Part shown: one piece after another, positions 1-64,000 of the stretch | Numbering within the stretch: the first letter of the stretch is position 1 | How the letters are laid out: every line of letters starts with the position of its first letter | From: Microcoleus sp. FACHB-68 | GTDB taxonomy: Bacteria; Cyanobacteriota; Cyanobacteriia; Cyanobacteriales; Oscillatoriaceae | Assembly (NCBI RefSeq): GCF_014695715.1 | Contig: NZ_JACJOT010000004.1 | Location: 1 to 64,000, forward strand | Reading direction: 5' to 3' | Length of the DNA: 64,000 nucleotides | The notes under the pieces: generated by a model | Databases searched by the model: none | What the model saw: only the letters and a program-made list of their open reading frames with translations | Told to the model about the DNA's origin: nothing | Made by a program: the position numbers and the translations under genes

Positions 1-3000
1 CCGGGTGCTGTTGCCATCGATGCTGCCGGCAACAATAACACCGCCGCGACTGCTTTAACTCGGACTTTTGATAGTTTAGCGCCCAGTGTCAGCTTGACTT
101 CTGCTGCCGGCACCACTGTCAATGCTCCTTTTACTGTCACGGCTACCTTCAGTGAAGATGTCAGCAACTTTATTGCCGGTGATATTAATGTTGCAAATGG
201 CAGTGTCAGTAACTTTGTCGCAGTTGATGCTCGCACTTACACCTTTGATGTCACGCCTACCGCAGATGGAAGCGTAAACGTTGACATTGCCGGAGCTGTT
301 GCCACCGATAGTGCCGGCAATAATAATACGGCTGCTACCCAACTGAGCCGGACTTTTGATAACACAACCCCGGCAGTCACACTCAACACGACTGCCTCTG
401 GGACAACCAACAACCCCTTTACTGTTACAGCTACTTTTAGCGAAAACGTAACGGGTTTTAATGCCACTGATATCACAGTTGGCAACGGCAGTGTCAGCAA
501 CTTTATAGCCGTTGATGGACAAACCTACACTTTTGATGTCGCTCCAACTGCTGACGGCATCGTAACCATTGATGTGGTGGCAAATGCTGCTCAAGATGCC
601 GTGGGTAACAATAATACGGCAGCCACCCAACTCAGTCGTACCTACGATGCAACAAGTCCAGCAGTCACACTGACATCTGCTGCCGGCACCACTGTCAATG
701 CGCCCTTTACTGTCACAGCAACCTTTAGTGAAGATGTCAGCAACTTCATTGTCGGTGATATTAATGTTGCAAATGGCAGTGTCAGTAACTTTGTCGCAGT
801 TGATGCTCGTACTTACACCTTTGATGTCACTCCTAGCGCAGACGGAACGGTAACGGTTGATGTAGCGGCGGCAACGGCTACCGATACTGCCGGCAATAGT
901 AACACTGTCGCCACCTCATTAACTCGTACCTACGACAACACAACACCGGCTCTCACCCTCAACACGGCTGCCTCTGCCAATACCAATGCTGCTTTTACTG
1001 TCACTGCTGCCTTTAGTGAAAATGTCACTGGCTTTGATGCGAGTGATCTGAATGTTGCCAATGGCAGTGTTGCTAACTTTACTGCCGTTGATGGACAAAC
1101 CTACACTTTTGATGTCGCTCCAACTGCTGACGGCATCGTAACCATTGATGTGGTGGCAAATGCTGCTCAAGATGCCGTGGGTAACAATAATACGGCAGCC
1201 ACCCAACTCAGTCGTACCTACGATGCAACAAGTCCAGCAGTCACACTGACATCTGCTGCCGGCACCACTGTCAATGCGCCCTTTACTGTCACAGCAACCT
1301 TTAGTGAAGATGTCAGCAACTTTATTGCCGGTGATATTAATGTCGGCAATGGCAGTGTCAGTAACTTTGTCGCCGTTGATGCTCGTACTTACACCTTTGA
1401 TGTCACTCCTACCGCAGATGTCACTCCTACCGCAGACCGAACAGTAACGGTTGATGTTGCTGCTGCTGTTGCCAACGATAGTGCCGGCAACAATAACACA
1501 GCCGCCGCTCAACTCAGCCGAACCTTTGACAGCACTGGACCCATTGTCAGCCTTAATTCGACAGCGCCGGCTAATACCAATACTGCCTTTAGTGTAACCG
1601 CCACCTTTAATACCGATGTTACCGGCTTTGATGCCACAGATTTGGTGGTTGGTAACGGATCTGTGAGTAACTTCACAGCAGTCAATGGTACAACTTACAC
1701 CTTTGATGTTACGCCAACTGCTGAAGGTTCAGTTACGGTAAATGTGCCGTCAGGGGTCGCTCAAGATTCTGCAACTAACCCGAATACGGCGTCGGTTCAA
1801 TTGCTTCGCACTTACGATACCACGGTTCCCACCGCCACCCTCACTTCCACAGCACCGGCAACCGTGACAGGGGCATTCAACGTCACCGCCAGCTTCAGCG
1901 AAAACGTCACCGGCTTCACCGGCACCGATGTCACCCTCAGCAATGGCAGTCTGAGCAACTTCACTGCCATTGATGCTCGTACCTACAGTTTCACAGTCAC
2001 TCCCACGGCGCAAGGTGCAGTCACCGTCGCCGTTCCCGGTGCTGCCGCTACCGATGTTGCTGGGAATAATAACACCGCCGCTCCTCAACTGAGCCGCACC
2101 TTTGACAGTGTGGTTCCCACCGCCACCCTCGGAGCCATTACTCCCAACCCAAGCAATAGCAGCATCAGTTCAGTTCCCATTACCTTTAGTGAAGCCGTCA
2201 CAGGATTGGATCTGGCTGATCTTACCCTGACCCGTAATGGCGCTGCTGTTTCTCTTGCAGGAGCCACCCTCAGTGGAAGCGGTACAAGTTATACAATTGG
2301 TAACTTAGCCGGCTTAACCGGCACAGAAGGAAACTATACCCTCACCTTAAATGCCAGTGGTTCAGGCATTACCGATGCTGCCGGCAATGCTTTAAGTGCT
2401 AATACCTCTAGCAGTTGGAGTACGGATACCACTGTTCCCACCGCCACCCTGACTTCCACCGCACCGGCAACCGTGAAAGGCGCATTCAACGTTACTGCCA
2501 CCTTTAGTGAAAATGTCACCGGCTTCACCGGCACTGATGTCACCCTCAGCAATGGCAGTCTGAGCAACTTCACTGCCATTGATGCTCGTACCTACAGCTT
2601 TACCGTCACTCCCACGGCGCAAGGTGCAGTCACCGTCGCCGTTCCCGGTGCTGCCGCTACCGATGTTGCTGGGAATAATAACACCGCCGCTCCTCAACTG
2701 AGCCGCACCTTTGACAGTGTGGTTCCCACCGCCACCCTCGGAGCCATTACTCCCAACCCAAGCAATAGCAGCATCAGTTCAGTTCCCATTACCTTTAGTG
2801 AAGCCGTCACAGGATTGGATCTGGCTGATCTTACCCTGACCCGTAATGGCGCTGCTGTTTCTCTTGCAGGAGCCACCCTCAGTGGAAGCGGTACAAGTTA
2901 TACAATTGGTAACTTAGCCGGCTTAACCGGCACAGAAGGAAACTATACCCTCACCTTAAATGCCAGTGGTTCAGGCATTACCGATGCTGCCGGCAATGCT

Positions 3001-6000
3001 TTAAGTGCTAATACCTCTAGCAGTTGGAGTACGGATACCACTGTTCCCACCGCCACCCTGACTTCCACCGCACCGGCAACCGTGAAAGGCGCATTCAACG
3101 TTACTGCCACCTTTAGTGAAAATGTCACCGGCTTCACCGGCACTGATGTCACCCTCAGCAATGGCAGTCTGAGCAACTTCACTGCCATTGATGCTCGTAC
3201 CTACAGCTTTACCGTCACTCCCACGGCGCAAGGTGCAGTCACCGTCGCCGTTCCCGGTGCTGCCGCTACCGATGTTGCCGGTAATAATAACACCGCCGCG
3301 CCCCAACTGAGCCGGATCTTTGACAGTGTGGCTCCCACCGTTACTATCAACCAAGCAGCCGGTCAAGCCGATCCTACAGCCGGCACAACGGTTAACTATG
3401 GCGTGGTTTTCTCGGAAACTGTGACTGGCTTTGATGCAACCGATATCCTCCTAGGAGGCACAGCCAACCCCACGACTGCCACTGTCACCGGCAGTGGGAC
3501 AACTTATAACGTTGCTGTTGCTGGTATGAGCGGTGCGGGTACTGTGACTGCCTCTGTGAAAGCCGATGCTGCCGGTGATGCTGCCGGTAACACCAGTCTC
3601 GCCTCCAGTAGCACGGATAACAACGTTAATTACAACAACACCCCTCCCACTGTCACCGGCATTACGCGAACCAATAGCAACCCCAATAACGCCGCGACTG
3701 TTAACTACACTGTCAACTTCAGCGAAAGCGTTACCGGCGTTGATGCCAGCGACTTTAGCGTAACAACAACCGACAGTCTCACCGGCGCTACAGTTAGCAG
3801 CGTCACAGGTTCAGGGAACAGCTACAACGTCGCTGTCAACACCGGCACGGGTGATGGCACCGTTCAGTTAAATCTCACCGATAACGACAGCATCAAAAAT
3901 AACTTAAACGTGGCTTTGGGAGGCACAGGAGTTGGCAACGGCAACTTCTCTGGACCCAGTTATACCCTTGATAAAACCGGGGCGCGTGTCACGAACGTCA
4001 CTTCAACCCTAGCGAATGGAACCTATCGAGCAGGAACCGTCATTCCGCTTACGGTTACATTCAGTGAAGTTGTCAATGTTGGCGGTACTCCAACTCTGAC
4101 TTTGAGTAGTGGTGGGATTGCCAATTATGCGGCGGGAAGCGGAACAAATACACTCACATTTAACCATACGGTTGGAGCCGGCCAGAATGCGGCTGACTTA
4201 AACGCCACGACATTATCATTAGCCGGTGGCACCATCAAAGATGCAACGGGTAACAATGCAACCCTAACCTTACCGGCTGCCGGTGGCGTGGGTTCTTTGG
4301 GAGCGAATAAAAATATTGCCCTCGATACTGCCGTTCCCAGTGTCACCCTCGCTTCCAGTGCAGCAGCAGCTGTCAGAGCACCTTTCAACGTCAGCGCGAC
4401 TTTCAGTGAAAATGTGACTGGCTTTGTCGCCAGCGATCTGAGTATTACCAATGGTACAGTTAGCAACTTTACTGGCACCGGCAGTAACTACAACTTCACT
4501 GTCACCCCCACCGCAAGCGGTGCGGTAACAGTCAATATTCCTGCCTCTCGTGCGACTGATGCTGCCGGTAACAACAATACTGCTGCTACAGCGCTAACCC
4601 GCACTTTCGATAACATCGCTCCTCTCGTCACTTCTGTGACTTCTAGTAGCGCTGATGGCGAGTACAAAGCTGGTGCTGTTATCCCTATTAAGCTTGAGTT
4701 CTTGGAAGCGGTGAACGTCACTGGAAAACCTGAACTGACATTAAATTCTGGGGGCAAGGCTATCTATGTCTCTGGTTCCGGTACAAATAGCCTCAGCTTT
4801 AACTATAACGTGGGGGCGGGTCAAGGCTCGGTAGATTTAGATTATGCGGGTACCAGCGCTTTATCTTTAGCAGGAGGCACAATTAAAGATCGTGCCAACA
4901 ATAATGCGTTGCTAACGTTACCTGCTATTAGTGGAAGTTCTTCGCTGGGTGGTAGTAAGAACATTAAAATTATTCCCAGTTTTTATTCTGCCTCGCAACT
5001 GGATACTTACCTCAAAAAGGTTTATCAGAGTACTCCTTTACTCGACAACGTCAAGGCACCCTTACTGTCTACTTTTGCTGCTTGGGACAGTCTTGAAAAG
5101 GATCCCGCCAATACATTAACAGCCACTGGAACCTTTGACGGAACTAAAATTGAACTAATCCCCAACCCTACCAATACGTTTAACACCCCGTTAGGGTCTG
5201 CTTTGAAGGCACTGAAAGGGTATAGTAGTCACGCTGATAGTCAGATAGAGGACTTGGTGACCCTAGATAAGTTATTTGGATTCTCTATAGATATACCTGT
5301 ACCCACCTTGACTATCACCGATCTACGATCGGCTCCGATTTATAATTTTTCAATCCCCATCGAGGTTGCCAACCAATCTCCAGTTTTCAGCTTAATCAAA
5401 GATACTCTAGGTATTAGCAAGCTCACCTTAACAGCAGGGCTTAATACAGCTACCAAAGGAGGAGGACCGTTTGTAACAGCTACGTTAGACAGAAATCAAA
5501 ATATAGTCGATATAGCTGGCTTCCAAATCAATTTTGCAGGTGGAGACCTCTTTTACGGATGGAACGAAAAGTTAGAGAAGACTCTAAGCATTACACCTAA
5601 ACTTCTCCTAAAGAACTACGACTTGCTCAATGACAACGAACCGCCATTAAAGCTTTCTGGAATCTTCACTTTTGAGAAAGAGTCTTTCACAGGTGGGTTT
5701 AAGGTAGAAGCTGTTAATCCCCAAGAGCCAGCCCCGGTATGGAACAACCCCTTTGGCTTATTTCCTGGTTCAGAATTGAAAAATGGGTCTATAGAGTTCA
5801 AGAAAAAATTCACAGATCCGTCTATTGGCGAAGTTCTAATATCCGGGGATTTTAACTATCAGGGAAATCTTAATATTACATTAACAGGGTTAGCCATTGA
5901 CGTTGCAAAAGGAGTTCCCAAGACTCTCGTCTTAACCGCGAATGAACGAGTTAATTTATTCGAGGTTTGGGCTATGAGTCAGATGCAAGCTCTGCCAGGG

Positions 6001-9000
6001 GGGCAAGGTTTGCCAGGGGCTGAATATATCCAACAACTTCAGCCAGTTAAAAAGGCAATGGACTTCTTGGCAAATATCATTGATGTAAACATCATATCCG
6101 TCGATAGTTTGGGCGCAAAAGCTCCACTAATCAAGTTTGTGCCTGAGTCAATCACGATTGGTGGAACAACCATACAACCGGGATTTGCCATTAATGCTCA
6201 AGTCGAGGCTTGGGGGCAAACAGCGACTTTAGTTCTGGAAGCTAATCCTTTTAATCTTGAGCCAAATGCCAAGGGATCTTTGACGCTGCCTGCGATAGAT
6301 TTAGGATTTTTAAAGCTCAAAGGACATTCCAACGATATAGACAAAAACGCTGAAACATTGGGTTGGAGTTTAGATGCATCTTCAAGCAATGTGTCTATGG
6401 CCGCCAGCGCTAACTTAGAACTGTTCGGTCAAACTGTAGCTGGAGTTAATGCAATAGTTGATGGAACGAACATCTCTATTAAAGACCTCAAGTTGGGTTT
6501 GGATTCTATTCTGGCAGTTGAGCTAGATCACTTAAATGTGAATTTCAAAAACAAAACTGGATCGGCAAAAGGCAGGGTTAAACTGTTTGGTCAAAATCTA
6601 TCTGAGACCAACATTAGCCTCCAGAATAACCAGCTCAACATTACAGGTAAAATGGGCTACGACCTTCCCGTGGTTGGTAATGTAGGTGCCAGTCTTTCGA
6701 TTACTTTAGGTAGTGAGCCGAGTGATTCCAAAGTAAAGGTAAACATTAATGGTGGGGTACTAGGCGGGCTGAACTATGAACTAAACCTAGCTGATCTGAC
6801 AAGTATCGAAGATGTGTTTGAAGAAGCAGCCGACAAGGCTCTCGATACGGTCATAGGTTTTGTAAATGATGCCATTAAGGGGATGGTTAAAGAATTCAAT
6901 GAGCTTACATCAGGTATAGTTGATACCTTAAAGGCGGTAGGAGGCTATATTGCAGGTATTGCCTATGAGGTTTTGGATTGGGTAGACGGGAATCCCCACA
7001 GTGGTAACAATGGCAACAACGAAATTTCTGGAGATAAGTGGAATAACGTTCTCCACGGTCATGGTGGCCATGACAAGCTTTTCGGTCAGGCGGGAAGCGA
7101 CTACATTTATGGAGGGCCTAATGGTGACCAAGTATGGGCAGGGTTTGGGAATGATTGGGTTGAGGGCGAATCTGGAGATGACGAGATCCATGGTGAAAAT
7201 GGAAAAGATTCGCTCTATGGGGGTGATAACACCGATCTGCTTTATGGTGAATGGGGAGACGATCTACTTTCCGGAGATTCGGGCAATGACGGCCTCCACG
7301 GTGGATCTGGGAAAGATGCTCTCTATGGAGGAATCGATCAAGACTATCTTTATGGCGATGACGATGACGATGACCTGCGTGGTCAGAACGGTTATGACTT
7401 TCTTTCTGGTGGGCATGGCAACGACATTCTATATGGCGGCCCAGACCAGGATCGTCTCTACGGTGACGCCGGCAATGATTTGCTCGAAGGTGAAGATGGG
7501 ACAGATCAACTCAGCGGCTCTCACGGTGAAGATACCTTGAAGGGCGGTAAAGACAAAGATGTTCTCTACGGTGGGGACGGTCACGATTTACTTCGAGGCG
7601 GAGATGGGGATGACATTCTCTATGGCGAGGACGATCCGTTCAGGACAAAAATCGCGCTACCTTTCGGAACTAATTGGACGTGGAATAACGACACCCTCTA
7701 CGGTGAGAATGGTAAAGATTATCTCTTTGGGAATATTGGCGAGGATAATCTCAATGGTGGTGATGATGACGACGTTCTAGATGGGGGATCTGAGAATGAC
7801 AAACTCAATGGTGAAGGAGGTAATGACTTCCTCAATGGGGGTACCGGCAACGACGAGCTAAACGGTGGTAACGGTAAAGATACGCTCTACAGTCAAGATG
7901 GCAATGATCAGCTCTCCGGTAATGAAGACGATGATTTTCTTAAAGGAGAGGAAGGAAACGACACGCTCTATGGTGGAACGGGTAAGGATCTCCTTGATGG
8001 TGGATCGGGGAACGACTTGCTCTACGGCGAACGAGATAACGATACCCTCTATGGGGGAGATGGCGACGATAAGTTCTACGGTGGTGAGAACGATGACCTT
8101 CTGAAAGGAGAGGAAGGAAACGACTCGCTCTACGGTGAAGGAAATAACGATACTCTCTCTGGTGGGAATGGCAATAATACCCTTGATGGCGGTGGCGGAA
8201 CTGATACTGCCGACTATCAATTCTCTAGTTATGGTGTTAACGCGGATTTAGCCTCTGGTCACGCTACTTTCTCTAGCAATAAAGATCAGTTAACTGCGAT
8301 TGAAAATATCATTGGTTCGGCTCAGAACGACACATTGATTGGGAGCGCTCAAAATAATACTCTCTTCGGTCAATCTGGTAATGACTCTCTTGGTGGTGAA
8401 GACGGCGATGACTACCTCGATCCTGGAAGTGGTAACGATACTATTGATGGAGGAGAAGGTAACAACGATACCTTACGCTTGGTCGGGAGGACGGAAGACT
8501 ATCAGTTTACCAAGACATCGACCGGATGGGAAATTGTTGGTGCCAATGGTGATGTCAAAATTGTCAGCGAAGTTGAGAATTTTGAGTATCAGCCTTTACA
8601 AAATGCTTCTGGTTTCTTGAATGTTGAGGATCGGTTCTCACAGGATGTCCTCGATTTCTTTAAGAAGGCTGAAGAAGCGATTAAAAATACTGTCTATGAA
8701 CCTAGCGTCTCTTGGCAAGACTTGTTGAATAATTCAAACCCCCACAGTGGTAATGATCGCAACAACGAAATTTATGGAGACGCTCGTGGCAACTCGATGT
8801 ACGGTCAGCGAGGCAATGACAAGATCGTAGGTCAACGAGGTGACGACAAAATTTGGGGTGGGCCTGATGGTGACCTGCTATACGGGATGGATGACTCAGA
8901 CTATCTCGATGGTGAAAGCGGAGATGACGAGCTTCATGGTAATACCGGCAATGACGAGCTTCATGGGGGAGATAACACCGATCTGCTTTACGGTGAAGAG

Positions 9001-11934
9001 CAGTACGATAAACTTTACGGCGGTTCGGGTTCTGACCGGCTACATGGTGGACCTGGTAACGATTCTCTCTATGGGGGAATCGATCAGGACTATCTCTATG
9101 GCGATGACGATAATGATGACCTCCGGGGTGACAACGGTTATGACGTTCTTTCTGGTGGGAATGGTAATGACTCTCTCTATGGCGGGCTAGACGAAGATCG
9201 TCTCTATGGTGACGCAGGCGACGATTTGCTCAATGGTGAAGATGGCAAAGATGAACTCCACGGCTCTGACGGTCAAGATACCCTGAACGGCGGTAATGAT
9301 AAGGATTATCTGTTTGGGGGTCGTGGAAACGATGTTCTAGATGGGGGTGCTGAGGACGACACAGTTATTGGTGAAGAGGGGAATGATACTCTCCTGGGCG
9401 GCGATGGCAACGACTACCTCGATCCTGGGATTGGTAACGATACCATTGATGGGGGTTCTGGTCACGATACCTTACGCTTGGCCGGCACGAAGGAAGACTA
9501 TAAGATTACCAACACATCGACGGGATACCGAATTGAGGGTCCCAATGGTGATGTCAAAATCGTGAGGGGAGTTGATGCCTTTGACTATCAGCTTGCCTAT
9601 AATAACACCTCCACAACCACAAGCCTTACAGGCGCTCAAGTCAGGAAATACTACAGCAGCCGTGTCATCGACGGTTACATTTCTAGCGGCAAGGTGTTCT
9701 TCGATGCCAACTTAAACGGGATGTTGGATGAGGGAGAATCCTTTACAATAACCCAGGCTGATGGTGACTTCGACCTGAACGTGGAGGTCGAGAAGTTTGA
9801 TACGAACCAAAATGGTGAACTTGACTACACTGAAGGCCAATTTGTCCTGATGGGAGGGATGGATATACTCTCCGGGGTGGATGCAGCAACCGGCTTAGCA
9901 ATGGCGACCCCACTCACTTCAACTTTGGAGTCAACGGTTGTCACCCCGTTAACGACGATGATCGCCGAGTTAGTGAAGCAAGGTACTGACCCAGCAACGG
10001 CTCAAACTCAAGTCAAAGCAGCATTAGGACTGCCGGCTGATGTTGATTTGGGCAGCTACGACCCCTTAGAAGCGATCGCCAATGGGGACGCGAAGGGCGT
10101 ATCGGTGTTTGGCTCGATGATTATGGTGCAAAACACCATCGTCCAGATGGCAAAATTCATCGATGGGGTTTCGGCAACAGAAGTTGCACAGCTGGCATTT
10201 AGTGGGATTGCTGCGCTCGCCAACCAAACCAAGGCCGGCACGACTGTAGATTTGGATAAAGCAGAAACTATCCAAGCGATTCTCCAAGAAGCCATTACCA
10301 AGGCAGCACAGTCTGACGCTACCATCAACCCGACAGCACTAGCAGCTACCGCTACTGCTGCCGCTCAAGTCATGGCTTTGGGCAATCAAATGGTCAAGGA
10401 ACTTGTCCTGAGCGGTCGCCCCATCAAAGATATTGCCCTGGAAATTACCAAACTGCAGGCGGTATCCGTCGGTCAAATTGCGGTGGGACTGCCGGAATTG
10501 GCGGCGGGAACTGTCTCAATTGAAGATTTCCTCGCTAATAACACCAAGGAAGCAATCCTCTCTCGGATGGCGAAGGTGCAGGTGAATGACCCCACGATTC
10601 GCCCCGTTGTCGAGGATAACCCAACTGAACCGACTGAACCGACTGAACCAACTGAGCCAACTCAACCAACTCAACCGGCGTTCTCTAACTCTCCAAATAC
10701 CAGCACCAGCACAGCCACTGACAATTCCCCAACCAGCACCGCTACAGAAGATTGCACTTGCCCAGAAATGCCGGCCCTAACACCGGCTAATATGAGCCTT
10801 GCCATGACCATGACCGGCACCGAAGCAGATGACGCCCTCATGGGTTCTGAAGCGGCAGACGGCATTCAAGGTAACGCCGGCAATGACATGGCAATGGGAA
10901 TGGAAGGCGACGATATCATCGTTGGCGGTAATGGCACCGAACTGAGCACCGGCGATGCCGATCTGCTCTTCGGCAATGCCGGCAGTGACATGATGACCGG
11001 CAATACCGGCAACGATAGCATCCACGGTGGCCAAGGCAACGATCTCGCCTTAGCCGGCAAAGATCACGACTGGCTCGACGGCAACATGGGAGACGATACT
11101 CTCAGCGGCGATCTGGGGAACGACACGGTTTGTGGCAGCAGCGAACAAGATTTAATCTACGGACAAATCGGCGATGATATGTTGTTCGGCAATGCCGGCA
11201 TGGACAGCATTTCTGGTGGCGAGGGTAATGACATCATGTATGGCGGCAAAGACAACGATCTGTTGCATGGTGATGCCGGCAACGATCTGCTCTCTGGTGA
11301 TGCCGGTGATGATAGTCTCTGCGCCGACGATGGGGACGATACCGTGATCGGTGGTACCGAACAAGACACCCTCTGCGGCGGTAATGGCAATGACTTGCTG
11401 TTCGGTAATGTGGGCCAGGATTCGCTTGATGGCGGTGCCGGCAATGATTCGATTTATGGTGGCAAGGATAATGACAATCTTGCCGGCGATGAAGGTGCGG
11501 ATCTGCTGATGGGTGATGTCGGTGATGATTCTATCAGTGGCGGTGCCGGCAACGATCTACTGTATGGCAATGCCGGCAAAGATGCTCTTAATGCCGGTGA
11601 GGGTGATGATTCACTCTACGGTGGCAAGGATGATGATACGCTCATCGGTGGCAGTGGTAGCAATCTCCTGTGTGGCGACATGGGTAGCGATAGCCTGACA
11701 GGCGGTGCCGGTATTGACCGCTTTATGCTCAAGTTGGGTGCCGGTGGCGATACCATCTCTGATTTCACAGACGGGCAAGATTTACTCGTTTTAGATAGCA
11801 CGCTCACCTTCGCGCAATTAACTATCACCCAAGGTAGTAATGGGGCGTTAATTAATGTTGGAAATGAACTGCTCGCTACGTTGAGTAATGTTGATTCCAC
11901 CTTGCTCACTCAGCAAGATTTCTCTCTGGTGTAA
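1..11934 (+). CDS. Giant secreted Ig-like / RTX calcium-binding protein, 5' end outside the window
   Basis: The frame is open from base 1, so the N-terminus lies upstream; 3977 codons are visible. In window residues, about 1-1650 are tandem Ig-like domains of roughly 95 residues, with recurring FTVTATFSE, NFTAVD and TYTFDVTP motifs and a DSAGNNNTAA-type ending. About 1650-2325 is a unique beta-rich region ending in a helix. About 2330-2820, 2915-3160 and 3605-3905 are RTX nonapeptide blocks (GGxGxDxLx). Between the last two lies a segment with two EF-hand-like loops (DANLNGMLDEGE, DTNQNGELDYTE) and a Pro-rich TEP/TQP linker. The C-terminus carries the FTDGQDLLVL-type end common in RTX proteins. 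RTX proteins normally leave by type I secretion and fold when they bind Ca2+; a surface adhesin or sheath role is inferred. No transporter gene lies in the window. Confidence 0.9.
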   Translation, partial: PGAVAIDAAGNNNTAATALTRTFDSLAPSVSLTSAAGTTVNAPFTVTATFSEDVSNFIAGDINVANGSVSNFVAVDARTYTFDVTPTADGSVNVDIAGAVATDSAGNNNTAATQLSRTFDNTTPAVTLNTTASGTTNNPFTVTATFSENVTGFNATDITVGNGSVSNFIAVDGQTYTFDVAPTADGIVTIDVVANAAQDAVGNNNTAATQLSRTYDATSPAVTLTSAAGTTVNAPFTVTATFSEDVSNFIVGDINVANGSVSNFVAVDARTYTFDVTPSADGTVTVDVAAATATDTAGNSNTVATSLTRTYDNTTPALTLNTAASANTNAAFTVTAAFSENVTGFDASDLNVANGSVANFTAVDGQTYTFDVAPTADGIVTIDVVANAAQDAVGNNNTAATQLSRTYDATSPAVTLTSAAGTTVNAPFTVTATFSEDVSNFIAGDINVGNGSVSNFVAVDARTYTFDVTPTADVTPTADRTVTVDVAAAVANDSAGNNNTAAAQLSRTFDSTGPIVSLNSTAPANTNTAFSVTATFNTDVTGFDATDLVVGNGSVSNFTAVNGTTYTFDVTPTAEGSVTVNVPSGVAQDSATNPNTASVQLLRTYDTTVPTATLTSTAPATVTGAFNVTASFSENVTGFTGTDVTLSNGSLSNFTAIDARTYSFTVTPTAQGAVTVAVPGAAATDVAGNNNTAAPQLSRTFDSVVPTATLGAITPNPSNSSISSVPITFSEAVTGLDLADLTLTRNGAAVSLAGATLSGSGTSYTIGNLAGLTGTEGNYTLTLNASGSGITDAAGNALSANTSSSWSTDTTVPTATLTSTAPATVKGAFNVTATFSENVTGFTGTDVTLSNGSLSNFTAIDARTYSFTVTPTAQGAVTVAVPGAAATDVAGNNNTAAPQLSRTFDSVVPTATLGAITPNPSNSSISSVPITFSEAVTGLDLADLTLTRNGAAVSLAGATLSGSGTSYTIGNLAGLTGTEGNYTLTLNASGSGITDAAGNALSANTSSSWSTDTTVPTATLTSTAPATVKGAFNVTATFSENVTGFTGTDVTLSNGSLSNFTAIDARTYSFTVTPTAQGAVTVAVPGAAATDVAGNNNTAAPQLSRIFDSVAPTVTINQAAGQADPTAGTTVNYGVVFSETVTGFDATDILLGGTANPTTATVTGSGTTYNVAVAGMSGAGTVTASVKADAAGDAAGNTSLASSSTDNNVNYNNTPPTVTGITRTNSNPNNAATVNYTVNFSESVTGVDASDFSVTTTDSLTGATVSSVTGSGNSYNVAVNTGTGDGTVQLNLTDNDSIKNNLNVALGGTGVGNGNFSGPSYTLDKTGARVTNVTSTLANGTYRAGTVIPLTVTFSEVVNVGGTPTLTLSSGGIANYAAGSGTNTLTFNHTVGAGQNAADLNATTLSLAGGTIKDATGNNATLTLPAAGGVGSLGANKNIALDTAVPSVTLASSAAAAVRAPFNVSATFSENVTGFVASDLSITNGTVSNFTGTGSNYNFTVTPTASGAVTVNIPASRATDAAGNNNTAATALTRTFDNIAPLVTSVTSSSADGEYKAGAVIPIKLEFLEAVNVTGKPELTLNSGGKAIYVSGSGTNSLSFNYNVGAGQGSVDLDYAGTSALSLAGGTIKDRANNNALLTLPAISGSSSLGGSKNIKIIPSFYSASQLDTYLKKVYQSTPLLDNVKAPLLSTFAAWDSLEKDPANTLTATGTFDGTKIELIPNPTNTFNTPLGSALKALKGYSSHADSQIEDLVTLDKLFGFSIDIPVPTLTITDLRSAPIYNFSIPIEVANQSPVFSLIKDTLGISKLTLTAGLNTATKGGGPFVTATLDRNQNIVDIAGFQINFAGGDLFYGWNEKLEKTLSITPKLLLKNYDLLNDNEPPLKLSGIFTFEKESFTGGFKVEAVNPQEPAPVWNNPFGLFPGSELKNGSIEFKKKFTDPSIGEVLISGDFNYQGNLNITLTGLAIDVAKGVPKTLVLTANERVNLFEVWAMSQMQALPGGQGLPGAEYIQQLQPVKKAMDFLANIIDVNIISVDSLGAKAPLIKFVPESITIGGTTIQPGFAINAQVEAWGQTATLVLEANPFNLEPNAKGSLTLPAIDLGFLKLKGHSNDIDKNAETLGWSLDASSSNVSMAASANLELFGQTVAGVNAIVDGTNISIKDLKLGLDSILAVELDHLNVNFKNKTGSAKGRVKLFGQNLSETNISLQNNQLNITGKMGYDLPVVGNVGASLSITLGSEPSDSKVKVNINGGVLGGLNYELNLADLTSIEDVFEEAADKALDTVIGFVNDAIKGMVKEFNELTSGIVDTLKAVGGYIAGIAYEVLDWVDGNPHSGNNGNNEISGDKWNNVLHGHGGHDKLFGQAGSDYIYGGPNGDQVWAGFGNDWVEGESGDDEIHGENGKDSLYGGDNTDLLYGEWGDDLLSGDSGNDGLHGGSGKDALYGGIDQDYLYGDDDDDDLRGQNGYDFLSGGHGNDILYGGPDQDRLYGDAGNDLLEGEDGTDQLSGSHGEDTLKGGKDKDVLYGGDGHDLLRGGDGDDILYGEDDPFRTKIALPFGTNWTWNNDTLYGENGKDYLFGNIGEDNLNGGDDDDVLDGGSENDKLNGEGGNDFLNGGTGNDELNGGNGKDTLYSQDGNDQLSGNEDDDFLKGEEGNDTLYGGTGKDLLDGGSGNDLLYGERDNDTLYGGDGDDKFYGGENDDLLKGEEGNDSLYGEGNNDTLSGGNGNNTLDGGGGTDTADYQFSSYGVNADLASGHATFSSNKDQLTAIENIIGSAQNDTLIGSAQNNTLFGQSGNDSLGGEDGDDYLDPGSGNDTIDGGEGNNDTLRLVGRTEDYQFTKTSTGWEIVGANGDVKIVSEVENFEYQPLQNASGFLNVEDRFSQDVLDFFKKAEEAIKNTVYEPSVSWQDLLNNSNPHSGNDRNNEIYGDARGNSMYGQRGNDKIVGQRGDDKIWGGPDGDLLYGMDDSDYLDGESGDDELHGNTGNDELHGGDNTDLLYGEEQYDKLYGGSGSDRLHGGPGNDSLYGGIDQDYLYGDDDNDDLRGDNGYDVLSGGNGNDSLYGGLDEDRLYGDAGDDLLNGEDGKDELHGSDGQDTLNGGNDKDYLFGGRGNDVLDGGAEDDTVIGEEGNDTLLGGDGNDYLDPGIGNDTIDGGSGHDTLRLAGTKEDYKITNTSTGYRIEGPNGDVKIVRGVDAFDYQLAYNNTSTTTSLTGAQVRKYYSSRVIDGYISSGKVFFDANLNGMLDEGESFTITQADGDFDLNVEVEKFDTNQNGELDYTEGQFVLMGGMDILSGVDAATGLAMATPLTSTLESTVVTPLTTMIAELVKQGTDPATAQTQVKAALGLPADVDLGSYDPLEAIANGDAKGVSVFGSMIMVQNTIVQMAKFIDGVSATEVAQLAFSGIAALANQTKAGTTVDLDKAETIQAILQEAITKAAQSDATINPTALAATATAAAQVMALGNQMVKELVLSGRPIKDIALEITKLQAVSVGQIAVGLPELAAGTVSIEDFLANNTKEAILSRMAKVQVNDPTIRPVVEDNPTEPTEPTEPTEPTQPTQPAFSNSPNTSTSTATDNSPTSTATEDCTCPEMPALTPANMSLAMTMTGTEADDALMGSEAADGIQGNAGNDMAMGMEGDDIIVGGNGTELSTGDADLLFGNAGSDMMTGNTGNDSIHGGQGNDLALAGKDHDWLDGNMGDDTLSGDLGNDTVCGSSEQDLIYGQIGDDMLFGNAGMDSISGGEGNDIMYGGKDNDLLHGDAGNDLLSGDAGDDSLCADDGDDTVIGGTEQDTLCGGNGNDLLFGNVGQDSLDGGAGNDSIYGGKDNDNLAGDEGADLLMGDVGDDSISGGAGNDLLYGNAGKDALNAGEGDDSLYGGKDDDTLIGGSGSNLLCGDMGSDSLTGGAGIDRFMLKLGAGGDTISDFTDGQDLLVLDSTLTFAQLTITQGSNGALINVGNELLATLSNVDSTLLTQQDFSLV
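511..1322 (+). repeat. 236-bp direct duplication (511-746 and 1087-1322)
   Basis: The two segments read identically, 576 bp apart, and encode the same half-domain plus the start of the next Ig-like domain. They sit inside the giant gene and keep the reading frame. Confidence 0.85.
1399..1434 (+). repeat. 18-bp perfect tandem duplication
   Basis: The unit GATGTCACTCCTACCGCA occurs twice back to back and inserts an extra DVTPTA into one Ig-like domain. It is a fresh slippage-type, in-frame event. Confidence 0.9.
1818..3320 (+). repeat. 609-bp tandem repeat inside the giant gene (2.5 copies)
   Basis: Units start near 1818, 2427 and 3036; the third is partial. Period 609 bp equals 203 codons: one Ig-like domain plus a second domain type (ATLGAITPNPSNSS...). 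From about 2000 to 2665 the sequence recurs at +609 with no difference seen by eye, whereas the first 180 bp of unit 1 has diverged. This pattern fits recent unequal crossover or gene conversion. Confidence 0.9.
6985..9600 (+). repeat. Duplicated RTX module within the giant gene
   Basis: Two copies of one module lie in series. Each begins with an NPHSGN..NNEI motif (near 6990 and 8738), runs through RTX nonapeptides that include LYGGxDxDxLYGD units, and ends with an EDYxxTxTSTG - NGDVKIV - VxxFxYQ segment (near 8490-8595 and 9500-9597). The second copy is shorter, so units were lost or gained after duplication. Confidence 0.7.
10621..10677 (+). repeat. Nine-base repeats encoding a TEP/TQP linker
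   Basis: Six imperfect copies of a CCNACTGAA-type 9-mer encode PTEP/PTQP units. They form a rigid proline-rich spacer before the last RTX block. Confidence 0.85.
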
Positions 11935-11960
11935 ACCTATTTCTGACAACTCGTAAAAAA

Positions 11961-11990
11961 AGCTGCCGATAAATACGGCAGCTTTTTTTA
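11961..11990 (+). terminator. Intrinsic terminator of the giant RTX gene
   Basis: Stem AGCTGCCG (11961-11968), 7-base loop, CGGCAGCT (11976-11983), then a T run. An A run on the 5' side extends the stem and could let it work in both directions. It begins 27 bp after the stop codon. Confidence 0.9.
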
Positions 11991-12070
11991 TTTCAAAATA
12001 TAAGAGAAATCGGACTAACAAAAAACCTACTTTAGGCTTTTACAAGCATGAGCGCATCATGCTTCACCCT

Positions 12071-12229
12071 TTACTCTTCACCACCCGTGGACTCTTCTTG
12101 ATCCGTCGCATTCATGGGTGAGCGCTCTCTTCTAGAAAAGCGACCCGTCGTTGTTTGTTTCCGAAACTGCCGTGCATATTCTCGATTACGCAGTGCTTTT
12201 TCTTTCTTTGGATTGCGGCGTTTTGCCAT
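12071..12229 (-). CDS. Small basic protein of 52 residues, unknown function
   Basis: ATG at 12229 with a GAGG Shine-Dalgarno 7 bases upstream; stop TAA at 12071-12073. The N-terminal 36 residues are very rich in Lys and Arg (MAKRRNPKKEKALRNREYAR...), with an RQFRK segment. The C-terminal third is acidic (ATDQEESTGGEE). It has no cysteines and no membrane segment. The composition suggests RNA or ribosome binding, but this is inference. The gene stands alone between the RTX terminator and a long upstream spacer on its own strand. I have the impression that similar short proteins are common in cyanobacteria, but no family name can be given. Confidence 0.7.
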   Translation of the reverse strand: MAKRRNPKKEKALRNREYARQFRKQTTTGRFSRRERSPMNATDQEESTGGEE

Positions 12230-12621
12230 GTTTACCTCAATAAATAAAAAACAGGAACTTTTCTAAACTTTTGCTGTGCGAGTTTTCTGTGTGCCTTACT
12301 CAGGCGTTTGACGAGCGTTCTGAGTGGAGAGTTATCTATTTCTGGCTCAGAAATCGGTCTTTCCAACTTAGGAGTGTTCTCCTTTCTCGTAAGAGAGGTT
12401 CAACTACTTTAGCCGGCTGACAGCTAAAGCTTTCTGTGAACTTCTCAACCGCTCAACGTTGAACTTTTGTCCAACCGGATCGCTCAACGACTGACGTTAC
12501 CAAACTCGCATCTGCAAGGTATATGATAACAGTTTGGTGACGGAGCCTTCAGAGATTCGTTTCTCTTTTCTCAATTTGCCGAATCAAAATTTAATCTTAT
12601 AGTCCTTGACAAAATTTACAG
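12230..12621. other. Gene-free spacer with several short hairpins
   Basis: The 392 bp between divergent genes should hold promoters for the 52-residue protein (-) and the peroxiredoxin (+). Visible structures are an imperfect hairpin around CTCAG...CTGAG (near 12299-12325) and GGAGTGTTCTCC near 12371. No clear -35/-10 pair or RNA family was recognised. It may contain a long 5' leader or a small RNA. Confidence 0.4.
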
Positions 12622-13086
12622 ATGACGCTTCAACCTGGTGATGTCGCTCCCGACTTTAGCTTACCCGACGCCGGTGGCAACGCAGTTCGTTTAGCAGATC
12701 TGCGGGGAAAGCGAGTTGTACTGTACTTCTACCCCCGCGATAACACTCCAGGCTGCACGAAAGAAGCTTGCGGCTTTAGAGATGCCCACTCCAATTATCA
12801 GGCTCAAGATGTCGTGGTATTGGGTATTAGCACAGATGATGCCAAATCCCACACAAAATTTGCTCAGAAATTTCAACTGCCTTTTCCCCTTCTGTGCGAT
12901 CTCGATGCCAAAGTTGCCACAGCTTATGAAAGCTATGGACTTAAAAAATTTATGGGGAAAGAATTTATGGGCGTTCACCGCACAACGTTTGTGATCGGTG
13001 CAGATGGTAGGATTGAAAAAATCTACCGCAAAGTGAAACCGGAATCCCACGCCGCCCAAATCCTCGCTGACTTGGGACAGTTTTGA
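12622..13086 (+). CDS. prxQ: Peroxiredoxin of the BCP/PrxQ type
   Basis: 154 residues, the usual length for this family. It is a thiol peroxidase that reduces H2O2 and organic hydroperoxides, using thioredoxin as reductant. The active site is NTPGCTKEACGFRD: Cys45 is the peroxidatic cysteine and Cys50 the resolving cysteine five residues on, the spacing of atypical 2-Cys PrxQ enzymes. The downstream Arg of the catalytic set is probably in GVHRTTF. There is no signal peptide, so it acts in the cytosol. No good Shine-Dalgarno precedes the ATG. The Nudix gene follows 130 bp later on the same strand and may share the transcript. Confidence 0.93.
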   Translation: MTLQPGDVAPDFSLPDAGGNAVRLADLRGKRVVLYFYPRDNTPGCTKEACGFRDAHSNYQAQDVVVLGISTDDAKSHTKFAQKFQLPFPLLCDLDAKVATAYESYGLKKFMGKEFMGVHRTTFVIGADGRIEKIYRKVKPESHAAQILADLGQF

Positions 13087-13216
13087 ATTTTGAGTCCCAT
13101 GCCCCATTGTATTTGAGCTATCCTGAGAAAACCTTCAAAGATGCCGGTGTGGCACAACCCACCCTAGCCAAACGTCCTGAAAAATGTCTTCTTGTAGAGC
13201 GAAAGCTTCCTAACTT

Positions 13217-13672
13217 ATGCGTCGTTTATGGCAGTTCGTGCAAACCGTGCTGGGGATTATTTTCCGTCATCCGATCACCGGCACTACCATCATCCCCATA
13301 TTACCTGATGGCAAGATAGTATTAGTTCGCCGGCAAGATACAGGTGAGTGGGGTTTGCCGGGAGGCATTGTGAATTGGGGAGAAGATATTCCCACCGCTG
13401 CTAAACGTGAACTCGCAGAAGAAACCGGACTGGAATTAGTAAAAATTCGCCGGTTAGTTGGCGTTTATTCTGCACCAGATCGCGATCCGAGAATTCATTC
13501 GATCTGCGTTTTGATAGAAGCAGACGTGCAAGGAAATATGCAAATTGAGGATAGTCTAGAAATTGGAGAGGTTCAGGCATTTTCGCCGGCAGACTTGCCA
13601 GAAGGTAAACTTGCCCACGATCACACCCAACAATTACAAGACTATTTAAACGGCCTTACTACCTTAGCTTAA
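13217..13672 (+). CDS. Nudix hydrolase
   Basis: 151 residues. The Nudix box G50-x5-E56-x7-R64-E65-L66-x-E68-E69-x-G71 is complete, so Mg2+-dependent hydrolysis of a nucleoside diphosphate linked to another group is expected. The sequence before the box (LVRRQDTGEWGLPGG) is typical of small Nudix proteins of the ADP-ribose pyrophosphatase/MutT kind. The substrate cannot be read from the sequence. The N-terminus has a hydrophobic stretch (VQTVLGIIF) but no convincing membrane segment. It converges with coaX 153 bp downstream. Confidence 0.88.
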   Translation: MRRLWQFVQTVLGIIFRHPITGTTIIPILPDGKIVLVRRQDTGEWGLPGGIVNWGEDIPTAAKRELAEETGLELVKIRRLVGVYSAPDRDPRIHSICVLIEADVQGNMQIEDSLEIGEVQAFSPADLPEGKLAHDHTQQLQDYLNGLTTLA

Positions 13673-13679
13673 CCAACAC

Positions 13680-13704
13680 TTGGGATATTTTTCTGCTATC
13701 CCAA
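13680..13704. terminator. Hairpin between convergent nudix and coaX genes
   Basis: Perfect 8-bp inverted repeat TTGGGATA/TATCCCAA with a 9-base loop. There is no clear T run, so its function as a terminator is inferred from its position 8 bp after the Nudix stop codon. Confidence 0.4.
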
Positions 13705-13825
13705 CCAATCTAACATCGCCCAAATCATACTCTAAATTAGCCACTAAGCATCTAAATTACCGATTTAAGTGGGAAACAAACGCTGTTTATCTTTTTCCTC
13801 TTTAGCCCCTAATCTTGGCTTAATT

Positions 13826-14656
13826 TTAACGTGATTGATTTCCCGCCAAAACTCGCTCACGAATTCCCCAAAAGATTAGGTGAGGATCAACTATTATTTT
13901 AGCTGCAATTTCATGAGAAAAAACTTGAAGATAGGTAAATAAAACCTGACTATCGCCGCCGGTGAGGGCAACAGAACTGTCTGGGAATTGCCGGCACCAA
14001 TCCTCAATAAAATTGCAGATGCCGGCTAAAAGACTGTAAATAATTCCGCTTTGAATGGCATCTTGGGTATTCAACGCCCAGCGTGAGGGAAGAGATGCTT
14101 CAGAGGAGGTATTGACAAGCGGCAACGCAGCGGTTTTTTGTGAAAGAGACTGCAACTGTAAGCCTAAACCCGGCAAGATTGCACCACCGACAAGCTGCCG
14201 ACGTTGATCTGCGCCGGTAAAGGTTAAAGCTGTGCCGGCATCAATCACTAAAACCGGCCAATTTAACTGGTTGCCGGCACCCCACAAAGCCAAAGCACGG
14301 TCAATTCCCAAGGTGGCATACACACCCAATAAAGGTAAATTATCCAGAGTAATGATCTGCGCCTTGGGATAAATTTGCCAAAGTTTGAGCTGATCTGGAA
14401 CAACAGAAGCGATCCAAAGTGGCGGGGGTTTTGTGTCTGATGGGAATATCTTTGTCTCTACAAAATTGGGCATTTGTTGCAACCAGACATTCGCCTCAAA
14501 ATTGCGTTCTATCAACTGCTTGACTACAGATGCCGGCAGGTGGGGTGTATCCCAAAATCCCTCAAGGGTGCTGCCGGTGAACCGCGCCCAGTGCAGCCGA
14601 GAATTGCCGATCGCCAATGCCAACCAGCTTTTGCTATCTCGCTTTGCTTGATTCAT
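13826..14656 (-). CDS. coaX: Type III pantothenate kinase
   Basis: 276 residues. It phosphorylates pantothenate with ATP, the first committed step of coenzyme A synthesis. Family marks are the N-terminal IGNSRLHWA (the DxGNT-like phosphate loop), TLGIDRALALWGA (the GxDR motif) and VIDAGTALTF with its catalytic-region Asp. A GGAILPG loop follows, and SVALTGGDS is near the C-terminus. It is monocistronic and convergent with the Nudix gene. The first motif reads IGNS rather than DxGNT/S, a variant I take as tolerated in cyanobacterial CoaX. Confidence 0.9.
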   Translation of the reverse strand: MNQAKRDSKSWLALAIGNSRLHWARFTGSTLEGFWDTPHLPASVVKQLIERNFEANVWLQQMPNFVETKIFPSDTKPPPLWIASVVPDQLKLWQIYPKAQIITLDNLPLLGVYATLGIDRALALWGAGNQLNWPVLVIDAGTALTFTGADQRRQLVGGAILPGLGLQLQSLSQKTAALPLVNTSSEASLPSRWALNTQDAIQSGIIYSLLAGICNFIEDWCRQFPDSSVALTGGDSQVLFTYLQVFSHEIAAKIIVDPHLIFWGIRERVLAGNQSR

Positions 14657-15064
14657 GCAAGGAATATTTTGTTATACACCCGAATCTCCCCGCTTGGGGG
14701 GGCAACCCCATGAGGAGGGGAAACATTTGACGTTAGCATTTTGATAATTTAGATTGATATTATATGCAATTTTACATAGCGATTTTAAATTCTGGACTAG
14801 ACATCTTTTGGGGAGCAACGTAAGGCATCTAAGCATTATGCCCTTTACTTTCCGGATGAATGCAAGTACGAACCGCTATCTTAATTGTTTGTGATTATTT
14901 GACGCTCAGTATTTTATCGGGTTCCCGACTTTTTAAAATTAAGTTTCTTTATCAAAAATATAAACAATATTATATAATTTTAATAAAGATTTAAGATTCA
15001 GGTTTTAAATAAAGTCGCAGCTACTTCACGGGTTCAAATTGCCAACTTCCTCGTGGAAAGTCCT
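14657..15064. other. Promoter region between coaX and the GAF histidine kinase
   Basis: 408 bp, divergent and very AT-rich from 14740 on. Near 14688-14720 a C-run/G-run pair (CCCCGCTTGGGGGG then AACCCC...GGGG) could fold. No gene or clear -35/-10 pair was recognised. Confidence 0.4.
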
Positions 15065-17200
15065 ATGTCTTTCAAAAGATACGCACCTTCATGTCCCTGG
15101 CCTCTTTCAGCTTCATATCTACCAGAGGGAAACAAGTCAGTATCCCAAGACTCACCTTCACTGACAGAAAATACTGAAGATCAAGACATTCAAACCTTGC
15201 ACCTAAAACAGCAAGTTCAGATGTCTGCTTTACTCAACGAAATTAACAACTCTGTCCGCAGTACCCTGGATCTTGAAGAAATCCTCACCTCTGCGTGCCG
15301 GCTACTGGGTCAAGCCCTCAAGTGCAGTCGCGTGAGCATTCTGGTTAATGAGTTAGAAGAGGCAGAAACGTTTATCACACGAGGGGAGTATAACCAAGGT
15401 GGCTATCCCGTGCAATTGGGGCTAAAGGTGCCCATTGCAGATAATCCTCACCTAAAGATTTTACTGTCACAACCAGGGCCGCTGGCTGTGAAAAACTTTC
15501 AGGAGTTTCCGGGGTTGGGTAAGCGGGCGCGAGGACTGGTGAGAACCTTGGGCATTCGGTCGATGTTGGCGATTGCAACTCGCTGTCAAGGACGAGTCAA
15601 TGGGGCGATTGGTTTGCAGCAGTGCGATCGCGAACGTGCGTGGACAGAGTGGGAAGAGCAACTTTTAGAAGGCGTTGCAAGTCAACTGGCGATTGCGATT
15701 AACCAAGCGCAGCTTTACAGTGAAAGCCGGCGTCAAGCTGAGCGAGAATCTTTGTTGCGCTTAGTCACAAATCAAATTCGCAGCACCCTGGATTTAAACA
15801 CGATTTTGCAAACAGCGGTGCGAGGCGTGCGTCAGATCCTCAACTCAGATCGGGTGGTCATTTACCAGTTCAAAGAAAACTGGCACGGGGAGATTGTAGT
15901 TGAGGATTTAATTGTCCCTTGGCCGTCGATTTTTAGGGACATGGTAGCGGATAATTGCTTTTCCGAAGAGTACGCGCATCTGTATCAGCAAGGGCGTGTG
16001 CGAAGCATTCCGGATATTCACAAAGCCGGTTTAAATCCGTGTCATGTTAAATATTTAGAAAGCTTGCAAGTTAAAGCGAATTTAATTGTGCCGATTGTTA
16101 TGGGTCGCAGTGGGCAGACTTGCGAGAAATCTGCAAATTCCGAGCCGGCACAAGACTTGAACAACTCAGAAAAACCTCCCATCCCCAATCGTTTGTGGGG
16201 GCTGTTGATCGCCCATGAATGCAGCACTCCCCGGAACTGGCAACCCTCAGAAATAGAGTTGCTGTCCGATCTGGCTGATCAAATGGCAATTTCAATTCAG
16301 CAAGCTGAACTCTACGCGCAAGTTCAAGACACGGCTGCCAAATCTCAAGCTCAAGCTCAACAATTGCAAGCGGCATTAGAAGAATTGCGAGCAGCTCAGA
16401 TGCAGCTCATTCAAAGTGTTAAGTTATCCAGTTTGGGGCAAATGGTGGCCGGCATTGCCCACGAAATGAACAATGCCAACAATGTTATTCTTGCCAATCT
16501 ACATCATGCTCAAGAGTATGCAGGTGTGTTGAGTCAGGCAATTAATGTTGTTGCAGATGTGTGTCCTGATTCCTCAGCAATGGTTGACCGGCTGAATACG
16601 GAATTAGAGTTAGATTACATTCAACAAGACTTTCCCCAACTGCTCAAGTCTATGCAGCAAGGAAGTGAGCGAATTCGCGGAATTGTGTTGACGTTGCGGA
16701 ATTTTTCTCGCTTAGATGAAGCCGAATCTAAAGTGGTGAATTTAAATGAGGGAATGGAAAGCAGTTTGGCAATGCTGCAACACCGGCTCAAAGAGCGTGT
16801 GACTATTCATAAAAAATATGGGAATCTGCCGCAGGTGGAATGTTGCGCCGGCCAGATTAATCAAGTATTTTTTAACCTACTCAACAACGCGTTAGATGCG
16901 ATTGAAGCAACGGATCAGTTGGGTGAATTAACAATTCGCACTTGGCAAAGTACACCCGACTGGGTGGCAATTTCTATTCGTGATAACGGTGCCGGCATTT
17001 CTGCCGGTATTCAAGAGAAAATTTTTGACCCATTCTTCACCACAAAGCCCGTGGGACAAGGTACGGGTTTGGGGTTGTCGATGTGCTATCAAGTGATTGT
17101 CAAAGGTCATGGGGGCCGGCTGCGCTGCATTAGTTCATCTGGTGAGGGTGCAGAGTTTATTGTGGAATTGCCGGTTAAAGCGAAAGGCGAGGGGCAATGA
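15065..17200 (+). CDS. GAF-GAF sensor histidine kinase with a DXCF cyanobacteriochrome-like GAF domain
   Basis: 711 residues from the ATG at 15065; an in-frame GTG lies 12 bp upstream. GAF1 is about 53-215 and GAF2 about 230-420. GAF2 has the cyanobacteriochrome pattern DRVVIYQF, NWHGEIVVED, a D-N-C-F motif (Cys298), and PCHVKYLE (Cys326-His327) followed by LQVKANLIVPI. The 28-residue gap between the cysteines matches my recollection of TePixJ-type DXCF photoreceptors. A coiled coil leads to HisKA (phospho-acceptor His466 in GIAHEMNN) and an HATPase with N box (NLLNNALDAIE), DNGAG and GTGLGLS. It has no receiver domain and no membrane segment. It is convergent with the c-di-GMP gene 39 bp away, with no response regulator adjacent. 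Bilin binding is inferred. Confidence 0.87.
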   Translation: MSFKRYAPSCPWPLSASYLPEGNKSVSQDSPSLTENTEDQDIQTLHLKQQVQMSALLNEINNSVRSTLDLEEILTSACRLLGQALKCSRVSILVNELEEAETFITRGEYNQGGYPVQLGLKVPIADNPHLKILLSQPGPLAVKNFQEFPGLGKRARGLVRTLGIRSMLAIATRCQGRVNGAIGLQQCDRERAWTEWEEQLLEGVASQLAIAINQAQLYSESRRQAERESLLRLVTNQIRSTLDLNTILQTAVRGVRQILNSDRVVIYQFKENWHGEIVVEDLIVPWPSIFRDMVADNCFSEEYAHLYQQGRVRSIPDIHKAGLNPCHVKYLESLQVKANLIVPIVMGRSGQTCEKSANSEPAQDLNNSEKPPIPNRLWGLLIAHECSTPRNWQPSEIELLSDLADQMAISIQQAELYAQVQDTAAKSQAQAQQLQAALEELRAAQMQLIQSVKLSSLGQMVAGIAHEMNNANNVILANLHHAQEYAGVLSQAINVVADVCPDSSAMVDRLNTELELDYIQQDFPQLLKSMQQGSERIRGIVLTLRNFSRLDEAESKVVNLNEGMESSLAMLQHRLKERVTIHKKYGNLPQVECCAGQINQVFFNLLNNALDAIEATDQLGELTIRTWQSTPDWVAISIRDNGAGISAGIQEKIFDPFFTTKPVGQGTGLGLSMCYQVIVKGHGGRLRCISSSGEGAEFIVELPVKAKGEGQ

Positions 17201-17239
17201 TCAATTTCTCTCCCAATGCTTCGCCTCTACGCATCAATA

Positions 17240-20200
17240 TCACCATTGCAACTCGGCGATCAGCAACGCCTCGGCTGCTTCAGAAGTCAGCGGTTTGGAA
17301 ATAAAGAATCCCTGACTGTATTCGCAGCCCAAAGCTCTAATTTGTAACATATGTTCTAGAGTTTCTGCCCCTTCAGCGATGACATCCATTCCCATACTAT
17401 GAGCCAGCATCACAATTGCCCGGACAATCTCTGTATGCTCACCCTCAAGGCCGATTCGACTGACAAAGGATCGGTCAATTTTTAAGGTATTGATGGGAAA
17501 GTGATGCAAATAGCTCAAGGATGAATAGCCGGTGCCAAAATCATCAAGGCATAATTGAATATTCCTGCTTCTAAGTTGCAACAAGGTGTCGGTTGCAGAC
17601 TCAGTATTATCGACAATCGCACTTTCAGTAATTTCTAGCTTTAAACAGTCAGCATTTAAATTTGTTTCTGTTAAAATTTGGTCAATTTGTTCTACCAAAT
17701 TGGGTTGCAAAAACTGTTTTCCAGAGAGATTCACGCTAATAGTTAGGGGTAAGGGATTGAGATTATTTATTTCCCCCCCATTTGCGGTTCCACGTTCACC
17801 GGCTTTCTGAGAAAATTGCTCGATCCAGCAAGCCATCTGCCGGCAAGCTTCCCGCAGCACCCAGGCACCCAAGGGGAGGATAAGACCTGTTTCTTCTGCC
17901 ACTGGGATAAACTCGCTTGGGGGAACCATGCCGCGAGTTGGGTGTAGCCAGCGCACCAGCGCCTCAAAGCCGGCAATCCTGCCGGTGCTTAAGCAGATAA
18001 TTGGCTGGTAGTAAAGCACAAACTCCTGGCGATCTAAAGCCCGCCGCAGGTCATTTTCTAAATGCAGCAATGCCACAGCCCGATCGTGCATGGCTTTATC
18101 AAACACTGCATAGCGTGCTTTGCCTCGCGCCTTAGCGTGGTACATCGCTATGTCGGCATCGCGCAGCACATCGCCCTGCCAGCCATAATCACTGGAACTA
18201 AGAGCGATGCCAATGCTGGTTGTGATAAAGACTTCATGCCGGTTGAGGCTGAAAGGAGCGAGCATCTCCTTATGAATTTGCTCAGCCAAAGCAATCGCAT
18301 CGCCGACTTGCTGGATACCTTCTAACAAGATGACGAAATGATCTCCCGCTAAACGTGCTATGAGAGAATTTTGAGAATTTTGAATTTCAGAGTTTAAAGT
18401 TGGAGTGAATACTGAATTAAAAATCGAGGAATTAAAGTCACTGAGACAGCTTTCCAGTCTGCTAGCAATTGCTCTGAGCAACCGATCTCCAACGGTATGC
18501 CCCAGGCTATCATTAATGACTTTAAACCGATCAAGATCGAGGAAAAGGACGGCACACAAATAATCGGGAGATCGTTTGGCTCGCGCCATTGCTTGCCCTA
18601 GCCGATCCATCAACAATGCTCGGTTGGGCAGCCCTGTCAGCGCATCGTGGAACGCATTATAAATTAATTGTTCCTCAGCCATTTTACGCTCGGTGATGTC
18701 GGTTTGTATACCGATAAAATGAGTTAGCTGACCTTGAGTGTTATAGACGGGGGCAACGTGCAGTTCCAACCACATCTGATTGCCATTTTTGAGATAGTTT
18801 CGTAAAATGACCCTACAATCTTTTCCCTCCTGAATTGCAGTTCGCAATTTATTTAAGGCCGGCTGAGTGATGTCATCACTTTGCAAAAACCGCAAGTTGT
18901 GCCCGATCACTTCTGCTGCCGTATAACCCGTCATAGTTTCAAAACTAGCATTGACATATACGGCTGGGTTATCTGGTTGCTGGGCATCGGTGATGACAAT
19001 GCCGTTGCTGCTGCTATGTATGGCACGCTCTAGCAGGCACAGCCGTTCTTCCTGTTGCTTGCGCTGTGTGATGTCGCGAGAGTTGACAACAAAACCGTCA
19101 ATCGCGCAGTTGTCCTGCCGGTTACTGCCAATCGCTTCTAAATACACCCAAGAACCGTCTGCATGGCGGAAGCGAAACTCAATTTTTACAACGATACCAA
19201 CTTGTTGAATGGCTGCAGCAAATAAATTTTGAACGGTTAGCTTATCTTCGGGATGAATGTAATCAAAGGCTTTTTGACCGATTAATTGTTCAGGTTGATA
19301 ACCTAAAATTCTTTCAAGTGAAGGACTTTCATAACGGATGGTTCCGTCAGCTTCTAGAATGGTAATTAAATCCGAAGAGTTTTGAACCAGCGAACGAAAA
19401 CCTTCTTCGCTTTTCGCGAGAGCCTCTAACGCTTGTTTCCGATCATTAATATTAACCGCACTAAAACAAACGCTGTTAACTTCACCTTGGTCATTAAACA
19501 CAGGATTATAATTGGCTTCAAACCAATTATCGGTGTCTGTCATTCCTTTGACATTACGCTCTACCTGTACCGAGCGTCCCTGCATCGCTTCTTGAAAATG
19601 GTGATTAAAATCGTCTAAATCTTCAGGGGAAACGTAGTCATGAATGGAATCACCGGCTTGAATTTCTCGCCGCCAAATCGCTTTGGCTCCTTCATTCGCG
19701 GTTTTGTTAAAGGCCAAAATTTTATAATTGCGGTCAATCAGGATGATCGACTGTAAGCTACTGTTAAAAACTGCTTTTAAGTTGGCTTCCGATTCTTTTA
19801 AAGCGGCTTCTGTGGAGGCGCGTTCGGTAATGTCAATGACTGTCCCGATCTGGCGGATCGCTTCACCGGCATCGTCTCGCCAAACTTCACCCTTACAACC
19901 CACCCAGCGGATAGTCCCATCTGACCTAATAATGCGATGCTCAATGGCATAGTCTGCCCCCTCATGTAGGGTTTGAGCGACGGCATTCCTCACCCGATCA
20001 AAATCTTCAGGATGAATAAATTGCAAGTAGTCTTTATATGTGCCGGCAAATGAACTATCCTGAATTCCAAAAATCGCTGCAACTTCATCGGACCATCTGA
20101 TAGTGTCGGTTGGTATATCCCAATCCCAAACCCCCATGCGGGCTGCTTTCAGGGCAAACTTTAACCGCGCTTCGCTTTGTTGCAGTGCTGACTGCGCTTG

Positions 20201-21475
20201 TTTGCGGTTTGTGATATCAATTCCGACTAAAAATGCGGCTTTTCCCTGATTGTATTTTTGAGTCACAATCAAATAATTTCGCAATTGCCCATGAATTTCT
20301 GCCGGCAGTTCTTGGAGAGATTCTGTTGCAGAACTTGCAAAAAACTGGCGCACAAATTCATTAAACTCTGGGCTGGAGCCGAGAAACCCAATGTCTCGAC
20401 CAACAAAAGCTTCTGGGGTCAAGCTGTAAAGTTTAGCTAAATGCCGGTTAACTCCCAAATAGCGCAAATCTGAGCTAATGGAAGAAACAATTCCCGGCAC
20501 AGTTTCTAGAATTGTTTGGAGTTGCTCATTTGCTTGAGCGAGTGCCTGTTGAATCTGGCATTGTTCTGTGGTGTCTGTGAGAATAAGCTGGGTTGCCGGT
20601 TGGTTGTGATAAGTGACGGCCACACCCACCACTTCAACATCAATAATTTGTCTATCTGATATTTTTTGAATTTGGCATTTTATCTTTTGAGTTGAAGCCG
20701 GCAACGGAAACTGCAAAAGTGAAGATTTAAAATTGTCTTGTGAGTTTGGATGAATAAAATCTAAAATCGGTTTTCCAATGAGTTGTTGGGGTTCCGTCGC
20801 CCCCATTAATTTCATCGCGGCAGCATTGATATTCACCAATTTGCCTTGAACCTGGATAATGATCGCATCGGAAGAAAGTTCGCAAAGCCGGTGATAGCGT
20901 TCTTCAGTTTCACGCTGCAATGCTTGCGAACGCTTGTATTCGGTAATGTCGCACAAGGTACTCAGAATCGCCGGTTCGTCGTTGAAGGTTATCGACTGCA
21001 ATGACACCGTAGCCCAAAAGGGGGTGCCGTCTGCTTTTTTGAAGCGCACTTCGTAATTCTGAACCGATCCGTCTCGCTTCAGTGCCTCTAGCAGAATTTG
21101 ACGATCACTGTGATCGTAATAAAAGTCTGTTTTGCAGCGTCCAATTAATTGCTGAGACGAAATTCCTATAATTTGGCAGAAAAGTTCATTACTATCCAAA
21201 ATGGTGCCGGTGCTAAGACGGCTGATCGCCACCGGCATCGGTATCAACTCGACAAATGCCCGAAATTCAGTCGGTAGATCCGATTGTTTGCCGTAATATT
21301 CCCGCCGAGTTTCCTGGGCGGGCGGCAACGATGCCTGCGCTATAGCTGGCGAAATACCCCCTTCATGGCTGTCGCTCATCAGTTTTGCCAGTTTTGGGTT
21401 GACTTGTTCTACCTGCCTCGATTGCGGGAACCAACTGTTGGGCTTGATTTCAAACGGGTCTTTGGGGCTGAACAA
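17240..21475 (-). CDS. Multi-PAS sensor with GGDEF and EAL domains (c-di-GMP turnover)
   Basis: 1411 residues from a TTG at 21475; an ATG at 21379 (codon 33) is an equally good start. About seven PAS/PAC domains fill residues 65-945, the one near 815-940 being LOV/PAS-like (GHNLRFLQ). GGDEF spans about 950-1130 and EAL about 1140-1405. The GGDEF signature is changed to AGDHF, so cyclase activity is doubtful. The EAL part is intact ([38 protein letters not shown]), so it is probably a c-di-GMP phosphodiesterase. In the LOV-like PAS, the segment GHNLRFLQ lacks the photoactive cysteine of NCRFLQ, so flavin photochemistry is unlikely. No membrane helices are seen, so it is probably cytosolic. Confidence 0.9.
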
Positions 21476-22171
21476 AATGCTTATCTATGATAAACGCTAT
21501 CTATTAACATTTTGCTGACAACTTTGACACCGTGAGTATGAATCTGAAAAGATATTTAATTAATCTTAAACATTAATTAAATTTTTATGTATTATTTAAA
21601 ATCTATATACTCATCTATAGATGGAATAACCTAGGGAATGATATCATGGTGGTAACAGCTAACTAAGCCGATCAGTTCGTGAGATTGAATTCAACATCCC
21701 GGAAAACAGCTTAAAAAGTCTCGGTCTTGCCCTTGTAGATTTATCTAGAAAGAAAGTTTTGAAGGTGAAAAGAATGCAACGATTCCGCAAAATAGGGAAA
21801 AAAGCTAGGGACTAGGGGAACAGAGGAAGAAAAAGAACAACCGATATCGGTAATCTGACAGTGGGAAGACAGTAGGGCCAGAGAGGGTTGGTTTTGATTA
21901 ATTCTGTTTGATTACTTAATTTATATAAATTGCCTAATAAGCTGGAAAGCTTGCTGATCAATCCTTATATTATAAATTTTTCTATATTAATTAACCGTAA
22001 GAACAGGAGAGAAAAAGACAGTCAAAAACTTTACGAGAATTGATAATTTCGTTCACTGCCAACTGTAACGAGCTTTGAGGTGGCAGTAACCTCAACAACA
22101 GGGGCGTATTACAATACGCACCGACTATCACTGCAATCCTTGTGCTGATGCCATCTTTGGAGAGTGCCAAA
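21476..22171. other. Long divergent spacer upstream of acnB
   Basis: 696 bp of mostly AT-rich DNA. It includes a palindromic ATGATATCAT near 21640 and purine-rich stretches of GGGACTAGGGG type. No ORF above 15 codons has a good ribosome site. It should carry the promoters for both flanking genes; none stands out. Confidence 0.4.
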
Positions 22172-24778
22172 ATGCTGGAATCTTATCGGAAACACGTTGC
22201 TGAGCGGGCGGCTTTGGGAATTCCGCCACTGCCGTTGGATGCCCCACAAACCTCTGAGTTGTGCGAGTTGTTGAAAAACCCGCCGGCAGGGGAAGAAGAG
22301 ACGCTTCTGGAGTTATTGCAAGATCGCGTCCCGCCCGGTGTTGATCAAGCCGCTTATGTCAAAGCCGGCTTTTTAACAGCAGTTGCGAAAGGAGAGATTG
22401 AATGCCCCCTGATTGTGCCCCAAGGTGCAGTGAAACTTCTCGGCACCATGATGGGTGGATATAACGTGCAATCGTTGGTGAGCTTGCTAGAGTCAAGTGA
22501 GCCGGCAATCGCTGCCTCCGCCGCTGCAGCGCTAAGCAAGACGTTGTTGGTATTTGATGCGTTTCACGACGTTTTAACTTTGTCTGATATCAATCCCTAT
22601 GCCAAGCAAGTCATCGACTCTTGGGCAACAGCAGATTGGTTCATCGGGCGTCCAAAACTGCCAGAAGCCATCACTCTCACCGTGTTTAAGGTGCCGGGAG
22701 AAACGAATACCGACGATCTTTCACCGGCACCCCACGCTACCACACGCCCAGATATTCCCTTACACGCGACAGTGATGCTGGAATCGCGGATGCCAGGAGC
22801 GGTGCAAACCATTGCTCAATTGAAGCAGAAAGGGCATCCCGTGGCGTATGTCGGGGATGTTGTGGGCACAGGTTCCTCCCGCAAATCTGCCATCAATTCA
22901 GTGCTGTGGCACATTGGCAATGATATTCCCTACGTGCCCAATAAACGGGCTGGGGGATATATTTTAGGCAGTGCGATCGCCCCCATCTTCTTCAACACAG
23001 CAGAAGATTCGGGTGCCTTGCCCATCGAGTGCGATGTCACGAAGATGGAAACCGGCATGGTGATTACAATTCATCCTTACAAAGGTGAAATCACCAATGA
23101 AGCGGGGGAAGTGATTTCAACATTTACCCTCAAGCCTGACACAATTTTAGATGAAGTGCGTGCCGGTGGTCGAATTCCCCTGTTAATTGGGCGAGCACTT
23201 ACTGATAAAACGCGAATTTCTCTCGGTTTAGATCCTAGCCCAATTTTTGTTCGTCCTCGCCCCCCACTCGATACCGGCAAAGGTTACACCCTCGCGCAAA
23301 AAATGGTGGGCAAAGCCTGCGGTTTAAAAGGCGTGCGTCCCGGCACTTCTTGTGAGCCAATGATGACAACCGTTGGTTCCCAAGATACCACAGGGCCGAT
23401 GACGCGGGATGAGTTGAAAGAACTTGCCTGTTTAGGGTTTTCTGCTGATTTGGTGATGCAAAGTTTCTGTCACACGGCGGCTTATCCCAAGCCGGTGGAT
23501 GTGAAGACTCACAAGGACTTGCCAGACTTTTTTGCCCAGCGTGCCGGTGTTGCTTTGCGTCCCGGTGATGGCATTATTCACTCTTGGTTAAACCGGATGT
23601 TATTGCCGGATACTGTGGGCACCGGCGGTGATTCTCACACGCGTTTTCCGCTGGGAATTTCCTTCCCTGCCGGTTCAGGTTTGGTGGCATTTGCGGCGGC
23701 TTTAGGTTTAATGCCTTTGGATATGCCGGAATCGGTTTTAGTGCGCTTCAAAGGTGAATTGCAACCCGGTATTACCTTGCGGGATATTGTGAATGCAATT
23801 CCTTATGTGGCGATTCAAAAAGGCTTGCTGACTGCCGATAAACAGAATAAGAAAAATATCTTTTCTGGGCGGATTATGGAGATTGAAGGCTTGCCAGATT
23901 TGAAGGTTGAGCAAGCGTTTGAATTGACAGATGCCACGGCTGAGCGTTCCTGTGCCGGTTCCACGATTAAGTTGAGTGTGGAAACGGTTTCTGAGTATTT
24001 GCGATCTAATGTGGCGCTGTTGAAAAATATGGCGGCGCGGGGTTATCAAGATGCTCGCACGATTATGCGCCGCGTAGCAAAAATGGAGGAATGGTTAGCA
24101 AATCCAGTCTTGATGGAAGCCGATCCGGATGCGGAATATGCAGCCATTATTGAGATTGATTTGAATGAAATCACAGAACCCATTGTTGCCGCTCCCAATG
24201 ACCCAGATAATGTGAAATTACTGTCTGAGGTGGCGAATGATCCGGTGCAGGAAGTGTTTATCGGTTCTTGCATGACTAATATCGGTCATTATCGGGCAAG
24301 TGCAAAAGTTTTGGAAGGGGAGGGAGCGGTAAAAACACGCTTGTGGATTTGCCCACCAACTCGCATGGATGAGTATCAGTTGAAAGAAGAAGGCGTTTAC
24401 GGCACATTTGGGGCTGCCGGCGCGCGAACTGAGATGCCGGGATGCAGTTTATGTATGGGGAATCAGGCGCGGGTTGCGGATGCGACAACAGTGTTTTCCA
24501 CTTCGACTCGCAACTTCAACAATCGCATGGGCAAAGATGCGCGAGTTTATCTCGGTTCGGCTGAATTAGCAGCAGTTTGTTCCCTGTTAGGGCGGGTTCC
24601 CACTGTACAGGAATACATGGATATTGTGGCGAAAAAGATTCATCCTTTTGCCGGCGATTTGTATCGCTATTTGAATTTCGATCAAATTGCTGGATTTGAG
24701 GATGAAGGGCGCGTGATTGCGCTGGAAGATATGCCCCGAATTGAGGATATTTTGGGGATGCCGGCGGCTACGCGATAA
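22172..24778 (+). CDS. acnB: Aconitate hydratase B
   Basis: 868 residues. It interconverts citrate and isocitrate in the TCA cycle and may also act as a 2-methylisocitrate dehydratase. The start at 22172 is chosen because [16 protein letters not shown] aligns with the E. coli AcnB N-terminus and because GGAG lies 9 bases upstream; in-frame ATG/GTG codons at 22148 and 22142 would add 8-10 residues. The [4Fe-4S] ligands are Cys700 ([10 protein letters not shown]), Cys758 and Cys761 ([13 protein letters not shown]), the same spacing as in E. coli. The N-terminal HEAT-like and swivel domains ([21 protein letters not shown]) are present. It is monocistronic and followed by a strong terminator. Confidence 0.97.
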
Positions 24779-24823
24779 CCATAAATCTAAGCCCAGATTT
24801 TGATCTCTGGGGTTATAGCAACC

Positions 24824-24848
24824 AAGCCCGCTGGTGCGGGCTTTTTTT
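24824..24848 (+). terminator. Intrinsic terminator of acnB
   Basis: AAGCCCGC, loop TGGT, GCGGGCTT, then a T run. It begins 45 bp after the acnB stop codon. Confidence 0.93.
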
Positions 24849-24891
24849 GTTAATAAAATAGACGAAAAATAAGACAAAAGGGGTAATTATC

Positions 24892-25054
24892 TTAGTCAAC
24901 TATCCATTTGCTAAAGAATTGATTGTGAAGCTTGAAGGTCATATTCGGATATCAGCCTCTTCTCGAAGCCATTGAGGATGAGGGGTTAATCCGTGCCATG
25001 ATGGAAGTCAAAGGCGAAACTCCGCAAGCACTAGCAGAGCTTGAGAAAGAGTAA
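24892..25054 (+). pseudogene. Frameshifted remnant of a small antitoxin-like gene
   Basis: One frame reads LVNYPFAKELIVKLEGHIR from about 24892 and then hits a stop. A second frame continues with YQPLLEAIEDEGLIRAMMEV, running to a TAA at 25052-25054. Joined, they look like the start and end of a short cyanobacterial protein of the Phd/YefM-antitoxin-like kind, with the middle deleted and the frame lost. There is no good start codon and no toxin partner alongside. The family assignment is by recall of the LLEAIEDEGL-type C-terminus and is uncertain. Confidence 0.5.
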
Positions 25055-25119
25055 ATACACTGTATCAACCAAGCTTTTTGAAACACATCAAAGCTATCAA
25101 AAGTCAATTGATTCGATTT

Positions 25120-25168
25120 CGTAGGTTAGGTTGAGGGAACGAACCCTCCGTTGCACTTCGCCCAACAA
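25120..25168. repeat. Likely dispersed intergenic repeat (GTAGGTTAGGTTGAGGGAACG type)
   Basis: The stretch resembles the short GTTGGGTTGAGGNACGAAACCC-like elements scattered between genes of filamentous cyanobacteria. Only one copy is in this window, so the call rests on recall. Confidence 0.3.
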
Positions 25169-25313
25169 ATTCTCATTTTTTTCATCAAGCTTTGATTCAA
25201 AGAAACTCAAATTCAACCCGGATAATAAGGTGATTTAGAAAGCATATTCAAGAGAACGAATACCTAAAGAAAGCCAAACGCTTCCCGACACTTTATCCCA
25301 ACTGATCGGCAAC

Positions 25314-25560
25314 CTAATCTCTAACTGCCGGCGCAGAATTCAACCGCAACACCTCACCGGCAATCACTTGCGCTTCCCCATCGTTAAATGTGAAATCGAT
25401 ACCTTCACAGTAGAGATCACCGGCACACTCACACTCAACTCATCCACCCCCAACCCCAACAAAACCGGCATTGCCAAGGGAGATGACGCCAACTCACCGC
25501 ACACCTCCACCCAGATGCCGGCATAGTATCGCAGGAAAACCCACCCAACGCCTCTGTAAA
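25314..25560 (-). pseudogene. Remnant of a PTS enzyme I-type gene, C-terminal end
   Basis: On the minus strand one frame reads IWVEVCGELASSPLAMPVLL followed by GLGVDELSVSVPVIS. This is the conserved phosphoenolpyruvate-protein phosphotransferase segment with its catalytic-region Cys-Gly-Glu. After STVKVSISHLTMG the frame breaks, and a second frame supplies EAQVIAGEVLRLNSAPAVRD and a TAG at 25314. Upstream of about 25560 the similarity fades. At least one frameshift and loss of most of the gene make it a pseudogene. The parent could be ptsI or the multiphosphoryl protein of the dihydroxyacetone kinase system. Confidence 0.7.
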
Positions 25561-25988
25561 GCAAGATGGCGAAGCCGGCAAACAAACACACCCGCCAAGG
25601 CATAACCAACCGCTTGTGCCATCACCGGCACCTTCTTTGCCCCACTGCCATTTAGTAAACCAGACCACTAGAATAGTGCCTGTGGGGAAGTATTGCTAGA
25701 CAAATAAGTTTTTCAGAAATTGGGGAGTCTTCATCGTAAAGGCGCTCATAACAGATGATATTCCCTACAAGAGGTTAGAATTTCTCTGCTTGAGGCAATT
25801 GCCGTGACTTCCCCCACAGCATTTACTTAAGGAAAATCGAGAGACAGCCTAGACTCCCTGCTAACTGTAGGATTTTAAACTTTTTGTTAGATTATCCTTG
25901 GAATCAATCAACCTTAGTAAAATTCCTCCTCTCATCCGCGTCAAATCAGGGAAGCAAGCAGGCGCGATCTTGAAGGGGAATCGAAAAA
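25561..25988. other. Spacer with decayed DNA and the promoter region of the cyclase gene
   Basis: Upstream of the enzyme I remnant no further homology could be read. The last 100 bp ends with an AAGGGGAA ribosome site. Nothing else was recognised. Confidence 0.35.
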
Positions 25989-28634
25989 ATGCTCAAACTC
26001 ACAGCCGGCTATCAATTTAGAGGAGATAAAAATATGGCGAACAGCCTAGGGTTTGAAGCCATTCTTTATGAGATGTGGCATGAAGTTACCCTAAAAACCG
26101 GAAAGTTACTCAACGCAGATCGGGCGAGCGTATTTTTATTAGATCAAAAAAATAACGAACTTTGGTCAATTGCCGCCAGTGCTGAGCGTGGGGGATTTGT
26201 AGAAATTCGGATGCCTGCCGGTGTGGAAATTCTGGGTGAAGTCGTCGCTTCCAACAGAATTGTGAATATTCCCTTTGATTTCTATGACGATCCGCGTTCT
26301 AGTGCCACCAAAGAGCAAGATTTAAAAACCGGCTACCGCACTTATACCCTGATGGCTTTACCGCTATTTAATGAGGAAGGCGCTCTTATGGCCGTTGTTC
26401 AGCTTTTTAACAAACTGAAAGCAACTCATGATCTAGCAGCACCTTTGCCTAAAAAAGTTGACACTGCCGGTTTCACGCAATCAGATGAAGATTTGTTTAC
26501 AGACTTTGTCCCCTTAATGCGACCGATTTTAGAAAAATGTCAAACGGCTTCCGCACAGGCAATAGGATTAGCCACTGCCAATGAAAATCTCTCACCCACA
26601 ACCGCCGATTTAAATCAAGAAAAACAGGAAAAAATTGTTAAAGACTTAGGAGAAGATGCTGGGGAAAGTTCAGATTCTAATCAACTGATTCTGAACCCTC
26701 AAAACAATTTGCTAGGTTTAGAATCAATTCTTGAACAACAGCAGATTTCTACCGTACTCATGTCTGCTATTCGCTCCCTCTCTCAAAGTAGTTTAGATTT
26801 AGATGAAACAATTCAGGCGGTAATGAATGAAGCAAAACAGATAATGCGTGCAGATCGGGGAACCGTGTGGCTAATTGATCGCGAGAAAAATGAGCTATGG
26901 ACAAAAATCCCGATGGGCGGGACTTTAAAAGAAATTCGCATCCCGATGTGGGTAGGATTTGTTGGTCAAGTTGCTCAATCTGGCGAACCTTTGGTGATTG
27001 GTTTTGACTTGTATGAGCATCCAGATACCGAAACTGTCAAACAAACAGATCGCAAAGTTGGTTATCGCACTTGTAGCTTATTGTGCGTGCCAATTTTTAA
27101 CGGGGATGGGGGTTTAATTGGTGTAACGCAATTAGTCAATAAACAGCAACAAGGTGATTTCCCAGACTACGATCCAGATGAATGGCCTAACGCCCCCGAT
27201 TGTTGGAAAGCAAGTTATAATCGCAGCGACCAAGAGGTATTGCAGGCATTTAACATTAAAGCCGGCATCGTTCTGCAAAATGCGATGAAATTTTCAGCGC
27301 TCAAGCGGCAGGAACAGATCCAGCGCGATATTATTCGCACCCTTGCTTATGGGGTAGTTTCCACAGATCAAGCCGGCACCATCATCGCGATTAATGAAAG
27401 TGCAAAAAATTTATTGGGCTTTAGAAAAGAAGAGGAACTAGAAGGCCGCCTTGCTTGCGATTTAATTCAGTTTCAGAATAGCAATTTTACCAAATTGTTT
27501 CAAGCAGCCCTTGAAGCAAAGTATGAACGAGATTGTCAGCAATTCTACCCCAATCAAATTTTACTAGCCGGCGATGAGCAGCACATGATTAACTTATCAA
27601 TCAGCTCAATCGTCGATGCCGGCGAACCCGCTAATATTTATGGGGTTTTGGTGGTGATGGATAACATGAGCGATGAAAAACACCTCAAAAGCCAACTCTA
27701 TCAGTACATGACCCCTGAATTAGTCGAACAACTGCTAGACAATCCCCAGAATCGGCTCGCTAGCGGTAGTCCCCTCTCCCCCATACCTTTAACGCAGATC
27801 ACGGTAGCAGATAATCTCCTAACACTACAAACGATCCGCGAACGCAAGGATATCTCAGTTTTGTTCTCAGGAATTCGCAGTTTCACGCCTTTGCTGGAAA
27901 ACTTAGAAGATCAGGAAGTTAACCAGCTACTCAAAGAATATTTTGAGTCAATGACTGAGGCTGTATTCAAGAATAAAGGCACCATCGATAAATATGTTGG
28001 TGATGCGATAATCGCTCTTTTTGGTTGGTCTTTACCCCTAGAAGATCATGCCTGGTGTGCTGTGCAAACAGCAGTGGAAATGCGCTACCGGCTCGTGGAA
28101 TTAAATGTCCGCCGTGTTGAAGATGGCAAGCCGGCAATCCGCATCGGCATTGGCATCAACTCCGACAGTCTTCAAGCAAACAACATTGGCGCAACAAACC
28201 GCCTCGAATTTTCGAGTATTGGAGACGGAGTCAATCTCGGCTCCCAATTGGAAAAAGCTAGTAAAGAATATGGCTGCGACATTATTATTAGCGAAACAAC
28301 TTACCAACCCTGTGCGGAGCAAATTTGGGCAAGAGAACTTGACTTGATTGGCATTGAGGGTACAGACAAGCCAATGGCTATTTATCAAGTTGCCGGCTTG
28401 CGCTCTGAAGAAATTCCAGAAGAAAAGTTGCAGGTACTTGAATACTATTGCCAGGGACGTGAGTATTATCGCTCTCACCAATTTGTTAAAGCAATTGCTG
28501 CCTTTACAAAAGTTCTGGAAATTTCCAGTTGGGATAAACCGGCTGCCATCCAAATAGAGCGTTGCCAGCATTGGCTTCACACACCCCCACCGGCCAACTG
28601 GGATGGTGTCTGGAGGCTCACGGATTTAACCTAA
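25989..28634 (+). CDS. GAF-GAF-PAS protein with a class III nucleotide cyclase domain lacking key residues
   Basis: 881 residues. The architecture matches the Anabaena CyaB1 type: GAF-A (about 20-185, with an NK...DE motif as in cyclic-nucleotide-binding GAFs), GAF-B (about 255-440), PAS (445-560), cyclase (615-800) and a TPR-like tail ending WDGVW. In the cyclase, the first metal-binding Asp (normally FSDIRGFT) is Gly628 (LFSGIRSFT). The second, Asp672 in KYVGDA, is kept. The transition-state pair N-x3-R is Asn749 and Gln753 (VNLGSQLE). Two losses argue for a weak or inactive enzyme. The ATG at 25989 has an AAGGGG site; an ATG at 26034 has a better GAGGAG site 8 bases upstream and may be the true start. 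Confidence 0.88.
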   Translation: MLKLTAGYQFRGDKNMANSLGFEAILYEMWHEVTLKTGKLLNADRASVFLLDQKNNELWSIAASAERGGFVEIRMPAGVEILGEVVASNRIVNIPFDFYDDPRSSATKEQDLKTGYRTYTLMALPLFNEEGALMAVVQLFNKLKATHDLAAPLPKKVDTAGFTQSDEDLFTDFVPLMRPILEKCQTASAQAIGLATANENLSPTTADLNQEKQEKIVKDLGEDAGESSDSNQLILNPQNNLLGLESILEQQQISTVLMSAIRSLSQSSLDLDETIQAVMNEAKQIMRADRGTVWLIDREKNELWTKIPMGGTLKEIRIPMWVGFVGQVAQSGEPLVIGFDLYEHPDTETVKQTDRKVGYRTCSLLCVPIFNGDGGLIGVTQLVNKQQQGDFPDYDPDEWPNAPDCWKASYNRSDQEVLQAFNIKAGIVLQNAMKFSALKRQEQIQRDIIRTLAYGVVSTDQAGTIIAINESAKNLLGFRKEEELEGRLACDLIQFQNSNFTKLFQAALEAKYERDCQQFYPNQILLAGDEQHMINLSISSIVDAGEPANIYGVLVVMDNMSDEKHLKSQLYQYMTPELVEQLLDNPQNRLASGSPLSPIPLTQITVADNLLTLQTIRERKDISVLFSGIRSFTPLLENLEDQEVNQLLKEYFESMTEAVFKNKGTIDKYVGDAIIALFGWSLPLEDHAWCAVQTAVEMRYRLVELNVRRVEDGKPAIRIGIGINSDSLQANNIGATNRLEFSSIGDGVNLGSQLEKASKEYGCDIIISETTYQPCAEQIWARELDLIGIEGTDKPMAIYQVAGLRSEEIPEEKLQVLEYYCQGREYYRSHQFVKAIAAFTKVLEISSWDKPAAIQIERCQHWLHTPPPANWDGVWRLTDLT

Positions 28635-28681
28635 AACGCAGTGGCGTTAGTATTTCGCTACAACGATGTTTGTGAAAGCCG

Positions 28682-28720
28682 GTTGGGGTGCTTTACTGAA
28701 CGCCCCAACGCCTTCTTTTT
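28682..28720 (+). terminator. Intrinsic terminator of the cyclase-like gene
   Basis: GTTGGGG (28682-28688) pairs with CCCCAAC (28703-28709) around a 14-base loop, followed by CCTTCTTTTT. Confidence 0.75.
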
Positions 28721-28726
28721 AAAGAT

Positions 28727-28752
28727 AAAAAAACCGCACTTCCCATGTGCGG
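28727..28752 (-). terminator. Intrinsic terminator for the 66-residue minus-strand gene
   Basis: Read on the minus strand: CCGCAC, 7-base loop, GTGCGG, then seven T. It lies 176 bp past the stop of the gene at 28928. Confidence 0.8.
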
Positions 28753-28927
28753 CTTAATTCCAAATGTCTCCATGACGTATCTCGAAACTTGTTAATCAAA
28801 CTTGATTAAAATATATTGTGCTAAATCAATTCAATAATTGCTTTAGGAAAATCTCTATCAGCTCAAACTTAATAGGCGGTTGACTCAAATTGTCACTTAA
28901 TCGGGTAGCTGTCGAAAATCACAAGCA

Positions 28928-29128
28928 TTAATCTAAAATCTTCAGCCAACCCCGACGAACGGCGTGCAGCAAGCGATCAATCGCCGCTTGATCGTCTTCC
29001 GTGAGGGAACAGTCGAGTAGAGCTGCTCTTAAAGTCTGCCGAGCTGTTAAGGTTAGCCAGCCAGAGTTCCAGGCTTGACCAAAAAGGTCGGCGATGCTGG
29101 GTTTGGGGAAAAGTGCTTGAGCTGGCAT
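28928..29128 (-). CDS. Small protein of 66 residues, unknown function
   Basis: Acidic and basic helical protein with the pattern SIADLFGQAW - LTLTARQTLRAALL - LTEDDQAAIDRLLHAVRRGWL. The last motif (DRLL.AVRRG.L at the extreme C-terminus) resembles a small conserved cyanobacterial protein that I remember without a name. An AGG lies about 10 bases before the ATG. It has its own minus-strand terminator, which supports it being real. There is no membrane segment and no cysteine apart from one Cys. Confidence 0.6.
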   Translation of the reverse strand: MPAQALFPKPSIADLFGQAWNSGWLTLTARQTLRAALLDCSLTEDDQAAIDRLLHAVRRGWLKILD

Positions 29129-29271
29129 ATTGGTAACCTGAACTCGACAATCCTAATATCAACTATTTTTCGATTCATTCCAGTGATGTAATGCGCTCTG
29201 GAGTGTGATCCTCATCTATTGAGTGCGCGATTGAAATCAGTCAACACTTGTGATCTTACCCATCGCTTTAG

Positions 29272-29285
29272 GTGATTTACATCAC
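29272..29285. promoter_or_regulatory. Possible CRP-family operator (GTGA-N6-TCAC)
   Basis: GTGATTTACATCAC matches the symmetric CRP/SyCRP1 core TGTGA-N6-TCACA in 8 of 10 positions. It lies 144 bp upstream of the 66-residue gene and 70 bp past the stop of the next minus-strand gene. Chance occurrence is possible. Confidence 0.3.
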
Positions 29286-29356
29286 TACAGCTCCTAGCTT
29301 TGACAGGATCTAGCTGCTTAAGGCATAGGCATGGTTTCTGCGGTGCCGCAAATCGA

Positions 29357-29557
29357 TCAGTTTAATAAAGCTCGCTGTTCTAGATACAGAGTTGTTTGCG
29401 CTGCCTGCGTGGCCGTTTTCTTAGCTTTATCCTGAATCGACTTGAGAGCCATCCGCACAACCCATTTAGAGAGATCAGGGTTGTTTTCAATTTCGGTAAT
29501 CAGGAGTTCTAAATCAGTGATAATACAATTAATTTGGGCTTGAGTGGGGGAATTCAT
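29357..29557 (-). CDS. Small helical protein of 66 residues, unknown function
   Basis: The start is taken at the ATG at 29557 (MNSPTQAQINC...); an upstream ATG at 29587 would add ten unlikely residues. The protein is all-helical in appearance (ITDLELLITEIENNP, KWVVRMALKSIQDKAKK, AAQTTLYLEQRALLN). No Shine-Dalgarno is obvious. No family was recognised. Confidence 0.45.
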   Translation of the reverse strand: MNSPTQAQINCIITDLELLITEIENNPDLSKWVVRMALKSIQDKAKKTATQAAQTTLYLEQRALLN

Positions 29558-29619
29558 GGCTGTTAATGGGTAGGGCAATAGTTGCAAAATTTAATCCAAC
29601 ACGCTCGCTCATGTTTTGA

Positions 29620-29832
29620 ATGGATCGCCCTGATTTAAAGTCGGTTGTAGCGAAATCAACCGAAATGCTTAATAGGTTTCAAAAGTTGTTAAGCGACAAA
29701 AAAAATCTTAAGCCGGCTTCATCAGAATTTCTATGGCTAGGATATCAAATTCGGGCAGGGAATCTTGAAAAAAAGCCAGGGTCAGAGGTTCCAAATTCTG
29801 AAGTAGCCTCTTCTTGGCTTTGCAGCGAGTAG
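29620..29832 (+). CDS. Doubtful small ORF of 70 residues
   Basis: The first half looks like a helical protein (DLKSVVAKSTEMLNRFQKLL) and the rest has low complexity. It has no ribosome site and no recognised family. It could be a remnant or a chance ORF. Confidence 0.2.
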   Translation: MDRPDLKSVVAKSTEMLNRFQKLLSDKKNLKPASSEFLWLGYQIRAGNLEKKPGSEVPNSEVASSWLCSE

Positions 29833-30280
29833 ACGAACTGGATAAAGAAACGGGGGGAGCACTGAAGAAAAATTCAAATTGCATCATGTTTGCTTGAAAT
29901 CTATGTGTTTAATTTAAAAAGGATTAATAAGCCGCAGTGAAAATCCTGTGGCACTTCTGCCGGCTGACTGCGAAGTGCAAGCCGGCAACTTCAGGGCTGG
30001 GTTGCCATTGAGGGGTGCAAACCCTTGCTCCATCAAAATCCTGGGCGAAGGGGCGGCTCGCTTGAAGAACCGGCAGCTATGACAACTCTCAGACTGGCTG
30101 CTTCCAACACCGGCTGCCGGCCTTATAAAATCAACTTGAATTCCCTATTTTGGCAACATTAAACCGACACCTAATCATTTGAGGGCAAAATACGATTAAA
30201 CTTTTTGTGACAATTGCAACCTTCCACATCGGATTTAGAGCCGTGAGTTTATCTATGCTGAATGATTACCGAGGGCAGTG
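29833..30280. other. Spacer before the NACHT gene
   Basis: 448 bp with several GCCGGC-containing short repeats (29950-30125) and an AT-rich last 130 bp that probably holds the promoter. No gene was recognised. Confidence 0.35.
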
Positions 30281-33061
30281 ATGATGAGGCTGAAAATGCA
30301 ACAGATTATCCAAGCCCCAGCAGTGGCTTCTGCGCGGCAGAGTGTTACAACTCGCTACAAATTGCTCGTTGAAGTTAAGAACGAAGTTGAAAGCCGGCTT
30401 AAACAGTCATTGCATCACACACTGCTGCTCAAGTCACAGCAAGAACAACAGCAGCCAAGTCCCCGGCTTTGGGATGTGGAAGTGAAAATCGGCACTCAGC
30501 CTAGTGTGCGGCTGTTGCCAGGAAAGGAAATTATTGAACTGTTTGACTTGCCATCCGTCGCCGGCAAGTTATTAATTTTAGGATCACCCGGATCGGGCAA
30601 AACCACGACCCTGTTAGAACTGGCAACAGAACTCGTCAATCGCGCCCTCAACGATCCCCGTGAACCGATGCCGGTGTTGCTCAACCTTTGCTCTTGGAAA
30701 GAAGATCGGCGAACTTTGGCTGAGTGGCTGGTGGAAGAACTGCAGGCAAAATATGGCATTCAAGCCGAACTCGTTAAACAGTGGCTGGCAACCGGCCAAC
30801 TGTTGCCTCTGCTCGATGGGCTAGATGAACTGCGCTCAGAGTGGCAAAAGCCCTGTGTGCTAGCAATAAACCGATTTCTCGTTGACTATCAACCGGATCG
30901 TTTAGTTGTGTGCAGTGGACTAGCAGAATACGCCAACTGCAAAACTCTGCTACAAGTGAACGGCGCAATTTATTTGTTACCCCTAACTGAGGCGCAAGTT
31001 CAGAATTACCTGTGGAGTTTAGGATCGCACCAGTTGTGGCAGAGCGTTCAAAATGACCCGAATTTGTTGAAGTGGGCAAAAACCCCTGTGTTTTTGAACC
31101 TGATCGCCCTGGCAGCGGAAGAAATCTGGCTGGATGAGTGGCAGGCGCGTCCTTCTGATGAATCTCGCTGTCGGTATTTGCTCGATGCCTATATTCGCCG
31201 GCAGCTCAAACAAGAAATCAACGATCCGCAGGGAAGTGCCGGTAAACCCCCCACCCCAGAACAAACCAGACATTGGCTGAGTTGGCTGGCAAAATGGCTG
31301 AAACGCTCGACAAACGACGAGTTTGCCATCGAAAATATGCAACCGGCATGGTTGCCAACGGCGATTCACCAATGGAGTTACCGGCTTGGGGTGGGGCTGA
31401 TTGTGGGGCTGATTGGCGGGATCAGTTGCGGCCTGAGTTTTGGGCCACTTGCCGGCCTGCTCGGGAGCCTGTTTTTTGGGCTATTGGGAGGACTTAGTTT
31501 CAAAATTGCGCCGGCAGAACCCCTGAACTGGTCGTGGGAAAAAGCCAGGAAGGGGCTACTCATCGGGATGATTTTGGGGCTACTGGCGGGGCTAGCCGGC
31601 GGCCTATTTTTAGCCATCCTGGGTGAATTAGTGGGAGGCTTTTTCGGCGCAGTGCGAGCCATTATTGGCGGGCTAATTGGAGGGCTGATTTTCGGCAGTT
31701 CTCAAGGACTCAATGACCTGGAAATCAAGCCCAAAACAATGCCGAACCAGGGAATTTGGCATTCTGTCTCTACCGCCGGTTTGTTTACCTTAATGAGCGC
31801 GGTCAGCTTTGGGGTGAGTTTTGGCCTCATGGGTGGGTTCATCACCGGCTTAGGTGGTCTGGGTTTTGGCATCCTGGCCGGTCTTGCTTGTGGCGGCATT
31901 GCTTGCCTGCAGCATTTCACCCTGCGCCTCATCCTCTGGGCGCATGGCTACGCGCCGTGGAACTACGCCCGTTTCCTGCAATACGCCAATTCTCTCGGCT
32001 TTGTACAGCAAATCGGCGGGCGTTACCGCTTTCCCCACGAGTTGCTGCGAACCCATTTGGCTGCACCGGCACTCGGCGAGATCGTCCTGCGGCGTTCCTC
32101 TGGGCAATTGGTTAAAACCGTTGCCGGTCATTCCGATTACGTTCAAGCCGTTGCCATCAGTCCCGATGGCCGGCTCGTTGTTAGCGGCAGTGATGACAAA
32201 ACGATCAAGCTGTGGCAGCGGATTGCCCGTCAGGATGGACGCCCCGGCGTGCGACCTCTACGCACCCTCACCGGGCATTCCGGCTACGTTCGCACCGTGG
32301 CAATTAGTCCAGATGGTCAACTCCTCGCCAGTGGTAGCAATGACAAAACCATCAAAATTTGGCATTTGGGTGCCGATTCCTCTGGAATTTCCCAGGGAAC
32401 GCCGGTACTGACGTTGGCCGGCCATTCTAACTGGGTGCGTTCGGTTGCCTTCAGTCCAGACGGTCAACTCCTCGCCAGTTGCGGTGACGACAAGACGATT
32501 AATATCTGGTATTTGCGAACCGGCCAAATGCTGGCTAATTTATCGGGTCATTCAGACTATGTTCGCTGTCTGGCTTTCAGTCCCGATGGTCAATTCCTGG
32601 CCAGCGGCAGCGATGACAAGACAATTAATATCTGGCACATGGCCGGCGGACAGCCGAGTGAGTCGCCGGTACTAACGCTTGAGGGTCATTCTGGCTATGT
32701 GCGGACGCTGACGATTGCTCGCAACGGGCAATTACTCGTCAGTGGCAGCGATGACCAAACAATTACCGTTTGGCAGATGGGTTCGGGTGATTCTGATCGC
32801 GCTGCCGGTTCGCCCGTGCATCTGTTGGGAGGTCATGCTGGGCCGGTTTGGGCTGTGGCGATCAGCCCGGATGGTCAGCTGCTTGCCAGTAGCAGCCGCG
32901 ACAAAACGATTAAAATTTGGAATCTATCGACCGGCGAATTGCTGCGAACCATTTCTCTCGGTTCTGCCGGCATTTTTTCTGTCGTTTTTAGTCCAGACGG
33001 TCAATACCTGATCGGGGGCAGTCAGAACAGTACGATTGAAATTTTGCCGGTGTATTCGTGA
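30281..33061 (+). CDS. NACHT-type STAND NTPase with glycine-rich membrane region and WD40 propeller
   Basis: 926 residues from the ATG at 30281, with GAGGG 6 bases upstream. The N-terminal 85 residues are helical. NACHT follows, with Walker A GSPGSGKT (101-108) and Walker B LLPLLDGLDEL (Asp179, Asp182). Residues about 370-565 are a run of hydrophobic Gly-rich segments (GLIVGLIGG, GLLAGLAGG, GGFITGLGG) that look like packed membrane helices. A short wHTH-like link (RFPHELLRTHL) follows, then seven WD40 repeats (GHS..V...A.SPDGQLLASGS..KTI.IW) from about 607 to the end, enough for one full propeller. STAND proteins oligomerise on ligand sensing. The WD40 part is the likely sensor and the membrane part a possible effector (inference). 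Some bacterial NACHT proteins act against phage. Confidence 0.88.
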   Translation: MMRLKMQQIIQAPAVASARQSVTTRYKLLVEVKNEVESRLKQSLHHTLLLKSQQEQQQPSPRLWDVEVKIGTQPSVRLLPGKEIIELFDLPSVAGKLLILGSPGSGKTTTLLELATELVNRALNDPREPMPVLLNLCSWKEDRRTLAEWLVEELQAKYGIQAELVKQWLATGQLLPLLDGLDELRSEWQKPCVLAINRFLVDYQPDRLVVCSGLAEYANCKTLLQVNGAIYLLPLTEAQVQNYLWSLGSHQLWQSVQNDPNLLKWAKTPVFLNLIALAAEEIWLDEWQARPSDESRCRYLLDAYIRRQLKQEINDPQGSAGKPPTPEQTRHWLSWLAKWLKRSTNDEFAIENMQPAWLPTAIHQWSYRLGVGLIVGLIGGISCGLSFGPLAGLLGSLFFGLLGGLSFKIAPAEPLNWSWEKARKGLLIGMILGLLAGLAGGLFLAILGELVGGFFGAVRAIIGGLIGGLIFGSSQGLNDLEIKPKTMPNQGIWHSVSTAGLFTLMSAVSFGVSFGLMGGFITGLGGLGFGILAGLACGGIACLQHFTLRLILWAHGYAPWNYARFLQYANSLGFVQQIGGRYRFPHELLRTHLAAPALGEIVLRRSSGQLVKTVAGHSDYVQAVAISPDGRLVVSGSDDKTIKLWQRIARQDGRPGVRPLRTLTGHSGYVRTVAISPDGQLLASGSNDKTIKIWHLGADSSGISQGTPVLTLAGHSNWVRSVAFSPDGQLLASCGDDKTINIWYLRTGQMLANLSGHSDYVRCLAFSPDGQFLASGSDDKTINIWHMAGGQPSESPVLTLEGHSGYVRTLTIARNGQLLVSGSDDQTITVWQMGSGDSDRAAGSPVHLLGGHAGPVWAVAISPDGQLLASSSRDKTIKIWNLSTGELLRTISLGSAGIFSVVFSPDGQYLIGGSQNSTIEILPVYS

Positions 33062-33398
33062 CGGCCTCAAGGGCGCTAATCCAGTTGTCTTCTGGACTCT
33101 GGCTTCGCCCAACTCACGTTTGTGTTAGGATAAACTGCTAGTTCAGGCGGCCAAAGTGATGATTTTGTATAAGAAATTGAAATAACTCGGTGAACAGTTG
33201 CCGGCACACCTCATGGAAAACAAAGGCACACCATTACAGGCAAGATCCAGCGCTCACCGGCATAACATTTAGGCGCTAGAGTTCTTAGTGTGGCGCTTAA
33301 TTCTCTGGCTTTGAAAGGAACTAGATCCCTGAGAATGGCGACCATTATAGTTAGTTTGAAAAACGACCCCGCTAGATTGCCACGTTTAAGGTAAACTT
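33062..33398. other. Spacer upstream of the TPR gene
   Basis: 337 bp. No ORF with a ribosome site was found. It presumably contains the promoter for the downstream TPR gene, which has only a weak AAGG-type site before its ATG. Confidence 0.35.
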
Positions 33399-33980
33399 AT
33401 GAACCACATTCACAAAACTGTTGCTATCTTAGGAATCGCCGCCGTACTCGGTGGAGGAGCGATTTCAGTTCAGGCGCAGACTCCACAACCAATCTTCATG
33501 ACTCAAAATGCTGAAGATTTATTCAGCCAAGGGTTGGAAAAGATGGAGAAAGGAGACTTTAAAGGCGCGATTGATGACTTTTCTAAGAGTTTGCAAATCA
33601 AGCCGAATAATGCTGAAACCTTCTATTATCGAGGACTGGCGCAGGATCTTCTGGAACAAAATGATAAAGCGCTAGAGGATTACAGCGAAGCCATCCGTTT
33701 AGCTCCGGATAATACCTATGCTTACAACAACCGGGGCACTGTTTACGCTGAACTCAAAGATTATCAAAAGGCCATTCAAGATTACGATCGCGCTTTGCAG
33801 ATTGATGTTGATAATGCAAATGCTTATTACAACCGAGGATTAGCGAACTCTGCTTTAGGAAATCCCCAAAGTGCCTTAACCGATTTTCAGAAAGCTGCAG
33901 ACCTTTACAAAAAACAAGGAAAAACCCAGGATTACGAAGACGCGATGAACCGACTCACTGAGCTGCAAAAGCCGCAGTAA
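33399..33980 (+). CDS. Exported TPR-repeat protein
   Basis: 193 residues. A Sec signal peptide (MNHIHK, then a hydrophobic AILGIAAVLGGGAI core, cleavage near VQA-QTP) directs it to the periplasm. About four TPR units follow from residue 42, with typical ...YYRGLAQ..L....KAL.DYSEAI.L.P, YNNRGTVYAEL and YYNRGLANSALG helices. TPRs mediate protein-protein contacts; no enzyme domain is present. The pentapeptide/TPR gene follows on the same strand 117 bp later. Confidence 0.85.
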   Translation: MNHIHKTVAILGIAAVLGGGAISVQAQTPQPIFMTQNAEDLFSQGLEKMEKGDFKGAIDDFSKSLQIKPNNAETFYYRGLAQDLLEQNDKALEDYSEAIRLAPDNTYAYNNRGTVYAELKDYQKAIQDYDRALQIDVDNANAYYNRGLANSALGNPQSALTDFQKAADLYKKQGKTQDYEDAMNRLTELQKPQ

Positions 33981-34097
33981 CGTTGCCGGCACGTCTTAAG
34001 ATAAACTGGATGGCCACGGATTGCCCCGCAGGGGCTGTGCAAAAAATTCCGCTAGCCTGATTGATCGACTGTCTGGATGCTCTGCTATGACGCCACC

Positions 34098-34865
34098 ATG
34101 ATATCAAGAACACTCGCCACCGCAGCACTACTCACGGTTTTAAGTCTGCCCACTGCTGCCCGATCGGAAAACTTAGAACATACCAGACAGCTACTTGCTT
34201 CTAAACAATGTCCCAAGTGCGAACTCAGCGGCGCTGGCTTGGTTCTCGCTAACCTCATGGGTGCCAATCTTGGGGGTGCTAATTTGAATCGGGCGAATCT
34301 CAGCCGCGCGGATCTGACGCGTGCCAATTTAAGTGGGGCTGATTTGAGCAGTGCAGGTTTGTTTGGTGCGAATTTGGGACAGGCAAACCTGAAAGGAGCA
34401 AATTTGGCCGGCGCGGATTTGAGAGATGCCAACCTTGCCGGTGCGGATCTCACGGGCGTGAATCTAGCCGGCGCGAATGTGAAGGGTACGATTGGGCTGG
34501 GTGAATACGTCGGCAGGTTGGAGAACCTGTATCAGTGGGCAATGGAAGAAGGGCAGCGGAAAAATTATCCGGGCGCGATTGAGTATTTCAATCAAGCACT
34601 AACCATTAAACCGGACTTTGCTCCCGCTTTCCTCGGTCGCGCAGCGGCGAAGGCAGAAATGGGAAACTATACAGGGGGGCTTCAAGATGCCCAACAAGCG
34701 GAAACGCTTTATTCAGCCCAAGGCGATCCCAATGGCTACCAAACCTCTCAGCTATTGATTAAACAGATTGAAGTTTATCAAAAAAGAGCTAGAGGCGAAG
34801 GCGGCGGGGGTGGTGGCAATTTGCTGAATGTCCTCGGCGGACTTTTGCTACGTGTTCTCTTCTAA
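34098..34865 (+). CDS. Exported pentapeptide-repeat protein with TPR segment
   Basis: 255 residues from the ATG at 34098, chosen because it begins a good signal peptide (MISRTLATAALLTVLSLPTA, cleavage at ARS-E); an in-frame ATG at 34077 lies before it. After a conserved LLASKQCPKCELSGAGL motif come about 18 A(D/N)LxX pentapeptides that form a right-handed beta-helix. Then comes a TPR pair (YPGAIEYFNQALTIKPDFAPAFLGRA). The C-terminus is Gly-rich (GEGGGGGGN) with a hydrophobic end. The function is unknown; the QCPKC cysteines could form a disulfide or bind a metal. Confidence 0.82.
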   Translation: MISRTLATAALLTVLSLPTAARSENLEHTRQLLASKQCPKCELSGAGLVLANLMGANLGGANLNRANLSRADLTRANLSGADLSSAGLFGANLGQANLKGANLAGADLRDANLAGADLTGVNLAGANVKGTIGLGEYVGRLENLYQWAMEEGQRKNYPGAIEYFNQALTIKPDFAPAFLGRAAAKAEMGNYTGGLQDAQQAETLYSAQGDPNGYQTSQLLIKQIEVYQKRARGEGGGGGGNLLNVLGGLLLRVLF

Positions 34866-34866
34866 G

Positions 34867-34903
34867 TGCTCAGTGCCCAGTCCTCAGTGCTCAGTGGCAA
34901 CAA
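34867..34903. repeat. Heptameric CAGTGCT/CAGTCCT repeats
   Basis: Five degenerate copies of a CTCAGTG/CCCAGTC heptamer follow the stop codon. Short tandem heptamers of this kind are common in filamentous cyanobacteria. A related stretch lies at 50930-50968. Confidence 0.6.
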
Positions 34904-35001
34904 GTACAAGTTGATCAGATGGGTAACAGCTATTAAGTGAAGCGTCTCCGTAACATTACCTAGAAACGGCCACAGGGCATTCTCTAACCTACTCACGACA
35001 C

Positions 35002-37533
35002 TTAGTAACTAACAATCAGCACCCACAAGCCGGCAGCTAAAACAACGGCTGCGATATGTTGGGGAAAAGTCGCTCGCATCGGCTGCCGAGCGATTTTTTG
35101 TGTTAACACTACGCTTAGCAACACTGCGGCTATTAGGGTTGTTCCCTGCAAAAAGGCAATCACTGCGGGGTGTGCAACCACCACCGGCACCGCTTGCGTG
35201 TTTAAGCCAAATGTTGCAAAACTCACCGGCAGAATACGTCCGGCTTCTCCTAACCCCAGGCGCAAATAGTGAGCCAAATTCGCCCCCAATACGAGAGGCA
35301 AATATCCATAAGCTAACTCGACAAATGGCTTAGGTTTGGGATTTTTTGGAAAGAAAAGATGAATAAGCTGCATCAAGCCATAAGCGAGAAACGGGATGCC
35401 GGCAGGCAATGTTAAAGCCGCAACTGATAATCCTAAATGCACCCAAAACTCACTACCATTTAACGACAAATTCAGCCAAGATTGTAATTCCGGCAGCCGA
35501 TGCAGAAAGACGCCGCCCAAGAGTAACATTAACAACGCCACTTCATAAATACGCGGCGTATGCGTTGTCCATAATTCAATGCCTGGTGGCCGCAAATTAA
35601 ACTCTACCGAACGGTGTGGGCAGGCTTTGAGACAGGTCATACATAACACACAATCCCGGTTATCTTCTAGCTGGGCTGGATGCGAGTATAACGGACAGCC
35701 GCCGGTTTCCAATCCTTCTCCTTTTTGCGGCCCGCCTTTATAACACTGATAAGTTGTACATTCAGCAGAACAAGTGCCTTGCTGCGCTCGTAATTCCGTC
35801 ATCGATAGTTTGGCAAATAAACCGTTCATTCCCCCAATCGGGCAGAGATACCGGCACCAAAACCGGCGCTCGAAAATCGCTGAAAAAATCATTGCGCCGG
35901 CAGTAATTAATAGCAACAAGCACGCGGAAAGATAAGCGGTGTTTTCTAAATTCCACAGTTCTTCCCACAAGAAAATTAAGGCGAATAAGCCAAACAAAAA
36001 CCATCCGCCCCACTGCTCAGCTTCGTGTCGTGGCCAGGTTTTGAGCTTGCGGGGAAACAGCCACAAGGAAAGCTTTTGCGTGATTTCCCCATAAATCATA
36101 AACGGGCAAACCGCGCACCACAGCCGGCCTACAAAGGGAAATCCCAGCAATATTAACGGCCACCACCACGCCCAGAATAAATTTAAACCAAAATTCTGGG
36201 CGCGATTTTGAGGGCCGAGAAATAAAACGGCGACGACCAAAGTATACGCCGGCAAGATCACCCAGTTGTTAAGCCGGTCTGGCCACCAGGAACTTCGCAA
36301 GAAATGGCGCAGGCGGGGATAGGCATTTAAAAGGTTGACACGAAATTGCTTTTTCTTTGTCTGTGCCGGCCAAACAATTTCTTCCGTGAGTTCATTCGCG
36401 CCGGCAGACTGAACAAGCGCCCGTTCCACGAGATTTTCTAACTCCCTCAAATTACTAGGAAAGTCATAAGCTTGCAGCCGGCGCAAGGCTTCCGGGGTTA
36501 ATTGCGGTTTAGCAATGTGTTTTTTCTGACAAAAAAGGCTAATGTAATAGTCTACTTGGGCGCTAATATCCGCTTTACGCACCCGCAAGGGTGGAACTTT
36601 GATTAAATGGCCGGTTAAACGCTCGATATCGGGCAAGTTTTTCTCGGAAATCATAATAATTCGCGCCCGACAATTGAGTGCTGACAGGGATTCTCCCCCA
36701 ACTAATTTGTAAGTGCCGGTTTCCAACAATTCCTTGATCTGAGGCATCAATTCTGAGGGAAGTTCTTGGATGTTATTGAACAATAAAGTGCCTTCTCCCA
36801 GCCATTCCAGTAGTCCGGGTTTGCCGCCGGCACGTCCAAATAATTCTGCACCGCTGGTTTGCAGTACGCCACAGTTGACTTTAATCATGGGTTCACGCCG
36901 GCACGCAGAACCGAAATGAATCAGCGCCGCAATATTATCTTTTTCCAGTCCCGGTTCCCCAAAAATCACAACTGAACGCCGATCTTCGGTTGCTTGTTTA
37001 ATTTGCTGTCTCAGACGCACTGCATAGCGGCTTTTGCCGACAACGCCGCGTTTTGCCTTGGGGACAAGATAGGGACGCAAGGCGGTTTGACGCTCTTGTT
37101 CGTAGTTGAGCTGGGACGATAACTGGGCGAGTTCTTGTGCCAACTGCTGGGAAAATGCCTTGCTAATTTCCGGGTATTGAGTCATTAATTCCCGAAAAAG
37201 GCCGGCAGGAACAAACCATAATTTGCATTCGCTAAGCGTCACGACGGTTCGCTGAGCCGGCTGATCTAAAAGCAATTCTTGTAAGTGCAACGTCGCTCCC
37301 GGTAATAAACTTAAGGCCCAAACTTGAGCGCTTTGATTATTGCGGTTGGCTTCTAAGCGTCCTTGTTTCAGAATGTACAATCCTGCCGGCAGTGTATCCT
37401 CCACTACAAAACGTTCATTCGCCGGCACGATTTTTTCTTCGATAACTTGTGAGATTGCGCTTAATGCCGGTGCCGATAAAATGCTGAGCGCCGTTCGTTC
37501 TTGCAGCCAGGTCACCGTGTCTAGATGTGTCAT
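35002..37533 (-). CDS. Fusion of cNMP-binding domain, degenerate sigma54-activator AAA+ and membrane polyferredoxin
   Basis: 843 residues. Residues 1-140 form a CRP-type cyclic-nucleotide-binding fold. 160-390 is clearly related to sigma54 activators (PPLRVRKADI, FPSNLRELENLVERAL). However, Walker A is GEPGLEKD (191-198), Walker B reads LLFNNIQELP where FLDEIGELP is expected, and the GAFTGA loop is missing. From about 425 on there are some ten membrane helices with C473-x2-C476-P, C560-x3-C564-P, Cys588/592/597/613 and a ferredoxin motif C628-x2-C631-x2-C634-x3-C638-P, as in NapH/NosR polyferredoxins. The likely role is membrane redox sensing or electron transfer gated by a nucleotide (inference). 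There is no HTH. A TATAAT at 37546-37551 lies 12 bp before the start. Confidence 0.85.
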   Translation of the reverse strand: MTHLDTVTWLQERTALSILSAPALSAISQVIEEKIVPANERFVVEDTLPAGLYILKQGRLEANRNNQSAQVWALSLLPGATLHLQELLLDQPAQRTVVTLSECKLWFVPAGLFRELMTQYPEISKAFSQQLAQELAQLSSQLNYEQERQTALRPYLVPKAKRGVVGKSRYAVRLRQQIKQATEDRRSVVIFGEPGLEKDNIAALIHFGSACRREPMIKVNCGVLQTSGAELFGRAGGKPGLLEWLGEGTLLFNNIQELPSELMPQIKELLETGTYKLVGGESLSALNCRARIIMISEKNLPDIERLTGHLIKVPPLRVRKADISAQVDYYISLFCQKKHIAKPQLTPEALRRLQAYDFPSNLRELENLVERALVQSAGANELTEEIVWPAQTKKKQFRVNLLNAYPRLRHFLRSSWWPDRLNNWVILPAYTLVVAVLFLGPQNRAQNFGLNLFWAWWWPLILLGFPFVGRLWCAVCPFMIYGEITQKLSLWLFPRKLKTWPRHEAEQWGGWFLFGLFALIFLWEELWNLENTAYLSACLLLLITAGAMIFSAIFERRFWCRYLCPIGGMNGLFAKLSMTELRAQQGTCSAECTTYQCYKGGPQKGEGLETGGCPLYSHPAQLEDNRDCVLCMTCLKACPHRSVEFNLRPPGIELWTTHTPRIYEVALLMLLLGGVFLHRLPELQSWLNLSLNGSEFWVHLGLSVAALTLPAGIPFLAYGLMQLIHLFFPKNPKPKPFVELAYGYLPLVLGANLAHYLRLGLGEAGRILPVSFATFGLNTQAVPVVVAHPAVIAFLQGTTLIAAVLLSVVLTQKIARQPMRATFPQHIAAVVLAAGLWVLIVSY

Positions 37534-37686
37534 AATCAGTTTTGGATTATACCGTTGTGAGTTTGAATAGAGCGTTTACTGCTCAAACCCATAATATGAG
37601 AGGATTTCAGCTTTTTGCAACCAGGAGAATAAGTAATATTTCTCATTTGTATTTTAGCTCTTGATTTGATTTTTTATAAATTATTG

Positions 37687-37715
37687 TTGACAATTGATAA
37701 AGATAAAATTAAATT
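37687..37715 (+). promoter_or_regulatory. Candidate sigma70-type promoter
   Basis: TTGACA (37687-37692), 17-bp spacer, TAAATT (37710-37715, 4 of 6 matches). It lies 40 bp upstream of the 28-residue ORF. Confidence 0.5.
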
Positions 37716-37754
37716 TTAAAAGTAAAAACCTTTTGACAGAGGAAAATCAATGAA

Positions 37755-37841
37755 ATGATTGATTTATTTGAGCTATGGGTGCCAGTGGCACTTTTGGGCT
37801 TAATTATTATGGCAGCAATTTTCTTCAGCACACGAGCATAA
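37755..37841 (+). CDS. Possible 28-residue single-pass membrane peptide
   Basis: The ORF starts MIDLFELWVP, continues with a hydrophobic core (ALLGLIIMAAIFF) and ends STRA, as one membrane helix with a basic C-terminal end. This layout resembles the tiny subunits of photosynthetic and respiratory complexes, but it matches none that I can recall (PetL, PetN, PsbM, PsaM, Psb30 checked from memory). AGAGGA lies 12 bases upstream, slightly far. A TTGACA-17-TAAATT promoter precedes it. It is too short to be certain. Confidence 0.45.
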   Translation: MIDLFELWVPVALLGLIIMAAIFFSTRA

Positions 37842-38095
37842 GCGACACTTGACTGGACTTGGTTATTTCTTATGGCATCACATAACACAAGAAATCAAAA
37901 TAAAATAATGTTGGCCATATTTTTATTAGATTTTGTGGCTATTCGTAGTTTTACTGAGTAAAAAAAGATCAGAAGTCTGTAGATTCTCTCTGGCTCTCTC
38001 TGTCTCTATTTTGGTAAATTAGCTCAATAAATATTGGGTTTTAACAAGGATTTGATGGCAGAGAGAATAGAAATTCTGGGGCAAATAAACGGCAA

Positions 38096-41000
38096 ATGGC
38101 AGATACAAAAACGCGACGCGAATTAGATGGATCAATTATGAAACGCGAACGCACCCCCCCACAACATTTGGCTCGGATAGTATTGAGCTACGCCTTCTTA
38201 AGCAGTGTTTGGCTGCTTTTTTCCGAGCTGCTGCTGAAGCTTTTGACAAAAGACTCAAGCACTGCCACACATTTGCAAACTATTAAAGACTGGGCATTTA
38301 TCCCGATCAGCAGTGGAATTTTGTACGTCTTAATATGTCAAAGCTGGCAATTAATGCAAGAAAACCAAAGTCTTTTAGAGGCACTTGTGGAAGGCTCAAC
38401 CGATGCTATTTTTGTAAAAAATCTGCAAGGACACTATGCCATCGTTAACGCTGCTGCCGCTCGCATTTTGGGAAAACCGGCAGAGAAAATTATTGGACAA
38501 GATGACACAGCGCTACTTTCGCCGGCAATCGCTCAGAAAAATCAAGAGATTGAACGCAACATCATCAGTGCCGGCCAAGCTCAAACGAGCGAAGAAACGA
38601 TCACCACAAAGGGCAGTAGTCATACCTATTTGGTTAGAAAAGAGGTTTATCGCAATCCGCAAGGCAACGTGATCGGTTTGATTGGGATCTGGCAAGACAT
38701 CACTGAGCGCAAACACCTAGAGAAAACTTTACACCGAACCGAACAAACTCTACAGACATTCATTCAATCCGCGCCGGTTGCTATCAATATCATTGATCCT
38801 GATGGCAATGTTCAACGGTGGAATCCCGCTGCCGAAAAAATGTTTGGCTGGAGTGAACAACAAGTGAAGGGACAGTTTCTCGGTAAGCTTGCTGACAACA
38901 AGCCTGTAGAAGTCCAAAAATTTGTTAATATCTGGAGATACGGAGGTGTATTTACGGGGGTGGAAACACAGTGGAGCCGGCAAGATGGTACGGATATTGA
39001 CATCAGTATCTTTATGTCGCCCCTGCGTGATCCTACGGGTAATTTTACCGGGACGATCAGCATGATTACGGATATCACCGAGCGTAAGCGTCTGGAACGG
39101 CAGCACGAACAGTTAATCGCGCAACTCCAACGAGAAACCCAAGAGTTAGCCGCGCTGAGCGCTGTCACCGCCAATGGGATCAGCACCTTAAATCTTGAAG
39201 AACTGCTAGATGTATTGCTCAGGCGCATTGTGGAGGTAATGCAGGCTGATACAGCCGTAATTCTTTTAAAAGAAAATGCTCACCTCTACGTTCGCGCCAG
39301 CATCGGAATTGAAGAAGAAGTCAGCGCCGGCTTCAGTGTTGCCATCGGACAGGGGTTTGCCGGCACCATTGCCGCAACCATGCAGCCGCTTTATATAGAA
39401 GACGCGCAAACTGATCCCCGTGTGAGCAGTCAGTTTCTCAAAGACAGGGGCATTCGCACCATGTTAGGCGTCCCACTGAAGCGCAACGACACTCTGGTGG
39501 GCGTTCTGCATATAGATTGGTTGAAAATTCATCCCTACAATGATCGTGATATTTATCTGCTAGAAGTCACCGGCGAACGTTGCGCGATGGCGATTTTCAA
39601 CGCTCAGTTGTATGAACAAACCAAACAACTGCAAGAGCGCTTGCGTAGCGTGATTGAAAATATGCCGGTGATGATGTGCGCCTTAGACGCAGAAAAAAAC
39701 GTTATCGTTTGGAACCAAGAGTGTGAGAGAGTCACCGGCTTTGGGGCACAGGAAATGGTGGGTAATCCCCAAGCGATTGAACTCATCCTTCCTGATGCAG
39801 CTTATCGCAAACAGATGCTAAGCCGGCGAAATATTCACTGGAACAATTGCCGAGATTGGGAATGGCAACTTCATTGCAAAGATGGCAGTGTGAGAACGGT
39901 TGCTTGGTATAACATTTCCCAGCAATTCCCGGTTCCTGGTTGGGCAACGTGGGCCATTGGCATAGATGTGACCAACCGGGTGCAGGCGGAGGAAGAACTG
40001 CGGCACCATGCGTTTTACGATCCACTAACAAACTTACCGAACCGGACTTTATTTTTACAGCGTTTGGAACAGTTAGTTGGACAAAGAAGCGACGGTGATA
40101 CCGGCTTTTTTGCAGTGCTGTATTTAGACTTGAATCGCTTTAAGTTTGTTAAATATAGCCTAGGACACGGAGTTGCCGAACAGTTACTGATTATAATGTC
40201 TCGCCGGCTGAAAGCTTGCCTGTCCTCCACAGATATGATGGCGCGACTGGGAACAGATGAGTTTGCCATTTTGTTAGAAAATATTCAAGACGTTAACGAT
40301 GCCACACGCATTGCTGAAAAGATTTATCAGCACTTAAGTTTGCCGTTTAACGTTGATGGCCATGAGGTGTTCACAACCACCAGTATTGGTGTGGCGGTTA
40401 GCGAAGCCGGTTATAGCCGGCCAGAGGATGTCCTGCGCGACGCCGACACCGCCATGCACCAAGCCAAAATGCAGAATCAGGCGCATTATGTCGTCTTCGA
40501 CCCCACTATGCAAGCCACGGCTTTAGAACGCTTGCTATTAGAGACAGATTTGCAACGCGCCATTGAACGCCGGCAACTGCGCGTCTACTATCAGCCGATT
40601 GTTTCCCTCTCCACCGGCAAGATTACGGGTTTTGAGGCGCTGGTACGGTGGTTTCACCCCAAACGCGGCATGATTTCGCCCTGTACGTTTATTCCCCTGG
40701 CAGAAGAAACCGGACTGATCGGCCTGATTGATCGGTGGGTGCTGCTAGAAGCGTGCCGGCAACTAGGCATTTGGCAGCAGGAATTACCCAACGCAATGCC
40801 ACTGACAATGAGTGTGAATTTATCGGTGATTCAGTTGGGGCAGTTGGGAATGATTGAGCGGCTTGACTGGATTCTGCGGCACAGCGGTGTTGATGGGCGC
40901 AATTTGAAGCTAGAGCTGACTGAAAGTGCGATCATGAAAAATACCACTGCTGAACTGGCAATGCTAGATCAACTAAAAGCTTTGGGAATTCAACTTTCAA

Positions 41001-41311
41001 TTGATGACTTTGGCACCGGCTACTCTTCTTTGGCGCGTCTGCATCAGTTGCCAATTGATACGTTGAAGATTGATCGCTCGTTTGTGAACGAGATCGCAGC
41101 CAATGGAGAGCATTGTGAGATCGTTCAGACGATTATTACCCTGGCCCACTCGCTGGGCATGGATGCGATTGCAGAGGGGGTGGAAACAGCGCAACAACTG
41201 GCTCAACTGCAAACTTTGGAATGCGAATACGCCCAAGGATACTTTTTTTCTAGGCCGGTGGATAGTGAAACGGCAAAGGCTTTGCTGTTATCTGGCATAC
41301 CGTTGGCTTAG
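38096..41311 (+). CDS. Membrane PAS-PAS-GAF-PAS-GGDEF-EAL protein (c-di-GMP turnover)
   Basis: 1071 residues. Two membrane helices (about 30-50 and 72-90) leave the rest in the cytosol. PAS1 is about 93-205, PAS2 215-330, GAF 345-510 (LNLEELLDVLLRRI, GQGFAGTIAAT), PAS3 515-635, GGDEF 640-810 and EAL 820-1065. The GGDEF signature is GTDEF, with Thr for the second Gly, which makes diguanylate cyclase activity uncertain. The EAL motifs are whole ([38 protein letters not shown]), so phosphodiesterase activity is likely. An ATG at 38138 (codon 15) is an alternative start. It is related to the gene at 17240 but has different sensors. Confidence 0.9.
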   Translation: MADTKTRRELDGSIMKRERTPPQHLARIVLSYAFLSSVWLLFSELLLKLLTKDSSTATHLQTIKDWAFIPISSGILYVLICQSWQLMQENQSLLEALVEGSTDAIFVKNLQGHYAIVNAAAARILGKPAEKIIGQDDTALLSPAIAQKNQEIERNIISAGQAQTSEETITTKGSSHTYLVRKEVYRNPQGNVIGLIGIWQDITERKHLEKTLHRTEQTLQTFIQSAPVAINIIDPDGNVQRWNPAAEKMFGWSEQQVKGQFLGKLADNKPVEVQKFVNIWRYGGVFTGVETQWSRQDGTDIDISIFMSPLRDPTGNFTGTISMITDITERKRLERQHEQLIAQLQRETQELAALSAVTANGISTLNLEELLDVLLRRIVEVMQADTAVILLKENAHLYVRASIGIEEEVSAGFSVAIGQGFAGTIAATMQPLYIEDAQTDPRVSSQFLKDRGIRTMLGVPLKRNDTLVGVLHIDWLKIHPYNDRDIYLLEVTGERCAMAIFNAQLYEQTKQLQERLRSVIENMPVMMCALDAEKNVIVWNQECERVTGFGAQEMVGNPQAIELILPDAAYRKQMLSRRNIHWNNCRDWEWQLHCKDGSVRTVAWYNISQQFPVPGWATWAIGIDVTNRVQAEEELRHHAFYDPLTNLPNRTLFLQRLEQLVGQRSDGDTGFFAVLYLDLNRFKFVKYSLGHGVAEQLLIIMSRRLKACLSSTDMMARLGTDEFAILLENIQDVNDATRIAEKIYQHLSLPFNVDGHEVFTTTSIGVAVSEAGYSRPEDVLRDADTAMHQAKMQNQAHYVVFDPTMQATALERLLLETDLQRAIERRQLRVYYQPIVSLSTGKITGFEALVRWFHPKRGMISPCTFIPLAEETGLIGLIDRWVLLEACRQLGIWQQELPNAMPLTMSVNLSVIQLGQLGMIERLDWILRHSGVDGRNLKLELTESAIMKNTTAELAMLDQLKALGIQLSIDDFGTGYSSLARLHQLPIDTLKIDRSFVNEIAANGEHCEIVQTIITLAHSLGMDAIAEGVETAQQLAQLQTLECEYAQGYFFSRPVDSETAKALLLSGIPLA

Positions 41312-41673
41312 AAGATTTAGAGAATTTAAGCGTAAACCTGCGCTTAATAATGGGGTTTCATTTAAAGCCGGCACTCTAAATTCCTAATAGATTATGGTGG
41401 AGGCCGGCTGAAAAGTAGGAAAGTCTGATCTCAAAAGTTAGGCAAAAAATCGCCTCAAGTGTTAAATTCTCTGGTAAGCCGCAAGATTATGGTATAAAAG
41501 TTGAGGTTTTGGAACCGGCAGTGCTGTTTTTACGGCCTGGGTTTGTCCAACACTTGCTCAACTGTGAAACCCATACAGTTGCATTGCCTGCTACTGAGCT
41601 ATCTCTAGCAGGTTTTTAAAATGAAACGACTGATTTCTTGCTTGACTAGCACCTAGAGAAGATTAATTGATTC
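41312..41673. other. desA upstream region with leader
   Basis: 362 bp. It has a TATGGTATAAAAG segment near 41489-41500 that could be a -10 region, and an intrinsic terminator at 41587-41617. A 12-codon ORF starting at ATG 41621 (MKRLISCLTST) follows the terminator and ends before desA. Confidence 0.45.
41587..41617 (+). terminator. Intrinsic terminator 56 bp upstream of desA
   Basis: CCTGCTA (41587-41593), 12-base loop, TAGCAGG (41606-41612), then TTTTT. It could end the GGDEF-EAL transcript (276 bp after its stop codon) or act as an attenuator or small-RNA end in the desA leader. Confidence 0.75.
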
Positions 41674-42720
41674 ATGACTGCATCGATTGCTAAGCCTGAT
41701 AACTTGCTATCTGTTCCCGCCGAATCCAATCTAAAACTGAAAGACATATTGAAGACGCTGCCGCGTGAATGCTTTCAGAAAAGCCGGCGCAAAGCTTGGT
41801 TAACCCTAACGATTAATGTGTTATTGGTTGGCTTGGGATACTTGAGTTTGGCCATTGCGCCCTGGTTCCTCCTGCCGGTGGCGTGGATTTTCACCGGCAC
41901 AGCCCTAACTGGTTTTTTTGTTGTGGGGCATGATTGTGGCCATCGCTCCTTTGCGAACCGCCGGTGGGTGAACGATTTGGTGGGCCATATCATGTTTCTG
42001 CCGTTGATTTACCCGTTCCATAGCTGGCGGCTGCTACATAATTACCACCACAAGCACACCAACAAGTTAAATGAGGATAATGCTTGGCAACCTTGGCAAC
42101 AAGACGTTTATGCCGGCTTAGGAAGCCCCCTCAAGTGGATCTATCGGCGGATGCGGGGCCGGCTTTGGTGGTTAGCCTCAGTGATTCACTGGGCAGCGAT
42201 GCACTTTGATTGGACGAGATTTGAAGGCAAACAGCGTTCCCAGGTCAAGCTATCTGTGTTTGTGGTGCTTGCCGGTGCAGCGATTGGGTTTCCTGTGCTG
42301 ATCGCAACGACTGGCATCTGGGGATTTGTTAAATTTTGGCTATTACCCTGGTTGGTTTATCACTTCTGGATGAGTACGTTTACGCTGGTTCACCACACAG
42401 CACCAGAAATTCCGTTTACCGCCGCTGAAGAGTGGAATGAAGCGCAAGCTCAGCTTTCCGGGACAGTTCACTGCGATTACCCAGGTTGGGTTGAGTTTTT
42501 CTGTCACGATATTAACGTTCACGTCCCCCATCATATTTCTACAGCAATTCCTTCTTACAATTTGCGGTTAGCTTATCGCAGCATTAAGGAAAATTGGGGA
42601 GAATATCTCAATGAAAAGCAGTTTTCTTGGTCTTTAATGAAAGAAATTACTGACCAATGTCACTTGTACGATCCGGATGAATACTACCGAAGCTTTAAGG
42701 ATTTTCACACTAGCAAGTGA
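41674..42720 (+). CDS. desA: Acyl-lipid delta-12 desaturase
   Basis: 348 residues, the length usual for cyanobacterial DesA. This membrane di-iron enzyme introduces the delta-12 double bond into lipid-bound oleoyl groups with ferredoxin as electron donor. All three histidine boxes are present: HDCGH (near 89-93), HNYHHKHTN (near 125-133) and HVPHH (near 288-292). Hydrophobic pairs near 45-85 and 185-235 give four membrane helices. The position of the HDCGH and HVPHH boxes and the [18 protein letters not shown] segment favour DesA over DesB/DesC. Family members are induced by cold; the leader upstream holds a terminator hairpin. Confidence 0.92.
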
Positions 42721-42810
42721 CTTGTCGGTTGATGTTTTTGCTCAACCAGGCCGGCTATGCCGGTGTTAACCGAGCGAGTGAACAAATTTAATAAAATTTA
42801 AATCCCTCAT

Positions 42811-42842
42811 AGAGACGCAATTCCCCGCGCCTCTATTTTTTT
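42811..42842 (+). terminator. Intrinsic terminator of desA
   Basis: AGAG-a-CGC pairs with GCG-c-CTCT (one mismatch) around an 8-base loop, followed by ATTTTTTTT. Confidence 0.8.
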
Positions 42843-43164
42843 TGAGTGCTCAGCAGATTTTTGCTTTGAAATGCTATGCTTTTTAATTAATACTAAATCC
42901 GACCGTTTCGGTTGTTTGCCGGCGTGACATTGAAAGCTTAGAGAGCGAACTAAACAACCCTGCTTTTGTACCGTAGGCCGGGGCTAAGATGAGTGCCGAC
43001 AGGCAGCTTTTAATTTTCACCGATAACCTTTGTTCCGTCCACAGCAACGCAGTATTAGGTGGCTGGCAACTGCAATTACTCTTCACTTTAGTCAATAATA
43101 GGTAATTGCCTAGCAAAAATCTATTTAAAGCATTTTTTCCTAGCATTTATGCATTGAGATTGTA
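42843..43164. other. Spacer between desA terminator and the ATPase operon
   Basis: 322 bp. A minus-strand ORF (42883-43146) exists but has no ribosome site or recognised family. Composition changes here: GCCGGC occurs once (near 42917) and then not again for about 2.5 kb. Confidence 0.35.
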
Positions 43165-44079
43165 TTACTTTAAACCCTTATCGTGCTTACCTTCCCCATA
43201 ATAGTTCAGCAACAATAAATCACCTGTTTCTGAGTATTTGTAGTGGATTCTACAAACTCCTGAGACTCTAAACCGTCTTTCTCCCTTCTTTCCTCTCACA
43301 GGTTCATCACTTAAGCCCTCATCTGAGACAGCTTCTCCTTGAGTAAGAGTTAATCTTTTTGCAAGACTATATAAAATATTTTCTCTATAGATTGATTCTT
43401 TAGCAATATCTTTTATAAAAGATTCAGAAGTTTCATAGTTATAGCGAAGATCGGATATTTGCTTGAAAAGCTTTTTCTTTAAGATTATTTTTAGTGCTAA
43501 TTGCAGTTTAAAGGCATCTTGACTATTTTGGGGCCAACACACTGATACAATATCAATATGGTCAAACCAGCTGTCTGGAGCAACTATGACGATTGGCTCT
43601 AAATGATTTTCATGACACTTGCAGGAGAAACAGTAGCTAAGACAATTAGTTCGTTGCTTATCAAAACCTAGGCAAAAATAGACTTTTTCATTCTTATTAA
43701 TAAGAATGTGAACTAACTCCAGAAATCGCTCAAGAATTTCTGTGTTCCTCTGAAAAGATGAGAGAACGGGGCTACATTGACAAGCATCCCAAGAAAGCTC
43801 TGAGCTTACAATCAGTTTAATCGGATTGAATTGGTTATAGAGAATCGGAAAAAATTGATTACGCCATTTAACATCTGAAACCCAAGGCGGGGAATATGCA
43901 TGATTCATTAGAAGCTCTTCAAGAGCATCCGTCCAATAAATCTTTGTTATGGAGTAATTACTAATCTTCTCTAGATGTCCTAGAAAATGCTCTAAAAACG
44001 CATCTCTTTTTTCAACATCCCTCCATTGCTCCTCTGATATAAATAGAAAGGAGGGTTCAAGAATAGTGTTCATCTGCAT
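43165..44079 (-). CDS. Partner protein of the DUF3696-type ATPase, unknown function
   Basis: 304 residues, starting 5 bp after the ATPase stop codon, so almost certainly co-translated. No known domain is clear. It contains a cysteine-rich stretch (CLSYCFSCKCHENH near 145-160) that may bind zinc. The C-terminus reads RFRVSGVCRIHYKYSETGD with LLLLNYYGEGKHDKGL after it, resembling the strand pattern and HDKGL ending of some small toxin or nuclease-like proteins (weak inference). The AT-rich base composition matches the ATPase gene and differs from neighbours. It may be the effector of a two-gene defence-like unit. Confidence 0.7.
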   Translation of the reverse strand: MQMNTILEPSFLFISEEQWRDVEKRDAFLEHFLGHLEKISNYSITKIYWTDALEELLMNHAYSPPWVSDVKWRNQFFPILYNQFNPIKLIVSSELSWDACQCSPVLSSFQRNTEILERFLELVHILINKNEKVYFCLGFDKQRTNCLSYCFSCKCHENHLEPIVIVAPDSWFDHIDIVSVCWPQNSQDAFKLQLALKIILKKKLFKQISDLRYNYETSESFIKDIAKESIYRENILYSLAKRLTLTQGEAVSDEGLSDEPVRGKKGERRFRVSGVCRIHYKYSETGDLLLLNYYGEGKHDKGLK

Positions 44080-44084
44080 AGGTA

Positions 44085-45635
44085 TTATTTATGCTTTGCA
44101 GCTTTTCTCTTCTTCAGACCTGCAAGCATTATTTTCTGCTGCTCCTTTGCAACTTGATCGAAAAAGCTGTCAGGCCAGTTCACAATGCCAAGAGTCTCAT
44201 CAATACATATCTCTTCGCATAAAGATCCATTCTCAGTTAGTCCAACAAAATAAATTTTAATCAATTGGCTCAGCTGACTAGTTTCGTCTTCAACTATCCG
44301 TCTTACTAATCTATTAATTATGTGATCACTATGCGTTTCAACAATAACCCTTTTCCCAGAAAGGGCTAGGGAAATGAAGTAATCTGCCATATCCATTTGG
44401 AGATTTGGATGCAAATGAATTTCTGGTTGTTCAAGTAAAAGGGTACTACCTCTAGGCATCCGTAGCCCTTCAAGTACAATAGGAAATACTTGACTAACAC
44501 CAAAACCAACATCTGCAATACTCACACGAGTAGAATCTAGTGGGCTTGCATTTAGATTCAAATAAATGATCTCTTGTTGTGGTTCAGGGCTAAATTTCTT
44601 TATATTCATCAAATTTAACCACTTCTGAACTGCTTCAGAAAGTTTTAACTTCTTCTCCTCCTTTTCAAAAGAGTCATTTATAGAATTATAATAATAGTGT
44701 CCTGAAATTAATTGCTCACTTTCTGATAAATAAATATATGCGGCATTTTCTCCTTTATTGCCAATTTCTATAATTTCATTTTCGTAAATATATCTCCGTG
44801 ATGGCTCTTCTCTCAAAGGTCCAATATAGCTGTATGAGCTAAGCAAACTCTGTAAAAAATCATTTGCTCTCCGAAGCACAATGTAAGCGTCTCTATAAGA
44901 AGATGATTTAGGTCGAACTTCTTCCGCTTCTTGAGAGGAAATGCCTGTTGGAAAAAGATTTGAAAATTCAATTTCGACTGTTTTTTGGCCTTTATTTTCT
45001 AGTTCTTCAGCATCACCCTCACTTGCTCTACTATAATAAAATCTTTTTTTCACATTTTCCCAAAACAAATCATAACAATCGCCATCTTTGTGATTAGCTT
45101 TTATATAAGACTCAGACATCACTTCTTTCTCTTTACCTATCGTCCTAGTGATCAATTCAATTTCATCAATCAAAACTGGTTTTAATTTATATTTTTTAGA
45201 CTTAGTTTTAATAGTCTTTAGAACTACTTTGTAGGAAATAAAATATTCAATTTCTTTATCACGAGAATTTTTTGATGAACTTTCCCAAGGAAATAGCTCT
45301 CTCAAAAAAATAGTTAATGGTAGTATTCGCTTCCCTAAATTTTTAGGAAAATCTTCTCTACGAATAGCAAAAGAGAACTTCAACTCTACTTTGTTCTCAG
45401 GTTTCTTCTGAAAAATTATGTTCTCAAAAGTTCCCAAGCGCACAAATCTCCCATTAAGTAAGAGAGTCTGGTTTAAACTTTGACTTTCTAAAGTTTGTTT
45501 TAACAGCAAAATGCTTTGCAAAAGAGAGCTTTTTCCACAACTATTTGTGCCAGACAAAATAGTTATAGGTTTAATGTCTAAATCTTCTAAAGAACTAAAT
45601 GCTTTAAAGTTCTTCAATGAAATATTTTCAAGCAT
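44085..45635 (-). CDS. AAA ATPase of the OLD/ABC-like class with DUF3696-type C-terminus
   Basis: 516 residues. Walker A is GTNSCGKSS (29-37) after the SMC/RecF-like start MLENISLKNFKAFSSLEDLDI. An insertion of about 250 residues lies between the Walker A and signature parts. The signature-like VGFGVSQVFPIVLEGL, Walker B STLLLEQPEIHLHPNLQ and H-loop VIVETHSDHIINRL follow. The C-terminal IVNWPDSFFDQ segment is the mark of DUF3696 ATPases. There is no TOPRIM domain, so it is not a full OLD nuclease. First gene of a two-gene operon; no GCCGGC sites are seen in it. The family is found in phage-defence and toxin-antitoxin-like operons, so a defence role is inferred. Confidence 0.85.
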   Translation of the reverse strand: MLENISLKNFKAFSSLEDLDIKPITILSGTNSCGKSSLLQSILLLKQTLESQSLNQTLLLNGRFVRLGTFENIIFQKKPENKVELKFSFAIRREDFPKNLGKRILPLTIFLRELFPWESSSKNSRDKEIEYFISYKVVLKTIKTKSKKYKLKPVLIDEIELITRTIGKEKEVMSESYIKANHKDGDCYDLFWENVKKRFYYSRASEGDAEELENKGQKTVEIEFSNLFPTGISSQEAEEVRPKSSSYRDAYIVLRRANDFLQSLLSSYSYIGPLREEPSRRYIYENEIIEIGNKGENAAYIYLSESEQLISGHYYYNSINDSFEKEEKKLKLSEAVQKWLNLMNIKKFSPEPQQEIIYLNLNASPLDSTRVSIADVGFGVSQVFPIVLEGLRMPRGSTLLLEQPEIHLHPNLQMDMADYFISLALSGKRVIVETHSDHIINRLVRRIVEDETSQLSQLIKIYFVGLTENGSLCEEICIDETLGIVNWPDSFFDQVAKEQQKIMLAGLKKRKAAKHK

Positions 45636-46429
45636 TTTATAAGCTCTGTAAGTAGGACAAGTTCAATTTGGGCTGTACTATATACACTCTTTTAGCGCAT
45701 AAACTGGGACAAAACAGTACAGTGGCTAAGTTGGCATAGTATAGCCTTTGTCTTCATATTAAACCATACATTGGCTGTAAAACTATATTATCTCACTTAG
45801 AGATGAGGAACACAGACAGGCTTCCAATCAAGTTTTCACAGGAAACTTAAGCTATCTAACGACCCAGTTGTCAGCACGGGCCATAAGTGCCTGTGCATCT
45901 AAAAAAACGGCGCTTCAGCTTGTCCGGATGCAACGCACTACCTTTACCCTGTCTGGGCTGATAACTAATTTTTAGAGATGTCTAATAAATTCTCAGGGCT
46001 TGAATATAAGCTAACGCGTATCTAATTCGCTCTTTTAGGGGATCGCCTCGAAATCCCACCCCTTCCTGCCCGTTGAAAAGGACGCACACGCTCTTGCGTT
46101 GCTACAGCCCTCTCTCCCCCTCAATCTCGACATAAAAATTAAATGAATAGCAGCTTAGCACTCCTATCTGATTAATAAACATCGGCTCTCTTAAGCTACA
46201 TAAATAATTTAGCGTAACTCTAAAATTTTCACTTAATTTAAAAGATACTATTTAAACTCTACAAAAAAATAGAAATGCTATCAATTTATAGTTATTCTCC
46301 CTTTCCCAATCTAGAATTTAAAATCAAATTCTCTCTGGGGAGGTAGTAGGAAGCAAAAACCTAAGCTATCCTGAAATGATGGGAATGCTTGACTTCCTGT
46401 CCAATTCTTGAATAGTAGCGCACGTTGTC
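45636..46429. other. 794-bp gene-free region
   Basis: AT-rich and without GCCGGC. It should hold the promoter of the ATPase operon near 45640-45760. A stable hairpin lies at 45874-45896. No gene or RNA family was recognised. Confidence 0.4.
45874..45896. other. Stem-loop in the spacer
   Basis: GCACGGGC (45874-45881), 7-base loop, GCCTGTGC (45889-45896): eight pairs with one G-T. There is no T run, so it is not a standard terminator. It could be part of a decayed repeat or an unannotated RNA. Confidence 0.4.
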
Positions 46430-46948
46430 ATGAGCAAGCCAATCAATCAGAAAAATACCGGCAGTTCCTCTGCAGAAGTAAGCAGTCTCAGCTATCAAGG
46501 GGTGTATAGCTGTCCTGTATGCCGGCATGGTGAGATATCAGAAATTGCGTTAATGGATGCTTTTGCCTGTAACTTTTGCCGGCACATTTTCACCGCTAAC
46601 CTGGAAGAACAGTTGCTGAAAATGGCCGATAGTTCCTTGCCGTTGACGTGGTATTGGAATGGCAAGCGTTGGCAGGGTTTGCCTCGTGCCGGCGCTGAGT
46701 TGGATTGGGGTGCAGGGTTAGCAGCGATTGCGTTTGTGCTACTGCCGCCCACATTAGTCGGATTGGCTGCTTACTATTTTCCCTCATTACCCAACGATCC
46801 CTTTTCTTGGTTTCCCATTTTTTGGACGGGGTTAACTTTTTTTACCCATCTTACTTGTGTTGTCTGGCTGATTATTGAATATTATCAATTTCCAGTTTTT
46901 GCCTTTTTAAGGGTGTGGCAACAGCAATTGTTGGGTCGCCGGCAGTAG
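46430..46948 (+). CDS. Zinc-ribbon membrane protein, unknown function
   Basis: 172 residues. CPVC (near 29-32) and CNFC (near 48-51) form a zinc-ribbon pair. A WYWNGKRWQG motif follows, then two membrane helices (about 98-118 and 130-152) and a basic end. The metal site is probably structural. The gene ends 8 bp from the convergent gene on the other strand. Similar proteins seem to occur across cyanobacteria, but no function is known to me. Confidence 0.75.
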   Translation: MSKPINQKNTGSSSAEVSSLSYQGVYSCPVCRHGEISEIALMDAFACNFCRHIFTANLEEQLLKMADSSLPLTWYWNGKRWQGLPRAGAELDWGAGLAAIAFVLLPPTLVGLAAYYFPSLPNDPFSWFPIFWTGLTFFTHLTCVVWLIIEYYQFPVFAFLRVWQQQLLGRRQ

Positions 46949-46956
46949 GGTAAATG

Positions 46957-49440
46957 TTATTCAAACCGGCTTTTTTCACTCACCCAACGCTTCAAGCTGT
47001 AACCATTCGCGCCATCCACCACCAAAGCAACCGGCCCTCCATCTTCGAGATCCGCGAAGCCGGTGAGAGATTGACCGGCACCTGATGTAAATTCACTGTA
47101 AAGCAGCTTGCCGGCGTCATCAAAAATTAGCGTCCGAGTCCGAGAAGAATTGTCGCTGCCGGCAACTGATGCCCCTGACTGGTTCCAATTTGCATAAAGA
47201 TCCGGGCGCAGCGTTAGGACAGCATCCGGCACCTGATTGCCATTAAGATCGATTGACTGCACCTGCCAATTCCCACTTTCTAGCAACATTTCCTCAGAAC
47301 TGGGAACCGAACCTCCAGGTAAGCTTCCTGCCGCCTGTAATTCGCGCCAGAGGTTGCTGAGAATAGCACTCACCCAACTCGACTGCTGCTGGTTCAACTC
47401 AGTCATTGTGATAGAGGCCGGTTCTAACCAGCGGAATTTGTCGGCGGTGAAAGCCACAGGACGAGGCACCGTCCCACCGGCACCTAAATTATCTGCCGGT
47501 GTCGCACCCGGAATTGGCTCACCTGCCGCCAACAACTGCAACGTCCCGTTGTTGAAGGAAACCGCTTTCACTGTCGCCATCGCCGTTTTTTGGGTGCCAT
47601 CTGGCATCCAAGCCGCAACCTGGATTTGAGAATTTAAATTTAACCCCAAAATCCGCCACAAGCGTCTCCCTGGCTCAATTCGAGGCACTTGTAAATTAGA
47701 AAACAGCCCGCGCAACCAGCGCTGTCCGTCATGAAAACCGGCTACTTGCACCTGATACCAAACTTGACCCTTACTTAATTGCAGAGAGGTGTCCTGTTTT
47801 GGTTTCAGCCAATCTGCCCCATTAATCTCAAACGTGGGTGTTGCTGAACCCACAATTTGACTGGGATGATTGATCAGCGTTGACTCAGACAGCGCCACCT
47901 CTAAGCGTTCTAACAACATTTCAGCACTTTGTACCCCAGAGGCGTCTTGGCTGCCTCCAACCGGCACTGTTTGCTGTTTGAGCCATGCCTGGGCTTGCGG
48001 TTTACCTTGTTGCGCCGCCAGAATCAGCGCCCCCCAACCTCGCACCGCTGTTTCTGGATTGATTTTCATTGCCCCTTCCACCCGTTTCCAAAGCCGGCCT
48101 TTATCGGCTTTCAGGGCAATGGCAATCGAGTTAGCGTTATCTAAATCCGCCTCAAATATCTTGAGCGCTTCTTCCCATCGGCCATCTAACAGGGCGTTGT
48201 ATGCTTTTTGAGCAGGGTCAGTCTCGGCTGCGTCTGCTTGTGTTTGGGCAATCTGGGCGTGAAGTTGAATAACATCTAGCTGGGATTGCGCTGCTTCTGG
48301 CCACTCTTGTTTACTCTGGATGCGTCGCTGCTTCACCGCTTCCATCTGCTTCAATGCCGGCGACCACAAGCCAATTCTCGCCAACTGTAGAGCTTGGTTG
48401 TAAGATAGACCTGCCGGCTCGCTTTTATCTAAAACCGCCTCTTTAAGGGAAATTTCTTCTAGTTGAATGGGATTTGGCAGAAAATTTCGTGACTGTAGCT
48501 GGTAAACCACGAATTTCGGTTCTATTCCATTGCTTTGATCCACCACCAATTCTGGGTTGCCATCGCCGGTGACTTCTTGCCAAGCGGGAAGTTTGCCGGC
48601 AGTCGAAGTCCACTGCGCCATAAAGCTGAGGTTGGTGCGCTCTGGGTTGTAGTGAAAAACTTGTCCGTAAGCAATGGTGGCTTCCCCTTCGCGCCGATAG
48701 CCCGTTAAATTTAGCCAAACCCCCTTGGTTGCCGGCGGTTCACCCCTAAACCCTTCTAACGCAGTCAGTGCTTGTGGGCGATTTGAACCTTGCCGATTCG
48801 ATTTAGATTGGACAAGAGGAGCAATGACAAAAGATTCTGCCGGCCCTTCTAACGATACTTGGCTAACAAGGCGAACAAATTGCTCGGTTTGCCGGTTTTT
48901 TGCATCTTTCGCCTCAGCAACCGGCACCGGCTGATAAACTCTCAGTTCTGATAGCTGCTGGCAAGGAGACTGACAAATTAAAGACTTTGGCGGCGCAGTT
49001 TCCACCATGAGTCGCATCAGCAAATCTGCCGGTGCGTTTGCCCCAGCACCTGGAACCTTGAGGGGAATGGTGGGTGCCGGCTGCACGCCTTCTTGCTGAA
49101 GTTGCGCCCGGATTGCCGTTAAACTTTCAATCGGTTGGCCATCAGCCGGGGCGGATTCTGTTGGCTCTAACAACTGGGCGTTCAAGCCGGCAAAGGCATT
49201 GGGATTCATCATAAACTGGACGCTTACCCACGCCCCACCAGCGAGTAAGCTGATGCCACTACTAAAGGCGGTTAGCGCCACCAACACGGGTGGCCAATTC
49301 CACGGCTTTGCCGGCGATCTGCGACGCTTGGCGAGGCGTGCCGGTAAGGAACCTCTCACAGAAACCGGCTGGCTGCGAGTTCGCCTCGCTTTTTTGCTGG
49401 GCTTTTGAAGTTCTGATGTCTGTGGCAGCTTAGCAGTCAT
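46957..49440 (-). CDS. Large single-pass membrane protein, unknown function
   Basis: 827 residues from the ATG at 49440 (MTAKLPQTSEL); upstream in-frame ATGs at 49461 and 49488 lie in repetitive DNA and are unlikely. A basic, proline-rich cytoplasmic N-tail (KKARRTRSQ..RLAKRRRSPAK) precedes one membrane helix (VLVALTAFSSGISLLAGGAWV). The remainder is exported and rich in Gln, Pro and Ala. It includes two stretches that read like tandem integrin-like or VCBS-like calcium-loop units (WQEVTGDGNPELVVDQSNG and QSIDLNGNQVPDAVLTLRPDL) and a helical repeat region near 370-500. It may be an envelope protein. No enzyme motif was found. Confidence 0.75.
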   Translation of the reverse strand: MTAKLPQTSELQKPSKKARRTRSQPVSVRGSLPARLAKRRRSPAKPWNWPPVLVALTAFSSGISLLAGGAWVSVQFMMNPNAFAGLNAQLLEPTESAPADGQPIESLTAIRAQLQQEGVQPAPTIPLKVPGAGANAPADLLMRLMVETAPPKSLICQSPCQQLSELRVYQPVPVAEAKDAKNRQTEQFVRLVSQVSLEGPAESFVIAPLVQSKSNRQGSNRPQALTALEGFRGEPPATKGVWLNLTGYRREGEATIAYGQVFHYNPERTNLSFMAQWTSTAGKLPAWQEVTGDGNPELVVDQSNGIEPKFVVYQLQSRNFLPNPIQLEEISLKEAVLDKSEPAGLSYNQALQLARIGLWSPALKQMEAVKQRRIQSKQEWPEAAQSQLDVIQLHAQIAQTQADAAETDPAQKAYNALLDGRWEEALKIFEADLDNANSIAIALKADKGRLWKRVEGAMKINPETAVRGWGALILAAQQGKPQAQAWLKQQTVPVGGSQDASGVQSAEMLLERLEVALSESTLINHPSQIVGSATPTFEINGADWLKPKQDTSLQLSKGQVWYQVQVAGFHDGQRWLRGLFSNLQVPRIEPGRRLWRILGLNLNSQIQVAAWMPDGTQKTAMATVKAVSFNNGTLQLLAAGEPIPGATPADNLGAGGTVPRPVAFTADKFRWLEPASITMTELNQQQSSWVSAILSNLWRELQAAGSLPGGSVPSSEEMLLESGNWQVQSIDLNGNQVPDAVLTLRPDLYANWNQSGASVAGSDNSSRTRTLIFDDAGKLLYSEFTSGAGQSLTGFADLEDGGPVALVVDGANGYSLKRWVSEKSRFE

Positions 49441-49547
49441 GTGGCGCAGGTTGTTCTTCATCGGCGAATGGCGAATGGCTAGGGGCATTTGGGCGCTGGA
49501 GCTAGGGGCTTGTGATTGACTGGCAATTCACAACCGGCACTGAGCAA

Positions 49548-50780
49548 CTAGCACTTAACAACACTCAAAACTTTTTCATAGCGTTGACCGACAGCTTCCC
49601 AAGTATATTCCGTTTCGATCAGTGCTCGCGCATTGCGAGACAGCTGCTCTCTAAGTCGGCCATCTTCAAACAGCCGGCTGATGGCAGCAATATACTCCTC
49701 TACCCGGTTTGCACGCAATGCCTTGACGGGTTCATTCATCTTTACATCTAACCCTTCCAAGCCGCGATCTCCGCTCACCACCGGCACTCCGGCTGCCATC
49801 GCTTCTAGGGTTTTGTTCTTGATCCCGTAGCCGGTTCGCAGGGGGATCACGCAAATGCTGGCTTGATGCAATTGTTCGGCGATGGAAGGGACACTCCCTG
49901 TGACGGTCACTCCAGGCCGGCTGGCGAGTGCCAAAACCTCCGGAGTTGGTCTTGTCCCCACGATGCTAAAGGTGGCGTCAGGATAGCGCTGTTGCAACAC
50001 CGGCAGCACGTCTAGCGCAAAGAATCGCGCCGCATCAATATTGTGCGAGGCGTCCATCGCCCCGACAAACACCAGCCGATGATTACCCGGATCGTGAGAA
50101 CGATAGGGAAATAGCTCTAAATCTACGCCGTTGGGGATTACTTCAATGGAAGTGCCGGCGCAGAATTTTTTAACTTGACTTTTATCGTCTTCTGTAGTAA
50201 CAACTATTTGAGTAAATTTAGAGCAATAGCGTTTTTCGTAGCGTTCTAATAACAAATTCAGATAAAGGCGATCCCGCAGAGGATTGGGAGAAGCTCCCAT
50301 TTCCAGATGGCTGCGAATCCAGCCAGAGACAGAACTGTGAATATTGACGACGGTGCGAACCGAGTTGCGAAACTGGGGCTTGATGTAGATTTCATTCACG
50401 CTATGCTCGCAAGTAATCACATCACAGTGGCCGGTTTGCAGATAATTATCCACCCAAGCCTGCATTGCCGGCGAGTAGCGATACAGGACGTTAGGCGGTG
50501 TCACTTTAACCATTGAAGTGAGAAAGCGTCCCACCTTGCCAGAGATGCCGATCAGTCCTGGTTGCGGCTGGGATGCTGCCGGCAAGGGAAAGATCGCCAG
50601 ATCGCTCACCCATCGGCGCAGTTCTTCAACTTCCACATCCTGAACGTCTGCGTGGCGCTGTGTCACCAGCGTGACATGATGGTGCCGGTTGAGGTATTTG
50701 AGCAGGTTAAACGTTCTCAGTTCAGTGCCTCCCCGGCTAGGCGGGTAAGGGAAGGTCGAGGAAAGCATCAGAATGTTCAT
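49548..50780 (-). CDS. GT4-family glycosyltransferase
   Basis: 410 residues from the ATG at 50780 (MNILMLSSTFPYPPSRGGTELR). The longer frame to 50837 is translated from a dispersed repeat and is rejected. The fold is GT-B. The N-terminal GG-T-E-LR loop binds the acceptor or phosphate, IPNGVDLELF is the inter-domain motif, and the C-terminal SICVIPLRTGYGIKNKTLEAMAAGVPVV is the nucleotide-sugar site, with the E-x7-E motif modified to KNKTLEAMAAG. It probably adds a sugar to a cell-surface polysaccharide or glycolipid. Donor and acceptor are unknown, and no other sugar genes are adjacent. Confidence 0.88.
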   Translation of the reverse strand: MNILMLSSTFPYPPSRGGTELRTFNLLKYLNRHHHVTLVTQRHADVQDVEVEELRRWVSDLAIFPLPAASQPQPGLIGISGKVGRFLTSMVKVTPPNVLYRYSPAMQAWVDNYLQTGHCDVITCEHSVNEIYIKPQFRNSVRTVVNIHSSVSGWIRSHLEMGASPNPLRDRLYLNLLLERYEKRYCSKFTQIVVTTEDDKSQVKKFCAGTSIEVIPNGVDLELFPYRSHDPGNHRLVFVGAMDASHNIDAARFFALDVLPVLQQRYPDATFSIVGTRPTPEVLALASRPGVTVTGSVPSIAEQLHQASICVIPLRTGYGIKNKTLEAMAAGVPVVSGDRGLEGLDVKMNEPVKALRANRVEEYIAAISRLFEDGRLREQLSRNARALIETEYTWEAVGQRYEKVLSVVKC

Positions 50781-50806
50781 TGGGGAATGGGGCATGGGGA
50801 ATGGGT

Positions 50807-50928
50807 CAAGGCTTCGCCAACCTAAAGGTAGGGGCAAGGCTTCGCCAACCTAAAGGTAGGGGCATGGGGCATCGTGAATAAATAGTAGAGAATACTCTCC
50901 CACTCTCCCACTCTCCCACTCTTCCTCC
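50807..50928 (+). repeat. Left arm of an inverted repeat around the SDH protease gene
   Basis: Two tandem 28-bp units (50807-50834, 50835-50862) contain GGCTTCGCCAACCTAAAGG. After them come GGCATGG..TGAATAAATA and TCCCACTC octamers. The right arm at 51951-52077 carries the same parts in reverse order and orientation. Confidence 0.8.
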
Positions 50929-50960
50929 CTCACTCAGGACTCAGCACTCAGGACTCAGGA

Positions 50961-51851
50961 CTAAGAACTCCCCTTCAGCGACGATGCCGGCTGAGTTTGT
51001 GGCTGGGGCAAGGCGGGACGGGGTTGATAAGGCATGGGAATGTATTGTACGGTTGGCCGGCCACCTTGGGGTTGGGGATAGAGATCCATGAGTGAGTAAA
51101 TGGAGGTGGGTAAACCAACGGTGACGGGCAATCCCAGTTCGGTGGCTTCCTCAACCGAAATTGGGCAGTCGTGAGTGATTTGGCCGGTGGTTAGTTTTTC
51201 GATGATGTTGTCGATGTTTTCTGGGGCAGTTTTCTGCTGGGGGAAACTATCTTCGAGCAAAGTCCGCACGAACCGCTGCACTTGCCGAATTGCCTTGCGC
51301 GACAAGTCTGCCATGATCAGCGTTTGGTCGTCAATTTCACCGATGGGTTTGTCTTCAACGACTTTAAGAATACTGGCGGCGGGGAAGTTGCCGAGTTGCG
51401 GATCAACCGGCCCTAAAACGGCGTTTTCGTCCATGATGATTTCATCGGCAGCAAGTGCCAGCATAGTGCCGCCGCTCATGGCATAGTGGGGCACAAAGAC
51501 AGTGACTTTGGCTTTGTGGCGAATTAAAGCTCTTGCAATTTGTTCGGTGGCTAGGACTAAGCCGCCTGGGGTGTGCAGAATCAGATCGATGGGGACATCA
51601 GGCGGCGTGAGGCGAATTGCACGCAAGACTTGCTCTGAGTCTTCGATGCTGATGTAGCGCGACAGGGGAATACCAAGAAGGCTGATCGATTCTTGCCGGT
51701 GAATGAGGAAGATAACGCGACTGTTGCGATCTTGCTCAAATTGTCTGAGTGCTTGGACGCGACGGGATTCTAGAGAACGTTTTTGGAATGCCGGCTGTAA
51801 GGAGGCAAGGGCGATAAACACCCAAAACAGGTCAAATAGACTAAAACTCAT
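50961..51851 (-). CDS. SDH-type Clp-fold serine protease, membrane-anchored
   Basis: 296 residues from the ATG at 51851; an ATG at 51872 is an alternative. The N-terminus has one hydrophobic helix (FSLFDLFWVFIALASL). The crotonase/Clp-like core has LILHTPGGLVLATEQIARAL, the nucleophile-region YAMSGGTMLALAADEI (Ser in MSGG) and AVLGPVDPQLG. These are marks of the serine dehydrogenase proteinase (SDH_sah) family, related to SppA. The C-terminus is Pro/Gln-rich. It probably degrades membrane or signal-peptide fragments (inference). The gene sits alone between two inverted repeat arms. Confidence 0.85.
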   Translation of the reverse strand: MSFSLFDLFWVFIALASLQPAFQKRSLESRRVQALRQFEQDRNSRVIFLIHRQESISLLGIPLSRYISIEDSEQVLRAIRLTPPDVPIDLILHTPGGLVLATEQIARALIRHKAKVTVFVPHYAMSGGTMLALAADEIIMDENAVLGPVDPQLGNFPAASILKVVEDKPIGEIDDQTLIMADLSRKAIRQVQRFVRTLLEDSFPQQKTAPENIDNIIEKLTTGQITHDCPISVEEATELGLPVTVGLPTSIYSLMDLYPQPQGGRPTVQYIPMPYQPRPALPQPQTQPASSLKGSS

Positions 51852-51950
51852 AGAGGTAATGTGAAATGCCAAGGATTGCCTCTATTTTCCATTGTGCCTC
51901 TTGCTCACCCATCCACCTTTGGGACGATGCCGGCGGGGAGGAACGCTGGG

Positions 51951-52077
51951 AGGGAGAGTGGGAGAGTTAGAGAATGGGGGAGGGATGAGCATTCTTTATT
52001 ATTTATTCACCATGCCCCTACCTTTAGGTTGGCGAAGCCATGCCCCATGCCCATACCTTTAGGTTGGCGAAGCCTTG
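51951..52077 (-). repeat. Right arm of the inverted repeat
   Basis: It contains GGGAGAGTGGGAGAG, then the reverse complement of TGAATAAATA...CATGG, then two inverted 28-bp units (52015-52042, 52050-52077) with CCTTTAGGTTGGCGAAGCC. Its parts mirror those of the left arm. Confidence 0.8.
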
Positions 52078-52117
52078 CCCCATGCCCCATCCCCCATCCC
52101 CCATGCCCCATCCCCAT

Positions 52118-52594
52118 TTAATCCTTCAGATTACCAACAGCTTTTCTAAGGTTTCTGGGTTTCGCGCGTTTCAGGTTCACTTTGAGCCTGTAACGAACGG
52201 CTTCATGCACGACTTTGTAAGAAGCTTCGACACCACATTGTTCTTGTAACCAAATTTTGACTTCTCCATAACTGTGAAATGCTGGGGATTCGTGTAGTCG
52301 TTTTTGCAGATGTTCCATTACCTCTTTCGGGATAGCCGGCTTTCTACCTTGGCTTTTTTTTACCTCTAGCAAGCCGTCGAGTCCTTCGGATCTGTACTTT
52401 TGTAACCACCGTTGCAGGGTAACTCGATTCCTACCCAAGGCAACTGCCAAGTCTTGAACCGTTTTGACTTGGCCAATTTTTAAGAGGTACAGTGCTTGAA
52501 CTCTTTCTTTACCTTGAGCGGTTTTTTGTTGGGTGAGCAGTGTTTTAAGGTGTTCACGGGTTTCTGTAATATTTAAGTTGAGAACTCCTGTCAT
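52118..52594 (-). mobile_element. IS630-family orfA (HTH half) without its DDE partner
   Basis: 158 residues. Two helix-turn-helix units (VQDLAVALGRNRVTLQRWLQKY and, later, a winged part HSYGEVKIWLQEQCGVEASYKVVHEAV) match the N-terminal half of IS630 transposases. The protein ends at LRKAVGNLKD, and the catalytic DDE part that normally follows by frameshift is absent; repeat DNA follows instead. It is either an insertion-sequence remnant or a domesticated DNA-binding protein. The frame itself is open and undamaged. Confidence 0.75.
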
Positions 52595-53099
52595 ATTGAT
52601 TTTCGTTGTTAGATTTTGGCTGGAATTTTAAGGCTTGAAAACTATATAAAGCAAGACTTTCAGCTTTATGCAAGCGTATTTACAACGAGGTTGATTCATC
52701 CGGATTTTATATTATATGTTTCGGATTTGTTAAAATAGCCGGGGATACGAAGCAGACAAATAGTGATTTTATCTAAAATATTATTGCCGATATGTGCCGG
52801 TGACTCTGGCGAAGTGTGTCTTAGGGAGAATCGCATTCATCAACTTATTTGCAACAGATGCCTTTAATTAGCTGCAGGCGCGAGGGTGGATGCCGGCACT
52901 CGCCTTGCAAACTTGGTTGCGGATTCTACCGGCAGCGTTTTTCTCCTGCCTGAGATGGCATAGCAGTTGATTAAGAAATCTTGATAAATATTTAATTAAA
53001 TTTATTATTTAAGCCGACAAGCTCACTAGCCTCAATTGGAGATCGCTGCAATCTAAACTAGGATTTGGGCGTAGTTGTGAGTCAGGCAAGGGTGATTTG
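52595..53099. other. Spacer upstream of the winged-helix/ATPase cluster
   Basis: 505 bp. A former terminal repeat of the IS630 element was looked for but is not evident. The last 120 bp is AT-rich (TTAATTAAATTTATTATTTAAG) and likely carries the cluster promoter. AAGGGTG lies just before the ATG at 53100. Confidence 0.35.
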
Positions 53100-53996
53100 A
53101 TGGACGTGCTTGAGCTGAAGTTTCTGTTAGAGTTATTAGGTTTTCCCGATTACCGGGCACCGATTAGCAAAATTAAGCCCAATCCTCAAACGAAAGCCGC
53201 AGAACGAGATAGCATCTGCCGCAACCTGTGCGATCGCGAGTTAGTGGCTTATAGCTGTGAGGTTCTGCAACTGTCAATCGCCCCGCCTGGGAAGTCGCTG
53301 CTCAAATTAGACACCACACGGCTGCCGATCGCCGAGGCAGAAGTTCAGGTGCTTAAGGCTTGCGCCGAGTCTAGCATCACGCCGGCGCAAACTGGGCTTA
53401 GCGCGGATAGCCGGCAGGCAATCATCCACGGTTTAGCAGAACGGGGTTTAATTAAGGCAGAGAAAACGCAAATTAATGAAGTTTGGCTGACACAGCGAGG
53501 TTTGGAGTATCTGCAAGACGAGTGCAACCCCAGCGGAACCACACCTGTGATTAGTTTGGATTTGCTCACTCATTACTTGCGCTTTTTGCGGAAATCCTTG
53601 CGAGAGAAGCCGACAGCATTGCCACAAAATGAGCAAGAACTTCCTCCTCACCTCCCGTTAAAAAAAGAGGCAGGTTCCCACCCTTTAGTTGAGGAAAAAA
53701 GAGAAGCACCGCCGGCAGTGGTAAACCCGTTAAGTGATGCGGATATTTTACAAATGATTCGCGATTTAGATAGGGAACTTGCTACAGAAAATTATTTGCC
53801 AATTTTTCAACTGCGGCAAAAGTTACAATCGCAGATGTCTGGAAATGAGTTAAATCAGATGCTTTATCGGTTACAACGCAATGACAAAATAGAATTAAGT
53901 TCGTTGCAAGAAGCGATTGCCTACACACCCGAACAAATTGAAGCCGGTATTCCCCAAGATGTGGGAGGGCCACTGTTTTTCATTATCGTGCTTTAA
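53100..53996 (+). CDS. Protein with two winged-helix-like segments, first gene of the twin-ATPase cluster
   Basis: 298 residues. Residues about 80-140 look like a winged helix (EVQVLKACAESSITPAQTGL, QAIIHGLAERGLIKAE, VWLTQRGLEYLQ). The C-terminal 90 residues look like a second one (YLPIFQLRQKLQSQMSGNEL, QMLYRLQRNDKIELSSL, YTPEQIEAGI), ending in GGPLFFIIVL. Between them is a charged linker. No catalytic motif is seen. It precedes the first ATPase by 87 bp on the same strand with a 9-bp inverted repeat in the gap, suggesting an operon in which it binds DNA or recruits the ATPases (inference). Family not recognised. Confidence 0.75.
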   Translation: MDVLELKFLLELLGFPDYRAPISKIKPNPQTKAAERDSICRNLCDRELVAYSCEVLQLSIAPPGKSLLKLDTTRLPIAEAEVQVLKACAESSITPAQTGLSADSRQAIIHGLAERGLIKAEKTQINEVWLTQRGLEYLQDECNPSGTTPVISLDLLTHYLRFLRKSLREKPTALPQNEQELPPHLPLKKEAGSHPLVEEKREAPPAVVNPLSDADILQMIRDLDRELATENYLPIFQLRQKLQSQMSGNELNQMLYRLQRNDKIELSSLQEAIAYTPEQIEAGIPQDVGGPLFFIIVL

Positions 53997-54007
53997 AGTA
54001 ATCTGAG

Positions 54008-54044
54008 GTCTTTTATCTAGGATAAACTGCCAAAAATAAAAGAC
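54008..54044. other. Inverted repeat between the first two cluster genes
   Basis: GTCTTTTAT and ATAAAAGAC form a perfect 9-bp inverted repeat with a 19-base gap. It could modulate the transcript or bind a regulator. Confidence 0.4.
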
Positions 54045-54083
54045 AGAAACCTAAATCTTCACTCTTTACTCTTAACAACTCCT

Positions 54084-56162
54084 ATGGCATCTATCGATCT
54101 GATTATTCAAAGAGAACCTAACCCCTTTGACGCTGAAACATTTTGGTCGGGTAACTTTTGGCAAGAACAACAAGATCCCGCCCTCACGGTGGAGTCAATT
54201 CATCAAGATGCGGTTGCTGAAATTGAACAACTTTTGGCTCAAGTTGCGGGAGATAATCGCACGCGCACGATGATGTTAGAAGGCGAAACCGGCTCCGGTA
54301 AAACTTATTTATTAGGCCGGATCAAACGCATTTTGAATCCGAAAGCCTTTTTTGTCTATATTGAGCCATTTACCGCCAGCGATTATATTTGGCGGCATAT
54401 TCTGCGCTACACGGTTGATAGTTTGTTGGAGGTTCCTGAAGGGCAAGAAGACTCTCAATTATTGATTTGGCTGAAAGGGCTATCGGAGTTTAAACAACGC
54501 AGCATTATCGACCTCATCCGGGGTGATCGGCAAATTTTCATTCGCAATCTGAGAGAAGCTTATCCTGCCGGCATCTACAATGCTGCTGAGTTTTTTGGGG
54601 TTTTATATGACTTAACGAATCCTAAATTATCTAGCCTCGCCTGTGAGTGGTTACGGGGCGATGATTTAGATGAGGATAGTTTAAAATTGCTGCGGGTACA
54701 ACATTCGATTGAAACAGAAGATGCCGCACAGAAAATTTTAGCCAACTTTGGCAGAATTGCGGCGGAAACTCAGCCAATTGTGTTGTGTTTTGATCAGTTA
54801 GATAATATTGCGCGTTTGCCAGATGGAGGCATCGATCTGCAAACATTGTTTAGCGTGAATTCGGTGATTCACAATCAAAAGCTGAAAAATTTTCTCGTCA
54901 TGATCAGCATTATTACTGATACTTGGCGGCAAAATTCTCATCGCGTTCAACCGACAGATAAAGATCGGGTTGATGCGGTGATTAAACTCAAACAAATTAC
55001 CTTAGATCAATCGGAAGCACTTTGGAAAAGCCGGCTGCATATTTTACACCGGCAAGCGTCTCCCCCGCCTCCGTCTGCGATTTATCCCTTAACCAGGCAA
55101 GTGCTAGAAGAGAAATTTCCTGGGGGGAAAACGAGACCAAGAAATGTGCTAATTTTAGGCCGGCAGTTATTTCAAGATTGTAAAGTTGGATTGGTTCGTT
55201 ATGACAATCCGCCAATTGTTTCGCCAATTGTTCCTCCTGAAAATTCACATTCTCAAGTTCCTGAAACTGTAGCGCCTCCCGTTCAAGTGCAGCCGGTTGT
55301 TGAGGAGTCTTTTGATTCCTTAGCGGCATTTAAATTAGTATGGTTGCGGAAATTAAATCAAACTCAGCAGCGAATTTCTCGAATTCGTCAATTCTCTTCA
55401 CCCGAATTAATTCAAATGTTGGCAGAAGCCTTAGCGGCGTTGCAGGTTGAAGAAATTCAACCACGACTTTTGCCGAGTCGAACCTATGCCAGCTATTCTC
55501 TTAGCTATCAACTTCCCGGTCATTCTGAACGAATTGGGGTGGTTTGGAGTGAAGACCAAAATATGACTAAATTTTGTAACTTGATCAAAATTTGTCAAGA
55601 AGCTGTGGATGAGAAGCTGTGTCAATCCTTGCACCTCATTCGGTTTGAAGGCGTTGGGACTCCCAGTAATTTAGGATATAAACTTTACACGCAACTTTTC
55701 ACAGAGTCTCACCACAATCACTTTATGCCAGATTTGTTTTCAGTGCAGTATCTTGCAACGTATCACAGTTTGGTGAATGATGCTTATTCTGGGGATTTAG
55801 TGGTGGGTGAACAAACTCCCGATCTGCAAGAATTAGAAGGATTAATTCGTGAATCTAAGATTTTACATCAGTGTTCCCTTTTGCAAGATTTAGAAATTGT
55901 TCCGCCTCTCGTTATTAGCGAGGAAAATAAGGCGGAGTGGCAGCCGGTTGAGGATTTTCTGCTGAATCGGGTACTCAACCAGCAATGTTTAGCACGACAG
56001 CGCCTGATTCAAGAAACACTCAATCAGTTTGTTCAGGTTAATGAAGTTCAAGTTAATCTTTTGATTGAACATTTGTGTGAGGAAAATCATAAGGTGAAAA
56101 TTCTTGATCCGCAAGCCAAGTTAGAAGATCAATTAGTTTATGCGGCCAGAACAGATGAGTGA
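54084..56162 (+). CDS. Large P-loop ATPase A of the twin-ATPase cluster, family not recognised
   Basis: 692 residues. A conserved N-terminal signature NPFDAETFWSGNFWQEQQDP precedes Walker A GETGSGKT (67-74). Walker B is QPIVLCFDQLDNI, and a sensor-like strand NFLVMISIITDTW follows. FPGGKTRPRNVLILGRQLF marks the end of the ATPase core (about 365-385). The C-terminal half (about 420-600) is a separate alpha/beta domain (YASYSLSYQLPGHSERIGVVWSEDQNM) and may be a nuclease-like or protein-binding fold. The end resembles a winged helix. It is AAA+/STAND-like. Its neighbour at 56303 is a clear paralogue throughout. No membrane segment. Confidence 0.8.
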   Translation: MASIDLIIQREPNPFDAETFWSGNFWQEQQDPALTVESIHQDAVAEIEQLLAQVAGDNRTRTMMLEGETGSGKTYLLGRIKRILNPKAFFVYIEPFTASDYIWRHILRYTVDSLLEVPEGQEDSQLLIWLKGLSEFKQRSIIDLIRGDRQIFIRNLREAYPAGIYNAAEFFGVLYDLTNPKLSSLACEWLRGDDLDEDSLKLLRVQHSIETEDAAQKILANFGRIAAETQPIVLCFDQLDNIARLPDGGIDLQTLFSVNSVIHNQKLKNFLVMISIITDTWRQNSHRVQPTDKDRVDAVIKLKQITLDQSEALWKSRLHILHRQASPPPPSAIYPLTRQVLEEKFPGGKTRPRNVLILGRQLFQDCKVGLVRYDNPPIVSPIVPPENSHSQVPETVAPPVQVQPVVEESFDSLAAFKLVWLRKLNQTQQRISRIRQFSSPELIQMLAEALAALQVEEIQPRLLPSRTYASYSLSYQLPGHSERIGVVWSEDQNMTKFCNLIKICQEAVDEKLCQSLHLIRFEGVGTPSNLGYKLYTQLFTESHHNHFMPDLFSVQYLATYHSLVNDAYSGDLVVGEQTPDLQELEGLIRESKILHQCSLLQDLEIVPPLVISEENKAEWQPVEDFLLNRVLNQQCLARQRLIQETLNQFVQVNEVQVNLLIEHLCEENHKVKILDPQAKLEDQLVYAARTDE

Positions 56163-56302
56163 GAAAAAATCTCGATTCCACTAGATTGAAGAAAATCAGA
56201 TAGGAAGGCGGCAATTGGGAAAGAAGAAGGAGAAGCAAAGCCTTTCTCCAGACGTTATTAAACTAAAGCTTAGTAACGAGAAATTCTTCACTATCGAGAG
56301 GT

Positions 56303-58357
56303 ATGGGTGTGGCATTTATTCATCAAATCATTCGGCAAGCTGTGAATCCTTTTGACTCAACGACTTTTAGACCCGGTAATTTTTGGCAGGAGGAACAAGA
56401 TCCTGCATTAACGGTTGATTCGATTCATCAAGAAGTTGTAAGTGATATTGAAGAACTTCTTGATAAAGTGGCGCAAGATCACCGGACGCGCACGATTTTG
56501 CTTGCCGGCGATTCGGGTTCTGGGAAAAGTTATCTATTAGGCCGGCTGAAAAAGTTACTCAACTCAAAAGCTTTTTTTGCCTATATTGGGCCTTGGCCAG
56601 ACAGTGATTTTATCTGGCGTCATACCCTCAGAAATACAGTTGATAGTTTGATGTATGTACCAGAGGGCCGGCAAGAATCTCAGCTATTACTTTGGTTGAA
56701 GAGTTTATCTGCTTTTAGAGACGAAGGTTTAATGAAGCAGCTACTCGGTGAAAGAAACCTGTTTATCCATAATTTAAAGGGAGTTTTTCCCAGCGGTATT
56801 TACAATGCCAATGAATTTTTTGGTGTGCTTTATGATTTAACAAATCCCGAAATGTATCCTTTAGCCTGTGAGTGGTTGAAAGGCGACGATTTGGATGAAG
56901 AAACGCTCAAGGCTTTAAAAGTAAAACGTGCAATTGAAACTGAAGAAATCGCGCTGAAAATTTTGGGTAATTTTGGAAAAATTTCTGCAGCAACTCAGCC
57001 CATTGTCCTATGTTTTGATAATTTAGATAATATTGATCGGGCGTTAGATGGATTTATTAATTTACAAGCTTTGTTTAATGTGAATTCAATTATTCACAAT
57101 CAGAAGTTAAAAAATTTTTTAGTAATTATTAGTATTGTTACAAATACATGGAAGCAAAATTCTAAACGGATTCAACAAGCAGATCAAGCTCGAATTGATT
57201 TACCAATTCGCTTGCAACCAATTACTTTAGATCAAGCGGAAACGTTATGGGCGAGTCGGCTGTATTCACTACATCGGCAAGCAAATTCTCTACTTTCTTC
57301 GTCAATTTATCCGTTAAATCGTCAACATTTAGAAGATAAATTTCCTGGGGGAAAAACTCGCCCACGCTATGTTTTAATGTTAGGTCGGCAGCTATTTCAA
57401 GAAGCAAAAATTGAAGGGTTTGATGGATCAACTGAATTTGATTTAGATGTCAATAGTACGCCGATAGATCCGTTTGCAGCGTTTCAATTAGTGTGGCTCA
57501 AGGAATTTAACAAAACTCAGGAAAAAATTTCTCGAATCCGTAAATTTTCAGCACCCGAATTGATTCAGATGTTGCGAGAAGCGCTCAATGCGCTGCAAGT
57601 TCACGGAATTCAGACGAAACTTTTACCAAGTCCAACTTATGCAAGTTATTCTCTTAGCTATCATCTGCCGGTGCAATTGGGGAGAATTGGCGTTGTTTGG
57701 ACAGAAGAACCGAACCTGATAAGTTTCTGCAATTTGATGAAAGCTTGTCAGAAGGCACTTAAGCAAAATCTCTGCCAAACTATACACTTAATTCGTGCTG
57801 AAGGGGTGGGGACTCCAAATAATCAAGGCTACAAACTCTACAATCAAATTTTCACCGGCTACCGCAACCGACACATCATTCCAGATATGACTTCGGTTCA
57901 CTATTTAGCAACTTATCACAGCTTGGTAAATGCTGCGTGTGCCGGCGAATTAGTGGTAGGAGATCATACTCCTAGCTTGAGCGATTTAGAAGCTTTAATT
58001 CGCAAATCTAAAATTTTGCGGGATTGTCCTTTATTGCAGAGTCTCGGTGTTTTTAGCGGTTCTACTCAGATTACAGGAGTTGCCGGCACTTCTAGTATTA
58101 ACCAACAAAAGCCGGTTGTGCGGAAAGAACTTGCTCAACCCTTCCATGATGTTAAGGAATTTTTGTTGAATTTAGTGAAAACTCAACAAATGATGGGATG
58201 TCAGATTCTGATTCAAAATGCCTTGGATCAGTTTCCTTTAGTAGAAAATACACAGGTTGAGCAATTGATTGAGGAATTGTGCCAGGAGAATCAAATTTTT
58301 ATTCTTGATCCAAATGCTGAGCCGGCGGCACAATTGGTTTGTTTAATAACCAAATAA
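56303..58357 (+). CDS. Large P-loop ATPase B, paralogue of the preceding gene
   Basis: 684 residues. It has the same order of motifs as ATPase A: NPFDSTTFRPGNFWQEEQDP, Walker A GDSGSGKS (69-76), Walker B QPIVLCFDNLDNI, NFLVIISIVTNTW, FPGGKTRPRYVLMLGRQLF, then YASYSLSYHLPVQLGRIGVVWTEEPN. I judge the two proteins to be over half identical by eye. GAGAGG lies directly before the ATG. The gap to ATPase A is 140 bp. Two retained, diverged copies suggest a hetero-oligomer or separate specificities. It converges with the parAB-like operon 68 bp downstream. Confidence 0.8.
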   Translation: MGVAFIHQIIRQAVNPFDSTTFRPGNFWQEEQDPALTVDSIHQEVVSDIEELLDKVAQDHRTRTILLAGDSGSGKSYLLGRLKKLLNSKAFFAYIGPWPDSDFIWRHTLRNTVDSLMYVPEGRQESQLLLWLKSLSAFRDEGLMKQLLGERNLFIHNLKGVFPSGIYNANEFFGVLYDLTNPEMYPLACEWLKGDDLDEETLKALKVKRAIETEEIALKILGNFGKISAATQPIVLCFDNLDNIDRALDGFINLQALFNVNSIIHNQKLKNFLVIISIVTNTWKQNSKRIQQADQARIDLPIRLQPITLDQAETLWASRLYSLHRQANSLLSSSIYPLNRQHLEDKFPGGKTRPRYVLMLGRQLFQEAKIEGFDGSTEFDLDVNSTPIDPFAAFQLVWLKEFNKTQEKISRIRKFSAPELIQMLREALNALQVHGIQTKLLPSPTYASYSLSYHLPVQLGRIGVVWTEEPNLISFCNLMKACQKALKQNLCQTIHLIRAEGVGTPNNQGYKLYNQIFTGYRNRHIIPDMTSVHYLATYHSLVNAACAGELVVGDHTPSLSDLEALIRKSKILRDCPLLQSLGVFSGSTQITGVAGTSSINQQKPVVRKELAQPFHDVKEFLLNLVKTQQMMGCQILIQNALDQFPLVENTQVEQLIEELCQENQIFILDPNAEPAAQLVCLITK

Positions 58358-58425
58358 CTTCCTAAGTGCAAATCTATAGAAAATAGAGAGCGGCTCAATA
58401 AATAATCGTGACACCTCCCTATTGA

Positions 58426-59334
58426 CTAAACAGATATATCTGCAACCTCTTTTAGCTTGTCGTAAGTCTTATCAGCAAAACCTTTAATTTTACCTTCCTT
58501 TCCCCTAGCTGATTTTTCAAGATTACGCCAATTTAAGCCTTGAGTCGATGCCTTCCAATATTCAATTGCTTTCCAGGCTGCTTTCCTCTGATTATCAGTT
58601 GCGCCTACCTCTTTCAATGCTCTATCAACGTCTTCTTGCGTAGCTAACTGTAAATCAATTTTTGCTGCTTTTGGTGTAATTTTTGCTGCTGTTGGTGCGA
58701 AGTTTGCTGGCGGTTCTATTAGTTTTTGAACCGCTTCGGCAAGCCGATCAACCGTAGATGTTAAATGAGAAATTGTGTTCTCAATGTCGCTTAGTTTGCC
58801 TTCAAAAGAATTGCCGGCACTACTTGCCGGTTTGGAAAGTAGTTGGTTAAGCTGAGAATGGAGAGGTTGCAACTTTTTATCTAGTAAGTTCTCCATGTCA
58901 ATTGTTTCTGTCTCAGCTCCATTCTCTGTAACTTGTTTAGGTTGTTCTAGCTCAATTTTTTGATCACTTAATGAGACGCCTGCCAACTGCTCCATCTCTG
59001 CTTTTGTAGCAGTGGCTTGCTCATCACTCATATCAAAAACCCAAACCCATAGCCTCTCGATGTCAAGTTCCTTAGCAACAAAACACCAATCAGCGCCGTA
59101 TACAACCTCATACTCTTCTTCCTCACTATACGCTTCAGTATGACGCACAATGACAGGAACTAAATTAGTTTTGTATTCAGTAAGGCTATCCTCTAATACC
59201 TGACGTCTTTTCAGTGATATCTCTTGTTTCTGAGAGTCTGGTATCGCAATTTGAAATGTATGTACTTGTCCGTGGCTAATGGGTTCAATACCCAAGTTAG
59301 CTCTAATCCGAGCGCGACGATCCGATCTATCCAT
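58426..59334 (-). CDS. ParB-like protein
   Basis: 302 residues from the ATG at 59334, which overlaps the upstream gene's stop by 8 bp (ATGGATAG). Residues about 25-120 are a ParB/Spo0J N-terminal domain (RQVLEDSLTEYKTNLVPVIV, YEVVYGADWCFVAKEL, VWVFDMSDEQATATKAEMEQL). The usual central HTH is not seen. A long coiled coil (LLDKKLQPLHSQLNQLL..LSDIENTISHLTSTVDRLAEAVQKL) and a small helical C-terminal domain follow. It is probably a CTP-binding-fold partner of the ParA-like protein in partition or positioning. DNA binding without an HTH is unclear. Confidence 0.82.
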   Translation of the reverse strand: MDRSDRRARIRANLGIEPISHGQVHTFQIAIPDSQKQEISLKRRQVLEDSLTEYKTNLVPVIVRHTEAYSEEEEYEVVYGADWCFVAKELDIERLWVWVFDMSDEQATATKAEMEQLAGVSLSDQKIELEQPKQVTENGAETETIDMENLLDKKLQPLHSQLNQLLSKPASSAGNSFEGKLSDIENTISHLTSTVDRLAEAVQKLIEPPANFAPTAAKITPKAAKIDLQLATQEDVDRALKEVGATDNQRKAAWKAIEYWKASTQGLNWRNLEKSARGKEGKIKGFADKTYDKLKEVADISV

Positions 59335-60835
59335 TGTTTGATAACCTTTCCTTACTAACTTCAATTAAGTGTTCAGCTAAGTCTTCATAGCGTTCAAGCG
59401 CCTTTTGTGCGGCTTCCTTGTCTTTAGAGCTTAGTTGATCGTCAAATTCTGCCTGGTAAAGTGGGTATCCTTTATCTTGAGAAATCGAAAGAACATTTAA
59501 CCGGGGAATCCAAGTCTTTTCAGGAAAAAGCTCCACTTTATCAGCGCCGCCACTTTTTTCTAGCACATCAAACAGCTTTTCTGTCATCGATGAATTAAAG
59601 CTGGACGATCTTTGATCGTACATACTTACGGCAATTCCTAAGATGGGAAGCGGTTTCAACTGTTCTATTTCGTTTATTCTATCTAGCACATACTCCAAAG
59701 CTCGAATGGGATAAGCTGATAATTGAGTAGGAATAAGAATCCCTGAAGATGCCATTAGAGAGATTCCATTCACCCGACCAAAAGAGGGAGGTGGATCAAT
59801 AAATACAAAGTCATAGTCATTATTTTTTAACTTTTTTTCTAATACTTGATCAATCCCGACTGTAGTGTTAAGCACATTTTCCATACGGCTTAAACGAATG
59901 TGAGAGGGCACCAAATGTAATTCAATATTTTGCCACCGCTTTTTAATGATAGTATCTTCTAACCGAGTTCTGGGTTCAGTTAATAAATGAGTAATATCTT
60001 TTTTGCCTTGATCTTCAACATCAATTAACGGATCGATTCCTAAGCCGGTCGTTAAATTGGCTTGGCCATCAATATCAATTAGCAATACCCGTTTACCCAT
60101 CTTACTAAGAGCAGCAGCAAGGTTAATAGTGGTTGTGGTTTTTCCCACACCACCTTTGTTATTAAAAACAGTAATAATCATAGAATTCCTATTGATAACC
60201 TTGTTGACTAAAAGGGCGTTTTCTGGCTCAACTAAGATTGAGTCTACTTGATTGGCATCTTTTCCAACAGAAGGATTGCTTTTCTTTCTAAATAATCCCA
60301 GCATATCTTCATTAGCAAATGCTTTTGATATCAAATTTCCAAACTGACTGTAAACTTGCTGTTGTCTTTGAGTCAAAGCATAATATATTTTTAAACAAGT
60401 TGCTTTGCATAGCAGCTTGTAAAATCGATTAAACTCAGCAATTAGTTGAGTTTGAGAGTATTGGGCAACTGTTTCAATTTTTCCATCATATTGATAAAAT
60501 AAGCGAAACTGGTAGCCATTTGTTAAAAGTCCCAAAATAGCCCCAGACTTACGCATATAATTGTTAATCTGCCAACGATTTTGAGAAATTTTTTTCCTGG
60601 CAGCTTTGGCTTCAATAACTAAATAAGGTGGATAAGGCAAACCAGAATCTTTTGGCTGAATTAAAAAGTCAAGTTTATATTTGCCCAGAATAAATTGAGC
60701 CTTCCAATCTTCCCCGTTATAACCAAGGAGGCTCAAGAGGGGTAATATAACCTTGTTCTCTACATCCTCTTCACTACTGTAAAGATTGATTGATGCAAAT
60801 AAATCTGACAGGGATGAACCAGCCGATCTCATCAT
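59327..60835 (-). CDS. ParA ATPase fused to an N-terminal HsdR_N / PD-(D/E)XK-like domain
   Basis: 502 residues. Residues about 15-115 match the type I restriction R-subunit N-terminal fold: Glu26 (EEDVENKVILPLL), Asp56 (KYKLDFLI), Glu75-x-Lys77 (YLVIEAKAARK) and Gln89 (NRWQINNYMRK), a full nuclease-type set. A linker leads to the ParA domain at about 219-495: deviant Walker A NNKGGVGKTTT (Lys227, Lys232), LLIDIDGQANLT and FVFIDPPPSFG. It is translationally coupled to the ParB-like gene. ParA moves cargo over DNA; joining it to a possible nuclease is unusual. No Shine-Dalgarno is evident at the ATG. Nuclease activity is inferred from the residues. Confidence 0.87.
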   Translation of the reverse strand: MMRSAGSSLSDLFASINLYSSEEDVENKVILPLLSLLGYNGEDWKAQFILGKYKLDFLIQPKDSGLPYPPYLVIEAKAARKKISQNRWQINNYMRKSGAILGLLTNGYQFRLFYQYDGKIETVAQYSQTQLIAEFNRFYKLLCKATCLKIYYALTQRQQQVYSQFGNLISKAFANEDMLGLFRKKSNPSVGKDANQVDSILVEPENALLVNKVINRNSMIITVFNNKGGVGKTTTTINLAAALSKMGKRVLLIDIDGQANLTTGLGIDPLIDVEDQGKKDITHLLTEPRTRLEDTIIKKRWQNIELHLVPSHIRLSRMENVLNTTVGIDQVLEKKLKNNDYDFVFIDPPPSFGRVNGISLMASSGILIPTQLSAYPIRALEYVLDRINEIEQLKPLPILGIAVSMYDQRSSSFNSSMTEKLFDVLEKSGGADKVELFPEKTWIPRLNVLSISQDKGYPLYQAEFDDQLSSKDKEAAQKALERYEDLAEHLIEVSKERLSNNG

Positions 60836-61088
60836 GCAAACAAGTCTACCGAGCTTAACGCTAGAGAAATTAAAGTACCTAAAGTTCAGCGCGGTTTAAC
60901 GCTGTATCTATCCTGCAGCAATTTTGAACACTTCAGATTCTCTCTCAGCATAATCTTTTTTGAGCCGGCACAAGTGTTGAGATTTTTACGTTTTGTGAAT
61001 CTCGTACACTTGTAAACCGGCAACATCATCACCCGTACAGACACAATTGGGATAAATTTTCGGGTTCTTTAAATTATCCGGTTTAAAT
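60836..61088. promoter_or_regulatory. Upstream region of the parAB-like operon with direct repeats
   Basis: TTAACGCT occurs at 60855-60862 and again at 60896-60903 (41 bp apart), flanking the likely promoter. ParA/ParB systems often repress themselves, so these could be operator half-sites. Evidence is positional only. Confidence 0.3.
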
Positions 61089-61529
61089 TTAACCGCGTTT
61101 TAACAAACCGGAAACACTATTCTTAACCTGCGCCACCGCATTTTGAATAAAATTGCCGGCAGACGGCTTCGGCGGAACCGCAACCTGAATTGGCTCATCC
61201 GCAAATTCTTTTCCCTTTAACTTAAAGCCATATTCCAAATTCTGCTGATGCTTCCGTAGCATCGGAAACAAACGAAAGCCGCCTTCACGCAACGCTTCCA
61301 AATTTTCAAAAATAGCACGCTCAATGTGGCTGCTACGATTCACCGCCAAAGAACCCACGGGAAACCAGTTTTTCTTATCCTTAATCCGCATATAGATATT
61401 AAACTCTGGCAGTCCCTCTTCCTTCATTTTGTCATACTGCTTAGACGCAACCGCCCGTTTTTCCGAGCTTTTGCCTGACTTCTTGCTCGACTTAACTTTG
61501 CCAAATCCTTGATTGCTCGTCATAGACAT
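61089..61529 (-). CDS. HHL1-like protein
   Basis: 146 residues from the ATG at 61529 (MSMTSNQGFGKVK); the frame extends upstream to 61619 but without likely coding content. The core (ASKQYDKMKEEGLPEFNIYM, KNWFPVGSLAVNRSSHIERA, FRLFPMLRKHQQNLEYGFKL, DEPIQVAV) matches, from memory, the plant chloroplast protein HHL1 and its cyanobacterial relatives. The plant protein helps repair photosystem II under high light. A similar thylakoid-linked role is inferred here. The N-terminus is Lys/Ser-rich and there is no membrane helix. Confidence 0.82.
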   Translation of the reverse strand: MSMTSNQGFGKVKSSKKSGKSSEKRAVASKQYDKMKEEGLPEFNIYMRIKDKKNWFPVGSLAVNRSSHIERAIFENLEALREGGFRLFPMLRKHQQNLEYGFKLKGKEFADEPIQVAVPPKPSAGNFIQNAVAQVKNSVSGLLKRG

Positions 61530-61725
61530 TACTCTTTTACGCTCTTTACAGAAGTTTACATTATTTTCAGAAAACTGGAATCGCCTTGAGGCAGCGAGTT
61601 TGACACCGGCTTCGCTCAAACATCCCTAGAAGCGCAGCCGGCAGCCTCAAGTGCGGGAATGCCTATGTCAGATTAAGTAAATACCGAACCCACAACCCGC
61701 CCAAGCAATTTACAATTCTGAATAG

Positions 61726-61758
61726 AAAAACCACCCAGCCGGTTTTTCAGCTGAGTGG
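61726..61758 (-). terminator. Intrinsic terminator of the minus-strand membrane-protein gene
   Basis: Read on the minus strand: CCACTCAGC pairs with GCTGGGTGG (one mismatch), followed by TTTTTC. It begins 25 bp after the stop codon. Confidence 0.8.
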
Positions 61759-61782
61759 TGATGTGAGGATGAATCGAGTTAA

Positions 61783-62514
61783 TTACTTCACCTGTTGCAG
61801 AGCAGTGGAATTACTTAGAGAACCCATATCCGTTCGCTGATCCAGAAACGCTCCTATACAGCCTCCACATACTTTTGCCAAGTAAGCAAACCAACTAACA
61901 ATTCCTAAAAGCTTCGCTCCATCCTCCAGATAGAAATCAAATCCCCGTTTCACCATAGATGGCGATAACGGAATGTAACCTTTATCAAAAACAATTGAGA
62001 GTGCAAACCAACCCAGCGCTAAAATCAACAAACTAAACTCAGTTTTTAAAATAGTTTTTCTAAACTTGACTAAATAAACAAGCAGCATTACCGCATAAAT
62101 TAAGTAAACAAATTTTTCAGGGATGAATAAATATTTAGGCGCGACCTCTTCGTGGATCAGAAATAAATCATCCAAAAGCAAAACCGAAGTTACAATGCCA
62201 GAGTATAAAATAAAGGAGTGCATCTTGCGACTGCGGTAATAATTTTGCAGCAAAGCAAAACTAAAAAAGCAGATAACCGCTGCCGCACACCAGAACAAAA
62301 TGCCAATATTAGAAAAGAACCCAATATAAAAAGGTTGATTGAGAAGTGCTAAGGGATCACGGGTCAAAGCTCCTAAATGAATGTCTACTGTCCCAGCAAC
62401 AATTGCTAAAATGGCAATTATGGGTAAGTAAACCCACAATAAAACCGGCAGCAAACTTGTAGAGCGCTCTACCGGCATAGAAATCGATTCGATGTGTAAA
62501 TGAGTTTTTTCCAT
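61783..62514 (-). CDS. Multi-pass membrane protein, unknown function
   Basis: 243 residues from the ATG at 62514 (MEKTHLHIESISM), with AGGA 12 bases upstream; the frame runs to 62616 but that part looks non-coding. Six or seven hydrophobic helices are seen (LLWVYLPIIAILAIVAG, IGFFSNIGILFWCAAAVICFF, ILYSGIVTSVLLLDDLFLIH, FVYLIYAVMLLVYLV, LLILALGWFALSIVF, LLGIVSWFAYLAKVCGG). A conserved-looking LLLDDLFLIHEEVAP segment with acidic and His residues may form a site in the membrane. No family was recognised. Confidence 0.75.
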   Translation of the reverse strand: MEKTHLHIESISMPVERSTSLLPVLLWVYLPIIAILAIVAGTVDIHLGALTRDPLALLNQPFYIGFFSNIGILFWCAAAVICFFSFALLQNYYRSRKMHSFILYSGIVTSVLLLDDLFLIHEEVAPKYLFIPEKFVYLIYAVMLLVYLVKFRKTILKTEFSLLILALGWFALSIVFDKGYIPLSPSMVKRGFDFYLEDGAKLLGIVSWFAYLAKVCGGCIGAFLDQRTDMGSLSNSTALQQVK

Positions 62515-62720
62515 GTTGCTTTCAGTCCTGTTGAAAACTTTAACTTGTACGCTACAAGCCTTGATAGGTATTAATTGCTGAAAAGCATGACAAAGAAGCC
62601 ACTTGCACCAGCCCAAGTGAACTTAAAGTCAGAGTTTCCGAACGTAAGATGAAGCTTTATTTAACAGAAGTTTAGCAAAAGGTTAAATAAAAAATCTACT
62701 CCTAGAGGAGGGTAATACCT

Positions 62721-62786
62721 ATGCCTAAGGGCGTAAAACCCGATCTCCGCAATTTTGCGGATCTGCCTACAATGTTTGACAGGTAA
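62721..62786 (+). CDS. Possible 21-residue leader peptide upstream of clpB
   Basis: ATG at 62721 with a perfect AGGAGG 9 bases upstream. The peptide starts MPKGVKPDLRNF and ends TMFDR. The ribosome site lies in the small inverted repeat CTCCTAGAGGAG, and the coding part contains the hairpin TCCGCAATTTTGCGGA (62745-62760). It ends 175 bp before clpB. It could be a short regulatory leader or a chance ORF. Confidence 0.4.
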   Translation: MPKGVKPDLRNFADLPTMFDR

Positions 62787-62961
62787 AGCATTCAGCCCCA
62801 GCGTAGGAGCGAACCTTGGCACCCTGATTCAATGCAACCGGAGAACATATCAGCGCTCAGGACGCCCCTACAGCACTCAGCCGGCTCAACCTTCATTCGC
62901 TAAAGCCGATCATTGAGCGCCCAGTCAACCTTAGATCACAGCAAAGAGGCGATTACAAATT

Positions 62962-64000
62962 ATGCAACCAACCAATCCCAACCAATTCACCGAAAAAGCC
63001 TGGGAAGCCATTGTCCGCACCCCAGACATTGCCAAAGCCGGCCAGCAACAACAACTCGAAAGCGAACACCTGATGAAAGCCCTCCTTGAACAAGAAGGGT
63101 TAGTCGCCAGTGTCCTGAGCAAACTCGGCATTAACGTGCAGCGACTAAGCGATCGCACCGATGAATTCATCAACCGGCAGCCTAAAATCTCCGGCGGCAG
63201 CAGTTCTATCTACCTAGGACGCAGCCTCGACACCTTATTAGATCGCGCCGAAGACTATCGTAAAAAGTATGAAGACGAATACATTTCAATCGAACATCTT
63301 CTACTGGCGTATGCCAAAGACGATCGCTTCGGCAAAGGTCTATTCCAAGAATTTAAACTAGAGGAAGCCAAACTCAAAACGACGATTGACGAAATCCGGG
63401 GGAGTCAAAAAGTGACCGATCAAAATCCCGAAGGGAAATATCAATCCCTGGAAAAATATGGCCGCGACCTCACAGAAGCCGCCCGCCAGGGTAAACTAGA
63501 CCCCGTAATTGGGCGGGATGAAGAAATTCGCCGCACCATCCAAATTCTCTCTCGCCGCACGAAAAATAACCCAGTTTTGATTGGCGAACCGGGTGTCGGG
63601 AAAACTGCGATCGCAGAAGGACTTGCCCAGCGGATTGTATCGGGCGATGTCCCCCAATCTCTGAAAGACCGCAAATTGATTGCCCTGGATATGGGTGCAT
63701 TAATTGCCGGCGCAAAATATAGAGGTGAATTTGAAGAACGCTTGAAAGCCGTCCTTAAAGAAGTCACCGACTCTCGCGGGCAAATCATCATGTTTGTTGA
63801 TGAAATCCACACCGTTGTTGGTGCCGGCGCAACCCAAGGCGCAATGGATGCCGGCAACTTGCTCAAACCCATGCTGGCAAGAGGCGAACTGCGCTGTATC
63901 GGTGCCACCACTCTGGATGAATACCGCAAATACATCGAAAAAGATGCCGCACTCGAACGCCGGTTTCAGCAAGTCTACGTCGATCAACCTAGCGTTGAAG
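62962..64000 (+). CDS. clpB: ATP-dependent disaggregase ClpB, 3' end outside the window
   Basis: 346 residues are visible. ClpB is a hexameric AAA+ chaperone that pulls apart aggregated proteins together with DnaK. The N-terminal Clp repeat domain ([32 protein letters not shown]) is followed by the first AAA+ module: Walker A GEPGVGKT, pore loop [12 protein letters not shown], Walker [16 protein letters not shown], sensor [15 protein letters not shown] and arginine finger ALERRFQ. The start ATG at 62962 has AGAGG about 12 bases upstream. No CIRCE element was found in the upstream 300 bp; a leader ORF and hairpin lie there instead. Confidence 0.96.

Follow-up and report, generated by a model that had tools for sequence, protein, structure and literature searches.

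The window, by which is meant the whole stretch of 64,000 nucleotides analyzed here, carries a gene that joins an HSDR_N-like, nuclease-type domain to a ParA ATPase domain. Its 502-residue frame lies exactly at 59327–60835, where an earlier note on this DNA had placed it without naming the strand; the frame exists on the minus strand only, the plus strand over the same interval being interrupted by many stops. The gene and its parts are the following:

59327..60835, minus strand: HSDR_N-ParA fusion gene of type A, 502 aa, ATG start
60416..60808, minus strand: PD-(D/E)XK (HSDR_N-like) domain, residues ~10–140, Pfam HSDR_N_2/HSDR_N
60770..60772, minus strand: Glu22, the invariant helix-1 glutamate
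60668..60670, minus strand: Asp56, the predicted catalytic aspartate of strand 2
60605..60613, minus strand: Glu75-x-Lys77, the ExK motif of strand 3
60557..60571, minus strand: QxxxY motif, Gln89–Tyr93
60191..60280, minus strand: low-confidence linker, residues ~186–215
59336..60187, minus strand: ParA ATPase domain, residues 217–500, with Walker A KGGVGKTT

The N-terminal domain was recognized by profile and by predicted fold. In the window protein, Pfam HSDR_N_2 matched residues 51–114 (E = 4.3e-5, 24.0 bits against a GA cut-off of 25) and HSDR_N matched residues 20–47 (E = 6.8e-4); in a genome-wide search, the same HSDR_N_2 stretch reached 26.3 bits, above the cut-off. Since all 30 aligned homologues matched HSDR_N_2 (best 6.5e-9) and 22 of the 30 matched HSDR_N, the match is not due to chance, and the comparison with HSDR_N families on which the earlier note had staked its reading of this domain returned a match rather than none. 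Against solved structures, the N-domain sequence gave only BpuSI (E = 0.13) and an HsdR (E = 1.7), neither of them significant, and a structure search with the whole-protein model was dominated by ParA matches that crowded out the N-domain. The AlphaFold2 model of the whole fusion has a mean pLDDT of 82.8, falling below 50 over linker residues 188–215. In this model, helix 22–36 is followed by strands 44–50, 53–59 and 72–76, helix 83–97 (Q89) and strand 101–105. As modeled, mostly at pLDDT >90, the order of elements is the alpha-beta3-alpha-beta of PD-(D/E)XK proteins, with D56 in beta-2 and E75 in beta-3.

The ParA domain, described in the earlier note as intact and of the deviant-Walker type, answers to that description. 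AAA_31 spans residues 220–392 (E = 3.5e-44, Pfam) and the deviant Walker A is complete (NNKGGVGKTT, residues 225–234), so that the KGGxxK[T/S] signature of ParA/Soj-type proteins is found within an AAA_31/ParA fold. The nearest solved relatives are Soj/ParA (VIA-align Z-scores: ParA 8ray, 27.7; Soj 9a6n, 27.6). McdA is also a structural neighbor, but not the nearest. Separate from the fusion, a stand-alone ParA (~290–313 aa in most cases) lies divergently, at most 2.5 kb upstream, in 13 of 93 scanned loci (L036, L042, L045, L052, L061, L072, L084, L096, L102, L103, L104, L108, and L111) and in L195 (L195:5013-5909). These copies are 50–93% identical to the one in L195, and their nearest solved relative is Soj, not McdA.

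Directly downstream, a second gene begins inside the last codons of the fusion, as had been noted before:

59327..59334, minus strand: 8-nt overlap of the fusion stop codon and the partner ATG
58426..59334, minus strand: ParB-like partner, 302 aa from ATG
58981..59283, minus strand: ParB-fold domain of the partner, residues 18–118
58717..58896, minus strand: long helices of the partner, probable coiled coil, residues 147–206
58435..58662, minus strand: C-terminal helical domain of the partner, residues 225–300, pLDDT mostly 94–98, swapped between alleles

A frame starting at TTG would overlap the fusion by 38 nt; homologues align from MDRSDRR, and the start is therefore placed at the ATG at 59334, with an overlap of 8 nt that includes the stop codon. 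Linkage to a parB-like gene, which the earlier note had proposed to survey in the neighborhoods of homologues, is nearly constant: a same-strand gene of suitable size lies 3' of the fusion in 88 of 90 loci, with a median gap of −1 nt and a gap of at most 10 nt in 77. Of 24 aligned partners, 20 carry a Pfam ParB_N match (best 9.4e-9), and the best PDB matches of the partner model were Noc, ParB, and KorB (Foldseek). The tails differ. Among the 24 aligned partners, Rho_N was matched by six, SAP by four, and HHH_3 by three; the assignment of tails rests on these Pfam counts, the regex classes being crude, with many tails left as "other." No HTH family appeared among the best 25 of the 87 Pfam families matched by aligned partners. 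The CTP-binding motif GERRxR was found in none of 89 partners, which makes CTP switching of the canonical kind unlikely. The partner is thus a protein of the ParB-CTPase fold that lacks GERRxR and bears interchangeable tails, either SAP/Rho_N or helix-hairpin-helix-like. A second type-A ParB-like gene, with a SAP-like tail, lies roughly 1 kb downstream of pairs of either type A or type B at L037:8304-9392, L053:4371-5483, and L054:5145-6242, and at L055, L056, L057, and L074.

ATPases of the ParA/MinD class position many kinds of cargo (PMC10241942), and McdA is among the structural neighbors of the motor. The pair could accordingly be conceived as positioning a cargo other than DNA, as McdAB does for carboxysomes, with the nuclease domain serving as a nucleoid anchor. 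However, the partner combines a ParB fold with SAP, Rho_N or helix-hairpin-helix tails of DNA-binding type, unlike McdB, and McdA is not the closest relative of the motor; such a role is very unlikely.

The family is widespread and divided into three types. In a full-length search of one order, type A proteins showed 45–68% identity in aligned sets and type B about 25–34%. A search with an N-domain profile (A4) across the phylum gave matches in 77 of 386 genomes and revealed type C, and a profile built with types A, B, and C (A5) found 187 of 390 Cyanobacteriia genomes, in 90 of 156 genera, at E ≤ 1e-10; this last figure counts N-domains, the fusion having been checked in fetched loci, and most frames among the matches listed are 430–620 aa long. 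Outside the cyanobacteria, fusion and partner occur in Thiorhodospira, a Beggiatoa MAG, and a Desulfobacteraceae MAG. The control Synechococcus elongatus gave no HSDR_N_2 match. With about half of Cyanobacteriia genomes carrying the domain and S. elongatus lacking an HSDR_N_2 match, this is not a universal segregation system. The types share 22–27% identity in the N-domain. FastTree phylogenies of the N-domain and of the ParA domain both returned type A without exception; types B and C were also recovered apart from one protein (L149), assigned to B by hand, which falls with C in both trees. Because three deep types appear in both trees, the fusion is old, and we read it as one event that preceded the divergence of the types, both domains having been inherited jointly ever since. 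A chance ParA match beside an unrelated frame was rejected, given a single frame in 93 distinct fused proteins and congruent trees.

Conservation across these 93 proteins is concentrated on the putative active site. E22, E75, K77, and G102 are present in all of them and D56, Y93, and N106 in 92; the seven N-domain columns with the highest conservation include those of D56, E75, and K77. The Walker residues of the motor are conserved as well. The loss of the E/D/ExK residues in most homologues, named beforehand as evidence against a nuclease fold, was not seen. The residue set listed in the earlier note (E26, D56, E75-A-K77, Q89) is complete in the window protein; in the family, though, E26 is kept in only 81 of 93 proteins and Q89 in 40 (Arg in 27, Lys in 25). 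A helix-1 glutamate does exist, but the invariant one is Glu22 and not Glu26. The only protein with D56 replaced (by Gly) is L058:8090-9565; this fusion has AAA/P53 genes on either side. Altogether, profiles, predicted fold and conservation agree with the proposed architecture of an HsdR_N-like PD-(D/E)XK domain, a ParA motor and a ParB-like partner, and the residue pattern suggests that the N-domain is nuclease-competent, with cleavage itself a prediction.

The same domain might instead have lost cleavage and simply bind DNA within an ordinary ParA-type partition or positioning system, much as the N-terminal HTH does in P1 ParA and SopA. It sits in the same position of the protein as the HTH of type Ia ParAs, the Gln of QxxxY is often Lys or Arg, and one lineage does without it: in L049 (genome G043; L049:7938-8786), no N-domain is detectable, the sequence upstream of ParA resembles the terminal part of a different gene, and both ParA (69% identical) and its partner persist, so the nuclease domain is not obligatory everywhere. 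Yet the retention of D56, E75, K77, and Glu22 in 92–93 of 93 proteins, despite such low identity between types, exceeds what mere DNA binding should need. As D56, E75, and K77 are nearly invariant across three deep clades, reuse for DNA binding only, one of the three functions that the earlier note had proposed, is quite unlikely.

The surroundings of the pair in the window include the following genes:

61089..61619, minus strand: HHL1-like gene, syntenic upstream neighbor (PF20133, E = 4.4e-53)
56303..58357, plus strand: AAA ATPase 2 (AAA_16-like), convergent neighbor
54084..56162, plus strand: AAA ATPase 1, paralogue of AAA ATPase 2
53097..53996, plus strand: 299-aa protein with a weak winged-helix/z-alpha-like match, which travels with the AAA pair

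HHL1-like genes adjoin the fusion in several families, and the ten neighbor genes sampled are mostly housekeeping genes. The twin AAA_16-type ATPases and the 299-aa protein (53097–58357) are convergent with the fusion pair, and their order is kept in other genomes. The link to the twin ATPases that the earlier note raised is real, in that seven of the eight genomes with the AAA pair (out of 24) have it beside the fusion, but it is confined to three families, with five genomes from one of them. At the start of the window (1–11934) lies a 3977-aa frame whose 5' end is open.

No Hsd genes were found among the neighbors scanned in the window, and a restriction-modification fragment was rejected on this ground; the SF2 translocase motor and adjacent HsdM/HsdS of type I restriction-modification are likewise missing, the motor being ParA. 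Queries with the N-domain gave no cyanophage match and, elsewhere, just weak restriction-type matches, so a phage-borne system was also rejected. No cyanobacterial plasmid record matched the type A and B N-domain queries, and both types were found on chromosomes. Type C has plasmid-borne members: two Nostoc plasmids carry it next to Rho_N partners, and the 12.6-kb Pseudanabaena plasmid ABRG53g, which has no other gene annotated as this kind of ATPase, carries it next to a short downstream gene.

Canonical partition elements are scarce in these genomes. Canonical ParB scored above the cut-off in only six of 23 genomes with the family, the window's own genome not being among the six, and canonical parS was found in none of 17 genomes at ≤1 mismatch. 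Near the fusion and partner genes there were no parS-like or iteron arrays, just short two-copy repeats. In a test for origin linkage, the distance to dnaN was not significantly short (KS p = 0.15, 18 genomes).

Pairs of genomes of the same genus that carry different types were compared. In genus g1, the window (type A) and L063 (type B) share HHL1, AAA1, and AAA2 genes at 95–98% identity and a membrane-protein gene at 79%, whereas their fusion domains are 31–39% identical. Similarly, in genus g3, L036 (A) and L072 (B) have flanks of 88–95% and fusion domains of 32–36%, and their partner tails are 79% identical across 81 aa; in genus g55, the corresponding values for L039 (A) and L059 (B) are 80–95%, 29–36%, and 78% over 82 aa. 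A second comparison in g55, L041 with L059, gave flanks of 76–86% and no similar partner tail. Conversely, L072 and L073, both of type B, have fusions that are 90–92% identical and unrelated partner tails. Related species therefore exchange A for B at one locus between flanks that are 76–98% identical, and the partner tail was retained twice. Because motor and ParB_N are swapped together, independently of the tail, we infer that the tail may act as a DNA adaptor.

Such exchange bears on the main rival to a partition-type role, namely defense or DNA exclusion, in which motor and partner would survey DNA and HSDR_N would destroy or block plasmid or phage DNA that lacks a self feature. Divergent alleles swapped between conserved flanks are expected of diversifying or recognition systems, the nuclease site is nearly invariant, and the distribution is patchy; on account of the swapping and patchiness, defense is a tentative possibility. 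It is at odds, however, with fixed syntenic sites in chromosomes among mostly housekeeping neighbors, with relatives that also reside on plasmids, and with the lack of a methyltransferase or helicase partner beside the fusion. PADLOC gave just weak or ParA-domain matches in the five proteins scanned, and a known defense system was rejected.

The reading that we prefer, with a probability of roughly one half, is that fusion and partner work as a partition-like module that positions DNA in the ParA/ParB manner, its motor being equipped with a nuclease-competent HSDR_N domain. A partition-type role is favored by the plasmid-borne relatives, by the partner's ParB fold and by the chromosomal location in the midst of housekeeping genes; sequence does not separate plasmid or phage targeting from segregation, the other two functions first proposed. 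Against a partition-type role stands the repeated exchange of the entire module at a single locus, which a housekeeping partition system would not usually undergo. In the partition-like module, ATP-bound ParA dimers would coat the nucleoid, while the partner would touch ParA through its N-terminal half, hold a DNA cargo with its tail (SAP/Rho_N or helix-hairpin-helix-like) and, by analogy with ParB-type partners, stimulate ATP hydrolysis. The nuclease domain, on a flexible linker of ~30 residues, might nick or trim DNA where partner meets motor, candidate substrates being tangled sister copies or DNA without the right partner. A bolder version is unlikely: in many cyanobacteria, the motor of a chromosomal partition system would itself be a nuclease that acts on DNA while chromosomes segregate, for instance to resolve or eliminate copies that lack a partner, and a ParB-fold protein that has lost the CTP motif would set the DNA address through its interchangeable tail.

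According to a review, cyanobacteria lack a classical ParABS, and how polyploid species position their chromosomes is an open question (PMC7766704); for S. elongatus, the McdAB paper states that no chromosomal parB is obvious (PMC6328274). The fusion and its partner offer a widespread, old two-gene candidate for DNA positioning, amenable to deletion and tagging; from the natural A/B swaps in which the tail was kept, predictions follow as to which part sets DNA specificity. No description of an HSDR_N-ParA fusion was found among the results listed from the literature searched, mostly open-access papers, nor was the apparent joining of partition and DNA cleavage in one module; the main text of a survey of ParB-fold fusions (PMC12704722) contains no HsdR, SAP domain or helix-hairpin.

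Among known systems, McdA/McdB likewise pairs a cyanobacterial ParA-family ATPase with a small partner, but McdA has no nuclease domain and is not the nearest homologue. McdB is not known as a ParB-fold protein. ParABS systems (Soj-Spo0J, Thermus, Helicobacter) share the deviant Walker ParA and an adjacent, overlapping downstream gene for a ParB-fold protein; they differ in that the motor here bears an HSDR_N nuclease-type domain, the partner lacks GERRxR and an HTH family among its best-matched families, and canonical parS was not found. In EcoR124I HsdR, the lysine of ExK is Lys167, which gives the same Lys-to-Gln spacing of 12 as in the fusion. Both proteins have D...ExK and QxxxY, at D151, E165, and 179–183 in EcoR124I (PMC4454674). 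The nuclease here is coupled to ParA, not to an SF2 translocase, and has no HsdM/HsdS beside it in the window. Type Ia ParAs, such as P1 ParA and SopA, have an N-terminal HTH domain. The fusion resembles them in placing a DNA-related domain before ParA, and departs from them in that this domain is of the PD-(D/E)XK type.
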